Below, piece after piece: positions 1 through 64,000 of a stretch of DNA of 64,000 nt. How positions within the stretch are numbered: the stretch's first letter is position 1; the number at the start of each line of letters is the position of its first letter. Under the pieces are notes generated by a model that saw only the letters and a list, made by a program, of their open reading frames with translations, was not told the DNA's origin and did not search any database. Source of the stretch: Arthrobacter sp. B6 (GTDB lineage Bacteria; Actinomycetota; Actinomycetes; Actinomycetales; Micrococcaceae); NCBI RefSeq assembly GCF_001663775.1, contig NZ_KV467168.1, forward strand, positions 2,330,870 through 2,394,869, read 5' to 3'. Made by a program: the position numbers and the translations under genes.

Positions 1-631
1 CAAACTGGTCGTCGCAGCCGTGGCTGACTACAGAGCCGTTATCGTGTCGGGCCGCCATGGCCACCTCAAGGATGTTCGGATACCGCCGGCCCATCTCCTG
101 GAGCATGGCGGCCTGCACTTCGGGCTGGGCCTCGGCCTCCGCGCGGTGGGTTCCGGCGTCGTCGAACAGTTCCTGCGTGAAGCCCCACATGCGGCTGCCC
201 AGCGCGTGCATCACGTGGTGGGTGAGGTCCACCGAGAAGCCGCCGGCCAGGAACATCCCGATGAATTCGTCCATGTACCCGAGGACCGCGGGCGTTCTGG
301 TGGTCCGGGATTCCAGCACCTGGCGCGCCCAGGGATGGCGCAGCAGTGCCTGGCGCGCGGAAAGAACACGCTGCCTGACGGACTGCTTCCAATCGGCGCC
401 CGGGACCGCCGGGGCGATCTCGTCGACAATGACGTCCACCATGCCGTCGAGGAGTTCGTCCTTGTTGGCGACGTGCTTGTAGAGCGCCATCGGCACCACG
501 CCGAGGTCCTCCGCGAGCCGGCGCATACTCAGCGCTTCAAGGCCGGCCCCGTCGGCGAGCGCGACGGCGGCCTCCAGTACACGGCCCCGGTTCAGTGGGG
601 TGCGGCGCGAAGTGTCCAGCTGCTGGGTCAT
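1..631 (-). CDS. TetR/AcrR family transcriptional regulator (3' end beyond window)
   Basis: Read on the minus strand from an ATG at 631, the frame stays open for 210 codons to the window edge, so the C-terminus is missing. The N-terminal third is a TetR helix-turn-helix: an alpha-helical lead (RGRVLEAAVALADGAG), then SMRRLAEDLGVVPMALYKHV with the recognition helix ending in YKHV, then NKDELLDGMVD. The remainder is the helical ligand-binding domain, of the TetR_C class seen in tetracycline and multidrug type repressors. The gene is divergent from the DUF2306 gene at 737, and the 105-bp gap holds two identical palindromes. Local repression of both genes is therefore likely. The ligand is unknown. 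Confidence 0.9.
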   Translation of the reverse strand, partial: MTQQLDTSRRTPLNRGRVLEAAVALADGAGLEALSMRRLAEDLGVVPMALYKHVANKDELLDGMVDVIVDEIAPAVPGADWKQSVRQRVLSARQALLRHPWARQVLESRTTRTPAVLGYMDEFIGMFLAGGFSVDLTHHVMHALGSRMWGFTQELFDDAGTHRAEAEAQPEVQAAMLQEMGRRYPNILEVAMAARHDNGSVVSHGCDDQF

Positions 632-660
632 CCGGACCACCCTTCCCTACCGGTTTTCTA

Positions 661-689
661 TTGACAAGTGTACGCCGTACACCTAGCGT
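661..689 (+). promoter_or_regulatory. Probable sigma70-type promoter of the DUF2306 gene
   Basis: TTGACA at 661-666 is a consensus -35 hexamer, followed after 17 bp by TAGCGT at 684-689 as a -10. The first copy of the TetR palindrome (668-682) fills the spacer almost exactly, the classic arrangement for repression by blocking RNA polymerase. The downstream start codon lies at 737. Confidence 0.6.
668..682. promoter_or_regulatory. TetR-type operator, copy 1
   Basis: GTGTACG-C-CGTACAC is a 15-bp palindrome with perfect 7-bp arms. It sits between the divergent TetR and DUF2306 genes and within the spacer of the likely promoter at 661-689. An identical second copy starts 33 bp downstream. Confidence 0.75.
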
Positions 690-700
690 TGGGCGCAGAG

Positions 701-715
701 GTGTACGCCGTACAC
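701..715. promoter_or_regulatory. TetR-type operator, copy 2
   Basis: This is an exact second copy of GTGTACG-C-CGTACAC. The centre-to-centre distance to copy 1 is 33 bp, about three helical turns, so two repressor dimers would sit on the same DNA face. Confidence 0.75.
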
Positions 716-736
716 CACGGATGCCAAGGAACCGAA

Positions 737-1441
737 ATGACAACCTCACCAGTGTGGCCAGCGGAACCGGCCCTCAGGCGCCGGGCCCAGTGGCCGGTGC
801 CTGCCGGACTGATCCTCCTCAGCCTCGTCCCGGTGATCGCCGGCGCCGCCCGGCTGACGGAGTTGACCGGTGGCGCCGCCATCACACCGCAGAACGCCAG
901 GTTTTTCGCCTCGCCCGTTCCGGTGGTGGTCCACATCATCAGCGTGACGGTCTACAGCCTGCTGGGCGCCTTCCAGTTCGTTCCGGCCCTGCGGGGCAGG
1001 CGGGGCTGGCACCGCACGGCCGGACTCATCCTGATTCCCGCCGGACTGCTGACCGCCCTTTCGGGTCTGTGGATGTCGGCCTTCTATCCGCTCCCCGACG
1101 GCGATACGGATGTTCCGCTGCGGCTCCTCTTCGGCTCCGCCATGCTGGTGAGCATAGTGATGGGCGTCCTGGCGATCCGCCGGAGGGACTTCGTCCGGCA
1201 CAGCGTGTGGATGACGCGCGCTTACGCGATCGGAGTGGCGGCCGGCACCCAGGCGCTGGTCATCGCGCCATGGATCCTTCTTATAGGTCCACCCAGCGAA
1301 CTGGTCCGGGCACTGCTCATGGGGCTGGCCTGGGTGATCAACCTGGCCGTGGCCGAATACGTCATCCAGCGCAGGGCACAGACGCCGACGCGCGGGCGGC
1401 CGCCCACGCGGCCCGCGAAGGCTTCGCTTCCATCAGCGTGA
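737..1441 (+). CDS. DUF2306 family integral membrane protein
   Basis: A 234-residue protein with about six hydrophobic segments (near residues 20-40, 65-85, 98-122, 133-155, 165-190 and 195-218) and short charged loops. The layout and the HRTAGLILIPAGLLTALSG-type segment fit the DUF2306 membrane family, whose function is unknown. I chose ATG 737 over the upstream in-frame ATG at 668 because AAGGA at 726-730 precedes it at good spacing and because 668 lies inside the operator/promoter. Its divergence from a TetR gene with double operators suggests inducible expression, possibly in response to a membrane-active compound. Confidence 0.75.
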   Translation: MTTSPVWPAEPALRRRAQWPVPAGLILLSLVPVIAGAARLTELTGGAAITPQNARFFASPVPVVVHIISVTVYSLLGAFQFVPALRGRRGWHRTAGLILIPAGLLTALSGLWMSAFYPLPDGDTDVPLRLLFGSAMLVSIVMGVLAIRRRDFVRHSVWMTRAYAIGVAAGTQALVIAPWILLIGPPSELVRALLMGLAWVINLAVAEYVIQRRAQTPTRGRPPTRPAKASLPSA

Positions 1442-1482
1442 CGGTGACGCCCGCGCTCTCTGTCTTCCCCGCCGTCGTCTGC

Positions 1483-1545
1483 GAGTTTTTGTCCAGTTAC
1501 GGCGACTTCGAGGGCCCTAAACTCGCCGTATCTGGACAAAAACTC
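1483..1545. repeat. 63-bp palindromic intergenic repeat, copy 1
   Basis: Inverted arms of 23 bp (left starting GAGTTTTTGTCCAG, right ending CTGGACAAAAACTC) flank a 17-bp loop; one arm position is mismatched. A second copy of the same length and arm sequence lies at 26876-26938, with an unrelated loop. Both copies sit between convergently transcribed genes, so a bidirectional terminator or a REP-like dispersed element is plausible. Confidence 0.8.
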
Positions 1546-1572
1546 CCGGATGGGGGTGGAGGGGCGGCCCGG

Positions 1573-1911
1573 TTACTGGCAGAGCTGGGTGAAAGTGGCC
1601 CCGGCCTTCTGGTAATCCTCTTGCATCCCGGCGAGCTTTTCGGCGTCCGGGTTTTCCTTCGCGGACTCGTCCGTGTAGTCGAGAATCGCCTGCACGGAGG
1701 GCTTGAGGTCATCCGATGCGCCCGCCAGGATCGGACGCAGACGGTTGCCGAGGATGATCATTCCGGTCTTGCCGACGTTGGCACTCGCATCCGAACCAAC
1801 GATCCTGATTCGTTCGCAGGTTTGCTCGGTGGTCAGCTGCGTCGGTGCGGCACAAGCGGAAGCAGAGACGAGGAGCGCAGCGGCGAGCACGGCCGTGGTG
1901 AGTTTCTTCAT
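1573..1911 (-). CDS. Small putative lipoprotein of unknown function
   Basis: A 112-residue protein starting MKKLTTAVLAAALL, a typical export signal, followed by SASACAAP, where the Cys near residue 21 could be lipidated, although Ala rather than Leu occupies the -3 position. The mature part is small, polar and helical and carries two further Cys residues (TCERIRI and TQLCQ), which could form a disulfide. The ATG at 1911 is preceded by AAGGGA; longer upstream frames run into the neighbouring gene. I recognise no family. It is cotranscribed in direction with the oxidoreductase at 1991-2863, with a 79-bp gap. Confidence 0.7.
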   Translation of the reverse strand: MKKLTTAVLAAALLVSASACAAPTQLTTEQTCERIRIVGSDASANVGKTGMIILGNRLRPILAGASDDLKPSVQAILDYTDESAKENPDAEKLAGMQEDYQKAGATFTQLCQ

Positions 1912-1990
1912 GATTCCCTTGGTAGGTGGCTGAACATCGATTGTAAGCAGATCCGGCCGCGACACGGTCCGCAGGCTGAGTGCATGACGC

Positions 1991-2863
1991 TCAATAGGAG
2001 CTGCCAACCTCACCCCGGTGCCCGTCATATTCGTCCCGCCACAGGTGCGCGGGTTCGAATCCGAGCCGGCTGCGGGCCTTGTCGATGGACACCAGCGTTT
2101 CAAACTCGCCCAGCCCCGGGCGAACCGGAACCCCTGGAAAGTGGAGTGCGGCGAGCTCGGCGGTGGGGACTGCGCTTCCCGTGTCCGAGGCCGCGACGTC
2201 GTATATTTCGAAACCGGGCACAGCATGCTCCAGCGCGAGCGCAACGGCAGCCGCCCCGTCCCGTGAATCGACGTAGCTGAACAGAAGGTCACGGCGATAC
2301 GCGGGATCCGCTGCCTTGGCGAAGGTTCCGTACTCCCCCGGAGCCACCACATTCGTGAAGCGGAGCGAGCTGATGCTCATATCCGGTTCCCAGCGGACGA
2401 GCTGCGCCCACATTGCCTCCTCCGCAACCTTGGCCAGGGCGTAGGTGTTGTTGGCTGCGGTGGTGGACTCATCGATGGGCAGCGCGGCAGGCGGCTCGTC
2501 GAAAGGGAATCCCATGGCCGTGATGCTTGAGGCGGTCACGATCCTGCGGATGCCTGCCCGGATGGCTGCGTGAACCACGTTGAAGCTGACAGTCATGTTG
2601 TTCTGGAAAGTTGCCGCGTCGGGAACAAGCCCGTTCACCGGGATGGCCGCGAGGTGCACCACCGCATCCAGTCCCTGGTGGCGGGCTGTTACGCCCATCA
2701 TGCTGTCCAGTGTCTGGCCGTAGTCGGCCAGATCCACTCTGGTGAATCCTTCGCCGGCAACACCCGTGAGGTCGAAGCCGGCGACCTCATGACCCTCCCT
2801 CCGGAGCCTCTGTGCGGTGGCCCGTCCCAGCTTGCCCGAGCTGCCGGTGACTGCGATGCGCAT
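1991..2863 (-). CDS. NAD(P)-dependent epimerase/dehydratase-type oxidoreductase (extended SDR)
   Basis: A 290-residue extended short-chain dehydrogenase. The N-terminal Rossmann motif is VTGSSGKLGRATAQ (near residues 5-18), followed by AVVHLAAIP (cofactor-side strand), a TASSIT segment and YALAKVAEE, the YxxxK catalytic pair near residues 155-159. Such enzymes oxidise, epimerise or dehydrate sugars, sugar acids or lactones; the substrate cannot be read from sequence. The gene follows the FAD/Fe-S dehydrogenase by 40 bp on the same strand, so the two are probably one operon, which points to a role in the same sugar-acid pathway. The start at 2863 begins MRIAVTG with AAAGG upstream. Confidence 0.85.
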   Translation of the reverse strand: MRIAVTGSSGKLGRATAQRLRREGHEVAGFDLTGVAGEGFTRVDLADYGQTLDSMMGVTARHQGLDAVVHLAAIPVNGLVPDAATFQNNMTVSFNVVHAAIRAGIRRIVTASSITAMGFPFDEPPAALPIDESTTAANNTYALAKVAEEAMWAQLVRWEPDMSISSLRFTNVVAPGEYGTFAKAADPAYRRDLLFSYVDSRDGAAAVALALEHAVPGFEIYDVAASDTGSAVPTAELAALHFPGVPVRPGLGEFETLVSIDKARSRLGFEPAHLWRDEYDGHRGEVGSSY

Positions 2864-2903
2864 GTAATGCCTTTCTGTCGGTTTCAGGGCTGAGCCCCGG
2901 TGG

Positions 2904-5822
2904 CTAGAGCCGGGTCCGTTCCTCGAGGATCTCGAGAATGTGCCGGTAGTCCTCACCCGTGGCACGGCTCATGCCGATTTCGCAGGTGCGGTTGCAGGAC
3001 GCATGTGCCTCAAAGCGGCCGGCTGCCACCTCCGCCGCCTCGGCCCTTGTGGCCGAGGCCGTAAGTTCCGGATGCAGCATCCCCCGGTCACCGGCAAAAC
3101 CGCAGCATCCCCAGGAATCCGGGACGACAGCCTCTCCCGACACAGCCTCAGCGAGCGCGCGGAGTCCGTCGTTGCTGCCGAGGCGGGTGCCGGCGCACGT
3201 GGGGTGAAGAACCATCGAAGCCATCCGTTGCTGCACGTGAAGATGCGGCAGCAGCTCCATCGCGGCGAAGTCCACGGAATCGATGACCCGCAGCCGACCT
3301 GGTCCGCCGGACGCCTGGACCTCGTCAAGCGCGTGCAGCAGCCCTTCAGTGCAGGACGAATTGTCCGTCACGATCGGCAACCGCCCGCCGTCGGACGCGG
3401 CCACGAGGCTGGCCACGGTCCGTTCGGCCATGGCGGCAAAGCCCTCGGCCAGCCCCTTGGACTTCCACGGGGTCCCGCAGCACAGGGCGTCAATCCCCGG
3501 TGGGATTACGACGCCGACGCCCGCCCGGGCGCACAGCCGGCGGAACGCTTCGGCTGCTCCAATGCTGCCCTTCGCGGGGCCGAACATGGAGCCGACACAC
3601 GAGGCAAAGAACACCGCCTGGGCCGGGCCGGGCGCGGCCCGGGGCCCTGCCACCTCGGCGCGCCGCCTGCCGCCGGCCGGAAGATCAGGGGTCCAACGGG
3701 GCACCACGTCGGTACCGAGAACGGTCCGTGCTGCGTCGCTGGCCCCGCGGACCACGGGGGCCGGCAACCACCTGGCGGCGCTTAGGGCAGTCGCTACCCC
3801 CCGCGTGACTGGCGCCCACTGCGCAGCCGCCGCGCCGCCCGCTGCCTGGGTGGACCGCGAAGCGTCCTGCTCCCGGAGCCGTCGGACAAGGTCGCCGGTG
3901 TTAATCGACACCGGACACGCGGTCTGGCACATCCCGTCAACGGCGCAGGTCTCCACCGAGTTATAGGTCTCCGCACGCGCGAGTTCGTCGTCGAGCGCCA
4001 CGTCGCCTCGAGCACTCGCGGCCGCCCGTGCGCGGCGGACAGCAATGCGCTGCCGCGGCGTGATGGTAAGGTCCCGGCTGGGGCACACCGGCTCGCAGTA
4101 ACCGCACTCCACACACCGGTCCACTTCGGGTTCGACGACGGGGGTCAGTTTCAGGTGCGCCAGGTGCGGCTGCGGGTCATGGCCGATCAGCACGCCGGGG
4201 TTGAGGATTCCGGCAGGATCACAGAGCCGCTTGACCTCCAGCATCACGCCGTAAAGCCGCCGCCCGAACTGCCGTTCGACAAACGGCGCCATGATGCGGC
4301 CGGTGCCATGCTCTGCTTTGAGGGTGCCACCTGCCCCGAGCACGAGCTCCACGAGATCTTCGGTGAAGGCCCGCTGACGCGCGATCGCACCCTCTGCCGT
4401 GAAATCCTCGGTGATGAGGAAGTGGATGTTGCCGTCCTTCGCATGCCCAAAGATCACAGCGTCGTGGTAACCGTACTCGTCGAACAGGCGTTGCAGGGAG
4501 GCGCAGGTCGGCGCGAGCAACGGGACCGGGACCGCGATGTCCTCCAGCAGGGCCGTGGTGCCTGGGCGCCGGGCTCCGGCGATTGCCGCATACAGCCCCT
4601 TCCGGGCATGCCACAGGTGGGCTCGCTTCCTCGGATCAGTGGCCGGTTCAAATGACGGGGCACCAGCAGCTGCCAGCGCAGCCCGCGCTTCTCCGAGCCG
4701 CCGCCCAAGGTCGTCCACACCGTTCCCGTGGTATTCGATGAGGAGCGCAGCGTGGGAGACGATGCGGACCTGGCCAAGGATGTCCGCGGTGGCTGGATCG
4801 TTCTGCACCACGCGCAGCGACGCTGCATCCATCAGCTCTATGGTGGCCGCCCCGGTGTCCACCAGGACCGGCAGGATCTGTGTGGCCTCCTTGAGGTCCT
4901 GGAAGATCACCAAGGCAGTGGCGGCACACGGCGCAATAGGCACGGTGCCGAATTCAACCTCAGCAATGAAGCCGAGCGAACCCTCGCTGCCCACCATGAG
5001 GTGGGCGAGAATCTCCACGGGTGCGTCGAAGTCGAGGAACGAGTTCAGTCCGTAGCCCATCGTGTTCTTGCCGCGGTACTGGCGCAGAATCTCGGCAGTC
5101 AATTCGGGATCTGCCCGGATTTCGTCGCGGAGTCGGGCCAGGCCGGCGTGCAGTGCCGGTTCGCTGCCCGCCAGCCGTTCATCCGCGCCTGGGAGGGACG
5201 TATCCGCCACGGTTCCGCTGGGCAGCACGAACGTCAGTGAGCGCATGGTCCGGTACGAGTTGAACTCCGTGCCGCACGCCATGCCGCTGGAGTTGTTCGC
5301 CACCACGCCGCCCACTGTCGCCGCGATCTCGCTGGCAGGGTCCGGCCCAAGCTTGCGGCCGTGGCGCAGCAGCCTCGCGTTGACCTGCCGGATGGTTGCG
5401 CCAGGCTGGACGACGACGGTGCTGCCCTCAGCTGCCGGGCGAATGTCCCGGAAAGCGCCCCTGACATCGATCAGCAGGTCGTCACCGGAGGCCTGTCCGG
5501 AGAGGCTTGTTCCTCCGGACCGGAGCGTGATGGACCGTTGATGCGAATGCGCGTAGCGGAACGCGGCCGAAACATCCTCCAGCGACCGTGCGCGCACCAC
5601 CGCCGCCGGCGTAAACAAAAAATGGGAGGCATCGACGCCGGCAACAACGCGGTCAAAGACCTCGACGCTGACGAGGGGTCCTGCCGCCGGACGATGACCG
5701 GGCGCCACCGAAGGGGCGCCAGACGCCCGGGCGAGTGCCGCCGTAAGGGAGGACGCCAGCGCGCGGTCGCCGGCCTTCACGTCCGCACGGTCTGCCGAGC
5801 CCTCGAGGTGCGACACTTGCAT
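2904..5822 (-). CDS. FAD-binding and Fe-S dehydrogenase (glycolate/D-lactate/2-hydroxyacid type, GlcD-GlcF fusion)
   Basis: A 972-residue fusion. Residues about 60-240 form a PCMH-type FAD domain (RSGGTSLSGQ, then VGGVVANNSSG) and about 260-545 the FAD-oxidase C-terminal domain (GHAKDGNIHF, LKAEHGTG). A ferredoxin-like segment follows with CVECGYCEPVCP and CAVDGMCQTACP, then two cysteine-rich CCG-type domains (CCGTPWKSKG and WGCCGFAGDRG). Family members oxidise glycolate, D-lactate or D-2-hydroxyglutarate and pass electrons to quinones or another carrier. Glycolate is attractive here because a RuBisCO-like/kinase pair nearby may release it. The gene is divergent from the SorC regulator, with a shared operator motif 13 nt upstream of its start. 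Confidence 0.9.
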   Translation of the reverse strand: MQVSHLEGSADRADVKAGDRALASSLTAALARASGAPSVAPGHRPAAGPLVSVEVFDRVVAGVDASHFLFTPAAVVRARSLEDVSAAFRYAHSHQRSITLRSGGTSLSGQASGDDLLIDVRGAFRDIRPAAEGSTVVVQPGATIRQVNARLLRHGRKLGPDPASEIAATVGGVVANNSSGMACGTEFNSYRTMRSLTFVLPSGTVADTSLPGADERLAGSEPALHAGLARLRDEIRADPELTAEILRQYRGKNTMGYGLNSFLDFDAPVEILAHLMVGSEGSLGFIAEVEFGTVPIAPCAATALVIFQDLKEATQILPVLVDTGAATIELMDAASLRVVQNDPATADILGQVRIVSHAALLIEYHGNGVDDLGRRLGEARAALAAAGAPSFEPATDPRKRAHLWHARKGLYAAIAGARRPGTTALLEDIAVPVPLLAPTCASLQRLFDEYGYHDAVIFGHAKDGNIHFLITEDFTAEGAIARQRAFTEDLVELVLGAGGTLKAEHGTGRIMAPFVERQFGRRLYGVMLEVKRLCDPAGILNPGVLIGHDPQPHLAHLKLTPVVEPEVDRCVECGYCEPVCPSRDLTITPRQRIAVRRARAAASARGDVALDDELARAETYNSVETCAVDGMCQTACPVSINTGDLVRRLREQDASRSTQAAGGAAAAQWAPVTRGVATALSAARWLPAPVVRGASDAARTVLGTDVVPRWTPDLPAGGRRRAEVAGPRAAPGPAQAVFFASCVGSMFGPAKGSIGAAEAFRRLCARAGVGVVIPPGIDALCCGTPWKSKGLAEGFAAMAERTVASLVAASDGGRLPIVTDNSSCTEGLLHALDEVQASGGPGRLRVIDSVDFAAMELLPHLHVQQRMASMVLHPTCAGTRLGSNDGLRALAEAVSGEAVVPDSWGCCGFAGDRGMLHPELTASATRAEAAEVAAGRFEAHASCNRTCEIGMSRATGEDYRHILEILEERTRL

Positions 5823-5834
5823 AATCTATCACTT

Positions 5835-5858
5835 CCGAATTATGATACACTCTTGATT
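5835..5858 (-). promoter_or_regulatory. Putative SorC-regulator operator upstream of the dehydrogenase
   Basis: Read on the minus strand, the segment begins AATCAAGAGTG and ends ATAATTCGG. It matches 17 of 24 positions of the segment at 10878-10901, including 10 of the first 11. It lies in an AT-rich patch between the dehydrogenase start (5822) and the divergent SorC gene (5938). The similarity is seen directly; binding by the SorC protein is inferred. Confidence 0.5.
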
Positions 5859-5937
5859 AAGCCAGCATGGAGGGTTCAAGCCCTGGAGACCCACGGGACC
5901 CTTCCTGCAGAACCGTCATCCCTGATCGGAGCCCGCC

Positions 5938-6957
5938 GTGGCAAATGGCCGCAATGCCACCCCCGTTGACGGGCAGGTCCGCCTCCTGACCAAGGTGGCG
6001 CGCATGTACCACGAGCGGGGAATCCGCCAGGCGGACATCGCCACTGCGCTGAACATTTCCCAGGCCAAGGTCTCCCGCCTGCTGAAGCGCGCGGTCACGC
6101 AGGGAATCGTGCGGACCACCGTGATGGTCTCCCCCGGTGTGTACTCGGACCTGGAGGAGCGGCTGGAGGCCAAATTCGGCCTGCTGGAAGCGGTCGTCGT
6201 CGATATCGAGAGCGACGACGACGAACGAGCCGTCCATTCTGCGCTCGGGGCGGCGGCCGGCAGCTACCTCGAGGCCACCCTCGGCGGAGGGGACCGCATC
6301 GGCATTTCCTCCTGGAGCCAAACGCTGCTCGCCCTGGTGGACCGCATGCGTCCGTTCACCGTTGGCGGCGCCACCCAGGTGGTCCAGCTCCTCGGCGGCA
6401 TCGGCACCCCCGAAGTGCAAAACATGGCGCAGCGCCTCGTGGGCGAGTTTGCGCGGATGCTCGGCGCGGAACCGGTTTACGTTCCCGCCCCCGGCGTGGT
6501 GGCGGACCGGGCCATCAGGGACAGCCTCCTCCAGGAAGTTGCACTCACCGAAGTGGCTCGGCGGTGGAACGAGCTCACCATGGCAATTGTCGGCATCGGC
6601 AGCATTGAACCGTCCAACCTGCTGGCCGAAAGCGGAAACGCCTTCTCCCCGGAGGACCGTGAACGGTTGCTGGAGGAAGGTGCCGTTGGCGATATCTGTC
6701 ACCACGTCTTCACCGCGGACGGGACGGCCGTCACCGGAGACCTCGCAGCACGCACCATCTCGATTCCGGCAGAGAACTTCCTGTCCATCCCCCGCCGTAT
6801 TGGCATCGCGGGCGGCCTGCGCAAGCGCGAGCCGATCCGCGGAGCCCTGGCAGGCGGATGGGTCAACGTGCTCATCACGGACATCCACACCGCTGTGGCC
6901 CTCGTTGGAGAAGAGACCAGCGGCGCCGGAACCGAAAGCCGGGAGCTCACCTCTTAG
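5938..6957 (+). CDS. SorC/DeoR-type sugar-binding transcriptional regulator
   Basis: A 339-residue regulator with the SorC family layout. A winged helix-turn-helix occupies residues about 15-65 (YHERGIRQADIATALNISQ, then KVSRLLKRA), followed by the sugar-phosphate-binding effector domain, with the GDRIGISSW segment and a glycine-rich QLLGGIGTPE segment. Effectors in this family are usually phosphorylated sugars or sugar acids. The start is GTG 5938. Its 3' end overlaps the racemase-family gene on the opposite strand by 11 bp. It is divergent from the FAD/Fe-S dehydrogenase, and the same 24-nt motif recurs at the GH127/importer promoter, so it probably controls the whole 2-15.6 kb locus. Confidence 0.88.
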   Translation: MANGRNATPVDGQVRLLTKVARMYHERGIRQADIATALNISQAKVSRLLKRAVTQGIVRTTVMVSPGVYSDLEERLEAKFGLLEAVVVDIESDDDERAVHSALGAAAGSYLEATLGGGDRIGISSWSQTLLALVDRMRPFTVGGATQVVQLLGGIGTPEVQNMAQRLVGEFARMLGAEPVYVPAPGVVADRAIRDSLLQEVALTEVARRWNELTMAIVGIGSIEPSNLLAESGNAFSPEDRERLLEEGAVGDICHHVFTADGTAVTGDLAARTISIPAENFLSIPRRIGIAGGLRKREPIRGALAGGWVNVLITDIHTAVALVGEETSGAGTESRELTS

Positions 6958-7618
6958 CAGGGAGTGACGCCAGCCGCTGGTGCAGGCGCTTGACCCCCGA
7001 TTCCAGGCTTGTCAGCACCGGTACCGCCACATCGCAGCCTTCGGCAGCACTGGCCATGGAGGCCTGCGCCAGCACCACCACGTCTGAGTCCTTTGCAGCC
7101 TCCCTGATAGCCGCTGAGACCTTCAGGTCGTGGCCCGGCCGGTCACCTGAGGCCACCGCCGCAAAGGCGCCCTCAACAACAACACTCCGGACAGTGGGGG
7201 TAAGACCGGCCATCCGCGCCCTCTCAGCAATGAGCCGGGAAGTGGGCCCGCATGTCGTCGGGAGGGTTGCCAGCACAGTGATCCTGGCACCTGTGGCCAC
7301 CGCTTCGTCGGCCATGGCCTCGTCGATGCGGAGGATGGGAATGCCCACCTCCGCGGATACGGTGCCGGCGAGTTCCGAAATGGAGGAGCAGGTCAGCATA
7401 ATGACCTCAGCTCCGGCATCCGCGGCCGCCTTCGCAAGTGCGGCAACACGGCGGGGCACAGAATCGGCCGCCTCAGGATCACCGAGGTCGGCCACAATCC
7501 GGTCGTCCAGGTAGTTGATGGCCGTAACGCCGGGCAGTTCCCGCTTCACCAGTTCCATCACGGGACCGATCACCACCGCGCCCGTGTGCAGCAGGGCAAT
7601 CCTGGGGGTCTCACTCAT
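6947..7618 (-). CDS. Asp/Glu/hydantoin racemase family protein
   Basis: A 223-residue protein with the two-lobed racemase fold signatures: IALLHTG near the N-terminus and MLTCSSISEL, where Cys77 matches the first catalytic cysteine. The second lobe reads VVLAQASMAS (about 182-190), where active racemases usually carry a second cysteine, so the classical two-cysteine mechanism seems absent; Cys123 (TTCGP) is elsewhere. The gene is last in an operon: solute-binding protein, two permeases, then this gene after 8 bp. A role in metabolising the imported compound, perhaps as an isomerase or lyase, is likelier than amino-acid racemisation. Confidence 0.8.
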   Translation of the reverse strand: MSETPRIALLHTGAVVIGPVMELVKRELPGVTAINYLDDRIVADLGDPEAADSVPRRVAALAKAAADAGAEVIMLTCSSISELAGTVSAEVGIPILRIDEAMADEAVATGARITVLATLPTTCGPTSRLIAERARMAGLTPTVRSVVVEGAFAAVASGDRPGHDLKVSAAIREAAKDSDVVVLAQASMASAAEGCDVAVPVLTSLESGVKRLHQRLASLPAKR

Positions 7619-7626
7619 TTGCTCGC

Positions 7627-8538
7627 CTATCCCTTCACTGAACCGGCGGCCATGCCGGCCATGATCTTCTTGTTGAGGAAAACAAACACGATCAACAACA
7701 CCACAATGTTGATGCTCACGGCAGCAAAAAGCGGTCCGTACTGGGTCGAGCCATACTGATCGCTGAGGCTCAGGAGCCCCACCTGGATGGTGGCAAGATC
7801 CGGCCTGGTGGTGAAGGTCAGTGCGATGAGCAGGTCATTCCACACGCTGAAGAACTGGACCAGGCCGATGGTCAGGATCGAGTTGCGCATCATCGGCAGG
7901 CCGATCACAAAGAAGGAGCGCAGCGGGCTCGAACCGTCGACAGTGGCGGCCTCGAAAATCTCGCGCGGGATGGACCGGAAATAGGCGGCCATCAGGAAGG
8001 TGGTCAGCGGCAGGCCCATCACCGTATAGGTGATGATGAGCGGCCAGAGCGAGTCTGTCAGACCCGCGCGGAAGTACACCGTGAACAGCGGCACCAGGAT
8101 CATCTGGCCCGGCACCATGATGCCCGCAAGGATGTAGAGGAGCGTGCCTTTCCGGCCCCTCCAGACCAGCACTTCCAGGGCATACCCTGCCGCCACGCCA
8201 ATCAGCACAATCAGGGCTACCGATGGAAGGGTGACCAGGATGCTGTTGAGGTAGTTCCGCGACACGTTGCCGTTGTTCAGGGCGGTGGTGTAGTTGTCGA
8301 AGATCCAGTTCTCCGGAAGCGACAATGCCGGGTTGGACAGGAACTCGGACTGGGTCTTAAACGAACCAAGGATCATCCAGACCTGCGGATAGAGCACCAC
8401 CACCACCACGATGGTGACGATGGTCCACACGGGAAGGCGCTTCAGGGCGCGCCGGGCGCGGCGGCGGTTGCGCAGCGGCTGCTCGGAACGCTCCAGCACC
8501 GTGACGGAAGGATTTTCAACCTGTGGCTGGACGGTCAT
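7627..8538 (-). CDS. CUT1 sugar ABC transporter permease (MalG-type)
   Basis: A 303-residue inner-membrane protein with six membrane spans. It carries the permease EAA loop as EAATVDGSSPLRSFFVIGLP and ends in a short basic tail, typical of MalG/MsmG/AraQ proteins of carbohydrate importers. I chose ATG 8538, one base after the stop of the preceding permease and with GGAGG in front; an upstream in-frame start would lie inside that gene. It pairs with the MalF-type permease and the solute-binding protein at 9485-10819. No ATPase gene is nearby, so a shared MsiK/MsmX-type ATPase is expected. Confidence 0.92.
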   Translation of the reverse strand: MTVQPQVENPSVTVLERSEQPLRNRRRARRALKRLPVWTIVTIVVVVVLYPQVWMILGSFKTQSEFLSNPALSLPENWIFDNYTTALNNGNVSRNYLNSILVTLPSVALIVLIGVAAGYALEVLVWRGRKGTLLYILAGIMVPGQMILVPLFTVYFRAGLTDSLWPLIITYTVMGLPLTTFLMAAYFRSIPREIFEAATVDGSSPLRSFFVIGLPMMRNSILTIGLVQFFSVWNDLLIALTFTTRPDLATIQVGLLSLSDQYGSTQYGPLFAAVSINIVVLLIVFVFLNKKIMAGMAAGSVKG

Positions 8539-8539
8539 C

Positions 8540-9421
8540 TCAGTCCTCCGCCTTGCGTTGGGACGATCGGAAAATCGCGAGGGTGAAGACAAGGCACAGG
8601 AGCGTCAGGACCAGGGCGATGGTGCTGCCATAGCCATACTCCGCATACTCGAATGCTGTCCGGTACATGTAGAGGGTCAGCGGCGCTGTCGAAGTACCCG
8701 GACCGCCGTTATTGAGTGCAAGCAGGCTGTCGAAGACCTTCAGGGTCGCATTGAGGCTGAAGATGATTGAGGACAGAAGAATGGGCAGCGAGAGCGGCAC
8801 CACGATATGCCGCACCAGCTTGAGGCCATTCGCTCCGTCCAGCTTCGCCGACTCGAGGATCTCGTCGGGGATGTCAAGAAGCCCTGCGTAGAGCAGGATC
8901 GCGTAAAACCCCATGGAACCCCACAGTGTCATGGCCAATGCGGTGGCCATGGTGCCGGACGTGGTGGCAAGGAACTCGACGCTTTCCCCGCCAAAGAGGT
9001 TGATGAGGTCGTTGACAGGTCCCTGGTTGTCTCCCACGGCGACAAAGCTGCGGAAAAGCAGGGCGACGGCGACCGTTGGCAGGATCGCCGGGAAAAAGAC
9101 GATCGTGCGGAGCAGTGATGAACCTTTGCGCAGGACGAAGACGTAGAGGAGGGCCAGCAGGTACCCCAGCAGGATCTGGCCTGCAGTGGCGACGATCGCA
9201 AAAAAGACGCTGACCCCCAGGGACTGCAGGGCCGCATCGTCCGTGAAGAACTTGGTGAAGTTATCGACTCCAACGAACTCGAAGCCGCGAAGGGTGTTCC
9301 CCTCAAAGAAGGAGAGGCCGAGGGACCAGGCCACTGGGCCTATCTTCAGCAGGGTATACAGCAGGAGGGCAGGAGCCAAGAGGATGATAATCGTCTTGCG
9401 GTCTCCGAACACCGAGTTCAT
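8540..9421 (-). CDS. CUT1 sugar ABC transporter permease (MalF-type)
   Basis: A 293-residue permease with about six membrane spans. The first is near residues 10-30 (TIIILLAPALLLYTLL) and the EAA loop reads ESAKLDGANGLKLVRHIVVP. It forms the import channel with the MalG-type partner, whose ATG follows its TGA by a single base, indicating coupled translation. A strong stem-loop (9446-9476) separates it from the upstream solute-binding-protein gene, consistent with lower expression of the permeases than of the binding protein. Confidence 0.92.
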   Translation of the reverse strand: MNSVFGDRKTIIILLAPALLLYTLLKIGPVAWSLGLSFFEGNTLRGFEFVGVDNFTKFFTDDAALQSLGVSVFFAIVATAGQILLGYLLALLYVFVLRKGSSLLRTIVFFPAILPTVAVALLFRSFVAVGDNQGPVNDLINLFGGESVEFLATTSGTMATALAMTLWGSMGFYAILLYAGLLDIPDEILESAKLDGANGLKLVRHIVVPLSLPILLSSIIFSLNATLKVFDSLLALNNGGPGTSTAPLTLYMYRTAFEYAEYGYGSTIALVLTLLCLVFTLAIFRSSQRKAED

Positions 9422-9445
9422 AGTTCATACCTTTCGCCGGCAGAA

Positions 9446-9476
9446 GGCCCGGCCACCCTTGCAGGATGGCCGGGCC
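9446..9476 (-). terminator. Intercistronic stem-loop after the solute-binding-protein gene
   Basis: GGCCCGGCCA (9446-9455) and TGGCCGGGCC (9467-9476) form a perfect 10-bp stem with an 11-nt loop. No T-run follows, so partial termination or mRNA 3'-end protection is more likely than complete termination. The arrangement resembles the stem-loop that follows malE-type genes. Confidence 0.6.
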
Positions 9477-9484
9477 CCGCCGAA

Positions 9485-10819
9485 TCACCGAGCAGCGTCA
9501 ACGCTCTTCTGAAGGGCGCCCATGTAGTCCTCGGCAGACATCTGGCCGGTGGTGAGCAGGGAGACGTTGGTTGAGGCCAGCGAATTGCTCTTCGGGTCCA
9601 GGAGGGCTTCGAACCAGAGCACGGGGTCCTTGAGTTCGGTGATCTTTTCCTGGATCTGGGAGGTCATGACCGGGAGTTCCTTGACGTCCTCGTTGACCTT
9701 GAACCCCGAGATGGTCCCGGAATCCTTCAGCGCCTGCGCACCGTAGTTTTCGGAGATGCACTTCAGCCAGTCGCCGACCTTGGGCCCAAACTGCTTGGGT
9801 GACATGGCCATCACTGCACCCGCGTTGGCCGCGTACTGGTCAATGCTGCCGGAACCGCCCTCCACTGCCGGGAAGGGCATAAAGCCGATGTTGGTGTCAC
9901 GAATAGTGTTCCGTTTGGGGTCGTTGATGGAGCTCAGCAACCAGCTGCCGTCGTACGTCATGGCTGCCTTGCCGGTGAGGAAGAGGTTCGCGGACGTGTC
10001 GGCGTCGCGGGTCGAGAAGCCCTCGCCCAGGGAGCCGGAGGAAGCAAGATCGGCCAGGGCCTTTGCGCCTGCCACATACTTGGGATCGGTCAGCTTGGCC
10101 TTGCCGTCCCTGACGTCCTTCATCGCATCCGGCCCTACATTGCGGAAGATGTACATGCCCATCAGCCGGGTGAGTGGCCAGCCGGCGGCACCGGCCTGCG
10201 TCATCGGCATGATGCCGGCCTGGGAGAGCTTGGCGTTGGCTTCCTTCAGGTCATCCCAGGTCTTGGGCTCCTCGATGCCGTTGTCAGCGAAGATCTGCTT
10301 GTTGTACCAGATTCCCTCGACGTTGTACTGGTAAGGGAGGGAAACCATGCCGCCGTAGACGTTCTCCACTGTGGCGGCAGCCGCAGGCAGAAGCTGATCT
10401 GCTGCGCCCAGCTTCTCCAGGGCCTCCTTGTAATCCAGCACAAGGTCGCCCTTGCCGAGGTCACCATCCGGGCGGACCATCGCGGTGCCCGCGATGAAAT
10501 GTGCGGGCAGCGCGCCCTGGCCAGCCAGCAGGGTTACCTTCTGTACGACGTCGGCCTGTGCCACTTTCTGGTGCTCGATGGGGAGTGCCGCGTTCTCAGC
10601 CGAGCAGGCACCCTTGGCCAGTGCATCGAGGGTGGCCGGGAGGGCCTTGTTCTCGTTCGCTGTCAATATGGTGAAACTGCTGGGATCAGTGCCGGTGCCC
10701 GCGCCCCCAGCCGTGCTGCCGGCGTCCTGTGGTGCTCCGCCACCACAGGCGGACAGCGGAGTAAGTGCGAGCGCGACGGCCGTTGCCACCATGACTCGAC
10801 GACTGCGGATAGCTTTCAT
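9485..10819 (-). CDS. Sugar ABC transporter solute-binding lipoprotein
   Basis: A 444-residue extracellular binding protein of the type that feeds CUT1 importers. A signal peptide (MKAIRSRRVMVATAVALA) ends at the lipobox LSAC, lipidated near residue 24, followed by a Gly/Ser/Thr-rich linker. The body carries family features such as GIWYNKQIFADNGIEEPKTW and WPLTRLMGMY. ATG 10819 is preceded by AGGAGG at ideal spacing. It heads the operon binding protein-permease-permease-racemase family and is divergent from GH127. The ligand is unknown; the context suggests a plant-derived oligosaccharide, glycoside or branched-sugar derivative. Confidence 0.9.
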   Translation of the reverse strand: MKAIRSRRVMVATAVALALTPLSACGGGAPQDAGSTAGGAGTGTDPSSFTILTANENKALPATLDALAKGACSAENAALPIEHQKVAQADVVQKVTLLAGQGALPAHFIAGTAMVRPDGDLGKGDLVLDYKEALEKLGAADQLLPAAAATVENVYGGMVSLPYQYNVEGIWYNKQIFADNGIEEPKTWDDLKEANAKLSQAGIMPMTQAGAAGWPLTRLMGMYIFRNVGPDAMKDVRDGKAKLTDPKYVAGAKALADLASSGSLGEGFSTRDADTSANLFLTGKAAMTYDGSWLLSSINDPKRNTIRDTNIGFMPFPAVEGGSGSIDQYAANAGAVMAMSPKQFGPKVGDWLKCISENYGAQALKDSGTISGFKVNEDVKELPVMTSQIQEKITELKDPVLWFEALLDPKSNSLASTNVSLLTTGQMSAEDYMGALQKSVDAAR

Positions 10820-10877
10820 GACGTCCTCCTTGACGGCTGCCATTCGGTGACAGCGAACCTCTGATCGATGCGTTTTC

Positions 10878-10901
10878 AATCAGGAGTGAGAGATTATTCA
10901 G
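10878..10901 (+). promoter_or_regulatory. Putative SorC operator, importer/GH127 divergent region, copy 1
   Basis: The segment begins AATCAGGAGTG and ends ATTATTCAG and matches the motif beside the SorC gene (5835-5858, minus) at 17 of 24 positions. It lies 59 bp upstream of the binding-protein start. A related segment lies 73 bp further on, about seven helical turns. The rest of the 10820-11026 gap holds the perfect palindrome TGAATATTCA at 10942-10951. Confidence 0.5.
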
Positions 10902-10950
10902 CCCTCGTTCGTGTTGAGCGTATCACATTAATCCCCTATTGTGAATATTC

Positions 10951-10974
10951 ATTCGAGTTTGAGAGAATAGTCAG
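10951..10974 (+). promoter_or_regulatory. Putative SorC operator, importer/GH127 divergent region, copy 2
   Basis: The segment ends GAGAGAATAGTCAG and matches 17 of 24 positions of copy 1 at 10878-10901, with the downstream half (GAGAGA, then TCAG) best conserved. The exact 73-bp offset puts both copies on the same face of the helix and suggests paired or looped binding between the divergent promoters. Confidence 0.4.
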
Positions 10975-11026
10975 TATTGGGTCCGGGCAGCAGCCTGACG
11001 AGGGAATCGACAACGAGGACGACACC

Positions 11027-13015
11027 ATGAAAAGCAGTACAGCGAAGCGGCAGCATGCGCCCCTGACCGCGCTCGACGCAGCTAATGTCGTTTGGACCGG
11101 CGGCTTCTGGGGCGATGTGCTTGAGCGCACGCGGACTGTGACAGTACCGGGAATGTGGCGCTCACTCAGCGACCCGGCGGTAAGCCCGGGCTGGCAGAAT
11201 TTCCTCATCGCTGCCGGCAACGCCGAGGGCCAGCACGAAGGCCCGCCGTTCCTCGACGGCGACCTCTACAAGTGGCTCGAGGCGGCCATCAGCCTCCTGG
11301 AGACCTCGCCGGACCCGGCCCTCGAAGCAAGCATCAATGAGATCGCGTCGAAGATCGCGTCCGTTCAACGCGGCGACGGATATCTCCACACGCCAACGCG
11401 CATCGCCGAACGCAACGACGAGCAGGTCCAGGCCCTCGCCGACCGCTTCAACTTCGAGACGTACAACCTCGGCCACCTCATTACTGCCGGCGTCCGCCAC
11501 CACCGGGTGACAGGCGGAACGGTCCTGCTGGACGCCGCCGAGCGCGCCGCGGGATTCCTTGAGAACCTGTCCATTAACCACACGGACCAGCTCGCACGCA
11601 GTGCGATCTGCCCTTCGCACTACATGGCTGTCATCGACCTCTACCGCGCCACGGGCAATGAACGCTACCTTCGGCTGGCGGAGTCCTTCGTCGCTGTCCG
11701 GGACGGCTTCGAGGGCGGCGACGACAACCAGGACCGTGTTCCGGTACGCGAGCAGAAAGCAGTGGCCGGCCACGCAGTCCGCGCCAACTATTTGTATGCC
11801 GGGCTGGCGGACCTCGTTGCTGAGACGGGTGACCCGGAGCTTACTGAAGTGCTCGAACGCCTCTGGAGGGACGTCGTCGACACCAAGCTCTACATCACCG
11901 GCGGCTGCGGGGCGCTGTACGACGGTGCATCACCGGACGGCTACCCGTGGCAGGGCGAAATCAGCCGCGTGCACCAGGCCTACGGACGCCCCTTCCAGCT
12001 GCCGAACACCACTGCGCACAACGAGTCCTGCGCGAACATCGGCATGATCTTTTGGAGTGAGCGGATGCTGGCGCTCACCGGCACCGCCGCATATGCCGAC
12101 GTGATCGAGCGCATCGCCTACAACAGCCTGCTGGCGAGCATCAGCCTCGACGGCTCCCGCTACTTCTACACCAATCCGCTGCGGCAGGTCCGCGAGCTGC
12201 CGTTCCCCCTACGGATGCCCGGCGAAACCGCCCTTCGGCCGGTCCCGGAACCGCCCGCGTCCGACGCGCGCCTTCGGGCGGAGTACCTGAGCTGCTTTTG
12301 CTGCCCGCCGAATATCGCCCGGACCCTGGCGCAGTTCCACGAACGAACCATGTCCACTTCCGCGGAGGGGCTGTGGGTTCACCTCTACGGCAACGCTGAC
12401 GTCCAGGTGGACCTTGATGGCCGCGGCATCGGACTTCGGGAAGTCTCCGAGCAGCCGTGGGGAGAGCACATCGACTTCACCGTCACTTCCGTCACGGACG
12501 GCGGCATCCCGCTGAAACTGCGGATCCCCGGCTGGAGCGAAGGTGCGTCCATCACGGTCAACGGGGACCCGGCGCCAGCCAGTCCGCCCGGAACGTACGC
12601 AACGGTCGACCGCCAGTGGCAGGAAGGCGACCGGATCTCAGTGGCATTGCCGATGCCCGTCAAAATGGTCCGGGGGCATCGCCTCGCAGAGGAAATCTCC
12701 AACCAGGTTGCTGTGACCCGCGGTCCGGTTGTGTACTGCCTGGAAAGCCAGGACCTGCCGGAAGGAATCCGGCTGGAGCAGGTCGCGCTGCGCCGCGGTA
12801 CCAACTTCACTCCGGTCGAGACTGACATCGACGGCCGCCGGATCGTGGCCCTTGAGTGCGAAGCGGTGGTCCTGCCACCCGCTGAAAGCCATGGACTCTA
12901 TTCTGAAGTGGAGGACGCCGAACTGGTGACCGCGCCCGTGCGGCTGATTCCTTACTTCACCTGGGGCAACCGCGGGGAATCCGAAATGTCCGTCTGGCTC
13001 CCGCTGGCCTGGTGA
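11027..13015 (+). CDS. Glycoside hydrolase family 127 (beta-L-arabinofuranosidase type)
   Basis: A 662-residue GH127 protein without a signal peptide, so it acts inside the cell on imported material. The zinc/thiolate active site known from HypBA1 is visible: NESC (Glu333 and Cys335) and FCCPPN (Cys425-Cys426), corresponding to the Glu, Cys and paired Cys ligands with the nucleophilic Cys. The (alpha/alpha)6 barrel comes first, followed by beta-sandwich domains. The start ATG 11027 has GAGGA upstream. The stop overlaps the start of the RuBisCO-like gene. Known members remove beta-L-arabinofuranose, and other members act on unusual plant furanoses, so beta-apiosyl substrates are worth considering. 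Confidence 0.9.
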   Translation: MKSSTAKRQHAPLTALDAANVVWTGGFWGDVLERTRTVTVPGMWRSLSDPAVSPGWQNFLIAAGNAEGQHEGPPFLDGDLYKWLEAAISLLETSPDPALEASINEIASKIASVQRGDGYLHTPTRIAERNDEQVQALADRFNFETYNLGHLITAGVRHHRVTGGTVLLDAAERAAGFLENLSINHTDQLARSAICPSHYMAVIDLYRATGNERYLRLAESFVAVRDGFEGGDDNQDRVPVREQKAVAGHAVRANYLYAGLADLVAETGDPELTEVLERLWRDVVDTKLYITGGCGALYDGASPDGYPWQGEISRVHQAYGRPFQLPNTTAHNESCANIGMIFWSERMLALTGTAAYADVIERIAYNSLLASISLDGSRYFYTNPLRQVRELPFPLRMPGETALRPVPEPPASDARLRAEYLSCFCCPPNIARTLAQFHERTMSTSAEGLWVHLYGNADVQVDLDGRGIGLREVSEQPWGEHIDFTVTSVTDGGIPLKLRIPGWSEGASITVNGDPAPASPPGTYATVDRQWQEGDRISVALPMPVKMVRGHRLAEEISNQVAVTRGPVVYCLESQDLPEGIRLEQVALRRGTNFTPVETDIDGRRIVALECEAVVLPPAESHGLYSEVEDAELVTAPVRLIPYFTWGNRGESEMSVWLPLAW

Positions 13016-14337
13016 CGGAAATGACCTCGACAGTTACCCCAGGCCTTGCTGCAGATCCCTCCGCCCAAGACCGGGAAGAAGCCACGCCGCAGCACGTTGT
13101 TGCCACCTATCACATCGAGACGTCCCTCGATCTCCAGCATGCGGCCGAGGTGCTGGCCGGTGAGCAATCCACCGGCACATTCATCAGGGTGGCGCGGGAG
13201 TCCGACGACCTGCGGGCCAGGTTCGCCGCCCAGGTTGTGGACCTTAAGGAGCTCCCGCTGAATGGTTCCTCCCCGCTGCCCGGGGCCGTCGGGGATCCGG
13301 CCAAACGCCGTCGTGCCCGGGTGCGGCTCCGGTTCCCGCTGTCCAACTTCGGCCCGTCCCTGCCAAACCTGCAGGCCGCCGTCGCCGGCAACCTGTTCGA
13401 GATCAAGGAACTCGCCGCGATCAAGCTGGTGGACCTTGACCTTCCCAAGGCCTTCGCGGATCGCTATCCCGGACCGGCCTTTGGTGTTGAGGGAACGCGC
13501 CGGCTGATGTCCCGCCCCTCCGGCGCCATGCTGGGGACGATCATTAAGCCCAGCATCGGCCTTAGCCCCGGAGAGCTTGCCGAGGTGGTCGCAGAACTGG
13601 CCAGTGCCGGCGTCGACTTCATGAAGGATGACGAACTGCAGGGCAACGGACCCTCGGCGCCCCTGGCCGAGCGGGTGCGGGCAGTCATGCCCGTACTGCA
13701 GCGCCACGCGGACCGCACAGGCGTGATGCCGATGTATGCCTTCAACATCACCGATGACATCGGCCGCCTTGAAGCCAACCACGACCTTGTGGTCGGGGCC
13801 GGCGGCACCTGCGTGATGGCCTGCATCAATATGGTGGGCCTGGCGGGTGTGGAATTCCTGCGCCGGCACGCTTCTGTACCCATCCACGGGCACCGGGCAA
13901 TGTTTGGGGCCATCAGCCGTTCTGACCAGCTGGGGTTCTCGTTCCGTGCCTGGCAGAAGCTGGCCCGGCTCTCGGGCGTGGACCATCTCCATACCAACGG
14001 CATCAGCAATAAGTTCTACGAGAGCGACGCCGAAGTGCTCGACTCCATCGCGGCTGTGCGGGAACCCCTTCTGGGGCAGACCCCGACGGTGCCTGTGCTA
14101 TCGTCCGGACAGTGGGCGGGCCTCGCCCACGCGACCTATGCGGCCACCGGCACGGACGACCTCCTGGTTCTCGCGGGCGGCGGAATCCACGGCCACCCAG
14201 ACGGGCCGGCCGCGGGGGTGAAGAGTATGCGTGCCGCGTGGGATTCCGCCGGGCGCGGTGAAGGGAAAGAGGCAGCCCTCGCCGCTTCAGGCGAATTCCG
14301 CCGGGCCGTCGAGACGTTCGGAGCGCCGCGTGACTGA
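13012..14337 (+). CDS. RuBisCO large-subunit-like protein (probable 3-oxo-isoapionate-4-phosphate-type enzyme)
   Basis: A 441-residue RuBisCO-like protein. The catalytic framework is kept: GTIIKPSIGLSP (Lys179, like RuBisCO Lys175), DFMKDDELQGN (Lys205, Asp207 and Glu208, matching the carbamylated Lys and the metal-binding Asp/Glu), PIHGHRAMFG (His292/294), SSGQW and LAGGGIHGHPDG (phosphate-binding end). KPS replaces the KPK of true RuBisCO, so CO2 fixation is not expected. GTG 13012 overlaps the GH127 stop; ATG 13021 is an alternative start. The adjacent DUF1537 kinase matches the OiaK plus OiaX/OiaT pair of D-apiose catabolism, in which these proteins decarboxylate or hydrolyse 3-oxo-isoapionate 4-phosphate. 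Which of the two reactions occurs cannot be told. Confidence 0.85.
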   Translation: MTEMTSTVTPGLAADPSAQDREEATPQHVVATYHIETSLDLQHAAEVLAGEQSTGTFIRVARESDDLRARFAAQVVDLKELPLNGSSPLPGAVGDPAKRRRARVRLRFPLSNFGPSLPNLQAAVAGNLFEIKELAAIKLVDLDLPKAFADRYPGPAFGVEGTRRLMSRPSGAMLGTIIKPSIGLSPGELAEVVAELASAGVDFMKDDELQGNGPSAPLAERVRAVMPVLQRHADRTGVMPMYAFNITDDIGRLEANHDLVVGAGGTCVMACINMVGLAGVEFLRRHASVPIHGHRAMFGAISRSDQLGFSFRAWQKLARLSGVDHLHTNGISNKFYESDAEVLDSIAAVREPLLGQTPTVPVLSSGQWAGLAHATYAATGTDDLLVLAGGGIHGHPDGPAAGVKSMRAAWDSAGRGEGKEAALAASGEFRRAVETFGAPRD

Positions 14338-15631
14338 CCTGCGACTCGCCTTTTACGGTGACGATTTCACCGGCAGCGTGGATGTCCTCCTGCAACTCAG
14401 GCGGGCCGGATGGACCAGCCGTCTTTTCCTGGGGCTCCCCGACCCCACTGAACTGCAGGCATCCGCCCGGGAAATGGACGCCGTCGGCGTGGCCGGCGTT
14501 GCACGGTCCCTGCCGACAGGCCGGATCGAGTCCGAAGTACGGCCCGTGCTTGAGGCGCTCAGCGCGCTCCGGCCGCAGATTGTGCAATACAAGGCCTGCT
14601 CAACGGCTGACTCGTCGCCAACCGTCGGAAGCCTCGGCCGGGTCATCGAGATCGCCAGGGAGGTATTCGGCCCGGCCACGGTGCCCGCCCTCTTCGCCCA
14701 GCCCGACTTCGGCCGCTACACCGCCTTCGGCCACCACTTCGCCGCGGAGGAGAGCCAGGTGTACCGCCTCGACCGCCAACCGACGATGTCCCGGCATCCG
14801 ATCACGCCAATGCGCGAATCCGACCTCGCGCGGCACCTCTCGCTCCAGACCAGCCTTCCCATCGGCAGCCTGCACCTCACCGAATATTCGGATGGGCCGG
14901 ACATCGCCCGCAAGCTGGCACTGCGGACCGACGCCGCAACAGTCCTCGACGCACTGACCGACGAGCACATTGAACTTGTCTCCCACGCCGTAGTGGCCAA
15001 CTTCCCATCGAACGCACCGCAGTTCGTGATCGGCTCCGGCGGGTTCAGCCGTGGCCTCGCGGCGGCCTTCTCCGGCGGAGGCACCTCCCAGCCCGGCACC
15101 GTCGATGAGTTGAGCGACGACGGGCCTGTCCTTGCCGTCTCGGGCTCCCAGTCGCCACAGACATCGCGGCAGACCGAGGACGCCCGCCGCCAAGGATGGA
15201 CTGTCCTCGCACTGGCCGCACACGACGACGGCCCGCTGGTGGACCGCGTTATCGCTGAGGTCGCGGCCGGCCGGAGCGTAGTGGTGACTACCGGTGACGC
15301 CGCCGAAGCGAGCGACGGCGGGAGCTTGGTGGAGACGCTTTCCGCCCGCCTGTCGGCGGTCATCGAAGCGGCCCTCCGCGAGGGCAGCAACAGCCGGGTG
15401 ATCGTTTGCGGCGGGGACACCTCCAGCCACGTCCTCAGGCAGCTCGGCGCCCGTTCCCTGTCAATCGCCGCAAACCCGGTGGGGAACGTGGTCCTGTGCA
15501 GGGTTGCGTCCCCCAATGCCTGGCTCGACGGCGTCGAAATGCTGCTGAAAGGCGGCCAGGTGGGTCCGGTGGACCTCTTTGAGTTGATCCGCACGCTCCA
15601 GGCGAGGCAACGCGTCGCACCCCTCGCCTGA
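14330..15631 (+). CDS. Four-carbon acid sugar kinase family protein (DUF1537; OiaK-like)
   Basis: A 433-residue DUF1537 kinase. The N-terminal substrate domain starts with FYGDDFTGSVD (the DDxTG motif of the family, about residues 7-16) and includes QYKACSTADSSPTVGS, a K-C-STxDS-type substrate loop. The C-terminal nucleotide domain carries LAVSGSQSPQTSRQ and VCGGDTSSHVL. Members phosphorylate erythronate, threonate, tetronates or 3-oxo-isoapionate. GTG 14330 overlaps the end of the RuBisCO-like gene by 8 bp, so translation is coupled and the two enzymes probably act in sequence: phosphorylation, then carbon-carbon cleavage. That favours 3-oxo-isoapionate as substrate. Confidence 0.85.
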   Translation: MTDLRLAFYGDDFTGSVDVLLQLRRAGWTSRLFLGLPDPTELQASAREMDAVGVAGVARSLPTGRIESEVRPVLEALSALRPQIVQYKACSTADSSPTVGSLGRVIEIAREVFGPATVPALFAQPDFGRYTAFGHHFAAEESQVYRLDRQPTMSRHPITPMRESDLARHLSLQTSLPIGSLHLTEYSDGPDIARKLALRTDAATVLDALTDEHIELVSHAVVANFPSNAPQFVIGSGGFSRGLAAAFSGGGTSQPGTVDELSDDGPVLAVSGSQSPQTSRQTEDARRQGWTVLALAAHDDGPLVDRVIAEVAAGRSVVVTTGDAAEASDGGSLVETLSARLSAVIEAALREGSNSRVIVCGGDTSSHVLRQLGARSLSIAANPVGNVVLCRVASPNAWLDGVEMLLKGGQVGPVDLFELIRTLQARQRVAPLA

Positions 15632-15664
15632 GCCAGGCCGAGGGGTGGAACGGCTGCAGTCCCG

Positions 15665-18625
15665 CTAGGCCTGGAAGCGCACACTCCACGTCGTCGCTTC
15701 GCGGGGTATCCGGTACTGTCCGGGCAGGGGTGGACCGCACGCCGCCGACCCCAGCCCGAGCTGTGCACGGTCCACGTTTAGCCACACCCGGCCGGAATCC
15801 ACGAGGTCGTGGGGATGCCGGGCCCGCTCCAAGGTTTCACTGGTCCACCGCCGGGCCGTGAACTCGAAATGCGGATCACCCTCAACCCGCAGGGTGGGCA
15901 GCCCGGCTCCTGAGACCTCCAGCCAGCGGGTTTCCACGTGGTTGCCGTTTTCCTGGGGCACCGGATACCCAACCTGCAGGGCGTCAATGTCCGAGGCATG
16001 GATCCCGACGACGGCGGCCTCCCGCGAGTCGGTGTACGACTCCCCCGGTCCCCGTCCGAACCACCGCACCTCCCGGCAGGCACCCGGAAGGCCTAGCCGG
16101 AGTCCCAGCCGCGGCAGGACGATGTCCCGGTGCTGATACGGCGTGTCCGCCCAGGGTCCGGTGAAATCCACCGACACGTCCAGCCGGAGTCCCTCGCTGT
16201 CGGCGGTCCAGTCGAACACGTACTCGATCGCATGCGGGTGTGTCGCTGCTGCGCAGCGGCCGGCCACGCGGAAGCGTTCGCCGTCTGCTTCCACACGGTC
16301 TGTCCGGTGCTGCATCCGGTCCAGTCCGACGGCGGTCCACACGGCCGCGAGGTTGTTGTTGCCGCCCTGCCCGCGGTCATTCTCGGTGGGGGCGCGGTAC
16401 ACGTCGAGCAGCGGGCCGTCGAGCTCCAGGCGTCCGAGGCGGGTCAGCCTCCCGGACACCGCGTCGAACACCGCTTTCCCGAGCCGCAGCTCTCCGCCGG
16501 CCAACACGGGCTGCCCGGTCGACGTCGGGCGAGACGCCTGGCCCCTGGAACGCACCTGCTCTCGGGAACGCGGCTGGGGGCGGAGAGCCAACAGGCCCTG
16601 GGACCACGCAACAACGTGCCCGGCCGGAGCCCACGCCGTGTTGCCCTTCAGCGCCGCCTCGACCGTGAGCCACCACTCGCCGGATTCATCGCCCGGGGCC
16701 ACCGGACACTCCACGGCGACGACCTCGCCGGCGGCAACCCCCGGGACGTCCAGGACGCCCGCGGCCCGCTGGACACCATCCAGTTCAAGGCGCCACGTAA
16801 AAGTGAGGTGGTCGAGCCCGATTACGTCGTGGTCGTTGCGGATCCCGATCCTCTCACCCACGGAAATCTCAACAGGCTGGACCACCTTCTTCAGCTCGGC
16901 CAGGCCGGGCGACGGCGTCCGGTCCGAAAAAACGAGTCCGTCCAGGCAGTAGCGGCCACCGTTCGGGCGGTAGTCAACATCCGAACCGTGCATGATGAAC
17001 TCGTGCCCAGCGGAATCCCGGTGCCGGAAGCCGTGGTCGATCCACTCCCACACAAAGCCGCCGCAGAACCTGTCGTGTGCCTTCAGGATGCGGTGGTAGT
17101 CCGCCAGTGAGCCCGGGCCGTTGCCCATTGCATGGGCGTACTCGCACAGCAGGAACGGCAGGGAGCGGCGGCGCGCGTCGTCGTCGTCGTTAATTCCTGC
17201 AGGCCGGGGATCCTCACGCCGGCCTATCTGCCCCAGCAGTTCCAGCGATGGGTACATCAGGGATGCGAAGTCCGAGTTGCGGTAGCTGGGGTCCCGCTCG
17301 TAGTGGAGGGGACGCGACGGATCACGGTCCCGGATCCAGGCCCCGACGGCGTCGAAGTTCCCGCCAACCCAGCTCTCGTTTGCGAGGGACCAGGCCACGA
17401 CGCTGGGGCTGTTCTTGTCCCGCTCCACCATACGGCGGGTACGGTCGAGCATGGCGGCCAGCCAGCGCGGGTCCGCAGGCGGGTTGCCCTCCCACCCGGC
17501 GTAGATAAAGCCGTGGGTTTCAAGGTCGGATTCCTCCACCACCCAGAGGCCATATTCGTCGCAAAGCCGGATGAAATCGGGGTGCGGCGGATAGTGGCTG
17601 GTGCGCACCGCGTTGATGTTGTGCTGTTTCATCATCACGATGTCCCGGACCATTGTCTCCCGGTCGAGGGTCCTTCCCGTGTCGGGGTGGTGTTCGTGGC
17701 GGTTCACACCGCGGAAGAACACAGGCCTGCCGTTGGCGCGGAGCACGCCGTCGGCGATCTCAACCGTGCGGAAACCTATCCTCAGCTCAACCGTCTCGCC
17801 TGCCGACGTGAGCGAGCCCCGGTAGAGCCGGGGTGATTCGGCACTCCATGGCTGAACGGGAACGGTGGCGGTTTCGCCCGCGGCCATGCTGATTCCAAGC
17901 TCCGGGACCTCCACGCGGGCCGTGGTTGAAGCGTCGACGCGGAGGGTGCCCTGCCCGGTACGGTGGTCGAAGCCGGCGTGGACGAAGAAGTCGTCGATCG
18001 AGCCTGCAGGCCGTTCGAGGAGCTCGACATCGCGGAAGATGCCGGGCAGCCACCACATATCCTGGTCCTCGAGGTAGGTTCCCGACGACCAGCGGTGCAC
18101 TCGCACGGCGAGCACGTTCTCACCCGGAAGCACCGGGGCATCGAATTCGAAGGGCAACCGGCTTCCGGTCGAAAAGCCCAGCTCCTGCCCGTTCAGCCAG
18201 GCCTTCGCGCAGGAGTCCACCCCCTGGAACCGAAGCACGGCCGGGCCCCAGTCCTCGGGCACGTCAAAGACCAGCCGGTAGTCGCCGGTGGGGTTTTCGG
18301 TGGGAACCCGGGGCGGATCCAGCGGCATGGGCAGCGCAGTGTTGGTGTACAGCGGGCCCTCGTCGGTCCCGAGCAGCGACCGCGCGGGTCCGCCGGCCAG
18401 CGGGGTCACGGGCTCAAGGACCCAGTGGGACGGGACCCGGATGGTGTCCCAGCCCGTATCGTCAAAACCTGCCTTGGTGAATTCCGCGCCGGCGCCCGCC
18501 GCGGTGGGCGAAAGCAGGAACTGCCAGTTTCCATTGAGGCTGAGCCGGCGTGCGTCGCTGATTGCATCCGCACGGGGCTCGCGGCGGCCGGCTCCGGGGG
18601 CATGGTCTTCCCAATATTGGCGCAT
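15665..18625 (-). CDS. Glycoside hydrolase family 2, LacZ-type beta-galactosidase
   Basis: A 986-residue cytoplasmic GH2 enzyme with the full LacZ domain order: sugar-binding domain (about 30-210, with SLNGNWQFLLSP and DMWWLPGIFRDV), immunoglobulin-like domain, TIM barrel (about 300-600, with RGVNRHEHHPDTGRT), and the C-terminal small chain (RAPTENDRGQGGNN, WFGRGPGESYTDS). The acid/base Glu417 is in SLANES and the nucleophile Glu495 in CEYAHAMGNG. No signal peptide is seen. The start is 11 bp downstream of the stop of the DUF5060 gene, and both probably share a promoter controlled by the LacI operators at 20228-20294. The true glycan may be a plant galactoside rather than lactose. Confidence 0.93.
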   Translation of the reverse strand: MRQYWEDHAPGAGRREPRADAISDARRLSLNGNWQFLLSPTAAGAGAEFTKAGFDDTGWDTIRVPSHWVLEPVTPLAGGPARSLLGTDEGPLYTNTALPMPLDPPRVPTENPTGDYRLVFDVPEDWGPAVLRFQGVDSCAKAWLNGQELGFSTGSRLPFEFDAPVLPGENVLAVRVHRWSSGTYLEDQDMWWLPGIFRDVELLERPAGSIDDFFVHAGFDHRTGQGTLRVDASTTARVEVPELGISMAAGETATVPVQPWSAESPRLYRGSLTSAGETVELRIGFRTVEIADGVLRANGRPVFFRGVNRHEHHPDTGRTLDRETMVRDIVMMKQHNINAVRTSHYPPHPDFIRLCDEYGLWVVEESDLETHGFIYAGWEGNPPADPRWLAAMLDRTRRMVERDKNSPSVVAWSLANESWVGGNFDAVGAWIRDRDPSRPLHYERDPSYRNSDFASLMYPSLELLGQIGRREDPRPAGINDDDDARRRSLPFLLCEYAHAMGNGPGSLADYHRILKAHDRFCGGFVWEWIDHGFRHRDSAGHEFIMHGSDVDYRPNGGRYCLDGLVFSDRTPSPGLAELKKVVQPVEISVGERIGIRNDHDVIGLDHLTFTWRLELDGVQRAAGVLDVPGVAAGEVVAVECPVAPGDESGEWWLTVEAALKGNTAWAPAGHVVAWSQGLLALRPQPRSREQVRSRGQASRPTSTGQPVLAGGELRLGKAVFDAVSGRLTRLGRLELDGPLLDVYRAPTENDRGQGGNNNLAAVWTAVGLDRMQHRTDRVEADGERFRVAGRCAAATHPHAIEYVFDWTADSEGLRLDVSVDFTGPWADTPYQHRDIVLPRLGLRLGLPGACREVRWFGRGPGESYTDSREAAVVGIHASDIDALQVGYPVPQENGNHVETRWLEVSGAGLPTLRVEGDPHFEFTARRWTSETLERARHPHDLVDSGRVWLNVDRAQLGLGSAACGPPLPGQYRIPREATTWSVRFQA

Positions 18626-18636
18626 CTGCGTCCTGT

Positions 18637-20172
18637 TCAGCCTGCGTCGGTCTCGGCGGGTTGCGGCAGCCGGCGGATGCGCAACGTGAGGGCTTCCCCT
18701 TCAGGCAGCTGGACCGGGCCGGCGCCGCCGGCGAAGGCGTCATTGCGCCGGACGTCAGTCAGCTCGAAGGACCGGCCCACCGGCTTGATTGTCATGTTCC
18801 ACGTGTCGATCACGTCCACCTCGAAGCGGTCGCCAACCTCCAGCGGGATTCCCATGCCCGCAGTGGGCAGCCGGAACGTCCATGAGGCGGGGGCGGACCG
18901 GCCGAGGTACTGGAAGTACACCTGCCGTGGAATACCGGCCACGAACGAGGCGTCCCACCAGTTGTCGATCGGGTCCAGGCCGTTGCCGACCACGTCGTCC
19001 AGCAACCTCCGAAGGAAACCAAGCCGTTCCGGACTTTCCCCCTTCAAAAGCCCGCCCGCAACGATGTGGAGGGTCCCGTCGTCGAGCACAAAGCTCTCGC
19101 CGTGCGAGGCGTAGCATCCTGACACGGTGGCGATCCAGAACTGGTGCACCAGTTCCCGGCCCGTGAGGCGTCCCCACCGCTCGGGCACGTCGCCTTCGTA
19201 CTTGATCTCGTCCAGGACCACCGGTTTACGGTAGGCGTCGCGGAACAGCGAGGCGCGGCCGAAGTCCTCGGTGGCCTGTCCTAGCTGGAGGGAGGCGTGC
19301 GTGACCCACTGCTGGTTGTAGTCGTAGAGACGCACCCAGTTATGGATGGACCGCAGGTGGTCGTGCGGATCGGCGGCGGCGAGCAATTCGCCGGCCGCAT
19401 CCCACCGCGCCGTGGAGCGGTCCAGGATGTCGAACTCGTTGCAGAGGGACCACCACACGTTGGAGTAGGCGGAGAGCCGGGCAACGAGGTAGCGCAGGTA
19501 TACGGCATCCTCGGTTTCGGACAGTCCGTCGAGGCCGAAGCGGCCATTGTCATAGGCGTTGTAGATGAGCACATCAGCCTGGATCCCACGGGATTGCAGA
19601 AGGACGACGGCGGCATCGAGCCGCCGGAAGAACGTCACCACCGGGCGGGTCACGTCGTAGCGCCCATCGGCCCCGCGTTCAAAGGGCAGCAGCTCGGGAA
19701 AATGCTCCACATAGCCGCCCGCCTGAGGGAAGACCATAAAGCGCAGCTTGTTGAAACCCGCCTCAGTCAGTGAGTCCACCGTCGCCGCGAATCTTTCTCC
19801 GGGCTGGTGCAGCCAGTTGTACACCGTTGCCCCGACCGGCCGGAACGGAGTGCCGTCTGCGTGGGCGAAATGGAAAGTGCCGGCCACCCGGACCGGCCCG
19901 TGCTCCGCCGGCTCGGCCCCGGCAACGTTGACCTCGCCGGTCACTCCCGCCAGCCCGGCGGTCTCCGAGGTTGTGGTCCACCTCCAGCGGCCTTCATCTT
20001 CGGGCGCGAAACGCGCCAGGTAACGGTCATCGCCGTCCCAGAATCCCGGGACCCTCTTGACGTCTCCGGACTCGTGCTCAAAGACTGCCCAGAACGGCAC
20101 ACGATCCGCGGGAAGGGGTTCGTCCGGCCCGGTCAGTACTACCTCGAGCACCGCGTAGCAGGGGTGCGTCAT
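18637..20172 (-). CDS. DUF5060 / apiosidase-like (DUF4038) / DUF5605 glycosidase
   Basis: A 511-residue protein without a signal peptide. Residues about 1-95 match the DUF5060 beta-domain (VPFWAVFEHESGDVKRV, FAPEDEGRWRW) and about 100-420 a TIM-barrel domain of the DUF4038/apiosidase-like type (RPVGATVYNW, NKLRFMVFPQ). The C-terminus resembles DUF5605. Candidate catalytic residues are Glu246 in SLCNEFDI and Glu322 in VLDEIKYEG, as expected for a retaining clan-A hydrolase. The founding GH140 member of the DUF4038 family is an apiosidase acting on rhamnogalacturonan II. Here the gene is cotranscribed with GH2, divergent from GH78, and 3 kb from a probable apiose-pathway kinase pair. Substrate assignment is inference. 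Confidence 0.78.
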   Translation of the reverse strand: MTHPCYAVLEVVLTGPDEPLPADRVPFWAVFEHESGDVKRVPGFWDGDDRYLARFAPEDEGRWRWTTTSETAGLAGVTGEVNVAGAEPAEHGPVRVAGTFHFAHADGTPFRPVGATVYNWLHQPGERFAATVDSLTEAGFNKLRFMVFPQAGGYVEHFPELLPFERGADGRYDVTRPVVTFFRRLDAAVVLLQSRGIQADVLIYNAYDNGRFGLDGLSETEDAVYLRYLVARLSAYSNVWWSLCNEFDILDRSTARWDAAGELLAAADPHDHLRSIHNWVRLYDYNQQWVTHASLQLGQATEDFGRASLFRDAYRKPVVLDEIKYEGDVPERWGRLTGRELVHQFWIATVSGCYASHGESFVLDDGTLHIVAGGLLKGESPERLGFLRRLLDDVVGNGLDPIDNWWDASFVAGIPRQVYFQYLGRSAPASWTFRLPTAGMGIPLEVGDRFEVDVIDTWNMTIKPVGRSFELTDVRRNDAFAGGAGPVQLPEGEALTLRIRRLPQPAETDAG

Positions 20173-20227
20173 GGAGTGGTCCTCTCAAGTGCGTGCGGTG
20201 CGCTCCAGAATGCGGGAAGGTCGGCTA

Positions 20228-20241
20228 TTGAACCGTATCAA
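20228..20241. promoter_or_regulatory. LacI-type operator 1 of the glycoside cluster
   Basis: TTGAACCGTATCAA is a 14-bp imperfect palindrome with TTGA/TCAA ends and a central CG, the form bound by LacI-family proteins. It lies in the divergent gap between the DUF5060 (start 20172, minus) and GH78 (start 20393, plus) genes. It resembles the sites at 20281 and 24156. Confidence 0.6.
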
Positions 20242-20280
20242 CACTTTTTAGCTCGAAACAAGGGGCTGATACGGAAAGCC

Positions 20281-20294
20281 TTGAAACGTGTCAA
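20281..20294. promoter_or_regulatory. LacI-type operator 2 of the glycoside cluster
   Basis: TTGAAACGTGTCAA, with a central CG, agrees at 13 of 14 positions with the reverse complement of the site upstream of the LacI gene (24156-24169). This links that regulator to the divergent DUF5060/GH2 and GH78 transcripts. Confidence 0.7.
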
Positions 20295-20392
20295 GAACTG
20301 CGGAATGATGAGCAGGACACCCGGGCATTCCCCGCGCCCCAGGTTCCGCACATCCCAGACGGGGCCGAGAGGCCCGCCCATCAGGAGTCCTC

Positions 20393-23026
20393 ATGAGCAT
20401 CACCGTTGGCGCACCAACATTCGAACACCACCGCCAGGCCCTCGGCACCGGCGTCGCCGCGCCGCGGCTCTCCTGGAAAACCCGGGCGCCCGCCGGGTGG
20501 ACGCAAGCCTCCTACGAAGTACGGGTTGAGCGAGGGCACACCGTTGAAACCCCGCCGCCCGTTGACTCCACGGACTCTGTCCTGCAGCCCTGGCCTTCCG
20601 CTCCGCTCAGCTCCCGCGAGCAGGCCCTTGTCCGGGTGCGCGTCACCGGCGTCGATGGCACACGTTCAGGGTGGAGCATACCGGGGACCGTCGAGGCAGG
20701 GTTGCTGGACCCCAGCGACTGGAAGGCCATGGCGGTCGGCGCCGGCTGGGAGGAGGACCCGGCGTCGGACGAACGACGTCCGCCACTGCTGCGGCGCGAG
20801 TTCGCTGTCCGCGGTGGCGTCGCCTCTGCGCGCCTCTATGTCACAGCCCACGGCCTCTATGAGGTGGAGATCAACGGACAGCGGGTGGGCGACGACGCCA
20901 TGTCGCCGGGCTGGACCACCTACTACCATCGACTCCGGTACTACACCTACGACGTCACGGACCACTTGGCAAGCGGTGTGAACGTCATTGGATCCTGGCT
21001 CGGGGACGGCTGGTACCGCGGGCGGCTGGGCTGGTATGGCGGTTTCCAGAATCTCTACGGCACCGACCTCTCGCTGCTCGCCCAACTCGAGATCCGGTAC
21101 CGCGACGGCTCGGTGGAGGTCATCGCCACGGATGGCTCCTGGCGGGCGGCCCCGGGTCCCATCGTCCGCAGCGGCAACTACGACGGCGAGCTGTACGACG
21201 CGCGGCTTGAGCTCGACGGCTGGTCCCGGCCGGGATTCGACGACGCCGGCTGGCACCGGGTTGTCGCTGCCCACCGCGACCCTGCCACTCTGGTGGCTCC
21301 GGAGGGACCTCCGGTCAGGTGCACGCAGGAGGTGGCTCCGGTGACAGTACTGGCCACCCCGAGCGGCAGGAAGGTCCTCGATTTCGGACAAAACCTTGTG
21401 GGCCGGCTCCGCATCAGGGTTTCCGGCGAGGCGGGAGATTCGGTTCTCATCCGCACCTCAGAGGTCCTGCAGGACGGAGAAATCTATACGCGGCCGCTGC
21501 GCAGCGCGAAGTCGACCGACGAGTACGTGCTGGCCGGACGGCCGGCCGAGGAGTGGGAACCGCGGTTCACTTTCCACGGATTCAGGTATGCGGAGGTCAG
21601 CGGTTGGCCGGGAGACCTCGAGGCTGCCGTTGCCAACGGCGACGTCGTCGCCCGCGTTTATCACACCGACCTCGAGCGCACGGGCTGGTTCGAGACCTCC
21701 AACCCCAGCGTCAACCGGCTCCACGAGAACGTCGTCTGGAGCATGCGCGGAAACTTCCTCGACATTCCCACCGACTGCCCGCAGCGGGATGAGCGCGTCG
21801 GCTGGACCGGAGACATCCAGGTGTTCGCGCCCACCGCCTCGTACCTCTACGACGTCTCCGGCATGCTCTCCAGCTGGCTCAAGGACGTGGCGGCGGAGCA
21901 GCTTCCCGACGGAACGGTGCCCTGGTACGTCCCTGTCATTCCCGCGCACAAAATGTGGACCCCCATCCGCCCGGGTGCGGCGTGGGGTGACGTCGCAACG
22001 TTCACGCCATGGACCTTGTTCGAGCGCTTCGGCGATGCTGCGATCCTGGAAGCGCAGTACGACAGTGCCAAGAGCTGGGTGGAACTGGTGGAGCGTCTTG
22101 CCGGACCGGACCGGCTTTGGAATGAAGGATTCCAGCTGGGCGACTGGCTGGACCCGTCAGCACCGCCGCATGACCCGGCCGACGCCCGCACTGACCGGTA
22201 CCTCGTCGCAACGGCATACTTCGCCCGCTCCGCAGACCGCATGGCCCGGATGGCAGCCGTCCTGGGCCGCTCCGAGGACGCGGAGCGGTTCGCCAGGCTG
22301 GCCACCGACGTCCGCCGCGCCTTCGCGGCCGCCTATGTTCGCCCTGGCGGACGCATGTCCAGCGATGCCCAGACCGCCTATTCGCTTGCCATCGGGTTCG
22401 AACTGGTGCCGGAGGCCGACATGGCCGCGGCCGGACGCCGCCTTGCCGAACTTGTGGAAGAAGCCGGGCACCGCATCGCCACGGGCTTCGTCGGCACACC
22501 CCTGGTTTCCGACGCGCTCACTGCGACTGGACATGTGGACTCGGCCTACAGCCTCCTGCTGGAAGAAGAAGCGCCGTCCTGGCTGTATGCGGTGATGCAG
22601 GGCGGCACCACGATCTGGGAACGCTGGGACAGCATGTTGCCCGACGGCACGGTAAATCCCGGCAAGATGACCTCCTTCAACCACTATGCCCTGGGAGCCG
22701 TGGCCGACTGGCTGCACCGTGTTGTGGCAGGCCTGGCGCCGGGAGCTCCGGGCTACCGGCACATCGTATTCAGGCCCCAGCCGGGCGGCGGGCTCACCCA
22801 CGCTTCCGCTGGGCACGAGACGCCGTACGGCCGGGCGGCCATCGCCTGGAGCATCGACGGTGGGACCTTGCGCGTGGACGTCACCGTGCCCACAGGTGCG
22901 ACGGCGACCGTGCAACTCCCGGACGGCGATGCCGTGCAGGTCGGAAGCGGCGCCCATCGCTTCGAAGGTGCGGCGGCCGCCGTCGACCCTCTCCCCCCGC
23001 TGATCCCCGAGGCCTCTCCCAGGTAA
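20393..23026 (+). CDS. Glycoside hydrolase family 78 alpha-L-rhamnosidase
   Basis: An 877-residue GH78 enzyme without a signal peptide, hence intracellular. The N-terminal beta-sandwich and Bac_rhamnosid_N region carries LYVTAHGLYEVEINGQRVGD and GDGWYRGRLGWYGG. The (alpha/alpha)6 barrel follows, with IPTDCPQRDERVGWTGDIQ (catalytic acid candidate Glu467) and TIWERWDSM (catalytic base candidate Glu743), then the C-terminal rhamnosidase domain. It hydrolyses terminal alpha-L-rhamnose from oligosaccharides or flavonoid/terpenoid glycosides. It is divergent from DUF5060/GH2 behind shared LacI-type operators, so the three enzymes probably strip one rhamnose- and galactose-containing plant glycoside. 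Confidence 0.92.
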   Translation: MSITVGAPTFEHHRQALGTGVAAPRLSWKTRAPAGWTQASYEVRVERGHTVETPPPVDSTDSVLQPWPSAPLSSREQALVRVRVTGVDGTRSGWSIPGTVEAGLLDPSDWKAMAVGAGWEEDPASDERRPPLLRREFAVRGGVASARLYVTAHGLYEVEINGQRVGDDAMSPGWTTYYHRLRYYTYDVTDHLASGVNVIGSWLGDGWYRGRLGWYGGFQNLYGTDLSLLAQLEIRYRDGSVEVIATDGSWRAAPGPIVRSGNYDGELYDARLELDGWSRPGFDDAGWHRVVAAHRDPATLVAPEGPPVRCTQEVAPVTVLATPSGRKVLDFGQNLVGRLRIRVSGEAGDSVLIRTSEVLQDGEIYTRPLRSAKSTDEYVLAGRPAEEWEPRFTFHGFRYAEVSGWPGDLEAAVANGDVVARVYHTDLERTGWFETSNPSVNRLHENVVWSMRGNFLDIPTDCPQRDERVGWTGDIQVFAPTASYLYDVSGMLSSWLKDVAAEQLPDGTVPWYVPVIPAHKMWTPIRPGAAWGDVATFTPWTLFERFGDAAILEAQYDSAKSWVELVERLAGPDRLWNEGFQLGDWLDPSAPPHDPADARTDRYLVATAYFARSADRMARMAAVLGRSEDAERFARLATDVRRAFAAAYVRPGGRMSSDAQTAYSLAIGFELVPEADMAAAGRRLAELVEEAGHRIATGFVGTPLVSDALTATGHVDSAYSLLLEEEAPSWLYAVMQGGTTIWERWDSMLPDGTVNPGKMTSFNHYALGAVADWLHRVVAGLAPGAPGYRHIVFRPQPGGGLTHASAGHETPYGRAAIAWSIDGGTLRVDVTVPTGATATVQLPDGDAVQVGSGAHRFEGAAAAVDPLPPLIPEASPR

Positions 23027-23068
23027 CACTGCGTCGGCGGGGCAACACCGCGGCGCAGGAGCGGCACC

Positions 23069-24079
23069 TCAGGCGACGGTGGACGTCCGGACCATCAGTT
23101 TCGGCTGGAAGACGATCTGCTTGGCCGATTCCGCGTCCTTGGCGACGGCCGCCTGCAGGAGGTCCACTGCCGCGACGCCGAACTCCTCATGCGGCGCCCT
23201 GACCGACGTCAGTGGGATCACGGAGGCTTCCGCGAACTCGATGTCGTCGTATCCCACCAGGAGGATGTCGGCGGGGACACGCAGGCCGTTGTCCACCACA
23301 AGACCGTGCATCAGCCCCAGAGCCAGGAGGTCATTCACCGCGAAAACCGCCTCGGGCCGGCGCTCCGGGGATCGTTTGGCGATTTCGGCTGCCACTTCAC
23401 GGCCCATGGCAAGGGTCCGGGTGCCCACGTTGATCACCTCGAGGGTGGCGTCCGGGCATTCGCGGACAGCGCGGCTGGCGCCCTCGATCCGGTCGGCGAC
23501 CTGCGGGACTCCCAAAGGTCCGCCCACGAATGCTATGCGCCGGGCCGACTGCTCGATGAGGTGCCGCGCTGCCAGATAGCCGCCCAATTCGTCGTCCACC
23601 GACACGGACGGCTGCTCGCTTGCCAGGGCCCGCTGCCCCACGAGGACGCTCGGCGTGCCCAGCCTGCGGATGTGGGCGAGCCGGTCCTCGATGGGACCAT
23701 GCGATGCCACCAGCAGGCCACGGACGCGGTGGGCCTGGAACATCTCCAAATAGGCGTCTTCCCGTTCCCGGCTCCTGTTGGAGTTGGCCAGGAAGACCGA
23801 AAGCCCGTCGGCGGCGGCACGCTGCTCGACGCCCTCGGCAATGGTGGCAAAGAAGGGGTTGCTGATATCTGGCGCCATATACGCGATCGTGGCGCTGCTG
23901 CCACGACGAAGCTGCGATGCGGCGTCGTTGCGGACAAAGCCCAGCTCGTCGATGGCCCGTTGGATACGCTCACGCTTCTCCAGTGACACCTTGTCCGGAT
24001 GGTTGATGAAGTGCGAAACGGTGCCCTGCGCAACCTGCGCGAGCGCAGCGACTTCCCGGATCCCTACCCTTGCGGCCAT
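23069..24079 (-). CDS. LacI family transcriptional regulator of the GH2/DUF5060/GH78 cluster
   Basis: A 336-residue repressor. The N-terminal helix-turn-helix reads GIREVAALAQVAQGTVSHFI, with the hinge NDAASQLRRGSSATIAYM near residues 50-67. The periplasmic-binding-protein-like effector domain follows, with PDISNPFFATIAEG, ERRPEAVFAVNDLLALG and ILLVGYDDIEFA. The start is ATG 24079. A 14-bp operator 77 bp upstream (24156-24169) is almost identical, in reverse complement, to operator 2 of the divergent glycosidase promoter, indicating autoregulation and control of the cluster. The inducer is probably a sugar released from the substrate, such as L-rhamnose; the sequence does not settle this. Confidence 0.92.
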   Translation of the reverse strand: MAARVGIREVAALAQVAQGTVSHFINHPDKVSLEKRERIQRAIDELGFVRNDAASQLRRGSSATIAYMAPDISNPFFATIAEGVEQRAAADGLSVFLANSNRSREREDAYLEMFQAHRVRGLLVASHGPIEDRLAHIRRLGTPSVLVGQRALASEQPSVSVDDELGGYLAARHLIEQSARRIAFVGGPLGVPQVADRIEGASRAVRECPDATLEVINVGTRTLAMGREVAAEIAKRSPERRPEAVFAVNDLLALGLMHGLVVDNGLRVPADILLVGYDDIEFAEASVIPLTSVRAPHEEFGVAAVDLLQAAVAKDAESAKQIVFQPKLMVRTSTVA

Positions 24080-24155
24080 GGCCTAATACTCTTCAGGCTG
24101 CGGAGTTGGCACAACAACGCGGAGTGTCCTCATGGATCCACTGTAATTGAACAGC

Positions 24156-24169
24156 TTGACACGTTTCAT
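24156..24169. promoter_or_regulatory. LacI-type operator 3 (autoregulatory)
   Basis: TTGACACGTTTCAT lies 77 bp upstream of the LacI start at 24079. Its reverse complement agrees with the operator at 20281-20294 at 13 of 14 positions. The rest of the 24080-24276 gap shows no other gene. Confidence 0.65.
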
Positions 24170-24276
24170 TGCGGTGGCTGGAAATGACCCTACCCAACCC
24201 CACCAACTCAGGACTACACTCGAAAACCGAGAGTATGCAGGCAGCCGGACACCGGGAGAGAATGGAGGTGGTTTTG

Positions 24277-24354
24277 ATGACTGTTACAGCCGCGCGCCCA
24301 GAGCGCCCCGCACCCATCAAACCAACCCACCTCCCCTTCCTCCGCACCGCATAA
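24277..24354 (+). CDS. 25-residue leader-like peptide upstream of rsgA
   Basis: An ATG at 24277 is preceded by GGAGGTGG (24264-24271), one of the strongest ribosome-binding sites in the window. It opens a 25-codon frame ending in TAA at 24354. The product starts MTVTAARPERPAPIKP and holds five prolines; no family is recognised. A GC-rich hairpin (24360-24374) follows directly and rsgA starts 60 bp later. This is the layout of a translated leader that could couple or attenuate expression. Whether the peptide is made is untested. Confidence 0.5.
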   Translation: MTVTAARPERPAPIKPTHLPFLRTA

Positions 24355-24359
24355 GGCTC

Positions 24360-24374
24360 CCGCCCACCGGGCGG
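24360..24374 (+). promoter_or_regulatory. Hairpin between leader ORF and rsgA
   Basis: CCGCCC-ACC-GGGCGG is a perfect 6-bp stem starting six bases after the leader stop codon. No T-run follows. A ribosome pausing near the end of the leader ORF would overlap this stem. Confidence 0.45.
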
Positions 24375-24414
24375 CGCAAACCAGGTGCCTGGGGACTACA
24401 CCCGAGGACTCACC

Positions 24415-25584
24415 TTGATCAATTCGTCAGGCACCAGCCTGGACAGCTTTGCCGTATCCACTTCCAACCGTGAAGGTCCTGCACAGTACGGCTACTCCGC
24501 CGCGGCCGCCCGTCACTTCGACGCCCACCCACCCGAACACCACCACAGTTCACAACAGAACGAGCCCGGGCGGGTGGTTCGCGTGGACCGCAACCTGGTC
24601 CTTACAGCAGTTGGAACTGAGCTGCTCCATCTGCCCTATCCCCTCGACGCCGGTGTGCCGGTGACGGGCGATTGGGTGTGGATCGGGCCGAACCGCGCCG
24701 GTGACCGGCAGATCATCGGGATCCTCCCCCGCAGGTCGGAACTCAGCCGGAAGCGCGCCTTTGCGGACTCCTCGGCGGCGCAGGTCCTTGCCGCGAACAT
24801 GGACGTGGTGGGTGTGGTGGTCCCCGTGGACCGGCCGCTCACGCACAACCGCCTCGAACGCACCCTCGTTGCGGCCTGGGATTCCGGCGCGGTTCCGCTG
24901 GTGATCATCACCAAAGCGGACCTGGCGGATGTGGCGGACGACGTCGTCGGGAAGGTCATCCTGCAGGCTGCGGGCGTGGACGTGGTCACCACCTCGGCCG
25001 AGAACGGCGACGGGATCGATGAGCTGCTTGCGCACCTGCCGCCGCACGGCACGCTGCTGCTCCTGGGTCCGTCCGGCGCCGGCAAGTCCACCCTCATCAA
25101 TGCCCTGGTGGGCCACCAGGTCCAGCACACCGGCGAGGTCCGCGCCGGGGACTTCAAGGGCAAGCACACCACCACGTCCCGCGAGCTCGTGCCGTTGCCC
25201 AACGGGGCCGTCCTGATGGACACCCCGGGCGTGCGGGGATTCGGCCTCTTCGACGCCGACGAAGGCATGGGCGAGATGTTCGGCGATGTGGAGGAACTGG
25301 CCGGCCGCTGCCGCTTTTCCGACTGCGCCCACCTTCGGGAGCCGGGCTGCGCGGTACAGGCCGCCCTGGCTGACGGCACACTCGATGAACGCCGCTGGAT
25401 CAGCTACGGCAAACTACAGCGCGAAATCGCCGCCCTGGCCCGCCGCACCGACGCCGCCGCCCGGCGAGCGTACCAGCGCGAGTGGCATCAGAAGGTGGTG
25501 GTGGCCGGCAAATCGCAACGTTCGGCGGAGCGTGACAGCTCCGAGCGAAGGGAGGAACAGCGGTCCCAGCGGAAGCGGCGGTAA
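24415..25584 (+). CDS. rsgA: Ribosome small-subunit-dependent GTPase A
   Basis: A 389-residue circularly permuted GTPase that acts in late maturation of the 30S ribosomal subunit. An OB-fold-like N-terminal part (GDWVWIGPNRAGDRQIIGIL) precedes the permuted G domain: G4 ITKAD near 165-169, then the P-loop GPSGAGKST (about 218-226) and DTPG (about 269-272). A zinc-binding C-terminus (CRFSDCAHLREPGCAV) and a basic tail follow. I chose TTG 24415 because GAGGA sits 6 nt upstream; GTG 24385 is in frame but has no clear ribosome-binding site. The gene stands alone, preceded by a leader-like ORF. Confidence 0.9.
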   Translation: MINSSGTSLDSFAVSTSNREGPAQYGYSAAAARHFDAHPPEHHHSSQQNEPGRVVRVDRNLVLTAVGTELLHLPYPLDAGVPVTGDWVWIGPNRAGDRQIIGILPRRSELSRKRAFADSSAAQVLAANMDVVGVVVPVDRPLTHNRLERTLVAAWDSGAVPLVIITKADLADVADDVVGKVILQAAGVDVVTTSAENGDGIDELLAHLPPHGTLLLLGPSGAGKSTLINALVGHQVQHTGEVRAGDFKGKHTTTSRELVPLPNGAVLMDTPGVRGFGLFDADEGMGEMFGDVEELAGRCRFSDCAHLREPGCAVQAALADGTLDERRWISYGKLQREIAALARRTDAAARRAYQREWHQKVVVAGKSQRSAERDSSERREEQRSQRKRR

Positions 25585-25730
25585 GCCACGTCGATGCACT
25601 ATCGCTCTTGGTACTCTGGGTCGCCAAACATGGCCTGAGAGGAAGCGGAGGTGATGGAGCATCGCCGGGAAGGGCATTCCGAGGCGGTGCTGCGCGTCCG
25701 GTAACGTGGACGTGCAGGACTTGCGGGCGA

Positions 25731-25742
25731 TGCAACGTTGTA
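25731..25742. promoter_or_regulatory. LacI-type operator upstream of the arabinan-regulon LacI gene
   Basis: TGCAACGTTGTA has the perfect core CAACGTTG and lies 51 bp upstream of the LacI start. The same motif occurs upstream of the GH51 gene (35285), the arabinoside importer (40804) and the secreted GH43 gene (40925), identifying this regulator as the likely controller of those operons and of itself. Confidence 0.75.
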
Positions 25743-25792
25743 AAATATTCGTGACAGGCCGCCCGGCCTGGAACAGCACCGGGGGAGGCAGC

Positions 25793-26812
25793 ATGGCGGC
25801 AACGCTTCACGACGTGGCCCGCGTTGCAGGCGTGTCCTTCAAGACCGTCTCCAACGTGATCAACAACCATCCGCACGTCCGGGACACCACGCGCTCCAAG
25901 GTTGAAAAGGCCATCGCGGAGCTCGGCTACCGGCCCAACCTGACGGCCCGCAGCCTGCGCTCCGGGCAGACCGGCGCCATCACCCTTGCACTCCCCCAGC
26001 TGAGCCTGCCCTACTTCGCGGAGCTGGCCGACGCCGTGATCGAAGCCGCCGCGAAGCATGGCCTGGTGGTGCTGATCGAACAGACTGGCGCGGACCGGAA
26101 GCGCGAGCTCGAGGTCATGGCCAGCCCCCGGCTCAAGATGTCCGACGGCCTGATCTTCAGCCCCCTGGCCCTCGGCCAGGAAGACGCAGACCTGATCAAG
26201 GCAGACGTGCCCATCGTCCTCCTCGGCGAGCGCATCTTCGGCAGCTCGTCCGACCACGTCACCATGCAGAACGTCACGGCTGCCCGGGCCGCCACCGAAC
26301 ACCTGCTGGACCTCGGCAGGAAGCGGATCGCCGTCGTTGGCGCCCACGAAGGTGAAGTGATCGGCTCGGCCGGCCTCCGCCTGCGCGGGTACCGGGAGGC
26401 CCTCGAATCCCGGGGCATTCCGTACGACGACGGACTGGTCGCCTACGTCGTGGACTGGCACCGGTCCAACGGTGCGGCCGCCATGCATGACCTGCTGGAC
26501 CGCGGCGCCACCTTCGACGCCGTCTTTGGGCTCAACGACACCCTGGCCCAGGGCGCAGTGCGCGTCCTGCAGGAAGCGGGCTTCCGCGTCCCGGACGACG
26601 TCGCCGTGATCGGATTCGATGATCTGGACGAGACCCGCTATACCCTCCCCACGTTGAGCACGGTTGACCCCGGGCGGACGGAAATTGCCGAGACTGCCAT
26701 CCGGATGCTGATGGAGCGGATCAAGGAGCCGAACGGAATGCCGCCCCGGGAGATAGAGACGGCCTTCCAGGTTGTGGCTCGCGAATCGACGGGCGCCTCA
26801 GACCAGGCGTAG
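25793..26812 (+). CDS. LacI family transcriptional regulator, probable arabinan/arabinoside regulon repressor
   Basis: A 339-residue LacI-family repressor. The helix-turn-helix reads TLHDVARVAGVSFKTVSNVI, the hinge NLTARSLRSGQTGAI, and the effector domain includes LPQLSLPYFAELADAV, FDAVFGLNDTLAQGAV and VAVIGFDDLDETRYTLP. ATG 25793 is preceded by GGGGGAGG. The nearest flanking genes (rsgA and the aminotransferase) give no hint of its job. Its own operator, TGCAACGTTGTA, recurs at three promoters of the arabinan locus 9-15 kb away. Control of those operons, with an arabinose-type inducer, follows from operator identity and is inference. Confidence 0.9.
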   Translation: MAATLHDVARVAGVSFKTVSNVINNHPHVRDTTRSKVEKAIAELGYRPNLTARSLRSGQTGAITLALPQLSLPYFAELADAVIEAAAKHGLVVLIEQTGADRKRELEVMASPRLKMSDGLIFSPLALGQEDADLIKADVPIVLLGERIFGSSSDHVTMQNVTAARAATEHLLDLGRKRIAVVGAHEGEVIGSAGLRLRGYREALESRGIPYDDGLVAYVVDWHRSNGAAAMHDLLDRGATFDAVFGLNDTLAQGAVRVLQEAGFRVPDDVAVIGFDDLDETRYTLPTLSTVDPGRTEIAETAIRMLMERIKEPNGMPPREIETAFQVVARESTGASDQA

Positions 26813-26875
26813 CCGGGATTGCACCCCCTCCCGGCTCAGGGCTCCGGGCATGGAGTTAACGCACGGCAGTTCCCC

Positions 26876-26938
26876 GAGTTTTTGTCCAGATACGGCGAGG
26901 TAACCACCCCGGAAGTCGCCGTATCTGGACAAAAACTC
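26876..26938. repeat. 63-bp palindromic intergenic repeat, copy 2
   Basis: Perfect 23-bp inverted arms (GAGTTTTTGTCCAGATACGG and three further bases, with the matching right arm) enclose a 17-bp loop. The arms equal those of copy 1 at 1483-1545 except for one base; the loops differ. This copy lies between the convergent LacI and aminotransferase genes. Confidence 0.85.
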
Positions 26939-26946
26939 CTATGGTG

Positions 26947-28281
26947 CTACTTCACCGCGGCGAGGGCCTCGTCGTAGATCCCCAGGGCCTTGCGCACTTC
27001 CTCAGGAGTGACCACTGCCGGGGGAACAACGTGGATCCGGTTGTCCGCGATGAAGGGCAGCAGCCCACGGTTCAAAAGTTCGGCCTTGATCCGGCCCATG
27101 TAGGCGGGCGTGACAGGCTGCTTGGTCTGCCGGTCCTGGACGAGCTCGAGTGCCCAGAAGACGCCACGACCGCGGACCTCGCCGATGACCGGATGGCGGG
27201 CCGCGAGGGCGGCCAGGCCCGGTGCGAGGTGGTCCCGGCCGATGCGCTCGGCGTTCTCCACGATGTTCTCTTCCTCGAAAGCGTCGATGGATGCCACGAT
27301 GGAGGCCGCGGCCAGGGGGTGGCCGGAGTAAGTCAGGCCGCCGGGGAAAACCCGCTCGTCGAACGTGGCGGAGATGTCCTTGGAGATGATGACACCGCCC
27401 ACGGGCACGTACCCGGAGTTGACACCCTTGGCGAAGGTGATCAGGTCCGGCCGGACGTTGTAGGCGTCCAGTGCGAACCAGTCGCCCGTGCGGCCGAATC
27501 CGGCCATGACCTCATCCAGGATCAGGACGATGCCGTGCTGGTCGCAGAGGGCCCGCACGCCTTCCAGGTAGCCGGGGGGCGGGAGCAGGATGCCCGCGGT
27601 GCCGGGGACGGTTTCGAGCAGGATGGCAGCTACGGACTGCGGTCCCTCGCACTCGATGGTCCGGCGCAGGTGTTGCAGCGCGCGCTCGGCTTCCTGCTGC
27701 GGCGTCTCCGCCCAGAACTCGGACCGGTAAAGGTAGGGCCCAAAAACGTGGACGTGGCCCCGGGAGTATTCGTTGTGGATACGGCGCCAGTCACCGGTGG
27801 CGGCGATCGCGGCTCCGGTGTTTCCGTGGTAGGACCGGTACCGGGAGATCACCTTGTCCCGGCCGGTGTGCAGGCGCGCCATGCGGATGGCGTTTTCGTT
27901 GGCGTCGGCGCCGCCGTTGGTGAAGAAGATTTTGTCCATCCCTGCCGGAGCGTGGGCAAGGATCCGCTCTGCAGCCAGGCCGCGGGTGTGGTTGGCGTGC
28001 GCGGGGGCTACGGTCACCAGCGCATCGGCCTGCTGCTTGATTGCCTCGATCACCCGGGGGTGCTGATGGCCGATGTTCGTGTTGACCAGCTGGCTGGAGA
28101 AGTCCAGGTAGGTCCGGCCGTCATGGTCCCAAACGGTGCTGCCGGAACCGCCGGCAATAACCAGCGGATTCAGGGCTCCTTGTGCGGACCAGGAGTGGAA
28201 GACGTTCGCCCGGTCCAGGTCGACCACTTCGGAGTTGGTGACGGGTGCGGCCAGGGCGGTCCGGGTACGGGTACGGGCCAT
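26947..28281 (-). CDS. Class III (omega) aminotransferase, PLP-dependent
   Basis: A 444-residue fold-type I aminotransferase. It shows TNGGADANENAIRMAR (cofactor phosphate region), RYRSYHGNTGAA, ILDEVMAGFGRTG (Asp binding the pyridine nitrogen) and the PLP lysine near 285 in FAKGVNSGY. The late arginine region (GEVRGRGVFWALELV) is also typical. Family members transfer amino groups from beta-alanine, 3-aminoisobutyrate, GABA or similar omega-amino acids. The start MARTRTRTAL at 28281 has AGAGGA upstream. It is divergent from a PucR regulator and near mmsA, which favours a beta-amino acid to semialdehyde step. Confidence 0.88.
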   Translation of the reverse strand: MARTRTRTALAAPVTNSEVVDLDRANVFHSWSAQGALNPLVIAGGSGSTVWDHDGRTYLDFSSQLVNTNIGHQHPRVIEAIKQQADALVTVAPAHANHTRGLAAERILAHAPAGMDKIFFTNGGADANENAIRMARLHTGRDKVISRYRSYHGNTGAAIAATGDWRRIHNEYSRGHVHVFGPYLYRSEFWAETPQQEAERALQHLRRTIECEGPQSVAAILLETVPGTAGILLPPPGYLEGVRALCDQHGIVLILDEVMAGFGRTGDWFALDAYNVRPDLITFAKGVNSGYVPVGGVIISKDISATFDERVFPGGLTYSGHPLAAASIVASIDAFEEENIVENAERIGRDHLAPGLAALAARHPVIGEVRGRGVFWALELVQDRQTKQPVTPAYMGRIKAELLNRGLLPFIADNRIHVVPPAVVTPEEVRKALGIYDEALAAVK

Positions 28282-28368
28282 GATGGTTCCTCTCGAGGAC
28301 GGTTGTCGGACGGTTGGCGTTCCTCTCCATCTTCCTCCCGGACACCGGCCCGTGTACCTAGACATTTG

Positions 28369-28374
28369 TATACT
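28369..28374 (+). promoter_or_regulatory. -10 element giving a possibly leaderless pucR transcript
   Basis: TATACT at 28369-28374 is a good -10 hexamer. The ATG at 28382 begins 8 nt after it, close to where transcription would start, so the mRNA may be leaderless. I see no convincing -35. Confidence 0.4.
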
Positions 28375-28381
28375 TGAAGCT

Positions 28382-28414
28382 ATGAAGATCGACGCTTTGG
28401 CAAACGCGGCCTGA
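28382..28414 (+). CDS. 10-codon ORF abutting the pucR start
   Basis: ATG 28382 opens MKIDALANAA and stops with TGA at 28412-28414. The pucR GTG (28415) follows immediately and in the same frame. The GTG has no visible ribosome-binding site, so it may depend on reinitiation after this short ORF, itself probably read from a leaderless transcript. It could equally be a chance frame. Confidence 0.35.
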   Translation: MKIDALANAA

Positions 28415-29962
28415 GTGCTGCCCACCATCAATTCCCTGCTGCACAACAAGGCCCTCAATTTGAGGCTTGTGGTGCCCGAGCCGGACAGCAAAGCGTTGGA
28501 TTCACCCGTGACCTGGGTACACAGCTCGGACCTGGATGACCCCACGCCCTTCCTCGATCCAGGCCAGCTGCTTTTGACGGACGGGACGCAGTTCCCTATC
28601 AGCGACGGGTCGCCCGAGGCGTATGGCGACTATGTCAGGCGCCTGGTGGAGCACGGCATCCAGGGGCTCGGCTTTGCCACCCAGGTGATCCACGGGGTGC
28701 TTCCGGAAGGGTTGCGGGCGGCCTGCCGGGAGCAGGGCCTGCCCCTCCTCGAAGTTCCGGACAGAACGCCGTTTATCGCCATCATCCGGTCCGTGGCGGA
28801 CTGGCTGGCCAAAGAGCAGAACGCCAGGTCCGAGTGGTCGCTGCAGGCCCAGCGGGCCATCGCACGCGCAGCCCTCCGCCCCGACGGGCTGCGGTCCATC
28901 CTCGCGGAGCTCGAGCGGCAGCTCCAATGCTGGGTGGCCCTGTTTGACGCGGCCGGGAACCACATCCTGATGCCCAACTCCCGGCCGGTGCCGTCGGCCC
29001 TGATGCCGGCAGTGGAGGCAGCTGTCCTGCGGGCGCTGGACCAGGGCGCACGCTCCGTCGCGCAACTGAACGTGGAGGATCAGCAGATCACGCTGCAGAC
29101 CTTGGGGCGACGGCACAATCTTCGCGGTGTGCTGGCCCTGGGGGCCATCGAGCCCCTGGACCCGGCCCGGACGGACATCATCAACAGCGTCATCGCCCTG
29201 GCCAGCCTGGCCCTGGAACAAACCCGGACCCTGGATACGGCGCGCCGCCACCTGCGGTCCGGCGTTTTTGAGCAGATGCTCTCCGGCAACACCGACGTGG
29301 CCGAGCGGACGGCAGGCCAAGTATGGGGAAAGCTTCCCAGCGAACCGGTGATTGTGACGGTGGCCCAGCCGCCCCGGCAGGGCCAGAACCTGCTGGAAGC
29401 TTTGGAGCTGCTCTCTGATGACCACCGCGGCGCGGTGTTCTATGCGCAGCGGGGCGAGAACGTCGTCGTCCTCGCCAATCCGGCGCACCAGCAGAAGGTG
29501 GAGGCGGTGCTGGGGCGATACGGGGCGACAGCCGGGACCTCGGCACAGACTGCTTTCGCGGGCCTCCCCCAGGGGCTCAAGGAAGCCGAGCGGTCCCTGG
29601 CGCGGGCGAATCAGCTGTCCCGGCAGGTTGTCGCGTTCGCCGAAGTTGCCGAAGGCGGCATGCTGGGACTGCTCCAGCGGCAGGAAGCGGAATCGGTGGC
29701 CCGCCGCCTCATTGAGCCGCTGCTGCGGCATGACGACGCCGAACAGTCACAGTTGCTGCCGACGGTGGCTGCGTGGCTGGCGAACAACTGCGTTTGGGAC
29801 CGGACCGCGCGCCAGCTGGGCGTGCACCGGCACACGCTGCGGAACCGGATTGACGCCGCCGGCGGCATCCTGGGCCTGAACTTGGACGGCCTGCGGGACC
29901 GGCTGGAACTCTATACCGCCCTGGAGTTCCTGGACATGGCAGAGGGGAGCCCGGAGCGCTGA
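28415..29962 (+). CDS. PucR family transcriptional regulator
   Basis: A 515-residue regulator. The N-terminal PucR/purine-catabolism domain (about 1-120) starts LPTINSLLHNKALNLRLVV and includes PGQLLLTDGTQF. A GAF-like middle (LERQLQCWVALFDAAGNHIL) precedes the CdaR-like GGDEF-derived segment and the C-terminal helix-turn-helix (TVAAWLANNCVWDRTARQLG then VHRHTLRNRI, about 445-480). Such proteins activate purine, pyrimidine, GABA or proline catabolic genes. Its position between the divergent aminotransferase and the convergent mmsA suggests control of a beta-amino acid pathway. The start is GTG 28415, with an unusual in-frame TGA directly upstream. Confidence 0.88.
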   Translation: MLPTINSLLHNKALNLRLVVPEPDSKALDSPVTWVHSSDLDDPTPFLDPGQLLLTDGTQFPISDGSPEAYGDYVRRLVEHGIQGLGFATQVIHGVLPEGLRAACREQGLPLLEVPDRTPFIAIIRSVADWLAKEQNARSEWSLQAQRAIARAALRPDGLRSILAELERQLQCWVALFDAAGNHILMPNSRPVPSALMPAVEAAVLRALDQGARSVAQLNVEDQQITLQTLGRRHNLRGVLALGAIEPLDPARTDIINSVIALASLALEQTRTLDTARRHLRSGVFEQMLSGNTDVAERTAGQVWGKLPSEPVIVTVAQPPRQGQNLLEALELLSDDHRGAVFYAQRGENVVVLANPAHQQKVEAVLGRYGATAGTSAQTAFAGLPQGLKEAERSLARANQLSRQVVAFAEVAEGGMLGLLQRQEAESVARRLIEPLLRHDDAEQSQLLPTVAAWLANNCVWDRTARQLGVHRHTLRNRIDAAGGILGLNLDGLRDRLELYTALEFLDMAEGSPER

Positions 29963-30009
29963 ACGCACCGGGCCCCCCTCACATCCGGCTCAGATGACGG
30001 CGCCGGCCA

Positions 30010-31515
30010 TCAGTTCTGCGGGAAGCCCAGGTTGATGCCGCCGTGGCTGGGATCAAGCCACCGCGAGGTGATGGCCTTTTCCCGCGTGTAGAACTGGAAG
30101 CCCTGGATGCCGTAGGCCTTGGAGCTGCCGAAGATCGAGTCCTTAAAGCCGCCGAACGAGTAGTAGGCAACGGGCACCGGGATGGGTACGTTGATGCCCA
30201 CCATGCCCACCTCCACTTCGTTCTGGAAGCGGCGGGCCGCACCGCCGTCGTTCGTGAAAATGGCCGTACCGTTGCCGAAAGCGCCGGAATTGATGAGATG
30301 CAGGCCTTCCTCGTAGGACGAGACACGGACCACGGCGAGGACCGGACCGAAGATCTCCTCCTGATAGACGCGCGAGTTGACCGGTACATCGTCGATCAGG
30401 GTGGGGCCGAGCCAGAAGCCGGCCTGGTCGCCGTCAACCTCGATGCCGCGGCCGTCCACCACAACCTTGGCTCCGTCCTCTATGGCGATATCGATGTAGG
30501 ACGCCACCTTGTCGCGGTGCTGCCTGGTGACGAGCGGGCCCATGTCACAGTTGCGCCTGCCGTCGCCGACCTTGAGGGTGGCGATGCGTGAGGTGATCTT
30601 TTCAATCAGCTGGTCAGCCACGGGTTCGACCGCGACCACAACACTGATGGCCATGCAGCGTTCGCCGGCGGAGCCGAACCCTGCGTTGATGGCGGCGTCG
30701 GCTATCAGGTCCAGGTCTGCATCCGGGAGGACCAGCATGTGGTTTTTGGCCCCGCCCAGGGCCTGGACGCGCTTGCCGTTCCGGGCCGCGGACTCGTAGA
30801 TGTACTGGGCGATCGGCGTGGAGCCGACGAAGGAGATGGCGCGGACGTCCCGGTGCTCCAGGAGGCCATCCACGGCCTCCTTGTCACCGTGCAGGACGTT
30901 GAAGACGCCGTCCGGGAGTCCTGCCTCGGTGAAGAGCGCGGCGAGCCAGTTGGCTGCGGACGGGTCCTTTTCGCTGGGCTTGAGGACCACAGTGTTGCCG
31001 GCAGCGATGGCGATGGGGAAGAACCAGAGCGGAACCATGGCGGGGAAGTTGAAGGGGCTGATGATGCCAACGACGCCGAGCGGAGACTTGGTGGAGTAGA
31101 CGTCCACACCGCTGGAAACATTCTCGGAGTGCTCCCCCTTGATCAGGTGGGGGAAGCCGGTGGCCAGTTCCACAACTTCCAGACCGCGGCTGATCTCACC
31201 CAAAGCGTCGGAGACCACCTTGCCGTGCTCTGAGGTGATGATCTCAGCAAGTTCACCCTTGCGCTCATTGAGGAGTTCACGGAACCGGAACATGATCTGC
31301 TGGCGCTTGGTGATGGACAGGTCGCGCCAGGCCGGGAATGCCTTGTGCGCCGAGGAAACCGCCGTTTCGATGTCCTCCTGGGAACCCAGGCTTACTGACT
31401 TCGTCTCCCTGCCCAAGGCCGGATCGAAGACGGGAGCCACGCGCCCGCCGGAGGACGGCGCCTCCTGACCATTGATCCAGTGCGGGACAACCTGCAGTTC
31501 GGTGGTATCAGACAC
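30010..31515 (-). CDS. mmsA: CoA-acylating methylmalonate-semialdehyde dehydrogenase
   Basis: A 501-residue aldehyde dehydrogenase of the MMSDH group, which oxidises methylmalonate or malonate semialdehyde with NAD+ and CoA to propionyl- or acetyl-CoA plus CO2. Visible features are PFNFPAMVPLWFFPIAIAAG, FVGSTPIAQYIY (NAD fold), and the catalytic Cys near 286 in GSAGERCMAISV, the GERCMA form typical of MMSDH. The usual ALDH general-base glutamate is replaced by GGAKNHM, as expected for the CoA-dependent group. The start is GTG 31515. With the aminotransferase and PucR it fits beta-alanine/3-aminoisobutyrate (pyrimidine or valine) breakdown. Confidence 0.92.
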   Translation of the reverse strand: MSDTTELQVVPHWINGQEAPSSGGRVAPVFDPALGRETKSVSLGSQEDIETAVSSAHKAFPAWRDLSITKRQQIMFRFRELLNERKGELAEIITSEHGKVVSDALGEISRGLEVVELATGFPHLIKGEHSENVSSGVDVYSTKSPLGVVGIISPFNFPAMVPLWFFPIAIAAGNTVVLKPSEKDPSAANWLAALFTEAGLPDGVFNVLHGDKEAVDGLLEHRDVRAISFVGSTPIAQYIYESAARNGKRVQALGGAKNHMLVLPDADLDLIADAAINAGFGSAGERCMAISVVVAVEPVADQLIEKITSRIATLKVGDGRRNCDMGPLVTRQHRDKVASYIDIAIEDGAKVVVDGRGIEVDGDQAGFWLGPTLIDDVPVNSRVYQEEIFGPVLAVVRVSSYEEGLHLINSGAFGNGTAIFTNDGGAARRFQNEVEVGMVGINVPIPVPVAYYSFGGFKDSIFGSSKAYGIQGFQFYTREKAITSRWLDPSHGGINLGFPQN

Positions 31516-31771
31516 AGCCTTCTCTTTCTTTCATCAGGGGGGCGATGGAATCATCTGTAGCCACCGTAGAGGCGCGGCAGCGCCGCCGACCTTATACATG
31601 TGTCGGCAATTGGGAGACGCCTTCAACAAAAGTCCATCGCCAATGGCGCCCCGGGCATCGTCACGGACGTTTACTGCGAGGTCACTCTGGCCGCGCCAGT
31701 CGGCGCCTCGAAGGCCCCACTCCAGCCGTTTCCCTGGCAGTTCTGCACGCGCCATCGACGGCTTCCGGTGG

Positions 31772-32608
31772 TCACCCGCCCTGCAGCCCCGAAGGCATAG
31801 GCGAGTCCAGGAAGGTGGTCACCACATCCTGCACGAGTCCGGTCCTGGCCAGCCCGAAGAAATGTGTTGTGCCGGGAAATACCGCCAACTGCGACGCGGG
31901 CACGCCTTCAAAGTCTCCATTCACATCTCCGCCGCGCAGTTGGAGGAACCGCACCGCATGCTCGAGCTTGACCATGTCGCAGTCGCCCACCGTGATCAGT
32001 GTCGGGGCGGCGATGCCGCGGATCTCGTCATCACTCCACCCTCCGGCGCCTGCATCGTAGCGTCCAAGCTTGTCCAGCAGCCCCTGCAGGTGCTCGCGGT
32101 CCGGATGCGGCGACACAGCGAGGTAACGCTGTTCCATGGGGGTGCCGGCGATCATGTCCACGGTCATGGCAGCGACCGCTTCGGCGTTTCCGCCCCGGTC
32201 ACCGTCCGGCCGGAACGATACCGACGAGACGATGAGTTTGCGCACAAGGTCCGGTCGGTTCACCGCGAGGTGCAGGGCAACCGCGCCGCCGACGCTGAAT
32301 CCGAAGACATCGGCCTCGCGGACGTCCAGATGCGCAAGGAGTCCGGTGACATCGGAGGCGAGGTCGGCAGAGTTCAGCGGACGGTCGATGTCGTTGGTCC
32401 GGCCGTGGCCCTGCAAGTCCGTGGCGATGACCCTGCGTCCCGCGGACAAGCCCGGGATTAATGCTCCAAATTGCTGCTCGATATCAAACAACCCGCCGTG
32501 CAGGAGCAACAATGGCGTGCCGCCGAAACCATGCAGTTCGTAGTACATCTGCAGTCCGTTGACAGGGGCGTACCCCGTTTCGGTGGCTGCCGCGGTTCGC
32601 TGGTCCAT
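31772..32608 (-). CDS. Alpha/beta hydrolase fold protein
   Basis: A 278-residue soluble alpha/beta hydrolase. The oxyanion-side motif is LLLLHGGLFD near residue 40, the nucleophile elbow GFSVGGAVAL near 115, and the catalytic His is in PGTTHFFGLA near 255; the acid is probably in ITVGDCDMV. ATG 32608 is chosen because GGAGG lies 8 nt upstream; upstream in-frame starts lack this. The substrate is unknown (ester, lactone or peroxide chemistry are all possible). It lies downstream of mmsA on the same strand after a 256-bp gap (31516-31771) in which I see only the short palindrome CGCCAATGGCG. Confidence 0.82.
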   Translation of the reverse strand: MDQRTAAATETGYAPVNGLQMYYELHGFGGTPLLLLHGGLFDIEQQFGALIPGLSAGRRVIATDLQGHGRTNDIDRPLNSADLASDVTGLLAHLDVREADVFGFSVGGAVALHLAVNRPDLVRKLIVSSVSFRPDGDRGGNAEAVAAMTVDMIAGTPMEQRYLAVSPHPDREHLQGLLDKLGRYDAGAGGWSDDEIRGIAAPTLITVGDCDMVKLEHAVRFLQLRGGDVNGDFEGVPASQLAVFPGTTHFFGLARTGLVQDVVTTFLDSPMPSGLQGG

Positions 32609-32680
32609 CTGCTCGTCCTCCGCTTCGTTTCGGGTCATCCTAGTCCGACTTCGGCGGCCGCGGCAGGGCTGCCTCACGCC

Positions 32681-33715
32681 CTACTCCCACAGCACAGTTG
32701 GCCAGCCATCCTCCCACTCCAAGTCCAGCAGTCCCAGCCGGAACGCACCGTCCAGCTCCTCTGCGTAGTAGTGGAACGCCAGGGTGTTCCCGGACACGGA
32801 CTGCCCGCCCGGCCCCACGCGCCCGCCGTCTGTCGCCAGCAAAGGCGTGCCGCCGCCGTCGAGCAGTTCCCTGCCTTCGGAATCCACGTATGGCCCGGTG
32901 ATGCTGTCCGACCTCCCCACGGCAATGTTGTACGTGCTCTCCGGCCCCTTGCAGCAGAAGTCGCGGGAGAAGAACAGATAGTACTTCCCGTCATGCGGGA
33001 GGATGTACGGCGCCTCGATCGCGTTGGGCGGGGCCTTCCGGTCCGCGATAACCACCGGCTCTTCCGTCCCGGCACGCAGGCCGGTAGGCCACTCGAGTTC
33101 CACCAACTGCAGGCCGGTCCAGAAGGAGCCGAAGGACATCCATGGCGTCCCCTTTTCGTCCTCGGCGATGCCGGGATCGATGGCGTTGAACCTTTCCCCC
33201 TGGGAGGAAATCACTTCCCCGCGGTCCACCCATTCGTACGCGGGATCGGCGGGGTCCAGTGTGGTGTTGGTCGCCACAGCGATCACGGAACGGTTCTTGC
33301 CGAAGGTGGACGCCGAGTAGTACAGGTACCAGGTGCCGTCGTGTTCGTAGAGTTCCGGGGCCCAGAGGTTGTCCACGCCCGGGACGGCCGCCTCCAGCCA
33401 GGCCGGCTTTTCCTGCCAGACCTCGCCTGCGTACTCCCAGTTCACGCCGTCGCCGGAGCGGCGGACCTGGATGTTGCCGTCCGCCACCCGGCCGTTGCCC
33501 GTGGAGTAGATGAACCACGGTTCCCCGTCCTCCCCCTTGACCAGCGCGGGGTCATGCGTAAAAAAGTCACCGGTGAGGGCGGCGGGCTTCTCCTCGGGTG
33601 CCGCCGCCGGGGCCGCACAACCGGTCAGGACAAGGACGACGACGGCGCCCAGCGCCGCTGCCAGCCGCACCGTAAGGTGGCGGCCGGCAGCGGAACTGTT
33701 CGGCTGGGTGCGCAC
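32681..33715 (-). CDS. GH43 arabinan endo-1,5-alpha-L-arabinosidase-type lipoprotein
   Basis: A five-bladed beta-propeller GH43 enzyme of 344 residues. A signal sequence (LAAALGAVVVLVL) ends in the lipobox LTGC, so it is anchored outside the membrane. The three propeller carboxylates are visible: Asp in FFTHDPALVK, Asp in FNAIDPGIAE and Glu in NAIEAPYIL. It should cleave arabinan outside the cell. The start is uncertain: GTG 33715 is one base after the stop of the GH51 gene, while a TTG at 33724 overlaps it; neither has a strong ribosome-binding site, so translation is probably coupled. It belongs to the GH51 operon with the CAACGTTG-type operator at 35285. Confidence 0.87.
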   Translation of the reverse strand: MRTQPNSSAAGRHLTVRLAAALGAVVVLVLTGCAAPAAAPEEKPAALTGDFFTHDPALVKGEDGEPWFIYSTGNGRVADGNIQVRRSGDGVNWEYAGEVWQEKPAWLEAAVPGVDNLWAPELYEHDGTWYLYYSASTFGKNRSVIAVATNTTLDPADPAYEWVDRGEVISSQGERFNAIDPGIAEDEKGTPWMSFGSFWTGLQLVELEWPTGLRAGTEEPVVIADRKAPPNAIEAPYILPHDGKYYLFFSRDFCCKGPESTYNIAVGRSDSITGPYVDSEGRELLDGGGTPLLATDGGRVGPGGQSVSGNTLAFHYYAEELDGAFRLGLLDLEWEDGWPTVLWE

Positions 33716-33716
33716 G

Positions 33717-35267
33717 TCAGCCAAGCGCGACGGCGGACCAGGACACCGGCGGCAGGGTCACCGTGAGGGTGCCCTCCTGGAGGACAGCGCCGTCGAGCTG
33801 CTTGAGGCCCACCCGGTTCTGGTCCTGGAGGGTGTTCTTGGCGTAGACGTCCTCATCGTGCAGGGTCACGGCTTCGGTGATCACCGTGGCGTTGAGGTCC
33901 GAGACGTTGACGGTGACGTCGATCGCCTCAGTCTGGCTTCGGTTCACAAGGAAGAGAGCAGACTCCCCGGTGGCGGCGTCGGCGGTTGCCACGGCGTCCA
34001 CCAGCGGGGCGTCACCGTAGACGGCAGTGCTGTAGGTGCCCGCATCGATCCGGGGGCGAAGCACCTCTCCCTTGGCCAGGCGGGACGTTACGGAGAACGG
34101 GAAGAAGGTGGTCTGGCGCCAGGTGTCGCCGCCCGGTTCGGTCATGATCGGCGCGATGACGTTGACCAACTGGGCGAGGGACGCTGCTGCGACGCGGTCG
34201 TGGTTCTTCAGGAGCGTGATCAGCAGGTTGCCGAACACCACGGCGTCAGCCACGGAGTAGGTGTCCTCCAGCTGGCGCGGCGCGTGGGTCCACTCTTCGT
34301 TGACCTCGTCGGAGGCCTGGTGCTCGTCCAGGTACCAGATGTTCCATTCGTCGAAGGAGAGCTGGATGGTCTTTTTGCTCTTCAGCTTGTGCTTCACGTG
34401 GTCAGCGGTGGCCACTACGGTCTCGATGAAGTACTGCATGTCCAGCGAGGAGGCGAGGTAGGAGCCCAGGTCGCCGTTGCGCTCCTGGTAGTAGGCGTGG
34501 CAGGAGATGTAGTCCACGTAGTCGTAGCTGTGCTCCAGGACCACACGCTCCCATTCGCCGAACGTCGGCATGGAGGACCCGGACGAGCCGCACACCACCA
34601 GCTCAAGGTTCTTGTCCGCCGTCTTCATGGCGGACGCGGTACGGGCCGCAATCTTGCCGTAGTCCTCCGCGGACATGTGGCCGATCTGCCACGGGCCGTC
34701 CATCTCGTTGCCCAGGCACCACATGCGGATATTGTAGGGGTCCTTGGCGCCGTTGGCGATGCGCTGCTCGCTGAGCGCGGTGCCGGACGGGTGGTTGGTG
34801 TATTCCAGCAGGTCAAGCGCGGCTTCGATGCCGCGGGTTCCAAGGTTGACGGCCATCATCAGTTCGGAGCCGGTGAGCTTGCACCAGCGGGCAAACTCGT
34901 CCAGGCCCACCTGGTTGGATTCCAGTGAGTGCCAGGCGAGGTCACGCCGGACGGGCCGCTGGTCGCGGGGGCCCACACCGTCTTCCCAGCGGTAGCCGGA
35001 GACGAAGTTGCCGCCGGGGTAGCGGATGGTGCTGGAGCCGAGTTCCTTGACGAGTTCGATGACGTCGAGCCGGAAACCGTCCTCGTTGGCCGTGGGGTGG
35101 CCCGGTTCGTAGATGCCGTCGTAGACACAGCGGCCCAGGTGCTCCACGAAGGAGCCGAAGATGCGGCGGTTGACGGGTGCAACGACGGCTGACCGGTCGA
35201 TGGTGATGACGGTGGGTGCCACAACAGCCAAGTCGGTCTGTTCAGCAGCAGAGGAAGTGATGGTCAC
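33717..35267 (-). CDS. abfA: GH51 intracellular exo-alpha-L-arabinofuranosidase
   Basis: A 516-residue GH51 enzyme without a signal peptide. The TIM barrel carries RRIFGSFVEHLGRCVYDGIY and IRYPGGNFVSGYRWEDGVGP. The acid/base Glu188 is in WCLGNEMDGPWQIGH and the nucleophile Glu307 in LSFDEWNIWY. A beta-sandwich follows from about residue 400. It removes arabinofuranose from imported arabino-oligosaccharides. GTG 35267 is chosen because AGGAAAG precedes it; the longer frame would run through the operator TATAACGTTGTA at 35285-35296, only 17 nt upstream, where a LacI-family repressor would block initiation. It is the first gene of an operon with the GH43 lipoprotein. Confidence 0.94.
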   Translation of the reverse strand: MTITSSAAEQTDLAVVAPTVITIDRSAVVAPVNRRIFGSFVEHLGRCVYDGIYEPGHPTANEDGFRLDVIELVKELGSSTIRYPGGNFVSGYRWEDGVGPRDQRPVRRDLAWHSLESNQVGLDEFARWCKLTGSELMMAVNLGTRGIEAALDLLEYTNHPSGTALSEQRIANGAKDPYNIRMWCLGNEMDGPWQIGHMSAEDYGKIAARTASAMKTADKNLELVVCGSSGSSMPTFGEWERVVLEHSYDYVDYISCHAYYQERNGDLGSYLASSLDMQYFIETVVATADHVKHKLKSKKTIQLSFDEWNIWYLDEHQASDEVNEEWTHAPRQLEDTYSVADAVVFGNLLITLLKNHDRVAAASLAQLVNVIAPIMTEPGGDTWRQTTFFPFSVTSRLAKGEVLRPRIDAGTYSTAVYGDAPLVDAVATADAATGESALFLVNRSQTEAIDVTVNVSDLNATVITEAVTLHDEDVYAKNTLQDQNRVGLKQLDGAVLQEGTLTVTLPPVSWSAVALG

Positions 35268-35284
35268 GGTTCTTTCCTGTTCTG

Positions 35285-35296
35285 TATAACGTTGTA
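35285..35296. promoter_or_regulatory. LacI-type operator of the GH51/GH43 operon
   Basis: TATAACGTTGTA differs by one arm base from the sites at 25731, 40804 and 40925. It lies 17 nt upstream of the GH51 start, where bound repressor would cover the transcription start. Confidence 0.65.
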
Positions 35297-35337
35297 GAAG
35301 TTGAGCGGTTGGACGTTGGGTCAGAAAAATGGAGCGC

Positions 35338-36054
35338 TTAGGCGAGGGCCGGGGTGGTGGCCCGTGCAGCCTCGGTTTGTGTTGGCGTGGCATCTGCTGG
35401 CGCGGCGGGGCCAGCTGCCTGTGAAGCTTCGAGGACGGCCAGCCGGCGCTCCACCAGCCAGCCGGACAGCAACAGCGGAAGTGATGCGCCGACCAGCGGC
35501 ACCAGCACAGGCAGTACGGAAAAGACGACGACGGCGGCGGCCAAGGTAGCCAGCAGCGACAGGCTCATCAGGGGTGACACCAGCGGCAGCACAAACGCCG
35601 TCCGCCAGGTGCTGGCAGCCGGATCGCCGTAACGGCTGCACAGTGCAACCGCGGTGGCCGCTGCAGCGAGGGTTCCCAGGCCGGCAGCCACCGCAAGCAC
35701 CAGCAGCACGGCCTGCACGGGTGAAGACACTGCTCCACCGGAAGGCGCCCACACAGTCAGCATGTTGAGGAAAAGGACGACGCCGGCAACCCAGAAGATG
35801 CCGCCCGCCCGGTTCGCCTGCCAGAACCGGGAGCGGTACACCCTGGCGAAGTCCCTCACCACATGCTCACCGGCGTCGCCGAGCCGCAGGCGGCCAAGGA
35901 CTGTGATGGCGGCGACGGCCGCCGGAAACAGTCCGAAGAGAACCAGTCCGGCCAGGGCGCCTACTACGAACAGCACGTTGACCAGCACCAACCGGGTGGC
36001 GAAGCCCAGCCACTGCATCAGGCGCCCGGCCCAGCCCATGGGTGCGTCATTCAT
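35338..36054 (-). CDS. DUF624 (YesL-type) membrane protein
   Basis: A 238-residue protein with about five to six hydrophobic segments and an N-terminal WAGRLMQWLGFATRLVLVNVL segment, typical of the DUF624/YesL family found beside sugar importers. Its function is unknown; an accessory role in carbohydrate transport or membrane sensing is often suggested by context. ATG 36054 overlaps the stop of the GH43 gene (ATGA), so it is translated as the last gene of the importer operon. The Ala/Thr/Pro-rich C-terminal tail is probably cytoplasmic. Confidence 0.75.
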   Translation of the reverse strand: MNDAPMGWAGRLMQWLGFATRLVLVNVLFVVGALAGLVLFGLFPAAVAAITVLGRLRLGDAGEHVVRDFARVYRSRFWQANRAGGIFWVAGVVLFLNMLTVWAPSGGAVSSPVQAVLLVLAVAAGLGTLAAAATAVALCSRYGDPAASTWRTAFVLPLVSPLMSLSLLATLAAAVVVFSVLPVLVPLVGASLPLLLSGWLVERRLAVLEASQAAGPAAPADATPTQTEAARATTPALA

Positions 36055-37382
36055 GAGGTTTCGCACTTGGTTCCGCTCCAGGCCACACCGTGCCGGTCGA
36101 TCCCGCTGAAGGACAGCGCGGGGCGGCCGTGGGCCCAGTCCCACGAACCGAAGACAACGGCGTCCAGCTCAACGGCCTCTCCGGATCCGTCCTGCGGCCC
36201 GGCGATGCGCAACCGCTCAAGGACAGGCGTTCCGTCGGAAACCAGGGAAACCCCGCATACCGGCTCTGCGGATGCGGCGTGAACCATGTCCGTCGAGTAT
36301 GGGTCAAAGCGGAGCACCTGCCAGGTGCCGGCAACCGCTTCGGGGGCTGGCAACGTTTCAGCCTCCCGCCCGGCGAACGGCTGCGGCGAGACTACAGGCC
36401 AGCCGGCGGCGTTGAAAAACAAACGACGGAGCTGCACCTCATGTTCGGTGGGATCAGCAGCCAGCCGGACGTGGTGGACCATAAAGTGTTCGGGTCTCCC
36501 GTCCGGACCGTCCTGGCTGAGGACCGAGTTATGTCCGGGGGCAAGCCAGCCCGTGCCGCCGTCGAACTGGTAGCTGCCCAGAACCTTGGTGCCCACCGAT
36601 GCCGGCGGAGCGTCCAGGTCCGTCATGGCGTTCCCGCGGAAGTCCCGGTACGGGCCCGTCATGGAGTCCGCCACGGCCACACGGACGTTGTAGGAGCTGA
36701 AGAGCGAATCGTAGGAAGCGAAGAGCACGTACCGGCCATCCTCTGGGCGGCGGAGGATAAACGCACCTTCCACTGCGCCTTCCACTGACTTTGCCCGGCG
36801 GGCGATGACCGTCCCCAGGTCACCCTCCACCTGCGGCTGCCCCGAAGTGCGGTCCAGCGGCAGGACGTGGATGCCGGAGAAGAACGAACCGTACGTCAGC
36901 CAGGGCGCTCCGTCGGAGTCAAACGTCACGGCGGCGTCGATGGCGTTTTGGGAGTGCTGTCCTGACCGGGTGGCCACGACCAGGCCGCGGTCCTGCCACG
37001 GCCCCGACGGCGACGAAGCGACCGCCAGCCCGATGGCCGATGTGTTCGAGCCGAAGGTGGAGGCGGAGTAGTACATATGCCAGTGGCCGGTCGGCCAGCG
37101 GACAACATCGGGAGCCCACAGTCCCTTTGCCCCCGCCCATTCAGCAGCGGGTCCAGGAACCCCATCCAATGCCGTTCCCGCATATGTCCAGCTGACCAGG
37201 TCCGTTGACGTCCGGACATGTACGCCAGCCGGAATGTTTTCCGAGTTGGCCACGGAGTCGGTGGAGAACATGTAGTAGGTTCCGTCGTCGTCCCGGACGA
37301 CGGTGGGGTCGTGGGCATGCTTGGAGCCCCAGGTGGACGGATCTGCAGGGGTTTCCGCTGCAGTGATGTCTGCGGTTGTCAT
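36051..37382 (-). CDS. GH43 family arabinosidase/xylosidase with C-terminal beta-domain
   Basis: A 443-residue GH43 protein with no signal peptide. The propeller (about 15-320) shows the catalytic set: Asp in KHAHDPTVV, Asp in QNAIDAAVTF and Glu in GAVEGAFIL, the last as AVEGAF rather than the IEAPY of the other two GH43 proteins here. A C-terminal beta-domain of about 110 residues (TWQVLRFDPYSTD onward) may bind sugar. It is in the importer operon, 5 bp after the MalG-type permease, so it acts on oligosaccharides taken up by that system. The precise linkage is unknown. Confidence 0.85.
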   Translation of the reverse strand: MTTADITAAETPADPSTWGSKHAHDPTVVRDDDGTYYMFSTDSVANSENIPAGVHVRTSTDLVSWTYAGTALDGVPGPAAEWAGAKGLWAPDVVRWPTGHWHMYYSASTFGSNTSAIGLAVASSPSGPWQDRGLVVATRSGQHSQNAIDAAVTFDSDGAPWLTYGSFFSGIHVLPLDRTSGQPQVEGDLGTVIARRAKSVEGAVEGAFILRRPEDGRYVLFASYDSLFSSYNVRVAVADSMTGPYRDFRGNAMTDLDAPPASVGTKVLGSYQFDGGTGWLAPGHNSVLSQDGPDGRPEHFMVHHVRLAADPTEHEVQLRRLFFNAAGWPVVSPQPFAGREAETLPAPEAVAGTWQVLRFDPYSTDMVHAASAEPVCGVSLVSDGTPVLERLRIAGPQDGSGEAVELDAVVFGSWDWAHGRPALSFSGIDRHGVAWSGTKCETS

Positions 37383-37387
37383 GCCTG

Positions 37388-38335
37388 TCAGCCCTTCGAC
37401 CCGGAGAGGGCGATGGATTCGATGATCTGGCGCTGGAAGACAACGAAGACGATCAGCACGGGGAGCAGCGCGACGAATGAGGCGGCCATGATGAGGGGGT
37501 AGTCGGTCTGGATGGCGTACTGGGCGTTGAAGTTGGCGATGACCAGCTGCAGCGTTTGAGTCCCCGGAGAGTTCAGGTAGATGATGGGCGCCAGGTAGTC
37601 GTTCCACATTGCCATGAACCAGAGGATGAACTGCGCTGCCAGGGCGGGCCGGATGGCGGGCAGGATCAGCGTCCAGAAAATCTGCAGGTAGGACGCGCCG
37701 TCGATCCGGGCGGCTTCCACGATGGAGTCCGGAATGCTGTTCAGGAACTGTCGCAGGAAAAAGATCATGATGATGTTGCCGAAGAGTCCAGGGACGATCA
37801 GCGGCAGCAGCGTGTCCACCCAGCCGATGCTTGCGAAGATGGTGAACTGCGGGATCATCAGCGTGGGGAACGGGATCATCAGGCCTGACAGGAGTCCCAG
37901 GAACAGGACGTTCTTGAACGGCATCCGCATCTTGGCGAACGCGAAGGCTGCCAGGGCCGACGTCAGCGAGCCGACGATTGTGACGGAACAGGCCACGATC
38001 AGGCTGTTTTGGATGCCGGTCAGGAGCGGCCCGGCGGTCCAGATCCGGGCGTAGTTCTCCCAGACGAACGGGTCCGGAATCCATTGCGGCGGCAGTTCGA
38101 ATACGCCGTCCTTGGTCTTCAGGGACGTGGAGAACGTCCAGGCCAGCGGGGCAATCATGATGACGGCGCCCACGGACAGGATAAGGGTGGTGATGACGTT
38201 GCCGAGTTTCAGCCCGGCCTTGGCGGACGGCTGCCCGTTCCTGCCAGGCCGGCTGCCCGGGCGGCGTCCACCGGTGGCAGGGCGGGTTTCGGCGGATTCC
38301 AGCGGAGGGGTGGTAATGACGTTCTGTGCGGACAT
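37388..38335 (-). CDS. CUT1 arabinoside ABC transporter permease (AraQ/MalG-type)
   Basis: A 315-residue inner-membrane permease. A polar N-terminus of about 45 residues precedes six spans, with the first near 48-70. The EAA loop reads EAARIDGASYLQIFWTLILP, and the C-terminus IIESIALSGSKG is typical of this group. ATG 38335 begins MSAQNVITT, 11 bp after the stop of the AraP-like permease; the longer frame overlaps that gene. With its partner and the binding protein it should import arabino-oligosaccharides. No ATPase is encoded in the locus. Confidence 0.92.
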   Translation of the reverse strand: MSAQNVITTPPLESAETRPATGGRRPGSRPGRNGQPSAKAGLKLGNVITTLILSVGAVIMIAPLAWTFSTSLKTKDGVFELPPQWIPDPFVWENYARIWTAGPLLTGIQNSLIVACSVTIVGSLTSALAAFAFAKMRMPFKNVLFLGLLSGLMIPFPTLMIPQFTIFASIGWVDTLLPLIVPGLFGNIIMIFFLRQFLNSIPDSIVEAARIDGASYLQIFWTLILPAIRPALAAQFILWFMAMWNDYLAPIIYLNSPGTQTLQLVIANFNAQYAIQTDYPLIMAASFVALLPVLIVFVVFQRQIIESIALSGSKG

Positions 38336-38346
38336 GGCTGCCTGCC

Positions 38347-39252
38347 TCAATCGATCGAAAACTGGTTGCGGCGGTTGAGCCGGAACTGGATGACGGTAAT
38401 GATGAACACCAGCAGTCCAAGGACCACGGACATGGCCGAGGCGTAGCCCATCTGGAGGTTGTCGAAGGCCTTTTGCCAGATGTACCAGACGATGGAAGCC
38501 GACTCGAATTCCGGGCCTCCGGTGGGGGTCATGATGTTGATCTCGACGAAGATCTGCGAGCCGCCGATGATGCTGGTGACAATCAGGAAGAACGTCACCG
38601 GCGCGACCATGGGGATGGTGATGTGGCGGAACTGCTGCCACGCGGAGGCACCGTCAAGGGCGGCCGCTTCATAGAGGTACCGAGGCACGGACTGCAGGGC
38701 AGCCAGGTACAGCAGCATGGAGTACCCCAGCCCCTTCCAGACGGCCATGATGATCAGTGCGGGCTTCACCGTGGCCGTGTCCTGCAGCCAGTTGGGGCCG
38801 TCGATGCCGAGCAGGCCCAGGGCCTGGTTGATCAGGCCGAAGTCACCGTTGAACGCCCACTGCCACAGGATGGCGACGGCGGCAATGGAGGAGATTACCG
38901 GCAGGTAGTAGACGGTGCGGAAGAACGTGGTGCCGCGCATCTTGCGGTTCATGGCCAGTGCCAGCGCCAAGGAGATGACCAGGCCGATGGGGATGCCGAG
39001 CATCATGAACAGCGTGTTCCACAGCGACTTCAGGAAGTACCGGTCGCCGAACATCTTGGTGTAGTTGTCCAGGCCCTTGAACACCGGCGCCGAGATGCCG
39101 TTCCAGTTGGTAAAGGACGCATACACGGAGAACAGGAGGGGAAAGAGCGTGAAGAGGAGGAACCCGATCACCGGTATGGCAACAAAGAGCAGCGCGGCCT
39201 GGTGTTCCTTCCGGTGAAGCCGCGAGCGTCGCGGGCGCGTGATGGTTGTCAT
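38347..39252 (-). CDS. CUT1 arabinoside ABC transporter permease (AraP/MalF-type)
   Basis: A 301-residue permease. A basic N-terminus (RPRRSRLHRKEHQ) precedes six spans, and the EAA loop reads EAAALDGASAWQQFRHITIP. ATG 39252 has AGAGGA upstream. A 12-bp GC-rich stem-loop lies between it and the upstream binding-protein gene, as in the other importer operon of this window. It partners with the AraQ-type permease at 37388-38335. Confidence 0.92.
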   Translation of the reverse strand: MTTITRPRRSRLHRKEHQAALLFVAIPVIGFLLFTLFPLLFSVYASFTNWNGISAPVFKGLDNYTKMFGDRYFLKSLWNTLFMMLGIPIGLVISLALALAMNRKMRGTTFFRTVYYLPVISSIAAVAILWQWAFNGDFGLINQALGLLGIDGPNWLQDTATVKPALIIMAVWKGLGYSMLLYLAALQSVPRYLYEAAALDGASAWQQFRHITIPMVAPVTFFLIVTSIIGGSQIFVEINIMTPTGGPEFESASIVWYIWQKAFDNLQMGYASAMSVVLGLLVFIITVIQFRLNRRNQFSID

Positions 39253-39317
39253 CGCTGGATCCTCTTTGATTCTTGATGGTGGCGCCGGATACGGCACCAG
39301 GAAAGACTGGGTGGATA

Positions 39318-39355
39318 AGGTGCCGCGGCCGCACTCCGGCACAGCCGCGGCACCT
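39318..39355 (-). terminator. Intercistronic stem-loop after the arabinoside-binding-protein gene
   Basis: AGGTGCCGCGGC (39318-39329) and GCCGCGGCACCT (39344-39355) form a perfect 12-bp stem with a 14-nt loop and no T-run. It is the counterpart of the loop at 9446-9476 and probably sets the ratio of binding protein to permeases. Confidence 0.6.
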
Positions 39356-39366
39356 GGTCTGTTGGG

Positions 39367-40698
39367 CTAGTTGCCGGCCTGCTGGTTGGCGGCGTCCAGG
39401 AATTCCTGCATCCTGGGCTGTGCTTCCTTGAGGTAGTCCGCGGCGGTCTGCTTGCCGTCCAGCACGGGCTGGATATTGGTGAACAGTTCGTCGTACCACT
39501 CGGCGTTGAAGGTGTTGCCGCCCGGGAGGGCGCGGCCGTAGTCCTTGACGATCTGCAGGAACTCGGCCTTGTTGGCAGGCTTGGTGGTGGTGTCAGCGGC
39601 CCAGGTCTCGGCCATGTCCTTCAGGTTGGGAATCTGGATCCCGGCGTCAACGAGGCTTTGCTGGGCTTCCTCGTTGGCCGTCAGGAATTCCACCAGTTTG
39701 ACGGCGTCCTCCGGGTGCTTGGTGCTTTCGGAGACGGCGATGCCCAGTGTGCCGATCCAGCTTGCGGTCTCGCCGGATTCGCCTGCCGGGTAGGGGATAA
39801 CATCCCAGTCGAAGTCCAGCTTCTGGTAGGTGGACAGGTCCCAGGGGGCGATGGGGAAGAAGCCGATCTCGCCCTTCATCCAGCGCTGGTAGGTGTCCAG
39901 GGTCTGGGCTTCGGCAACGGAGGGCGTCACGCCGTGGACGTTCTGCAGGTCGGCGAACCACTGGAGGGACTCGGCGAACTCGGGGGTGTCCACGGTGACC
40001 TTGGTGCGGTCCTCGTTGAGCCAGTCAGCGCCGTTGGACCAAACGAACGGCTGCAGGTTCCACTGGACGTTCAAGCCGGTCCCCCACTGGTCCAGGGTGC
40101 CGTCGCCGTTGGTGTCGGCGGTGAGCTTCTTGGCTGCAGCCACGAACTCGTCAAAGGTGTAGGGCTTGTCTTTGTCGGGCAGGGGAATTCCGGCCTTTTC
40201 CAGCATGGTCTTGTTGTAGCCGAAGGAGAAGGGGCCAACGTCCTTGGGCAGGGCGTAGATGGAGCCTTCGCCCACGCGCTTGCCGTCGTAGCGGTAGCTG
40301 TCCACGCCGTATTCCCAGATGTTGTCCAGGTCGATCGTCTCGGAGCCCTCCACGTATTCGGTGATGTCCTTGACGATGCCGTTCTGCACGTAGGCCTGGA
40401 CGTCGCCGGGGCCGATGTAGAACACGTCCGGAACCTGCTTGCCGGCGATGGCCGCCTTCAGCTTCGTGGCGTACTGGTCCGCGGTGGTGACGATGATGTC
40501 CACGTCCACATCGTTTTCAGCCTCAAACTGCGCAACGGCTTTTTCGTAGGCCTTCTTCTCGTCCTCACCTCCGCGGAACATGAAGGTCAGCTTCTTTTCG
40601 CCGGTGTCTTCACCGGTTGGGGCGGAGCATCCGCCGAGCATCAGGCCAGCGGCGGTAAAAAGCGCCAGGGTAACGGCCATGGGACGTGACTTCGTCAT
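39367..40698 (-). CDS. Arabinoside ABC transporter solute-binding lipoprotein
   Basis: A 443-residue binding protein with signal peptide and lipobox LGGC (lipidated near residue 24). The body carries family features such as FMFRGGEDEKKAYEKAVAQF, GWIGT-type loops (SWIGTLGIAVSEST) and IPNLKDMAETWAADT. ATG 40698 is preferred over the adjoining GTG 40701 because the spacing to GGAAGGA is better. It heads the operon binding protein, two permeases, GH43, DUF624, behind the operator at 40804-40815. Its first bases and ribosome-binding site nearly duplicate those of the divergent secreted GH43 gene. Confidence 0.9.
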   Translation of the reverse strand: MTKSRPMAVTLALFTAAGLMLGGCSAPTGEDTGEKKLTFMFRGGEDEKKAYEKAVAQFEAENDVDVDIIVTTADQYATKLKAAIAGKQVPDVFYIGPGDVQAYVQNGIVKDITEYVEGSETIDLDNIWEYGVDSYRYDGKRVGEGSIYALPKDVGPFSFGYNKTMLEKAGIPLPDKDKPYTFDEFVAAAKKLTADTNGDGTLDQWGTGLNVQWNLQPFVWSNGADWLNEDRTKVTVDTPEFAESLQWFADLQNVHGVTPSVAEAQTLDTYQRWMKGEIGFFPIAPWDLSTYQKLDFDWDVIPYPAGESGETASWIGTLGIAVSESTKHPEDAVKLVEFLTANEEAQQSLVDAGIQIPNLKDMAETWAADTTTKPANKAEFLQIVKDYGRALPGGNTFNAEWYDELFTNIQPVLDGKQTAADYLKEAQPRMQEFLDAANQQAGN

Positions 40699-40713
40699 CA
40701 CGCAGTCCTTCCG
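40684..40713 (-). repeat. Inverted 30-bp repeat at translation start, importer side
   Basis: On the minus strand this segment runs from CGGAAGGACTGC through GTGATGACGAAGTCACGT. It equals 40995-41024 (plus strand) at 29 of 30 positions. It contains the ribosome-binding site and first codons of the binding-protein gene. Confidence 0.75.
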
Positions 40714-40803
40714 GGTTGGGTTGAGCGATCAAGTTTATGAGCTGTGTAGAGCTTGCCCCGCAGTCCGCAGCAGCGGACCAGCATCCGAAGCGGCTCTTTA
40801 GTT

Positions 40804-40815
40804 TGCAACGTTGTA
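40804..40815. promoter_or_regulatory. LacI-type operator of the arabinoside importer operon
   Basis: TGCAACGTTGTA, identical to the site upstream of the LacI gene (25731-25742), lies 106 bp upstream of the binding-protein start in the 308-bp divergent gap 40699-41009. Confidence 0.75.
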
Positions 40816-40924
40816 AGAAACCATCACACACCCCATCGGAAATCGTCAAGGGGTCCCCGCCAATTACTTCCGGCCCTGCCTTGTGACCCTTGACGCCAGC
40901 GGGAAGCCGTGCAATATTCTTCGT

Positions 40925-40936
40925 TACAACGTTGCA
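40925..40936. promoter_or_regulatory. LacI-type operator of the secreted GH43 gene
   Basis: TACAACGTTGCA is the exact reverse complement of the sites at 25731 and 40804. It lies 74 bp upstream of the secreted GH43 ATG. Its centre is 121 bp from that of the 40804 site, which would allow looping between the divergent promoters. Confidence 0.75.
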
Positions 40937-40994
40937 ATTATTGCCGGCACCGGCGCATCCCCGAGGCCTGCGACACTCTCCCCGGACCCTCTTT

Positions 40995-41024
40995 CGGAAG
41001 GATTGCGTGATGACGAAGTCACGT
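40995..41024 (+). repeat. Inverted 30-bp repeat at translation start, GH43 side
   Basis: CGGAAGGATTGC followed by GTGATGACGAAGTCACGT carries the ribosome-binding site and first codons of the GH43 gene. It is an inverted near-perfect copy of 40684-40713. Confidence 0.75.
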
Positions 41025-42467
41025 TCTTGGGCTGTGCGCGCCGCAGGATTGGTGGCCATCAGCGCCCTCACCCTGTCGGCTGTTGCACTGCCTCCAGCCA
41101 CAGCCTCGGCTCCCACCCTGACTGCGGCAAACAGCACCAGCCCTGCGGCCTGGCATGCCCCGGGCACCCAGAAAAATCTGCCAACCGACCTCCCGGGAGG
41201 GAAATCGGTGGTCGGCGATACCTCCCCGGTCCACGATCCGGCCCTGATCATCGCCGACGACGGCACCTGGTACGTATACGGCACCGGGCTCCTAAACCGG
41301 CAGAACGGGGGCACCATCCAGTTCTGGTCCTCGCGTGATGAAGGAACCACGTGGGAGTACACCGGCACCGTCTGGGACCGGATTCCGGCCTGGATCGATG
41401 AGCATTTTTCTGACGGCGAGCTCCCCGGCAACCTCTGGGCGCCGGAAATCACTGAACATGACGGAACCTACTACCTGTACTACTCGGCGTCGCGCTTTGG
41501 CGGAAACAACTCGCTGACGGCCCTGGCAACCAACACCACCCTGGACCCCAGCGATCCGGCCTATGAGTGGGTGGACCAGGGGCTCGTCGTCTCCTCCCCC
41601 GCAACAGGCCTGGACCCAAACAACCCCGGCAAGACGTTTAACGCGATCGACGCCGGGATCATCGAGGACGCCGACGGCACCCCCTACATGGCCATCGGAT
41701 CGTTCTGGTACGGCATCTTCCTGGTCCCCATCGAATGGCCCACGGGCAAGCCCGTTGCGGACTGGCAGTCCAAGACGGTTAACATCGCCGACCGGTTCAT
41801 GCCCGGAAACCCGATCGAGGCCCCGTACATCACCGAGCACGACGGCTACTACTACCTGTTCGTCTCCTTCGGCTTCTGCTGCAGCGGCGCCGATTCCACC
41901 TACAAAGTGGCGGTAGGACGGTCCGCATCAGTGAAAGGCCCCTACCTGGACAAGGACGGCCGCGACATGTTCGGCGGCGGCGGGACGGTGGTGCTCGATT
42001 CACACGGAGCCATCACCGGGCCCGGCGGCCAGTCAGTTTTCGGTGACTACCTGGCATTCCACTACTACGACGGCTCCAACGAGGAGATCCCCTACTTCCC
42101 CACCCTTGGCCTGCAGAAGATCAACTGGCAGGACGGCTGGCCTGTCTTTGACCAGACTGTGGAGCTTCCGGCGGTGCAGAAGCAACCGAAAACCACGGCG
42201 GCAAAGGCAGGCAAGAACGCCACGTTCAGTGCCACCGCCACCGGCACTCCCGGGCCGGTTGCCGTATGGGAAACATCGTCCGACGGCGGCGCCACCTGGC
42301 AGGAGGCGGAAACCCAGCCTGCCACGCGGCGGACGGATGAAGGCACCTACCGCTCCACACTGCAGTTCACGGCCGCCGCGGACCAGCACGGCCTGCAGGT
42401 GCGCGCCGTGTTCAGGAACGCGCACGGCAAGGTAACCACTGACGCCGTCGTGCTTTCGGTGAAATAG
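41010..42467 (+). CDS. Secreted GH43 arabinanase with C-terminal Ig-like domain
   Basis: A 485-residue exported protein. A Sec signal peptide (basic MTKSRSWAVR, then LVAISALTLSAVAL) ends near PATASA. The GH43 propeller (about 65-390) holds Asp in SPVHDPALII, Asp in FNAIDAGIIE and Glu in NPIEAPYIT. The last 90 residues (QPKTTAAKAGKNATFSATAT onward) form an immunoglobulin-like domain. There is no lipobox, so unlike the GH43 at 32681 it should be released. It would cut arabinan outside the cell, producing oligomers for the importer divergently encoded beside it. ATG 41010 or the adjoining GTG 41007 may be used. Confidence 0.9.
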   Translation: MTKSRSWAVRAAGLVAISALTLSAVALPPATASAPTLTAANSTSPAAWHAPGTQKNLPTDLPGGKSVVGDTSPVHDPALIIADDGTWYVYGTGLLNRQNGGTIQFWSSRDEGTTWEYTGTVWDRIPAWIDEHFSDGELPGNLWAPEITEHDGTYYLYYSASRFGGNNSLTALATNTTLDPSDPAYEWVDQGLVVSSPATGLDPNNPGKTFNAIDAGIIEDADGTPYMAIGSFWYGIFLVPIEWPTGKPVADWQSKTVNIADRFMPGNPIEAPYITEHDGYYYLFVSFGFCCSGADSTYKVAVGRSASVKGPYLDKDGRDMFGGGGTVVLDSHGAITGPGGQSVFGDYLAFHYYDGSNEEIPYFPTLGLQKINWQDGWPVFDQTVELPAVQKQPKTTAAKAGKNATFSATATGTPGPVAVWETSSDGGATWQEAETQPATRRTDEGTYRSTLQFTAAADQHGLQVRAVFRNAHGKVTTDAVVLSVK

Positions 42468-42505
42468 CAACTGCCGGGACATAGCCGGCACACGACAACA
42501 GTAAA

Positions 42506-42561
42506 GCGGGCCGCCGTAGTACTTCGCCTGGGGAGCAGGCCTGAGTATTACGGCGGCCCGC
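42506..42561 (+). terminator. Large stem-loop downstream of the secreted GH43 gene
   Basis: Arms of 18 bp (starting GCGGGCCGCCGTA and ending TACGGCGGCCCGC, one mismatch) enclose a 20-nt loop. It lies 38 bp past the GH43 stop and just upstream of the iron box of the next operon, so it probably insulates the two. No T-run follows. Confidence 0.65.
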
Positions 42562-42583
42562 CGCGCGCAATTTACCTTTTGCG

Positions 42584-42602
42584 GCAGGCAAGGCTAACCT
42601 AA
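42584..42602. promoter_or_regulatory. Putative IdeR/DtxR iron box upstream of the Opp/Nik-type importer
   Basis: GCAGGCAAGGCTAACCTAA matches 16 of 19 positions of the consensus TWAGGTWAGSCTWACCTWA, with the right half perfect. It overlaps a possible promoter (TTTACC at 42571-42576, TAACCT at 42595-42600), as expected for iron-dependent repression. The importer start is 54 bp downstream. Confidence 0.6.
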
Positions 42603-42656
42603 GTAGGCCCCATTTATCTCCCGACGTCCCCTCGGGTCCTGCTAGGCGGTTTTTTC

Positions 42657-44213
42657 GTGCTTCCACTCAACCGATCCCGGATCACTTTGGGCGTTGTAGC
42701 CCTCCTCACCCTCAGCGGCTGCGGCTTCAGCGGCGGCCAGGCCGAGCAGGGCACCGCCACGCCTACGGCCGACACCAGCCAGCGGATTGTGGTGGACAAC
42801 TTCCGCGCCCCGGTGGCGAACTGGGCCCTCGAGTCCGACTCCGCCTATGTGCTGTCCCTCTCCGGATGCCTCGAGACGCTGACCAGCTACGACGCCGCCA
42901 AGGGCGAAGTGGTGCCGATGCTGGCGACGGAATGGACCCAGTCCAGCCCGCTCGATTGGGACTTCACCATCCGCGAAGGTGTGAAGTTCCAGGACGGCAC
43001 TGCACTGACCGCCGAGGCCGTAGCCGGCGCCCTGAACCACGTCCTGGCTGCCACCGTCCCGGCCCGCGCCTTCAACAGCAAGATGGTCAGCTCGGTGTCG
43101 GCGCTGGATGCCAACACCGTCCGCATCACCACGCCCACAGCAAGTCCGCTGGTCCCGTACCGCCTGGCCAGTGTCAACGCGGGAATCCTCGCCCCCGCCG
43201 CATACGCCGGCGAGACCCTGGATCCGTTCGGCCACTGCACCGGTCCGTTCGTTCCCGCCTCCGAGGTGTCCCAGCAATCCCTGACCCTTGAGCGGAACGA
43301 GGACTACTGGGGCGGCGACGTACAGCTCGCCGGCGCCGAAGTCCGCTTCATCACCAACGGCGCCACCCGTGCAGCCCAGGTCCAGACCGGCGAGGCCGAC
43401 ATTTCGCTCTCCATTCCCGTGGCCAGCCTGTCATCCCTGGAGAACGCCGCCGGCGTGAAGGTGCTCAAAGCCGATTCGCCGCGCACGGCAACCCTGTACC
43501 TGAACAACGGCAGGGCACCGCTGAACGACGTGAAGGTCCGTACCGCGATCCGCGATGCCTTGGACCTGGAATCGCTGGCAGCCAGCGTGTATGAAGGTGC
43601 AGCGCTCCCGGCCAAGGGCGTCTTCGCGCCATCCGAACCGTGGGCGGGCGAGAAGCAGGAGGCTCCCAAGCAGGACCTGGACTCGGCAAAGAAGCTGCTG
43701 GCCGACGCGGGGTACTCCGCGGACCGGCCGCTGGAGATCATCGCCATCGTGGAGCGGGCTGAGTTCGCCGACGTGGCAGCCGTCATCCAGGAAAACCTGA
43801 AGGCCGTGGGAATCCCGGTCAGCATCCAGGCCAAGGAGTACGCCGCGGCCGAGCCCGCCGTCCTGGCAGGAAACTACGACATGCTGCTCAGCCAGCGGAA
43901 CCGCCTGATCGACATCGCCGATCCCATCGGTTTCCTGACTGCCGACTACACGTGCTCGGGAACGTACAACCTCAGCCATTTCTGCAACGCGGAATACGAC
44001 CGGATCGTTGCCGAAGCGGCCAACACGGTGGACGCCGACGCACGGTACAAGCTCTACGCGGAGGCCGGCAACATCCTCTCCGAACAGGCAGTCAACGTCT
44101 GGCTGGTCAACGAGCAGGCCACGGATGCCGTCCGCAGCAACGTACTGGGCTACGTGCAGGACCCGCTGTCCCGCTACGTCCTGACAGCCAAGACGGCCAA
44201 ATCGGCTACCTAG
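42657..44213 (+). CDS. ABC transporter solute-binding lipoprotein, Opp/Dpp/Nik family
   Basis: A 518-residue family 5 binding protein. The signal peptide ends in LTLSGC (lipidated near residue 22). Features are WDFTIREGVKFQDGTALTAE, LTLERNEDYWGG and YLNNGRAPLNDVKVRTAIRD. The family carries peptides, nickel, haem or opine-type metallophores. The start is GTG 42657 with AGGCGG upstream; no other in-frame start keeps the signal peptide intact. It heads a four-gene operon with two permeases and a fused ATPase. The iron box 54 bp upstream suggests uptake of an iron- or metal-linked ligand rather than nutritional peptides. Confidence 0.9.
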   Translation: MLPLNRSRITLGVVALLTLSGCGFSGGQAEQGTATPTADTSQRIVVDNFRAPVANWALESDSAYVLSLSGCLETLTSYDAAKGEVVPMLATEWTQSSPLDWDFTIREGVKFQDGTALTAEAVAGALNHVLAATVPARAFNSKMVSSVSALDANTVRITTPTASPLVPYRLASVNAGILAPAAYAGETLDPFGHCTGPFVPASEVSQQSLTLERNEDYWGGDVQLAGAEVRFITNGATRAAQVQTGEADISLSIPVASLSSLENAAGVKVLKADSPRTATLYLNNGRAPLNDVKVRTAIRDALDLESLAASVYEGAALPAKGVFAPSEPWAGEKQEAPKQDLDSAKKLLADAGYSADRPLEIIAIVERAEFADVAAVIQENLKAVGIPVSIQAKEYAAAEPAVLAGNYDMLLSQRNRLIDIADPIGFLTADYTCSGTYNLSHFCNAEYDRIVAEAANTVDADARYKLYAEAGNILSEQAVNVWLVNEQATDAVRSNVLGYVQDPLSRYVLTAKTAKSAT

Positions 44214-44228
44214 GCACCTGCGCCCACG

Positions 44229-45170
44229 ATGCTCCCCTTCATTGCCAAGAGAACAGCCACGCTGGTGGCGGCCGTTGTGGTGTCCTCTTTCGCAGTGTTC
44301 CTGATTCCCTACTTCACCCCCGGGGACCCCGTCCGCAAGATCATCAGGTCGCGCGTGTCCGGTGACGTGGTGGATGACGCCGCCGTGCAGTCCCTGAGCC
44401 TCAGCCTGGGCCTGCAGGATCCGCTGGCGCTCCAGTATTTGCGCTGGCTGGGCCGGATCATCACCGGCGACATGGGCCTTTCCCATGTCAGCCGGACCCC
44501 GGTGGCGGACCAGGTCCTGCCGGCCCTGGCGGTGACGCTGAGCCTGGTGATCCTGTCCCTTGGCCTCGCCGCCGTGGTGTCCCTGCCGCTGGGGATCGCG
44601 GCCGGGCTCCGGGAGGGAAAGGCCACGGACAGGGTGATCACCACCGTTACGCAGTCCTTCATTGCCATGCCCGAGTACTGGGTGGCGCCCCTCCTGGTGC
44701 TGGTCTTCGCGCTGAAACTCTCCGTCCTGCCCTCCGCAGGCTGGGCCGGACCCGCATCGATGATTCTTCCGGCCGTCACCCTGGCGCTGCGCCCCATCAG
44801 CTATTTCACGTCCGCTGTCCGCTCCGGCATGATTGACGCCGCTGCCGCAGAACACGTTCCGGCTGCCCGCGCCAGGGGCCTGAGCCAGGCCCAGGCGGTC
44901 CTCCGGCACGTGGTGCCCAACGGGCTGGTGCCCCTCTCCACCCTTTTCGCCGTCTGGTTTGCGGGGCTGCTGGGCGGCTCGGTGATCGTGGAGGTCATCT
45001 TCGCGGTGCCTGGCATGGGCCGGCTGCTGTTCGACTCCGTCATCAACAGCGACATACCGCTTGCGCAGGGCGGGGTGGTGGTGGTTGTGGCCCTCGCCGT
45101 CACCGTGACCACGCTCGCCGACCTCGGGCACCGCCTGCTCAGCCCCGCCGTGGAAGGCAGCTATGCATAG
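44229..45170 (+). CDS. ABC transporter permease, OppB/DppB/NikB type
   Basis: A 313-residue permease with six spans, an N-terminal span (LVAAVVVSSFAVFLIPYFTP) followed by the GDPV motif, and the EAA-like loop AARARGLSQAQAVLRHVVPN. It starts 15 bp after the binding-protein gene and overlaps the next permease by 8 bp, showing a tight operon. It forms the channel with the OppC-type partner. Confidence 0.92.
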   Translation: MLPFIAKRTATLVAAVVVSSFAVFLIPYFTPGDPVRKIIRSRVSGDVVDDAAVQSLSLSLGLQDPLALQYLRWLGRIITGDMGLSHVSRTPVADQVLPALAVTLSLVILSLGLAAVVSLPLGIAAGLREGKATDRVITTVTQSFIAMPEYWVAPLLVLVFALKLSVLPSAGWAGPASMILPAVTLALRPISYFTSAVRSGMIDAAAAEHVPAARARGLSQAQAVLRHVVPNGLVPLSTLFAVWFAGLLGGSVIVEVIFAVPGMGRLLFDSVINSDIPLAQGGVVVVVALAVTVTTLADLGHRLLSPAVEGSYA

Positions 45171-46008
45171 CAGCGCGAAGCGCAGGCGGGCGGGCGCGGG
45201 CGCGGCGGCGGCCGTGGTTCTCGCCGTCGTGATCCTGGCCGTCCTTGTTGCACCGTGGATCTACCCGTACCCGCCCTCGGAGCAGAACCTGGCCGCCCGC
45301 CTGGCCCCCGCGTCCGCTGAACACTGGCTGGGAACCGACCACCTGGGCCGCGACACCCTGAGCCGGCTCCTCGAAGGAGGACGGTTCTCCATGTCCGTGG
45401 CCGCGCTGGCTACGGTATTTACCTGCATCATCGGGGTAGCCGCAGGAGTGCTCAGCGCGCGCCGCCGGGGCTGGCTCGACGAATTCCTCACCCGGACCAA
45501 CGACGTTCTGCTCGCGGTTCCCGAGATGGTGGTGGCACTCTTCATCGTGGCCACGCTGGGCACCGGGTTCGGGCCGCTCCTGCTGGCCCTGACCGTGACC
45601 GGCTGGACGCCCTTCGCGCGGCTGGCGCGGACCCTGGCCTACGACGTCTCAAGCCGCGGCTTTGTGGAGGCCGCCCGCGTGGTGGGCTGCCCGCCGTCGT
45701 TCATCATCTTCCGGCACGTCATCCCGCACCTGGCCGCCCCCATCCTGGGCCAGGCCACGCTCCGGTTCGGGCAGCTGCTGATCAGCGTGGGTGCCCTGTC
45801 CTACCTGGGGCTTGGCGTCCAGCCGCCGCAGTCGGACTGGGGCTCGATGATGGCCGCCGCACAGCCGTACACGGAACGCGCTCCGTTGGGCATCCTCGCG
45901 CCCGGACTCGCCATCTTCGTGGTTGCCCTCTGTGTGACGCTCCTGGGGCAGCGCGCGGCCCACATGGCCGCCGGTCCCCTGCTCCTGCCCGCGGTGGAGG
46001 CGAAATGA
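45163..46008 (+). CDS. ABC transporter permease, OppC/DppC/NikC type
   Basis: A 281-residue permease. After the first span it carries the typical HWLGTDHLGRDTLSRLLEGG segment of DppC-like proteins, then five further spans and the loop EAARVVGCPPSFIIFRHVIP. The start overlaps the OppB-type gene by 8 bp and the stop overlaps the ATPase start by 4 bp (ATGA), so translation is coupled. Confidence 0.93.
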   Translation: MHSSAKRRRAGAGAAAAVVLAVVILAVLVAPWIYPYPPSEQNLAARLAPASAEHWLGTDHLGRDTLSRLLEGGRFSMSVAALATVFTCIIGVAAGVLSARRRGWLDEFLTRTNDVLLAVPEMVVALFIVATLGTGFGPLLLALTVTGWTPFARLARTLAYDVSSRGFVEAARVVGCPPSFIIFRHVIPHLAAPILGQATLRFGQLLISVGALSYLGLGVQPPQSDWGSMMAAAQPYTERAPLGILAPGLAIFVVALCVTLLGQRAAHMAAGPLLLPAVEAK

Positions 46009-47678
46009 GCACACCGGGCAACGTGCTGGAGATCAGCGGCCTGGAGGTCCGGAACCTTCGGCCGGCCGGAGGGCACGACGGCGGCACGGGCGCCGGTGCT
46101 GCGGGCACCTTGGGCGCTGGCCAGGCACCCCTCGTCCGGGACTTGACGCTGTCCGTTGGCGCCGGGGAATTCGTGGCACTGGTGGGCGGCTCCGGATCAG
46201 GAAAGACCCTCACCGCCCTGTCCTGCCTGCGCCTGCTGCCGCCGCAACTGGGCATCACCGGCGGCTCCATCCGGCTGGGCTCCACCGATGTCACGGCTGC
46301 CGCTGAATCGGACCTTAATGCAGTCCGGGGCGGCCAGGTGGGAATGCTGTTCCAGCAGCCCAAGCGGATGTTCAACCCCAACCGGACCATCGGCCAGCAC
46401 CTGCTGGAGCCGCTGCGGATTCACGGCCGGCTGCGCGGTGCCAAGGCAAGGGATACCGCCGTGGAAATGCTCCACGAAGTCGGTTTCGCCGACCCCGCCC
46501 GTGGCTTCGGCGCCTACCCCCACCAGCTGTCCGGGGGGATGGCGCAGCGGGCGATGACCGCCGTCGCCCTCGCCGGCCGGCCGAAACTGCTGCTGGCAGA
46601 CGAACCGACGTCGGCGCTGGACAAGATGCTCGAACGGCAGGTGCTCCAGCTCCTGGACCGCGAGCGCCGGGAACGCGGACTCGGCGTCCTGTACATCACC
46701 CACAACATTGCCGCCGTGGCTCCGTTCGCCGACCGTGTGCTGGTGATGGATTCGGGCACCATCGTGGAAGGCGGTCCCACGGCCAGTATCCTGGCCGCAC
46801 CGCAGCAGGACTACACGCGTGAGCTGCTCGCGGCGTCGCAGCTTGCGCCGGACTCCCGCCGCAGGCCGCCGCCCGCCGAACGGGACATCCTGACCCTCGC
46901 GGGCGTGCACAAGACTTTTGGGCCGCGCAGGCGCCGGCACACCGTCCTTGAGGACGTGAGCCTGGACCTGAAAGGCGGAGGAATCCTGGGCATCCTGGGC
47001 CAGTCCGGTTCAGGGAAAAGCACGTTGGCCCGCGCAGTCGTCGGCCTGGAGAAGGTCACCCGCGGTACCATCAGCCGCCATCTGGAGGAGGCCGGCAACG
47101 CCCCGGAACGAGCCACGGCCGTCCAGCTGGTGTTCCAGGAACCGCACAGCTCCTTCGACCCGCGGATGACGCTGCGGGCCAGCATGGAGGCACCCCTCCT
47201 TCGGCTGCGTGGGCTTGCCCCCGCGGCACGCGCCAGCCGGATCGCTGACGCCATGGCCGAGGTGGAGCTGGACGAATGCATGCTGGACAGGCGGCCGGGA
47301 CAATGCTCCGGGGGCCAGCTTCAGCGCGCCACGATTGCGCGGGCCCTGCTCCTGGATCCGCGGGTGCTGATTTGCGACGAAGCAACGTCCGCCCTTGATG
47401 CCTTGACGCAGCGCACCGTCCTTAACCTGCTGCTCCGGCTGCAGCGCGACCACCGGCTCTCCCTGATCGTGATTTCCCATGACATGGACGTGGTCCGGTA
47501 CATGTGCGACCGCGTAGCCGTGCTGCTGGACGGGCGGGTGATTGAAGTCGCGGAAACCCAGGCCTTCTTCGCGAGCCCGGCCCATGAGCACAGCCGGGCC
47601 TTGGTGGACGCCGCGATCCCGTGCCGGGGAGACCACCTGCGTTCGCTGATGCGCGGTCCGGTCTCCCTCCACAGCTGA
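46005..47678 (+). CDS. Fused dual ATP-binding subunit, Opp/Dpp/Nik-type ABC transporter
   Basis: A 557-residue protein with two ATPase domains, replacing the separate OppD and OppF subunits. Domain 1 (about 1-275): Walker A GGSGSGKT near 61-68, signature LSGGMAQRA near 172, Walker B LLLADEPTSALD near 196. Domain 2 (about 290-545): Walker A GQSGSGKST near 332, signature CSGGQLQRA near 433, Walker B LICDEATSALD. Both domains look intact. It powers the two permeases encoded upstream. A hairpin at 47682-47700 follows the stop. Confidence 0.94.
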   Translation: MSTPGNVLEISGLEVRNLRPAGGHDGGTGAGAAGTLGAGQAPLVRDLTLSVGAGEFVALVGGSGSGKTLTALSCLRLLPPQLGITGGSIRLGSTDVTAAAESDLNAVRGGQVGMLFQQPKRMFNPNRTIGQHLLEPLRIHGRLRGAKARDTAVEMLHEVGFADPARGFGAYPHQLSGGMAQRAMTAVALAGRPKLLLADEPTSALDKMLERQVLQLLDRERRERGLGVLYITHNIAAVAPFADRVLVMDSGTIVEGGPTASILAAPQQDYTRELLAASQLAPDSRRRPPPAERDILTLAGVHKTFGPRRRRHTVLEDVSLDLKGGGILGILGQSGSGKSTLARAVVGLEKVTRGTISRHLEEAGNAPERATAVQLVFQEPHSSFDPRMTLRASMEAPLLRLRGLAPAARASRIADAMAEVELDECMLDRRPGQCSGGQLQRATIARALLLDPRVLICDEATSALDALTQRTVLNLLLRLQRDHRLSLIVISHDMDVVRYMCDRVAVLLDGRVIEVAETQAFFASPAHEHSRALVDAAIPCRGDHLRSLMRGPVSLHS

Positions 47679-47681
47679 CCC

Positions 47682-47700
47682 CCGGCCCTTGAGGGGCCGG
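47682..47700 (+). terminator. Short GC hairpin at the end of the importer operon
   Basis: CCGGCCC-TTGAG-GGGCCGG gives a 7-bp perfect stem three bases after the ATPase stop codon. No T-run follows, so termination may be partial and the hydrolase gene 23 bp downstream may be read through. Confidence 0.5.
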
Positions 47701-47723
47701 AACAGCGCCGGTAGGGTTCGGTC

Positions 47724-48428
47724 ATGGACATCATCCTGGTACCCGGTTTCTGGCTGGACGCGTCGTCGTGGGATGAGGTCACTCCTCCCCTGGCCGCCGC
47801 CGGCCACCGCCTCCACCCGCTCACGCTCCCTGGCCTCGAATCCGCCGACGTCCCGCGGGCCGGCATTGGTCTGCGGACCCACATAGATGCCGTGGTGGAG
47901 AAAGTGGATTCCCTCGACGGCAAGGTGGTCCTGGTGGGCCACTCCGGCGGCGGGGCCATCATCCACGGCGTGGCCGACGCGCGGCCGGACCGTGTTGAAC
48001 GGAACATCTTTGTGGACAGCGGACCCCTGGGTGAGGGGGACGTCATCAACGATGAACTGCCGGCCGACGGCGACGGCATTCCGCTTCCGCCGTGGGAGGG
48101 CTTTGAGGACGCCGACCTGGTGGACCTGACGGACGGACTCCGCGACATGTTCCGCTCCCGTGCCATCCCGCAGCCCAAGGGCGTGGCCTACGACAAGCAG
48201 CACCTCCACGATCCGCGCCGGTACGACGTCCCGGCCACTGTGATCGCCTGCGAGTTCCCGTCATCGCTGCTGACGGAATGGATCGATGCCGGCCATCCGT
48301 ACGTTGCGGAACTCGCGCGCATCAGGGATGTGGAGTATGTGGACCTGCCTACCGGGCACTGGCCGCAGTTCACCAAGCCGGCCGAACTGGGCCAGGCGAT
48401 CCTGAAGGCCGTGGACCGCACGGCCTGA
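47724..48428 (+). CDS. Alpha/beta hydrolase fold protein
   Basis: A 234-residue soluble hydrolase of the EstC/MenH-like type. It opens MDIILVPGFWLDASSWDEV (oxyanion region), has the nucleophile elbow GHSGGGAI near residues 73-80, and ends with LPTGHWPQFTKPAE carrying the catalytic His near 212. The substrate is unknown. It follows the importer operon on the same strand; if transcribed with it, it could open an ester or amide in the imported ligand, as siderophore esterases do, but sequence alone does not show this. Confidence 0.82.
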   Translation: MDIILVPGFWLDASSWDEVTPPLAAAGHRLHPLTLPGLESADVPRAGIGLRTHIDAVVEKVDSLDGKVVLVGHSGGGAIIHGVADARPDRVERNIFVDSGPLGEGDVINDELPADGDGIPLPPWEGFEDADLVDLTDGLRDMFRSRAIPQPKGVAYDKQHLHDPRRYDVPATVIACEFPSSLLTEWIDAGHPYVAELARIRDVEYVDLPTGHWPQFTKPAELGQAILKAVDRTA

Positions 48429-48506
48429 GGGCCGCCGTCGTACGCCCGGCGAAAATGAGCCGTGCGCTTTTTCCGCCGGTGGAATAGATTGGTAGTGCGA
48501 CTTAGT

Positions 48507-48625
48507 GAACCGGCGGTTTGGCCGCAGGTTCGCTCCCAAGGTGGGGTTTGGGATACATGCCGGGGCCGGCGGTGAGATGGCCTCAGGGTGAGACCAGGCC
48601 ACGCTCCCCAGCCACCGCCGGCCCC
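48507..48625. ncRNA. Three tandem hairpins in an intergenic gap (candidate structured RNA or terminator)
   Basis: Between convergent genes (48428 and 48713) lie three consecutive stems. H1 (48507-48531): GAACC-G-GCGG-TTTGG-CCGC-A-GGTTC. H2 (48535-48552): CCCAA pairing with TTGGG. H3 (48562-48625): GGGGCCGGCGGTG pairing with CACCGCCGGCCCC (13 bp), with an inner TGGCCT/AGGCCA stem. I match it to no known RNA family. H3 alone could serve as a bidirectional terminator; H1 and H2 are not needed for that. Confidence 0.35.
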
Positions 48626-48712
48626 CTGACTTGCCCGGGGGGCGAGATTTAACTCGCTAAAGACCCGCCCGAGGATGTGCGCCGCCCCTGAACGCCGGCA
48701 AAGCCGGACGGG

Positions 48713-49543
48713 CTACGCGGACGGAACCAGCCTGAACGCGAAGCGGCCCTCGGATCCGCTGCCGGGGTCCATCGTGAAGTCTGCACCTTTGGTGGCCAGC
48801 TGCACTTGCGCCTTGAACACGCCACCGCCGCACTGGACCTGCACGGGCGCGAGAACTTCGGCACCTGCCGGAGTGGATACCGACAGCCCGGCCTCGGATG
48901 GTCCTTCGCAGATGAAGTGCAGTTCGTAACTTCCCGGCTCGGCCGACTGCATCCCGAAACTGGTGGTGGTGTTGGAGCTGGCGGAACCCGCCAACTCGCC
49001 GGGCAACTCAGGTTTCAGGGCGCGGCTTGACCACTCACGCATGTCTTCGAGCTCCGAAGCCCTCGGGTCACTGTTGGGCTGCACAGTGACCCCGGCTGCT
49101 GCCAGCCGGCCCGCTGCCGGGATGGCACTGATGGCGATGGGGCCACCGGCATGCCTGACGAAGCGCTGCTGCATGGCGTCGCAGGTAAAGCCCGTTGTTT
49201 CCGGCGGACCTTCGCCTCTCAGAATGGTCAACGTTCCGCTGTAGACTCCGGCGCAGGCGGTTTTGACCATATAGTCCCCTGGAGCCAGGACAACGGAGAG
49301 CTCCCCCGCGGGTTCTGCTTCCGACGGCATGCCAGGGTCCGCCAGCGGTAAGTCCAGTAGCCGCGCCACTTTTTCGACGTTTTCCTCGAATGAGCGGGGC
49401 GGCTCCGTTGCTGCCCAGGCCGACGTGTGAGCTGGTTGCTCAGCCGGGCCGCTGTATTCGCAGCCCATGAGCGTGATCACGAGCGCGGTCGAAATGAGCA
49501 GTGCAGGCTTGCGCGGAGTCTGCGTCCCCCAAAGAGCTGACAT
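48713..49543 (-). CDS. Putative lipoprotein with two repeated beta-domains
   Basis: A 276-residue protein. A signal peptide with ALLISTALVITLMGC gives a lipobox LMGC, lipidated near residue 28, then a Ser/Thr/Ala linker. Two similar halves follow: about 80-155 (APGDYMVKTACAGVYSGTL, later TCDAMQQRFV) and about 200-276 (EPGSYELHFICEGPSEAGL, later VQCGGGVFKAQV). Each has the pattern PG-Y...C-G...C, suggesting two disulfide-bonded beta-sandwiches from an internal duplication. No named family is recognised. It is a cell-surface protein of unknown role and stands alone on its strand. Confidence 0.75.
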   Translation of the reverse strand: MSALWGTQTPRKPALLISTALVITLMGCEYSGPAEQPAHTSAWAATEPPRSFEENVEKVARLLDLPLADPGMPSEAEPAGELSVVLAPGDYMVKTACAGVYSGTLTILRGEGPPETTGFTCDAMQQRFVRHAGGPIAISAIPAAGRLAAAGVTVQPNSDPRASELEDMREWSSRALKPELPGELAGSASSNTTTSFGMQSAEPGSYELHFICEGPSEAGLSVSTPAGAEVLAPVQVQCGGGVFKAQVQLATKGADFTMDPGSGSEGRFAFRLVPSA

Positions 49544-49594
49544 GTCCTGAGTCTAGTTCGGTCGCGAAACGCGGGGTGGTGGCATGATGGGCGC

Positions 49595-50185
49595 ATGAGC
49601 CGAGTCACGTGCGATCTGACCATCTCCCTTGACGGATTCGTCGCCGGCCCCAACCAAAGCCCGTCCGACCCCCTGGGCGACGACGGAGAGCTCCTGCACA
49701 GGTGGATGTTCGAAGAACCTGAGCCCAACGCTGCCGCCCTCGAAGGCATCCTCGCGGCGGGCGCCTACATCATGGGACGGAACATGTTCGCAGGGCCGGG
49801 GGCGTGGGACGAGGAATGGCGGGGATGGTGGGGTGAGGAACCGCCGTATCACGCACCGGTGTTCGTTCTCACCCATCATCCACGCGCGCCCCTGCAGATG
49901 CAGGGCGGCACCACGTTCAACTTCGTGACCGATGGGATCGAATCGGCGCTGGCCCAGGCACGGACGGCCGCGGACGGCAAGGACGTGGCCATTGCAGGAG
50001 GAGCGCAGACCGCCCGCCAATACCTGTCCGCGGGGCTGGTCGACGAGCTGCGGCTCCACATTGCGCCCATAGTCCTGGGGGCCGGCGAGCGGCTGCTGGA
50101 CGGCGTTCCCAAGCTCACGCTTGAGCCGACGGAAGTGAGCGGTACGCGGCTGGTCACCCACGTGCGCTACCGGGTGACTCGCTGA
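49595..50185 (+). CDS. RibD C-terminal / dihydrofolate reductase-like family protein
   Basis: A 196-residue protein of the RibD_C superfamily, related to the reductase half of the riboflavin enzyme RibD and to dihydrofolate reductase. Features are the N-terminal CDLTISLDGFVAGPNQ, the NADPH-side YIMGRNMFAGPGAWDEEW, VFVLTHHPR, and the glycine-rich AIAGGAQTARQYLSAGLVDE followed by LRLHIAPIVLGAGERLLDG. It is the short stand-alone type (YyaP/YwjB-like) whose physiological substrate is usually unknown; riboflavin synthesis is not implied. It is monocistronic. Confidence 0.85.
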   Translation: MSRVTCDLTISLDGFVAGPNQSPSDPLGDDGELLHRWMFEEPEPNAAALEGILAAGAYIMGRNMFAGPGAWDEEWRGWWGEEPPYHAPVFVLTHHPRAPLQMQGGTTFNFVTDGIESALAQARTAADGKDVAIAGGAQTARQYLSAGLVDELRLHIAPIVLGAGERLLDGVPKLTLEPTEVSGTRLVTHVRYRVTR

Positions 50186-50203
50186 AGCTATTTCTCCCCT
50201 TTG

Positions 50204-51727
50204 TCAGTGGCCGGCGCCCAGTTTTCCGCCGAGTCGCTCGCGCATGGTGGTGCTGGCCTCGTTGAGGCCGATGATTTTTACGTCCTTGCCGTGGTTGCGG
50301 TACTTCTCCGTGATGGCGTCCAGGGCGGCGATGGTGGACGCGTCCCACAGGTGGGAGGCATGCATGTCGATGACGACGTGCTCCGGATCCAGCGCGTACT
50401 CGAACTGGGTATAGAGGTCGTTCGAGGACGCGAAGAACAGCTCGCCGTCCACCACGTAGGTTGCGGTCTCGTGACCGTCCGTGGCGGTGACGGTCCGTTT
50501 GACGGTGACAAAGTGGGCCACCCGCCGGGCGAACAGAACCATGGCCACAAGGACTCCGACGCCGACGCCGATGGCGAGGTTGTGCGTGGCGACCGTGACG
50601 ATGACGGTGGCCACCATAACCATGGTTTCGCTCCTGGGCATCATCTTCAGGGTGCGGGGGTGGATGCTGTGCCAGTCGAAGGTGGCCCAGGAAACGAAGA
50701 TCATCACCGCAACGAGGGCGGCCATCGGGATGACGGACACGACGCCGCCCAGCGCCACAACGAGGATGAGCAGGAAAACCCCCGCCAGGAAGGTGGAGAT
50801 GCGGGTGCGGGCGCCGGAGGCTTTCACGTTGATCATGGTCTGGCCGATCATCGCGCAACCGCCCATGCCTCCGGTGAAGCCGGTGACGATGTTGGCCACG
50901 CCCTGGCCCCACGCTTCGCGGGTCTTGTGGGAGCGGGTATCCGTGATGTCATCCACGAGCTTGGCGGTCATGAGTGATTCGAGGAGCCCCACGAACGCCA
51001 CGGCCAGGCCGAAGGGCAGGATGATGTTCAAGGTCTCCATGGTGAACGGAACATTCGGAATGAACAGCGACGGCAGCGAGTCAGGCAGCTCACCCTTGTC
51101 TCCCACGGTGGGAACCGCAATGGAGGCCAGGACGGTGACGAGGGTCAGGACGACGATCGCGACCAGCGGGGCTGGAACGGCGTTCGTGAGCTTGGGCAGG
51201 CCGAACACGATCACCAGGGCCAGCGCCACCAGAGGGTAAACCAGCCAGGGGACGCCGAGGAGTTCGGGTACCTGTGACATAAAGATCAGGATGGCCAGTG
51301 CGTTCACAAAGCCCACCATCACCGAGCGTGGAATGAAGCGCATCAGCTTGGCCACCCCGGAGAGGCCCAGGACGATCTGGAAGATACCGCCGAGGATGAC
51401 GGCGGCGATGAAGTAGTCCACGCCGTGGGACTTCACCAGCGGGGCGATCACCAGTGCGATCGCTCCGGTGGCGGCTGAAATCATGGCCGGCCGGCCACCC
51501 ACAAAGGCGATGGTGACGGCCATGGTGAAGGAGGCGAATAGCCCCAGGCGGGGGTCGACGCCGGCGATGATCGAGAAGGCGATCGCTTCCGGGATCAACG
51601 CCAGGGCGACGACGAGTCCGGCGAGGACTTCGGTTTTGAGCCGGCGGGGTGATTTGAGGGTTTCCCGGACCGATTGGAGCTGTTCGGGGGTATAAGGCTG
51701 CGCTTCCCCGGCGGTTTTGACGGCCAT
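50204..51727 (-). CDS. SulP family anion transporter with C-terminal STAS domain
   Basis: A 507-residue membrane transporter. Residues about 30-400 contain ten or more spans with SulP features: [20 protein letters not shown] (TM1), [17 protein letters not shown] (TM3 substrate site) and [22 protein letters not shown]-terminal STAS domain (about 415-500) follows, including [19 protein letters not shown] and [18 protein letters not shown]. Members carry bicarbonate, sulfate or other anions, usually with sodium or protons; the ion cannot be chosen here. It is divergent from a MerR gene, with a clear MerR-type palindrome (51851-51878) in the gap. Confidence 0.9.
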
Positions 51728-51850
51728 TGCTGGCTCCGTTCATGGTCAGGAAGACGCAGAAAAGCGCCTTCGCCCTTTTTCGAAGATGAAGGGGGCGCAG
51801 CACCGCGCCGGAAGGAGGGAATACGCTTGAAGGTCTCGCCGCCCACCAGA

Positions 51851-51878
51851 AACTCTACCCTAACGTGATGGTAGAGTT
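51851..51878. promoter_or_regulatory. MerR-type operator between sulP and merR genes
   Basis: AACTCTACC (51851-51859) and GGTAGAGTT (51870-51878) are perfect 9-bp arms with a 10-bp spacer, a 28-bp dyad of the kind MerR proteins bind within a promoter with a lengthened -35/-10 spacer. It lies 29 bp upstream of the MerR start. Confidence 0.7.
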
Positions 51879-51907
51879 GTCGCCCGGACAAGGAACGGAG
51901 GTCCCTG

Positions 51908-52285
51908 ATGACGGCCAAAACCCGCGGCAGCACCATGCACATAGGTGAACTGGCAGAACGGACAGGCCTGTCCCTGCGGACCATACGGCACTACGACGAC
52001 GTCGGCCTGCTGCCCGCCACGGCGCGCACTGATGGCGGCTTCCGGGTTTATTCCGAAGACGACTTCGAACGCCTGATGGTGATCAAGCAGATGAAGCCCC
52101 TGGGGTTCTCGCTGGAGGAAATGGCTGGGATCCTCGAGATTCTCTCGCGGCACGGAGTTGCCAACGCAGAAGCGCAGTCCAAGCTGGCCGGCTTCCTGGA
52201 AAAGGCCGTCAGCGAACGGGCAAAGATGGCGCGCAACCTGGCGCAGGCTGATGAGCTCATCGAGAGGCTCAGCGGCCAAGGCTGA
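51908..52285 (+). CDS. MerR family transcriptional regulator
   Basis: A 125-residue regulator. The winged helix-turn-helix reads MHIGELAERTGLSLRTIRHY (about 10-29), followed by YDDVGLLPATARTDGGFRVY, FERLMVIKQMKPLGFSLEEM and a dimerising coiled-coil ending in DELIERLSGQG. The metal- or ligand-binding C-terminus is short and lacks cysteines, so a thiol-bound metal is unlikely as signal. ATG 51908 has GGAGG 7 nt upstream. The palindrome upstream and the divergent SulP gene suggest it controls that transporter and itself. Confidence 0.9.
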   Translation: MTAKTRGSTMHIGELAERTGLSLRTIRHYDDVGLLPATARTDGGFRVYSEDDFERLMVIKQMKPLGFSLEEMAGILEILSRHGVANAEAQSKLAGFLEKAVSERAKMARNLAQADELIERLSGQG

Positions 52286-52298
52286 CGGTGAATATTTC

Positions 52299-52349
52299 GG
52301 CGCCGAGCCGCCGTAGCCGGGCTGCCGTAGCCGGGCTGCCCTCGGCGCC
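52299..52349. terminator. Stem-loop after merR containing a tandem 14-bp duplication
   Basis: GGCGCCGAG (52299-52307) and CTCGGCGCC (52341-52349) form a 9-bp stem. The loop contains GCCGTAGCCGGGCT twice in tandem (52310-52337). It lies between the merR stop (52285) and the convergent gene ending at 52397, so bidirectional termination is likely. The duplication looks like replication slippage. Confidence 0.5.
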
Positions 52350-52396
52350 CCCAATATCAGCGCCAAGGACAATCCGGCCACTGGCGGCCGCCCCTG

Positions 52397-52654
52397 TCAG
52401 TATTGAGCGTGGTCGAACGAGAACCCGCACGTGCACCGGTAGGTGCGCCGGCCGCCGTCGTTCTTCCTTTCGACCCCTTCATTCCGCAGCGTTGGGTGTC
52501 CGGCCACCAGCTGCATGGGCTCACCGCAGTGCATGTGAGTGGCAAGCATCCGCCGCAGCTCCGGGTCTTCCGCGGGCTTTGCGCGTGCCGTTCCCCTTAG
52601 CTGTTCCTTGCGCCGCGCACGACGAGCCGCCCGGGACATCTGTGGATGTGTCAT
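52397..52654 (-). CDS. Small zinc-ribbon-like protein, hypothetical
   Basis: An 85-residue protein opening with a very basic segment (MSRAARRARRKEQLRGTARA). It then has HMHCGEPMQLV and YRCTCGFSFDHAQY, a CG...CxCG pattern with nearby histidines that resembles a small zinc ribbon. No named family is recognised. It starts 16 bp after the stop of the Csp-type copper protein and is probably cotranscribed with it, so a role in metal handling is possible but unproven. Confidence 0.65.
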   Translation of the reverse strand: MTHPQMSRAARRARRKEQLRGTARAKPAEDPELRRMLATHMHCGEPMQLVAGHPTLRNEGVERKNDGGRRTYRCTCGFSFDHAQY

Positions 52655-52670
52655 AGCGTCGCTCCCCGGC

Positions 52671-53078
52671 TCAGGCCAGTGAGGCCAGGAGGTCGGCACA
52701 GGCCGCCTCGCAGCGGCGACAGGCTTCGGCGCACACCCCGCAGTGGCGGTGCATGGAGGCATGCTGCCCGCATTCATCGGCGCAGGCCTTGCAGGCGATG
52801 CGGCACGCTTCCAGCACGGCACGGGTTGTGGCGGTGTCGTGGCCGGCATGCCGGGAGAGGATCTTTCCGGTGGCCGTGCAGACGTCGACGCAGTCAAGGT
52901 TGGTACGGATGCATTTGGTGAGCTCGGCAACCATATCCTCACTGAGGCAGGCGTCCGCGCATGCGGTACACGTCTGCGCGCATTCAAAGCACGCCTGGAT
53001 GCATTCCACGAGCTTGGCCTTATCGATGTTCCCCAAGTCCTTCGGGTACGCGTCCAGCATGGACTGTACATGTGTCAT
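52671..53078 (-). CDS. Four-helix-bundle copper-binding protein (Csp family, DUF326)
   Basis: A 135-residue protein with 18 cysteines spaced along helices in CxxxC-type pairs (CIQACFECAQTCTACADAC, later CRIACKACADECGQ and HCGVCAEACRRCEAACADLL). This is the signature of Csp copper-storage proteins, whose four-helix bundle fills its core with Cu(I)-thiolate. There is no signal peptide, matching the cytosolic Csp3 type. It probably buffers excess copper. It precedes the small zinc-ribbon-like gene on the same strand. Confidence 0.88.
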   Translation of the reverse strand: MTHVQSMLDAYPKDLGNIDKAKLVECIQACFECAQTCTACADACLSEDMVAELTKCIRTNLDCVDVCTATGKILSRHAGHDTATTRAVLEACRIACKACADECGQHASMHRHCGVCAEACRRCEAACADLLASLA

Positions 53079-53137
53079 TGGTTTCTCTTTCCAGGTCTAT
53101 ACAGCAGGTCGTGACGGAGTGGAACGGCAAGCCGTCT

Positions 53138-53626
53138 CTACGTCCTGCTGATGGAAAGCTCAACCACCTTAAGCGCCGGAAGACCCGGTTCCGGAGGCAC
53201 ATTTCCGGCAAGAATCGCGTCACCGGGCAGGCGGTGGGTCAGGGACGGCGGGTCCACCGCCCCTGTCCGAACCGGGACGGGTTCGCCGCGGGGAGCCTTG
53301 TTCCGTTCACAGCAGTCCTTCTCCAGCTCCTCAGGCTCAACGGACGGACCGGCCTCGTGGACGACGCGTACGGCCTGCGAAGCGGATGCTGGGGTGTCAG
53401 AACGACTGGCTGTGGTTTCCGGCTGCGGCGGCACTCGCTCAAGTCCCTGCCCGGCTGCCGACTGCACCGGGCCGTGACCATGAACGATTGCATACCGGCT
53501 GCCGTATGTATAGGAAGCGGCCCCGGCGAGGAGGAGGGCCAGAAGGAGCCACACGAAAACGCCCCGCAGCGAAACCTGGCGACGAAGCATCCCTAGCGAA
53601 GACCAACTCAGCGCGGCCATCCCCAC
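53138..53626 (-). CDS. Hypothetical single-span membrane protein
   Basis: A 162-residue protein with one hydrophobic segment near residues 22-45 (VFVWLLLALLLAGAASYTYG). A Ser/Pro/Ala-rich extracytoplasmic region follows with a CC pair (EKDCCERNK) and a C-terminal stretch of PV.TGAVDPPSLTHRLPG type. I recognise no family. The start is uncertain: ATG 53626 or the internal Met about 12 codons later. It lies between the Csp and DUF2254 genes on the same strand with gaps of about 60 bp. Confidence 0.55.
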   Translation of the reverse strand: MGMAALSWSSLGMLRRQVSLRGVFVWLLLALLLAGAASYTYGSRYAIVHGHGPVQSAAGQGLERVPPQPETTASRSDTPASASQAVRVVHEAGPSVEPEELEKDCCERNKAPRGEPVPVRTGAVDPPSLTHRLPGDAILAGNVPPEPGLPALKVVELSISRT

Positions 53627-53689
53627 TTCCTTGTGGACAACATCTGACCAGCCTATCCCGGGGTACTCCGTCAGTTGGTCACACCTGTA

Positions 53690-55021
53690 TTACTTTTCAG
53701 CGTTGACGTGGGAGGCCACGGAGTCTGCCTGGTCCTGCAGGCTTCTTCGTTCGTCCGCTGAATAGTCACAGGCGCCGATGGCGTTGCGCATACGGCCCAC
53801 GTGATCCAGTATCTCCGTCCGGTACTGGTTCTTTTGGTCACACCAGGAGAGTTCCTGAAGTAGTCCTAGGAGGCGAGCCGCAACGGCCGAATCGGCGGCT
53901 CCGTACTGCCTGGGCTGGTTCATCGCCATGTTGAGAAGGTCCTTGAGCCTGGGAAGCGAAACCACCACCCTCACCCGCCCGTCGTCGTCGGTGAGGTGCT
54001 CGGGGCCGGGGTTCCTCCCCGCCAGCCGGCACAGGAGAACGGAGAGGTGCCCGATGACGTGCGTTGCCGTGGTGGGATCATTAATGCCCGGTGAGAGTGC
54101 ACGCGCGGCCACGTCCACCAGTTGGCGGAATCCGAACCCGACGTCGAGGACGTTCGTGCGTTCAAATCCGGTGGCCACGGCGGCGTTCACGTCGTCGGTC
54201 AGCTTTTCCCGGACGGTGGAAGCGAGTATTGCTCCCGGCTGCACGGGCCAGGCCGTGGCGAAGGGAACGCCCTCCACCAGTGAACTGCCCGGCTCCCGGT
54301 CTATCCGTATCACGGCGCCGGAATTATCCGCGGCCTGCAACAGTGCGTCCTTGTCAAACGACGTCAGGAAGCCTGATGAGGTGGAGTTGATGAGGAAGCT
54401 CCCGGACGTCGGGACCGGTTCCGGTCCACGGACAGGCCGGTCCGAATGAAAGACCCGGTCAATGGTCTCCTGGGTTTCGACATTGACCCTGCGCATCATG
54501 GTTTCCACACGGATCTCCCGTGTGAGGTGCGCCAGGAAGAGCACCAGCCCGATGACACTGGCTATCGCCAGGACGAATGCGACGGTGACGGAGATTTCAG
54601 GTACAAACTGGCTGGTTTCGCCGATTTCGCTGCGAACGCTTCGAAGGACGGTCAACGCGAAAGCGAAGGCGGCCAGGAAAAGGGCCAGTGTGCCGTGGAC
54701 AAACCGGTCTGAGGTAAAGGTCCGGAGCAGGCGCGGGGAGAACTGGCTGCTGGCCAACTGCAGGGTGACCACCGTGAGAGAGAACGTCAGGGACGTCACG
54801 GTGATGAGTGATCCCGAGATCGCCTGCAGGACAGACCTGGCCGCCTCCGGTCCCCCGCTGAAGAGAAAGGCTGTGACGCTTTCCGGCAATTGGCCGTCGA
54901 CTGAAGCATCCACCGCGGGCAACGCTGTCCCCAGGAACACTGCCAGGGCTACCGCCAACGCCGGAAGTGGCCACAGCTGTGTCCGCAATGCATCCATCCA
55001 CTGAGCGCTGCGTCCGTTCAT
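53690..55021 (-). CDS. DUF2254 family membrane protein
   Basis: A 443-residue protein with about four membrane spans in the first 170 residues. VTVTSLTFSLTVVTLQLASS and SQFSPRLLRTF are the well-conserved DUF2254 segments. A large soluble domain follows, including NVLDVGFGFRQLVDVAARAL and SPGINDPTTA, also family hallmarks. The molecular function is unknown. The 5' side (55022-55267) holds a hairpin at 55089-55124. The gene is divergent from the DUF421/channel pair. Confidence 0.85.
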   Translation of the reverse strand: MNGRSAQWMDALRTQLWPLPALAVALAVFLGTALPAVDASVDGQLPESVTAFLFSGGPEAARSVLQAISGSLITVTSLTFSLTVVTLQLASSQFSPRLLRTFTSDRFVHGTLALFLAAFAFALTVLRSVRSEIGETSQFVPEISVTVAFVLAIASVIGLVLFLAHLTREIRVETMMRRVNVETQETIDRVFHSDRPVRGPEPVPTSGSFLINSTSSGFLTSFDKDALLQAADNSGAVIRIDREPGSSLVEGVPFATAWPVQPGAILASTVREKLTDDVNAAVATGFERTNVLDVGFGFRQLVDVAARALSPGINDPTTATHVIGHLSVLLCRLAGRNPGPEHLTDDDGRVRVVVSLPRLKDLLNMAMNQPRQYGAADSAVAARLLGLLQELSWCDQKNQYRTEILDHVGRMRNAIGACDYSADERRSLQDQADSVASHVNAEK

Positions 55022-55088
55022 CTGGAACGAACCGCTGGCGTCACAGGTGCTTCAGTCATTGTTCCTACTTTCAGGGGAGGACCCGACA

Positions 55089-55124
55089 CCGACAGGCTTT
55101 TGCGTAGGCCTGCGCCTCTGTCGG
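55089..55124 (-). promoter_or_regulatory. Hairpin upstream of the DUF2254 gene
   Basis: CCGACAG (55089-55095) and CTGTCGG (55118-55124) pair with a GC-rich interior in the 246-bp gap between the divergent DUF2254 and DUF421 genes. It would lie in the 5' untranslated region of the DUF2254 transcript. Its role is unknown. Confidence 0.3.
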
Positions 55125-55221
55125 CTCGAAGCTGGCTGGACTGGGATTACTAAGCGTACTGTCAAGTAGGTTCATCTGTCCCTTGGAAGTCGTCCGAAAC
55201 CTCCAACATCGAAGGAGTGCC

Positions 55222-55278
55222 ATGCTGGTGAACGCCCATATATTGCCCGAGTCAGGACCGGACGCTCATGTGGTTTGA
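55222..55278 (+). CDS. 18-codon upstream ORF overlapping the DUF421 start
   Basis: ATG 55222 has GAAGGAG 6 nt upstream and opens an 18-codon frame (MLVNAHILPESG onward) ending at TGA 55276-55278, eight bases beyond the DUF421 ATG at 55268 and in another frame. DUF421 itself lacks a well-spaced ribosome-binding site, so coupled translation is possible. A chance frame is not excluded. Confidence 0.35.
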   Translation: MLVNAHILPESGPDAHVV

Positions 55279-55795
55279 TTCCTGGGCGGAGATCCTGCGC
55301 GTCCTGGTGATCGGCTCCGTTTCGTATGCATCCTTGGTTGTGGTCCTGCGGGTTTCGGGCAAAAGAACCCTGGGGCAGCTGAACGCGTTCGACTTCATTG
55401 TCACCGTGGCGTTCGGATCCACCCTGGCGACAATCCTGCTCAGTTCCGACGTGGCCTTCTTTGAAGGGCTCACGGCGCTGGCGCTGCTGGCGGCGCTGCA
55501 GTTCGTCGTCGCCTGGGCGTCAGCCCACGTACCCGGAACCCGGGCTGCTGTGACGGCCAGGCCTGTGGCCTTGGTTGTGTCCGGGGAGCTTCAGCATGCC
55601 CAGCTGCGCAGGAACCGTCTCAGCGAGTCCGAGGTGCTGCAGGCGGTGCGTTCAACCGGAGCCGGCGATCTTTCGGACGTGGCTGTAGTGGTGCTTGAAA
55701 CCAACGGGAGCATCAGCGTGATTCCCCTGAGCAAACTGGGCAACGGCTCCGCACTGAAGGGTGTCCAGGAACTCCCCGGGTCAGGGCATCCATGA
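55268..55795 (+). CDS. DUF421 (YetF-type) membrane protein
   Basis: A 175-residue protein of the DUF421/YetF family. Three N-terminal hydrophobic segments include VVLRVSGKRTLGQLNAFDF and VTVAFGSTLATILLS, the conserved R-SGKRTLGQLNAFDF core. A small cytoplasmic domain follows (ESEVLQAVRSTGAGDLSDV, VVVLETNGSISVIP). The family is membrane-bound and of uncertain function. The ATG at 55268 gives the standard N-terminus, and a short ORF with a strong ribosome-binding site overlaps it. The stop overlaps the channel gene (ATGA). Confidence 0.88.
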   Translation: MWFDSWAEILRVLVIGSVSYASLVVVLRVSGKRTLGQLNAFDFIVTVAFGSTLATILLSSDVAFFEGLTALALLAALQFVVAWASAHVPGTRAAVTARPVALVVSGELQHAQLRRNRLSESEVLQAVRSTGAGDLSDVAVVVLETNGSISVIPLSKLGNGSALKGVQELPGSGHP

Positions 55796-56478
55796 CAGAA
55801 CCTGGACACAGTCCCGGCACCACGGCTACTGCCCCGGGAAGCGACAGGCTGCGCACAGCGGAAGTGTTGGCCCGCCGCCTGGATAAGCCCATGGGGATCC
55901 TCGGCGTCATTTTCCTCTTTGTGGTGCTCGGCCAACTCATAGCAACAGAGCCTGACATGGTGGCTGTTCTCGCCGTCGTTGGCTGGGTGTTCTGGGCAGT
56001 GTTCGTTGCTGAGTTCCTGTTACGCGCCTACATTGCGGGCTTCAGCAAAGATTTCTGGAGGAGAAGCTGGTGGCAGGTCGTCTTCCTCCTCGTACCGTTC
56101 CTAAGGTTCTTCCGGGCACTGCAGGCATTCAGGCTCCTCCGCCTTGCCAGGCTGGCCCGCTATGGCTCGATTCTCTCGGCGGGGATTCGCGGCTCCCGCT
56201 CGGCCGGAAGGCTTCTGACCAGCAGGATCGGATGGCTCACCGCGGTCACCGCGGTGGTCATCCTGGCATCAAGCCAGCTCCTCTACGCAACAGGCGAGCA
56301 TGACTCGTATGCCGATTCCCTGTTTGAGTCAGCCATGGCCGCCATCACCGGCAGCGGAATCACCGGTACCAGCATCCTCTCCCGCATCATCCAGGTCCTT
56401 CTGGCCACCTACTCGGTGGCCGTCTTCGCAACCCTGGCCGGCACGTTGGGCGCCTACTTCCTTAGACGGAGAGACTAA
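55792..56478 (+). CDS. Voltage-sensor-type ion channel (six-span cation channel-like)
   Basis: A 228-residue membrane protein with the architecture of a short voltage-gated channel. Spans lie near 35-50 and 58-80. An S4-like segment (RFFRALQAFRLLRLARLARY) carries regularly spaced arginines near 103-122, and two pore-side helices follow. The pore loop reads AMAAITGSGITGTS, so the TVGYG potassium filter is absent and ion selectivity is unclear. The last residues are LRRRD. The ATG overlaps the DUF421 stop by 4 bp, so the two proteins are made together and may work together. Confidence 0.75.
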   Translation: MTEPGHSPGTTATAPGSDRLRTAEVLARRLDKPMGILGVIFLFVVLGQLIATEPDMVAVLAVVGWVFWAVFVAEFLLRAYIAGFSKDFWRRSWWQVVFLLVPFLRFFRALQAFRLLRLARLARYGSILSAGIRGSRSAGRLLTSRIGWLTAVTAVVILASSQLLYATGEHDSYADSLFESAMAAITGSGITGTSILSRIIQVLLATYSVAVFATLAGTLGAYFLRRRD

Positions 56479-56575
56479 GCGTGGCCATGTAGCGTCGGGC
56501 GGTATTTTCTGCAAGCCGCCGCCTTTCGCCTGCAACTTTGGTTGACACCGCTGATATGTGCAGAGTTTGTGCCTT

Positions 56576-56593
56576 GTTTACCTGACGTGCGGT
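56576..56593 (+). promoter_or_regulatory. Possible degenerate Pho box upstream of phoX
   Basis: GTTTACCTGAC followed by GTGCGGT resembles two 11-bp-spaced GTTCACC-type PhoP repeats, but the second repeat is poor. The site is 66 bp upstream of the chosen phoX start. It is much weaker than the boxes at 58784 and 60904. Confidence 0.3.
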
Positions 56594-56658
56594 TGGGTGT
56601 TGTTCCTGGCTGGAAAGGTCATCGGCGTATGCCTTTTTCTCCGTGGAAGGACCACCCA

Positions 56659-58683
56659 GTGAGTACCGCTTCAAAGTTTCCCAACCTGCCTATGCTCGGC
56701 CACGTTCGTGGCAAGCGCAGCGCTGTTACCTGCGCGCTGAAGTGCGACAACGCCTGCGCTGCAGCGGTGTGCAACACCTCTGAGAACAACTACCTCCGGG
56801 ATATCGTTTCGGCCGAGCTTTCCCGCCGGAGCATGCTTGGTGTGGGCGCTGTAGGCGCCATGACCCTGCTCCTGGGCGGCACCGCCACGAAAGCCACAGC
56901 CGGACCGGGGTTGTCCCCTGCCGCCAAGCTCAGCGGGAGCCTGCCGTTCTCCGCGATTGCCCCCGTCCCCTACACGGTCGATGAGTTCACCGTCCCGGAG
57001 GGCTACTCATGGGAGCCGCTGATCAAGTGGGGGGATCCGATCTTCAAGAAGGCCCCGGCCTTCGACATCAACAATCAGAGCCCGGAGTCCCAGGCCCTGC
57101 AGTTCGGTTACAACTGCGACTACGTGGACATCCTGCCCCTCGATGACAGGAACAAGCGCGCCGTCCTGGTTGCGAACCACGAGTACACCAACGAAAACAT
57201 CATGGTCCCGCCCGGAACTGACCCGAAGGTCGTCCGCGGAATCGCCATGAACGGGCACGGAATGTCGGTCGTGGAGCTCAAGCGCAGCGGTGAAGGCTCG
57301 CCGTGGAGGTACATCCAGAACAGCGACCTGAACCGGCGCATCACCATGGACACGCCGTTCACCTTGACTGGACCCGCTGCAGGGTCGGCGCTGGTCCGCA
57401 CGGCGGGAGACCCCTCCGGCCGCACCGTACTCGGAACGCTGAACAACTGCGCCGGCGGCACCACTCCCTGGGGCACTGTCCTGTCGGGTGAAGAGAACTT
57501 CCAGGGGTACTTCAAGGTCGGCACTCCCACGGCCGAGCAGCGCCGTTACGGCATCACAAGCACCAACCCGGGACGCGGCTGGCACCTGGACGAGCCGCGG
57601 TTCGATTCCACCGTCCCCGGTTACGAGAACGAAGCGAACCGGTTCGGTTACATTGTTGAAATCGATCCGGAGGACCCGGCCTCGACCCCGGTCAAGCACA
57701 CCGCTATGGGCCGCTTCAAGCACGAAGGGGCGAACGTTACGATTGCCCCTGACGGCCGCGTCGTGGCCTACATGGGTGATGACGAGCGGTTCGACTACCT
57801 CTACAAGTTCGTCTCCCGTGACCGGTACATCGAGGGAAACCGCGCCCACAACAAGACCCTGCTGGCCAATGGCGACCTGTTCGTGGCCCGCTTCACCGGC
57901 AACTCCGAAGCGGAAATCAACGGTACCGGCGCCCTCCCCACGGACGGGGCGTTCGACGGTTCAGGGGAGTGGCTCCTACTGACCCGCAACGGTCAGAGCG
58001 TCATCCCGGGAATGAGCATCGAGCAGGTTCTGGTGTTCACCCGTCTCGCTGCTGACCTGGCCGGCGCAACCAAGATGGACCGCCCCGAGGACGTCGAGCC
58101 CAGCCCGGTCACCGGCAAGGTTTACGTTGCCTGCACCAACAACTCCGACCGCGGCAAGCCTGGCAGGGCACCGGCGGACGAACTGAACCCGCGCACAGAG
58201 AACCGTGACGGGCACATCGTGGAAATCACCGAAACAGGCAACAACCCCACTGCCACGACGTTCGGCTGGAACCTTCTGCTGGTCTGCGGCGACCCGGCCC
58301 AGGGCGATGTTACGTACTTCAGCGGCTACCCCGTGGACAGGGTTTCCCCGATCTCCTGCCCGGACAACGTTGCGTTCGACAAGGCCGGAAACCTGTGGAT
58401 CTCCACCGACGGCGCACCCTCCGGGATCGGTTACAACGACGGTCTGTTCAAGGTCACCCTCGATGGGCAGGACCGGGGCAAGGTCGAGCAGTTCCTGTCG
58501 GTTCCGCGGGACGCCGAGACCTGTGGCCCGATCATCAAGGATGACGAAGGCATGGTCTTCGTCGCCGTGCAGCACCCGGGCGAGGACGGCAGCTGGGAGG
58601 CTCCCAACTCGCTGTTCCCCTATGACGGAACACGCGCCCCGCGCCCCTCGGTGGTGCAGGTCTATCGCGCCAAGAAGAAGTAA
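56659..58683 (+). CDS. phoX: PhoX family alkaline phosphatase (DUF839), Tat-exported
   Basis: A 674-residue PhoX-type phosphatase that releases phosphate from organic esters outside the cell. [16 protein letters not shown] near residue 60 is a twin-arginine signal, preceded by a Cys-rich stretch ([14 protein letters not shown]) common in actinobacterial PhoX. The beta-propeller body includes [27 protein letters not shown] and [16 protein letters not shown], with acidic metal-binding positions. GTG 56659 has GAAGGA 8 nt upstream; ATG 56629 with GGAAAGG is an alternative. A strong terminator follows at 58701. The neighbouring pst genes support a role in phosphate starvation. Confidence 0.9.
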
Positions 58684-58700
58684 TACAGCCAATACGCAAC

Positions 58701-58730
58701 AGGGCTCCCGGGCATGTGCCTGGGAGCCCT
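58701..58730 (+). terminator. Rho-independent-type terminator of phoX
   Basis: AGGGCTCCC-G-GGCA and TGCC-T-GGGAGCCCT form a 13-bp stem with one internal mismatch and a 2-nt loop, followed by TTGTCGTTT. It begins 17 bp after the phoX stop. Confidence 0.8.
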
Positions 58731-58783
58731 TTGTCGTTTCCTGAATGGCCGCTGTTGCCGTGCCTTGCAGTGGCCCCAGCACC

Positions 58784-58805
58784 GTTCATCTTGTGTTCAT
58801 TTTTT
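58784..58805 (+). promoter_or_regulatory. Pho box upstream of the first pstS
   Basis: GTTCATCTTGT at 58784 and GTTCATTTTTT at 58795 are direct repeats exactly 11 bp apart, the form of actinobacterial PhoP-binding sites. The pstS start is 78 bp downstream. Confidence 0.75.
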
Positions 58806-58883
58806 GGGAGCTGTACGTTCAGTGGAGCTGGTTGCACGATGTGTTGCGCCCACCCAGTCAAACTTGATGCCCCGAAGGAAGCC

Positions 58884-60008
58884 ATGAAGCCCAACCGTTC
58901 CACTGTCGCAGCCGCTTTCCTGGCCGCGGCCGGCCTGATGGTAAGTGGCTGCGGAAGCGATGACAACTCTGATTCCTTGCCGAGCCGCCCTGGCCTTGAT
59001 GCCGAATCAGCGCAGGTCGACTGCGGCGGAAAGAGAGCGCTGAAGTCCAGCGGATCCACAGCCCAGGCCAACGCCATGACGCGGTTTGTCGCTGTGTACG
59101 AGGTCATCTGCGACGGTAAAACGCTGGATTACACCTCCAATGGTTCGGGGGCCGGCGTGTCCGAGTTCACCGGAGGCCAAACGGACATCGGCGGCTCTGA
59201 TTCACCGCTGAACGAAGCGAAAAGCGAGTACGAGGCCGCGAAAGCGCGCTGCGGAAGTGATGCCTGGAACCTGCCCGTCGTGTTCGGTCCACTGGCGGTA
59301 ACCTACAACGTCCCAGGCGTAGACGAGCTGGCCCTGGACGGGCCGACGCTGGCCAAAATATTCAATGGCACCGTCAGTTCGTGGGACGACCCTGCCATCG
59401 CAGCATTGAACCCAGGTCTGAGCCTTCCTGCGGAGAAGATCAACGTTGTCTACCGCAGCGATGAGTCTGGCACCACCGACAACTTCCAGCAGTATCTTGA
59501 TGCCGCCTCGGACGGAGCCTGGGGCAAGGGCGCCGGCAAGTCTTTCGCCGGCAGTGTGGGCGAGGGTGCTAAAGGCAACGAGGGAACTTCCGCGGCCATC
59601 AAAGGCACGGAAGGTTCCATCACCTACAACGAATGGTCCTTTGCGACTGCCCAAAAGCTCAAGATTGCCTCCATCGTGACCTCATCAGGGCCCGAGCCAG
59701 TGAAAATTTCCAATGAAACCGTGGCGAAGACCATCGCCGGGGCCACAATCAAGGGCGCCGGCAACGACCTCGTGCTGGACACTTCCTCGTTTTACAGGCC
59801 CACCCAGGCCGGCGCCTACCCTATCGTTCTGGCCACCTACCATCTGGTGTGTTCCAAGTATCCGGACCCGGACACTGCAACTGCTGTGAAGGCATTCATG
59901 CAATCGACAATCGGGGTGGGCCAGACCGGACTCTCGGGGCACGGATACATACCGCTGCCGGAAGAATTCAAGATCAAGCTCGCTGAGGCCATCGCCTCCA
60001 TTTCTTGA
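58884..60008 (+). CDS. pstS: Phosphate ABC transporter substrate-binding lipoprotein PstS (copy 1)
   Basis: A 374-residue phosphate-binding protein. The signal peptide ends in the lipobox VSGC (Cys near 23). Phosphate-binding segments are [38 protein letters not shown] and [20 protein letters not shown] 58884 has GAAGGA upstream. It is behind a Pho box but is monocistronic: phoU on the other strand follows, and the permeases lie beyond a second pstS. The two binding proteins are clearly paralogues; this one has diverged more in its N-terminal linker. Expression may differ between the two copies. Confidence 0.93.
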
Positions 60009-60115
60009 GTCCGGAACGATGGGTTCCAAATTCGTGTCCGGAAGTGGGCGGAACATAGCCCGAGTCGGTGCTGACGCTACCTACCCATTGGGCAGTGCCC
60101 TTGGATTGGCTGCAG

Positions 60116-60775
60116 TCAGGGGGTCTTCCTCGCGGGCTGCCACTCGCCGGAGACGAGGTAGTTCACTTTGAAGGCCACGGATACGCCGTGGTCCGCGAAG
60201 CGTTCAAAGTATCGGCTGGCCAGGGCGACGTCCACCGTCCGGGCGGCCGGTTCATTCCAGTCGTCGGCGGCAAGGGCAGTAAAGACGCCCGCGTGGAGCT
60301 CATTGACCCGATTGTTGTGAACCGAGATCTGGTGGGCCAGGTCCAGGTCCCGCTCGGCCAGCAGGTGCGTGACTTTTCCGGCGATGGCCTGGTCCAGGTC
60401 GGAGAACTCCCGGAACGTGCCGCTGAGCCGTTCGGGGATCGCCGCGGCCGGGTACCGCAACCGGGTCAGCCGGGCGACGTGACGCGCAAGGTCGCCCATG
60501 CGTTCCAGGGACGCGCTCATACGCAGGGACGCCACGATGGTCCGGAGGTCGCTGGCGACGGGACTTTGAAGGGCCAGGATTTCGATGGCGCGTTCGTCCA
60601 GGTCGTTCTGGAGGAAGTCGATGCGTGCGTCCTGGGAGATGACTTCCTGGGCCAGCTCCAGATCAACGGTATGCAGCGCAGTGCTTGCCTTTTCGATGGC
60701 CTGGCTGACCAGGACGGACATCTCAACGAGCTGTTCACCGAGGTGGTGAAGCTCGGCCTGAAATACCTTGCGCAC
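60116..60775 (-). CDS. phoU: Phosphate signalling regulator PhoU
   Basis: A 219-residue all-helical protein made of two PhoU repeats. FQAELHHLGEQLVEMSVLV opens repeat 1, with DLRTIVASLRMSASLERMGD closing it, and a matching DVALASRYFERFADHGVSVA closes repeat 2; the ERMGD and ERFADH stretches carry the metal-binding E-x-x-x-D positions. PhoU restrains phosphate uptake and PhoR signalling when phosphate is plentiful. Here it lies on the minus strand between two plus-strand pstS genes, not at the end of the pst operon. Its promoter would lie in the 277-bp gap 60776-61052, next to a Pho box. Confidence 0.93.
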   Translation of the reverse strand: MRKVFQAELHHLGEQLVEMSVLVSQAIEKASTALHTVDLELAQEVISQDARIDFLQNDLDERAIEILALQSPVASDLRTIVASLRMSASLERMGDLARHVARLTRLRYPAAAIPERLSGTFREFSDLDQAIAGKVTHLLAERDLDLAHQISVHNNRVNELHAGVFTALAADDWNEPAARTVDVALASRYFERFADHGVSVAFKVNYLVSGEWQPARKTP

Positions 60776-60903
60776 GGAAACGGACCCTTCCAGCCGGGAC
60801 GGAGGACACCCAGCTGTGTCTGGCCGTCACTGCCAACTTATGCCACCAGCGGCATGGCCGTAAACCGCAAAGACACATGTCACGAAAGCAAAGCAGCGCA
60901 GCC

Positions 60904-60925
60904 GTTCATCTTCTGTTCATCTTTG
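60904..60925 (+). promoter_or_regulatory. Pho box upstream of the second pstS
   Basis: GTTCATCTTCT at 60904 and GTTCATCTTTG at 60915 are 11-bp direct repeats, nearly identical to the box at 58784. The pstS start is 127 bp downstream; the phoU start is about 130 bp away on the other side. Confidence 0.75.
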
Positions 60926-61052
60926 ATGGTCAGACTGTTAAGGAACGATGTCTAGCTTGAATGATGGCAGCTGCTTGTTGCCCGGCGGTGGATACCGCAC
61001 GTTCAGCATTCCGGCAGTCCGCATCAACTGCCGGGTACACCGGAGGATCTAA

Positions 61053-62174
61053 GTGAACTTCAAGCGATCAAGCGCTGCATTCGCAGCACTGGCAGCAGGC
61101 ACCCTGCTGCTTACGGCCTGTGGCAGCGACAACAACACCGGCACGCAGGCCGGAAGCATGGGATCGGCAGCTGCGTCCGATATCCAGTGCGGCGGCAAGG
61201 AAGCGCTGAAAGCCAGCGGCTCCAGCGCCCAGGCCAACGCCATGACCCGCTTCGTCACCGCTTTCGAAGCCGCCTGCGACGGACAGACCCTGAACTACAC
61301 CTCCAACGGCTCCGGCGCCGGCGTCACCGAATTCATCGGCGGCCAGACCGACATCGGCGGATCCGACTCGCCCCTGAGCGAGAAGAAGGACGAGCCCGCC
61401 AAGGCGATGGAACGCTGCGGCAGCGAAGCCTGGAACCTGCCTGTGGTCTTCGGCCCCCTGGCCGTGACCTACAACGTCGAGGGCGTGGACAAGCTCGCCC
61501 TGGACGGCAAGACCGTGGCCAGCATCTTCAACGGCACGATCACTACCTGGAACGACCCGGCCATCGCCGCCCTGAACCCGGGCGTGACCCTGCCGGCTGA
61601 GCAGATCAACGTGATCTACCGCAGCGACGAGTCCGGCACCACCGACAACTTCCAGCAGTACCTCGACGCCGCCTCTGACGGTGCCTGGGGCAAGGGCGCA
61701 GGCAAGACCTTCGCCGGCGGCGTCGGTGAAGGCGCCAAGGGCAACGAAGGCACCTCCGCGGCCGTGAAGAGCACCGAAGGTTCCATCACCTACAACGAAT
61801 GGTCCTTCGCCAAGAGCCAGAACCTGTCGGTGGCCGAGATCATCACCTCCGCTGACTCCACCCCGGTGGAAATTGGCACCGAAACTGTAGGCAAGACCAT
61901 CGCCGGCGCCAAGATCAAGGGCAAGGGCAATGACCTGGTCCTGGACACCAGCTCCTTCTACACGCCGACCGAAAAGGGTGCCTACCCGATCGTTCTGGCG
62001 ACCTACGAAATCGTCTGCTCCAAGTACGAAGACGCTGACACCGCCACCGCGGTGAAGGCCTTCCTGTCCGCCACCATCGACAAGGGCCAGAACGGCCTGA
62101 CCGACAACGGCTACATCCCCGTCCCGGACGCCTTCAAGGAAAAGCTGAAGACGGCCATCAACGCCATCTCCTAG
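61053..62174 (+). CDS. pstS: Phosphate ABC transporter substrate-binding lipoprotein PstS (copy 2)
   Basis: A 373-residue phosphate-binding protein. The signal peptide ends in LLTAC (Cys near 23). Binding segments are the same as in copy 1: [37 protein letters not shown] and [22 protein letters not shown] 61053 is preceded by GGAGG. The stop is 10 bp before pstC, so this copy is the first gene of the transporter operon and the principal partner of PstCAB. Confidence 0.95.
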
Positions 62175-62184
62175 GACACTACCT

Positions 62185-63255
62185 ATGTCGTCTCCACGAC
62201 CTGAGGTGACCGAACCTTCGGCCCCGCGCATCGGCGCGGGGCCGAAGGCCGCCGCACCTGACCAGAAACCCGGCAACTCGCCCGCACCCGAACCCGGGCC
62301 CGACTCTTCCGCGGCTCCCGTGTTTAAGCACGGCAGTGTTGTCGGTGACCGGATTTTCCGTGGAATCAGTACGGCAGCCGGACTTTCCGTCGTCGCCGTG
62401 ATCGTTCTGATCGCGGTGTTCCTGCTGGTCCGTGCGATCCCCTCGCTACAGGCCAACACCGTAAACTTCTTCTTCAGCAGCGAGTTCAACACCACGGATG
62501 CGGACAACCTCGCCTTCGGCATCCGGGACCTGCTCATCGTCACGGTCCTCAGCTCCGCTTTCGCCCTGCTCCTGGCCGTGCCGGTAGCGGTGGGGATCGC
62601 GATCTTCCTTACGCAGTACGCACCCCGGCGCCTCGCTCACTGGTTCGGCAACCTCGTTGACCTCCTCGCCGCGGTGCCCTCCATCGTCTTCGGCCTCTGG
62701 GGCATCTTCATCCTGGCCCCGTGGCTGGAACCGCTGGCAAAGGCCCTGAACTCGTCTCTTGGCTGGTTCCCGCTGTTCGCGACCGGCAACGTCTCCCTCA
62801 ACGGGGGCGGCACGATCTTCACCGCCGGCATTGTCCTGGCCGTTATGATCCTGCCCATCATCACCGCCATCACCCGTGAGGTCTACAAGCAGACCCCCGG
62901 CGGCCACATTGAGGCCGCCCAGGCGCTCGGTGCGACCAAATGGGAGGTCGTGAAAATGACCGTCCTGCCCTTCGGCCGAAGCGGTACGATCGCCGCCGCG
63001 ATGCTCGGACTCGGCCGCGCCCTCGGCGAGACCGTTGCCGTGCTGATCATCCTGCGCGCCTCCGCCCAGGCCGCCAGCTTCACCCTCTTTGACGGCGGCT
63101 ACACGTTCGCGTCCAAGATCGCGTCGGCGGCCGCTGAATTCAGCGCACCCCTGCCCACAGGCGCGTACATCGCGGCTGGTTTTGTGTTATTCGCCCTCAC
63201 ATTCATCGTCAACGCCCTGGCACGCTCCGTGGTTGGAAAGAAGGTCAACGGATGA
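62185..63255 (+). CDS. pstC: Phosphate ABC transporter permease PstC
   Basis: A 356-residue permease. A polar, Pro-rich N-terminus of about 50 residues precedes the first span ([20 protein letters not shown]). Five more spans follow, including the pore-forming [20 protein letters not shown] motif typical of PstC, the loop [20 protein letters not shown] and [14 protein letters not shown]. It forms the phosphate channel with PstA. Its stop overlaps the pstA ATG (ATGA). Confidence 0.95.
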
Positions 63256-64000
63256 GCCGCCTCGCCAACCTCACCGGCCGCAAAGAGCCAGAACTGCGTC
63301 CCTTCCCCACCGAAGAAGACCTCAAGGCCAAGCGGGCATTCCGCCCGATCAGCCGGTCCCGGCGGCTGACGGACAAGTTCGTGGCCGGTATCGTCACCCT
63401 GGCGTTCCTCGTTGCCCTGGCCCCGCTGCTGTGGGTGCTGTGGACCGTGGTGTCCAAAGGCTTCCCCGCCATCCTGAGCAGCAACTGGTGGCTGCGTTCC
63501 CTGCAGGGTGTACTCCCCGAAGAGTTCGCAGGCGGCATTTACCACGCCCTGTACGGCACAATCGTCCAGGCGCTCATGGCCGCGGCCATCTCGGTTCCCC
63601 TGGGCCTGCTGATTGCCATCTACCTGGTCGAATACGGCCGGGGACAGCTGGCCCGGCTGGTGACGCAGATGGTGGACATCATGTCCGGCATCCCTTCCAT
63701 CGTCGCGGCCCTGTTCGTCTTCAGCCTTTGGGTCGGCACATTCGGCCAACCGCAAAGCGCCTTCGCCGTCTCCCTTGCCCTGGTTCTGCTCATGCTGCCC
63801 GTGGTGGTCCGCAACACCGAGGAGATGCTCCGGCTGGTCCCGGATGAACTCCGCGAGGCGTCCTACGCCCTCGGCGTGCCGAAGTGGATCACCATCCTGC
63901 GGATCGTGCTTCCCTCGGCGATGTCAGGAATCATCAGCGGCATCATCCTCGCGGTGGCACGCGTGATGGGCGAAACAGCACCGGTCCTGGTTCTTGTCGG
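63252..64000 (+). CDS. pstA: Phosphate ABC transporter permease PstA (3' end beyond window)
   Basis: ATG 63252 overlaps the pstC stop by 4 bp, and the frame is open for about 249 codons to the window edge, so the C-terminus is cut. The protein has a charged N-terminus, a first span ([20 protein letters not shown]), the conserved [19 protein letters not shown] motif, the loop [20 protein letters not shown], and ends in [15 protein letters not shown]. It pairs with PstC. The ATPase gene pstB would be expected just beyond the window. Confidence 0.93.

Follow-up and report, generated by a model that had tools for sequence, protein, structure and literature searches.

A predicted intracellular beta-D-apiosidase of the DUF5060-PF13204-DUF5605 family in a putative rhamnogalacturonan II locus of Arthrobacter

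The DUF5060-PF13204-DUF5605 protein of 511 residues encoded in the 64-kb stretch of Arthrobacter DNA analyzed here (the window) is probably a retaining clan GH-A glycosidase. Inside the cell, it would act on imported rhamnogalacturonan II (RG-II) oligosaccharides, from which it would remove beta-linked D-apiose or a side chain ending in apiose. The features computed for this reading are the domains, the fold class, a pair of glutamates, the layout of the locus, the LacI-type sites, and the co-occurrence with apiose-route and aceric-type genes. RG-II has often been described as the most complex of plant polysaccharides, and what is known of its breakdown comes mainly from a single gut Bacteroides. 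D-apiose is a rare branched sugar, which the window enzyme, judged from its sequence and neighbors, probably frees from this most complex pectin of plant cell walls. If true, this would describe an intracellular RG-II system of soil and plant-associated Actinobacteria and provide a function for the widespread DUF5060/PF13204/DUF5605 family, the nearest solved structure of which is still named a “putative glycoside hydrolase”. The gene for a RuBisCO-like protein (RLP) located beside the enzyme may belong to a novel route for another rare pectin sugar, aceric acid.

Domains, predicted catalytic pair, and fold of the window protein

The open reading frame had been described from its translation as a DUF5060/DUF4038/DUF5605 protein, and the Pfam scores bear this out: DUF5060 matches residues 4-69 (62.8 bits versus a cutoff of 27.2), PF13204, “Apiosidase-like, catalytic domain”, matches residues 101-353 (60.8 bits versus 26.5), and DUF5605 matches residues 406-499 (47.4 bits versus 25), so that all three domains of the family lie in a single chain above their cutoffs. 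The two glutamates picked out in the same description, Glu246 and Glu322, are also retained. In an alignment of 45 sequences, comprising the window protein and 44 relatives at 36-87% identity (a further relative, L039, was left out as its match contained a stop), N245, E246, D321, and E322 are invariant, with 44 invariant columns in all; the original prediction had staked itself on both Glu residues appearing in a family alignment, and they are present in every one of the 45. Its fold matches GH5, GH140, and further barrel glycosidases, and a (beta/alpha)8 barrel with a conserved pair of acidic residues, of which the first follows an Asn (NE-type motif), is what marks clan GH-A; Glu246 and Glu322 would be the predicted catalytic pair. 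No signal peptide was seen when the N-terminus, MTHPCYAVLEVVLTG, was inspected by eye, which is in accord with an intracellular enzyme. Its AlphaFold model has a mean pLDDT of 93. A search of one open library for papers naming DUF5060 or DUF5605 returned nothing relevant by title or abstract start.

The sole solved relative that is significant by sequence, as judged by phmmer and a subfamily profile run against the PDB, is BVU_0362 of Bacteroides vulgatus (PDB 4n0r), a putative glycoside hydrolase that matches over its full length (TM 0.93, Z 54.3, 33% identity) and comes from a gut Bacteroides, as opposed to Arthrobacter; we know of no activity for it. No GH140 entry in the PDB was found by either search at E up to 1, and the GH140 chains show 13-14% identity to the window model by structure, the PF13204 match notwithstanding. 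The GH140 enzyme BT1012 (BT_1012; 5msy, Z 27.5) and a metagenome GH140 apiosidase (8t9w, Z 28.8) nevertheless superpose with the model over the barrel and the C-terminal sheet domain, PF13204 carries the apiosidase name, and the partner enzymes to be expected are the same as those of GH140. The window protein differs from both in having an extra N-terminal DUF5060, a DUF5605, and no signal peptide by eye, and the GH140 chains align to it only from residue 87-93 onward. BT1012, which we take to be a PF13204 member, reportedly uses an Asp as its acid/base, at a position where the window protein has the Glu of its NE motif.

The closest fold with a named activity is ManDH5, a GH5-annotated beta-mannanase of Dictyoglomus (9gpe, 9gpg), deposited as mannan-active, which aligns over residues 1..502 of the model, including all three domains, at 17% identity, and which both Foldseek and VIA place above GH140 (TMq 0.70 versus 0.61; Z 31.6 versus 28.8). 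This speaks for a reading in which the window protein is a beta-mannosidase, mannanase, or other clan GH-A glycosidase merely sharing neighbors with apiose genes, as do the late start of the GH140 alignments and the absence of an apiose-route gene from most flanks of distant relatives (see below). We regard this as very improbable, given that GH140 itself aligns at Z 27.5-28.8 and that two unrelated types of apiose route are found next to relatives from several phyla. We know of no tie between ManDH5 and apiose genes. As modeled, the fold fits an apiosidase and a mannanase alike, the mannanase slightly better, and structure search was discarded as a means of telling the two apart.

Three paralogues of the window protein are encoded in the same genome, where a single chain of 1612 residues combines GH78, DUF5060, Apiosidase, and DUF5605, and at C1:350-356 kb, not far from a GH78, there are two more DUF5060 paralogues. 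With three paralogues in one genome, specificity may differ between the copies.

Gene layout and the rhamnogalacturonan II context

The features of the locus are collected in Table 1.

Table 1. Features of the window around the predicted apiosidase gene (positions of the 64-kb window)
Feature	Position	Strand	Remark or basis
NAD-dependent epimerase/dehydrogenase	1991..2965	-	candidate sugar dehydrogenase by position only
GlcD/GlcF-like FAD and Fe-S 2-hydroxyacid dehydrogenase fusion	2904..5822	-	family models
SorC-type regulator (PF04198)	5938..6957	+	Pfam; sits with ABC importer and racemase-fold gene
Asp/Glu racemase-fold protein “c9”	6947..7618	-	predicted isomerase of the RLP module
ABC permease	7627..8592	-	by eye, from translation and position
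ABC permease	8540..9421	-	clusters with window 38347-39342, which matches PF00528
ABC solute-binding protein	9485..10879	-	Pfam; start probably near 10819 by eye
GH127, aceric acid hydrolase-like	11027..13015	+	662 aa from probable ATG; ORF opens at 10868
RuBisCO-like protein (RLP)	13012..14337	+	Pfam, NCBIfam
Four-carbon acid sugar kinase (SBD_N/NBD_C)	14231..15631	+	ORF opens at 14231; by eye, probably starts near 14330
GH2, LacZ type by best model (below that model's cutoff)	15665..18625	-	11 bp downstream of apiosidase-like gene
DUF5060-PF13204(Apiosidase)-DUF5605 protein, predicted intracellular beta-D-apiosidase	18637..20172	-	511 aa, ATG start
Codon of Glu322 (DE motif, predicted nucleophile)	19207..19209	-	reading frame; context VVLDEIKYEG
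Codon of Glu246 (NE motif, predicted acid/base)	19435..19437	-	reading frame; context WSLCNEF
LacI-type operator, 2 mismatches	20228..20241		palindrome TTGAAACGTGTCAA
LacI-type operator, exact match	20281..20294		palindrome TTGAAACGTGTCAA
GH78 alpha-L-rhamnosidase	20393..23026	+	divergent from apiosidase-like gene, 220 bp between
LacI-family regulator	23069..24079	-	Pfam
LacI-type operator, 1 mismatch	24156..24169		palindrome TTGAAACGTGTCAA; upstream of lacI

The layout agrees with what had been read from the sequence at the outset, in that the GH2 gene directly adjoins the apiosidase-like gene on the same strand, the rhamnosidase gene diverges from it, and the RLP/kinase pair ends 3.0 kb away. 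Cotranscription of the GH2 and apiosidase-like genes is inferred from the 11-bp gap between them. The palindrome TTGAAACGTGTCAA occurs at up to two mismatches in only three places in the window, two of them in the gap between the GH78 and apiosidase-like genes and the third upstream of lacI, which amounts to 5 matches on both strands against 0.47 expected, a number reached in none of 100 shuffles. Judging by sites in the divergent gap and upstream of lacI, the targets of the local LacI are probably its own gene, GH78, and the DUF4038-GH2 operon (DUF4038 being the name under which the window protein was first described). No LacI-type site at up to two mismatches was found near the SorC-side genes of the window, so the earlier contrast between LacI-type operators and a SorC motif stands as far as the confinement of the LacI-type sites to the apiosidase-like locus and lacI is concerned, the SorC side having been checked for LacI-type sites only. 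Inverted repeats were searched at 5800-5960 and 10780-11060, and none was found. The Pfam scan covered 20 proteins of the window and revealed no fucosidase that would act on the outer part of chains A and B. The GH2 and GH78 families have many substrates.

The RG-II context is suggested by the GH127 enzyme. It scores 778.7 bits over the full length of the aceric acid hydrolase model NF049879, below the curated cutoff of 950, and its best PDB match is 5mqo (638.3 bits), followed by 4qjy (370.4) and 3wkw (258.5), all three deposited as beta-L-arabinofuranosidases; by synteny, it may work like an aceric acid hydrolase. GH127 enzymes near distant relatives of the window protein score 1033.3 (L055, adjacent), 933.8 (L046, adjacent), and 833.1 (L044, at 7 kb) on the same model, the cutoff being passed by the first of these and by a Pedobacter enzyme (L159, 1208.9). 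Aceric acid sits on the rhamnose of this RG-II chain and, to our knowledge, is known only from RG-II, and the aceric acid hydrolase-type GH127 nearby points to RG-II as the likely context. The GH2 enzyme BT_0993 has been described as cutting the Gal-beta-1,2-aceric acid linkage of RG-II (PMC11739564), and by analogy the window GH2 is a candidate for Gal-beta-1,2-aceric acid or an arabinopyranoside. Given this precedent and the aceric-type GH127, the GH2, GH127, GH78, and PF13204 enzymes of the window could match the run of Gal, aceric acid, Rha, and Api.

In the mechanism that we propose, the substrate, the linkage, the order of the cuts, the retaining mechanism, the localization, and the import are what we infer. 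The ABC importer would bring RG-II fragments into the cell, where the GH2 enzyme would take off galactose, following which GH127 would remove aceric acid and GH78 the alpha-L-rhamnose on apiose, allowing the window enzyme to cut the Api-beta-1,2-GalA linkage. In an alternative order, GH78 would act after the window enzyme, as BT1001 does after BT1012. The free apiose would then enter an apionate route coded elsewhere in the genome.

The same enzymes could also be seen as serving plant secondary metabolites, the window protein being an apiosidase for apiosyl flavonoids, phenolic glycosides, or saponins, with GH78 and GH2 stripping the same small molecules of rhamnose and of galactose or arabinose. 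An ABC importer and enzymes that show no visible signal peptide would suit such compounds, a GH78 gene lies in 26 of the 33 flanks of orthologues described below, and apiose is listed also in flavonoids, coumarins, and lignans (PMC11747546). This reading has to account, however, for the aceric-type GH127, which lies in the window locus itself, occurs in 28 of the 32 orthologue genomes, and adjoins distant relatives with scores of 933.8 and 1033.3 bits, as well as for the restriction of aceric acid, as far as we know, to RG-II, and we consider it rather improbable.

Apiose-route genes around orthologues and distant relatives

Relatives confirmed in a scan of species genomes numbered 223, and the 80 best of these loci were used; genes were called by a codon model (which missed the apiosidase-like gene itself in L046) and clustered, and one representative per recurrent family was named by Pfam or NCBIfam. 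The orthologue set consists of 33 loci at 55% identity or more, with flanks of 10 kb on each side (L043, with a broken frame and a 274-aa ORF, was dropped), and the distant set of 46 flanks at 36-46% identity. Six families are presumed, after the published D-apiose pathways, to mark the apionate route, namely ApnL-like, PF16896 (taken as ApnO), PF01261 (OiaC-like), Dak (LerK-like), TIM (LerI-like), and RpiB (DerI-like). With labels that rest on family and synteny, at least two of these six genes occur in 19 and at least one in 21 of the 33 orthologue flanks; a transketolase route in one more flank brings the number with apiose-route genes to 22, leaving 11 with neither route. Against the curated model, with its cutoff of 750, the two actinobacterial ApnL-like proteins examined reach scores of 209.5 and 197.9.

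On the scale of whole genomes, PF16896 was found in one copy each in 31 of 32 orthologue genomes (31 of the 33 orthologue loci plus the window's genome, with L016 and L021, on short contigs, left out) and in none of 14 control genomes, which were unmatched to the Micrococcales background. The only orthologue genome lacking it, a Tessaracoccus (G316, locus L036), has the transketolase route instead: close to its apiosidase-like gene lie transketolase halves together with genes for an FGGY kinase and a sugar isomerase-like protein, resembling the published set aptA, aptB, apsI, and aplK (PMC13001218). The window's own genome carries ApnL-like, Dak, RpiB, TIM, PF01261, and PF16896 genes together at C1:213.9-223 kb, a set in which no D-apiose dehydrogenase was identified; in the window, no apionate-route gene was recognized besides the RLP/kinase pair. 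Taken together, these gene neighborhoods make an apiosidase role of the window protein likely.

Among the 46 distant flanks, the transketolase route is found in 8, at least two apionate genes in 1, a lone ApnL-like gene in 2 (L076, L090), and none of these in 35. The transketolase halves and the FGGY kinase were named from a single set (L089), the kinase of which also passes the NCBIfam cutoff for glycerol kinase (617.5 bits versus 590.35). On a tree of 62 rows, well supported branches force at least 7 changes of the transketolase label, and the label scatters over the tree much as a shuffled label would (196 of 500 shuffles gave a value as low), so that, on this tree, the apiose link is not one that was inherited once. 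In Rhizobium johnstonii, plasmid pRL12 encodes a 41% relative, and at a distance of 5 kb a protein that reaches 1060.9 on the curated model for D-apionate lactonase (cutoff 750); the relative adjoins ABC importer genes, and DhaK, DhaL, and a Gfo/Idh/MocA oxidoreductase are also encoded there. A D-apionate lactonase lies within about 7 kb of a relative in at least 21 of 30 listed plasmid rows, a lower bound obtained by comparing listings for 60 of 227 lactonase records, the plasmid records being close kin. Around the relatives in Aureimonas and Martelella, no D-apionate lactonase was found by annotation within 9 kb.

The RuBisCO-like protein and kinase pair

The original prediction had read the RLP/kinase pair (13012-15631, plus strand) as a putative apiose locus, and the pair is neighbor to no PF16896 gene of the kind that would mark an OiaX/OiaK locus; the only PF16896 gene found in the window's genome is on the same contig, 2.1 Mb away. 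The best NCBIfam models are OiaX (NF042437) for the RLP, at 408.2 bits, and OiaK (NF042436) for the kinase, at 254 bits, both under the curated cutoff of 700. RLPs in four loci with apiose-type neighbors score little better on OiaX, at 410.6-471.6 (one such kinase, at 472.5, likewise stays under 700), so the OiaX score cannot separate the window RLP from apiose RLPs and was rejected as a test. Apiose-type OiaX/OiaK loci, as in Shinella, Phyllobacterium, Microvirga, and Rhodobacteraceae SC52, have an RLP followed by a four-carbon acid sugar kinase, as does the window, and carry in addition a phosphogluconate-dehydrogenase-C-terminal or NAD(P)-binding gene, a Gfo/Idh/MocA gene, and a long hypothetical gene, which in Shinella is ApnL-like (312.8 bits, cutoff 750); the window pair, unlike these, has GH127 and a racemase-fold gene as neighbors.

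The distribution across genomes follows these neighbors. The RLP (identity 72% or more) is present in 28 of the 32 orthologue genomes, and the same 28 hold the aceric-type GH127 (55% or more) and c9 (57% or more), with GH127 beside the RLP in each by coordinates. A separate table of coordinate distances, which takes the genes to share a contig, was set aside together with its Fisher values, since at least G298, G300, and G314 break that assumption and the Fisher values disregard kinship. All three are jointly missing from the remaining four (L018, L032, L040, L045), which keep PF16896. In 396 Micrococcales genomes, with the best few candidates scored per genome, the RLP was found in 15 and the aceric-type GH127 in 14, all of them among the 15; three of these RLP genomes overlap with the orthologue genomes (the window's, G416, and G423, the latter two with coordinates identical to G318 and G305). 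In the stretches around these 15 RLPs, GH127 stands beside the RLP in 13, and c9 is present in 12, the exceptions including G337 (GH127 on another contig), G597 (stretch ending before c9), and G009 (neither). Among 36 genomes of distant relatives (10 of the 46 distant loci were left out), an RLP match was found in 12, one of them weak (G703, 30%) and excluded from the comparison of stretches; the 12 RLP stretches from the other 11 have the kinase in 12 and c9 in 10, and GH127 (40% or more) joins the RLP-kinase-c9 trio in one, the Pedobacter locus with the 1208.9-bit enzyme, next to a GH106. A Croceibacterium plasmid has the order GH127-RLP-kinase, but its GH127 scores only 87.4 on the aceric acid hydrolase model. 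Elsewhere, an RLP/kinase pair is accompanied by a VOC gene, in one case by a phosphogluconate-dehydrogenase-type gene as well, or by apiose-type neighbors, and since the settings are several, the pair looks like a reusable tool, the substrate of which may be told by the partner gene.

The pair could still be an apiose route, of the OiaK/OiaX or transcarboxylase type, which would receive its substrate from the PF16896 enzyme encoded elsewhere and form a second branch beside the OiaC branch. The best-scoring models and the similar scores of the apiose-type RLPs would fit this, as would the presence of PF16896 in 27 of the 28 RLP-bearing orthologue genomes. The RLPs of the trio were also rejected as a single clade, being placed in several parts of an RLP tree (topology only), where those of Sphingomonas group with three apiose-type RLPs. 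Moreover, published RLPs decarboxylate, or transcarboxylate and hydrolyze, 3-oxo-isoapionate 4-phosphate (PMC6302742). Against this, the RLP goes with GH127 and c9 (28 of 28, and jointly missing in 4 of 4) and not with PF16896, which those four genomes keep; the Tessaracoccus genome has the RLP without PF16896; all 14 GH127 genomes of the 396 have the RLP; and the window's genome already holds a lactonase-like, PF16896, PF01261, Dak, TIM, and RpiB set. Because of that set, apiose may be handled without the window RLP, and we hold the apiose assignment of the pair to be unlikely, if far from negligible. The pair was accordingly dropped as evidence for an apiose action of the DUF4038 enzyme. What stands of the wider claim, an apiosidase-like function in an RG-II context, is carried by the apiose-route genes in 22 of 33 flanks, the Rhizobium D-apionate lactonase, the aceric-type GH127, the invariant Glu pair, and the confined LacI-type sites.

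We tentatively favor, at somewhat less than even confidence, a different role for the RLP: together with the kinase of the pair and the racemase-fold protein with its single cysteine, it would make up a first aceric acid pathway. Aceric acid is 3-C-carboxy-5-deoxy-L-xylose, and we know of no account of the fate of the free acid. It would be released by GH127 and isomerized by c9 from the aldose to the 2-ketose, C1 of which the kinase would phosphorylate. This C1-phosphate differs from 3-oxo-isoapionate 4-phosphate solely in having CH3-CHOH- for HOCH2-. The RLP would then act on CH3-CHOH-C(OH)(COO-)-CO-CH2-OPO3, giving either CO2 and 5-deoxypentulose 1-phosphate, and from the latter DHAP and acetaldehyde, or lactate and 3-phosphoglycerate. 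On this aceric acid proposal, the place of the DUF4038 enzyme would be one or two steps beyond, on the same chain of RG-II. Should the RLP module handle aceric acid, the RuBisCO superfamily would gain a new reaction, with a second branched sugar acid as its substrate, and four genes would suffice to test it directly. The reference list of PMC10176493 cites an RLP from a D-hamamelose pathway, another caution that proteins of this kind deal with several different branched sugars. In one open library, literature joining aceric acid and rubisco was limited, by title or abstract start, to plant work, and none of the matches listed concerned aceric acid catabolism by title.

The c9 protein has the fold of an Asp/Glu racemase and keeps one invariant cysteine, Cys77, with Gln185 at the position where the alignment places the second cysteine of a racemase homologue, which would suit a one-base isomerase; Q185, A186, and S187 are invariant in 30 sequences. 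The GlcD/GlcF-like fusion further along the same side of the window is present in 3 of the 33 orthologue flanks.

DUF5060 paralogues and the gene behind the DUF4038 gene

Besides the predicted intracellular apiosidase, the Arthrobacter sp. B6 genome encodes further DUF5060 proteins (see the table), which may act on different apiosyl linkages. One of these is a fused chain, in which the GH78 rhamnosidase domains precede the DUF5060-Apiosidase-DUF5605 part, whereas a near relative (L077) encodes these parts in separate genes next to each other. In the orthologue loci the DUF4038 gene is followed immediately downstream by GH42 in L022, L024, L026-L029, L034 and others, and by GH2 in L013, L016, L025 and L036, a non-homologous swap between enzymes of the beta-galactosidase type.

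Features of the window and of the compared loci (C1, coordinates in the B6 genome)
Feature	Position	Strand	Remarks
GlcD/GlcF-like fusion, FAD oxidase and Fe-S/CCG domains	window 2904-5822		
Asp/Glu racemase-fold protein (c9)	window 6947-7618		one invariant Cys77; second catalytic Cys absent
Alpha-L-arabinofuranosidase C-terminal domain protein, GH43, ABC permease, solute-binding protein	window 33717-40701		separate locus
GH78 and DUF5060-Apiosidase-DUF5605, single chain	L099:572-5410 (C1 about 305.6-310.4 kb)	-	B6 genome; 1612 aa
Two further DUF5060 paralogues with GH43 and GH78 genes	L101:5786-15160 (C1 about 350.8-360.2 kb)		B6 genome; cluster
48% RLP, kinase, alcohol dehydrogenase	L132:8989-11602		genome G009
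DUF5060 and DUF5605, two adjacent proteins	L165:592-2987		Streptomyces sp. NBC_00184 plasmid; by annotation

RuBisCO-like proteins (RLPs) in other settings

The adjacent DUF5060 and DUF5605 genes of Streptomyces sp. NBC_00184 lie near genes for GH28, an RLP-kinase pair, GH78, GH2 and alpha-L-fucosidase, and the locus looks like a rhamnogalacturonan II island on a linear plasmid. Its RLP is adjoined by an alcohol dehydrogenase, and no racemase is present among the annotated genes. In G009, neither GH127 nor the racemase-fold gene was found with the RLP, which forms a branch of its own together with those of L160 and L161. One more setting is provided by L167 and L168, where RLP-kinase pairs, accompanied by a VOC-family gene, lie in operons for TRAP transporters.

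Other genes of the window

The racemase-fold gene is distributed over the same 28 of the 32 orthologue genomes as the RLP and GH127. The GlcD/GlcF-like fusion, found in 3 of the 33 orthologue flanks, could oxidize lactate or glycolate that an RLP reaction would release.
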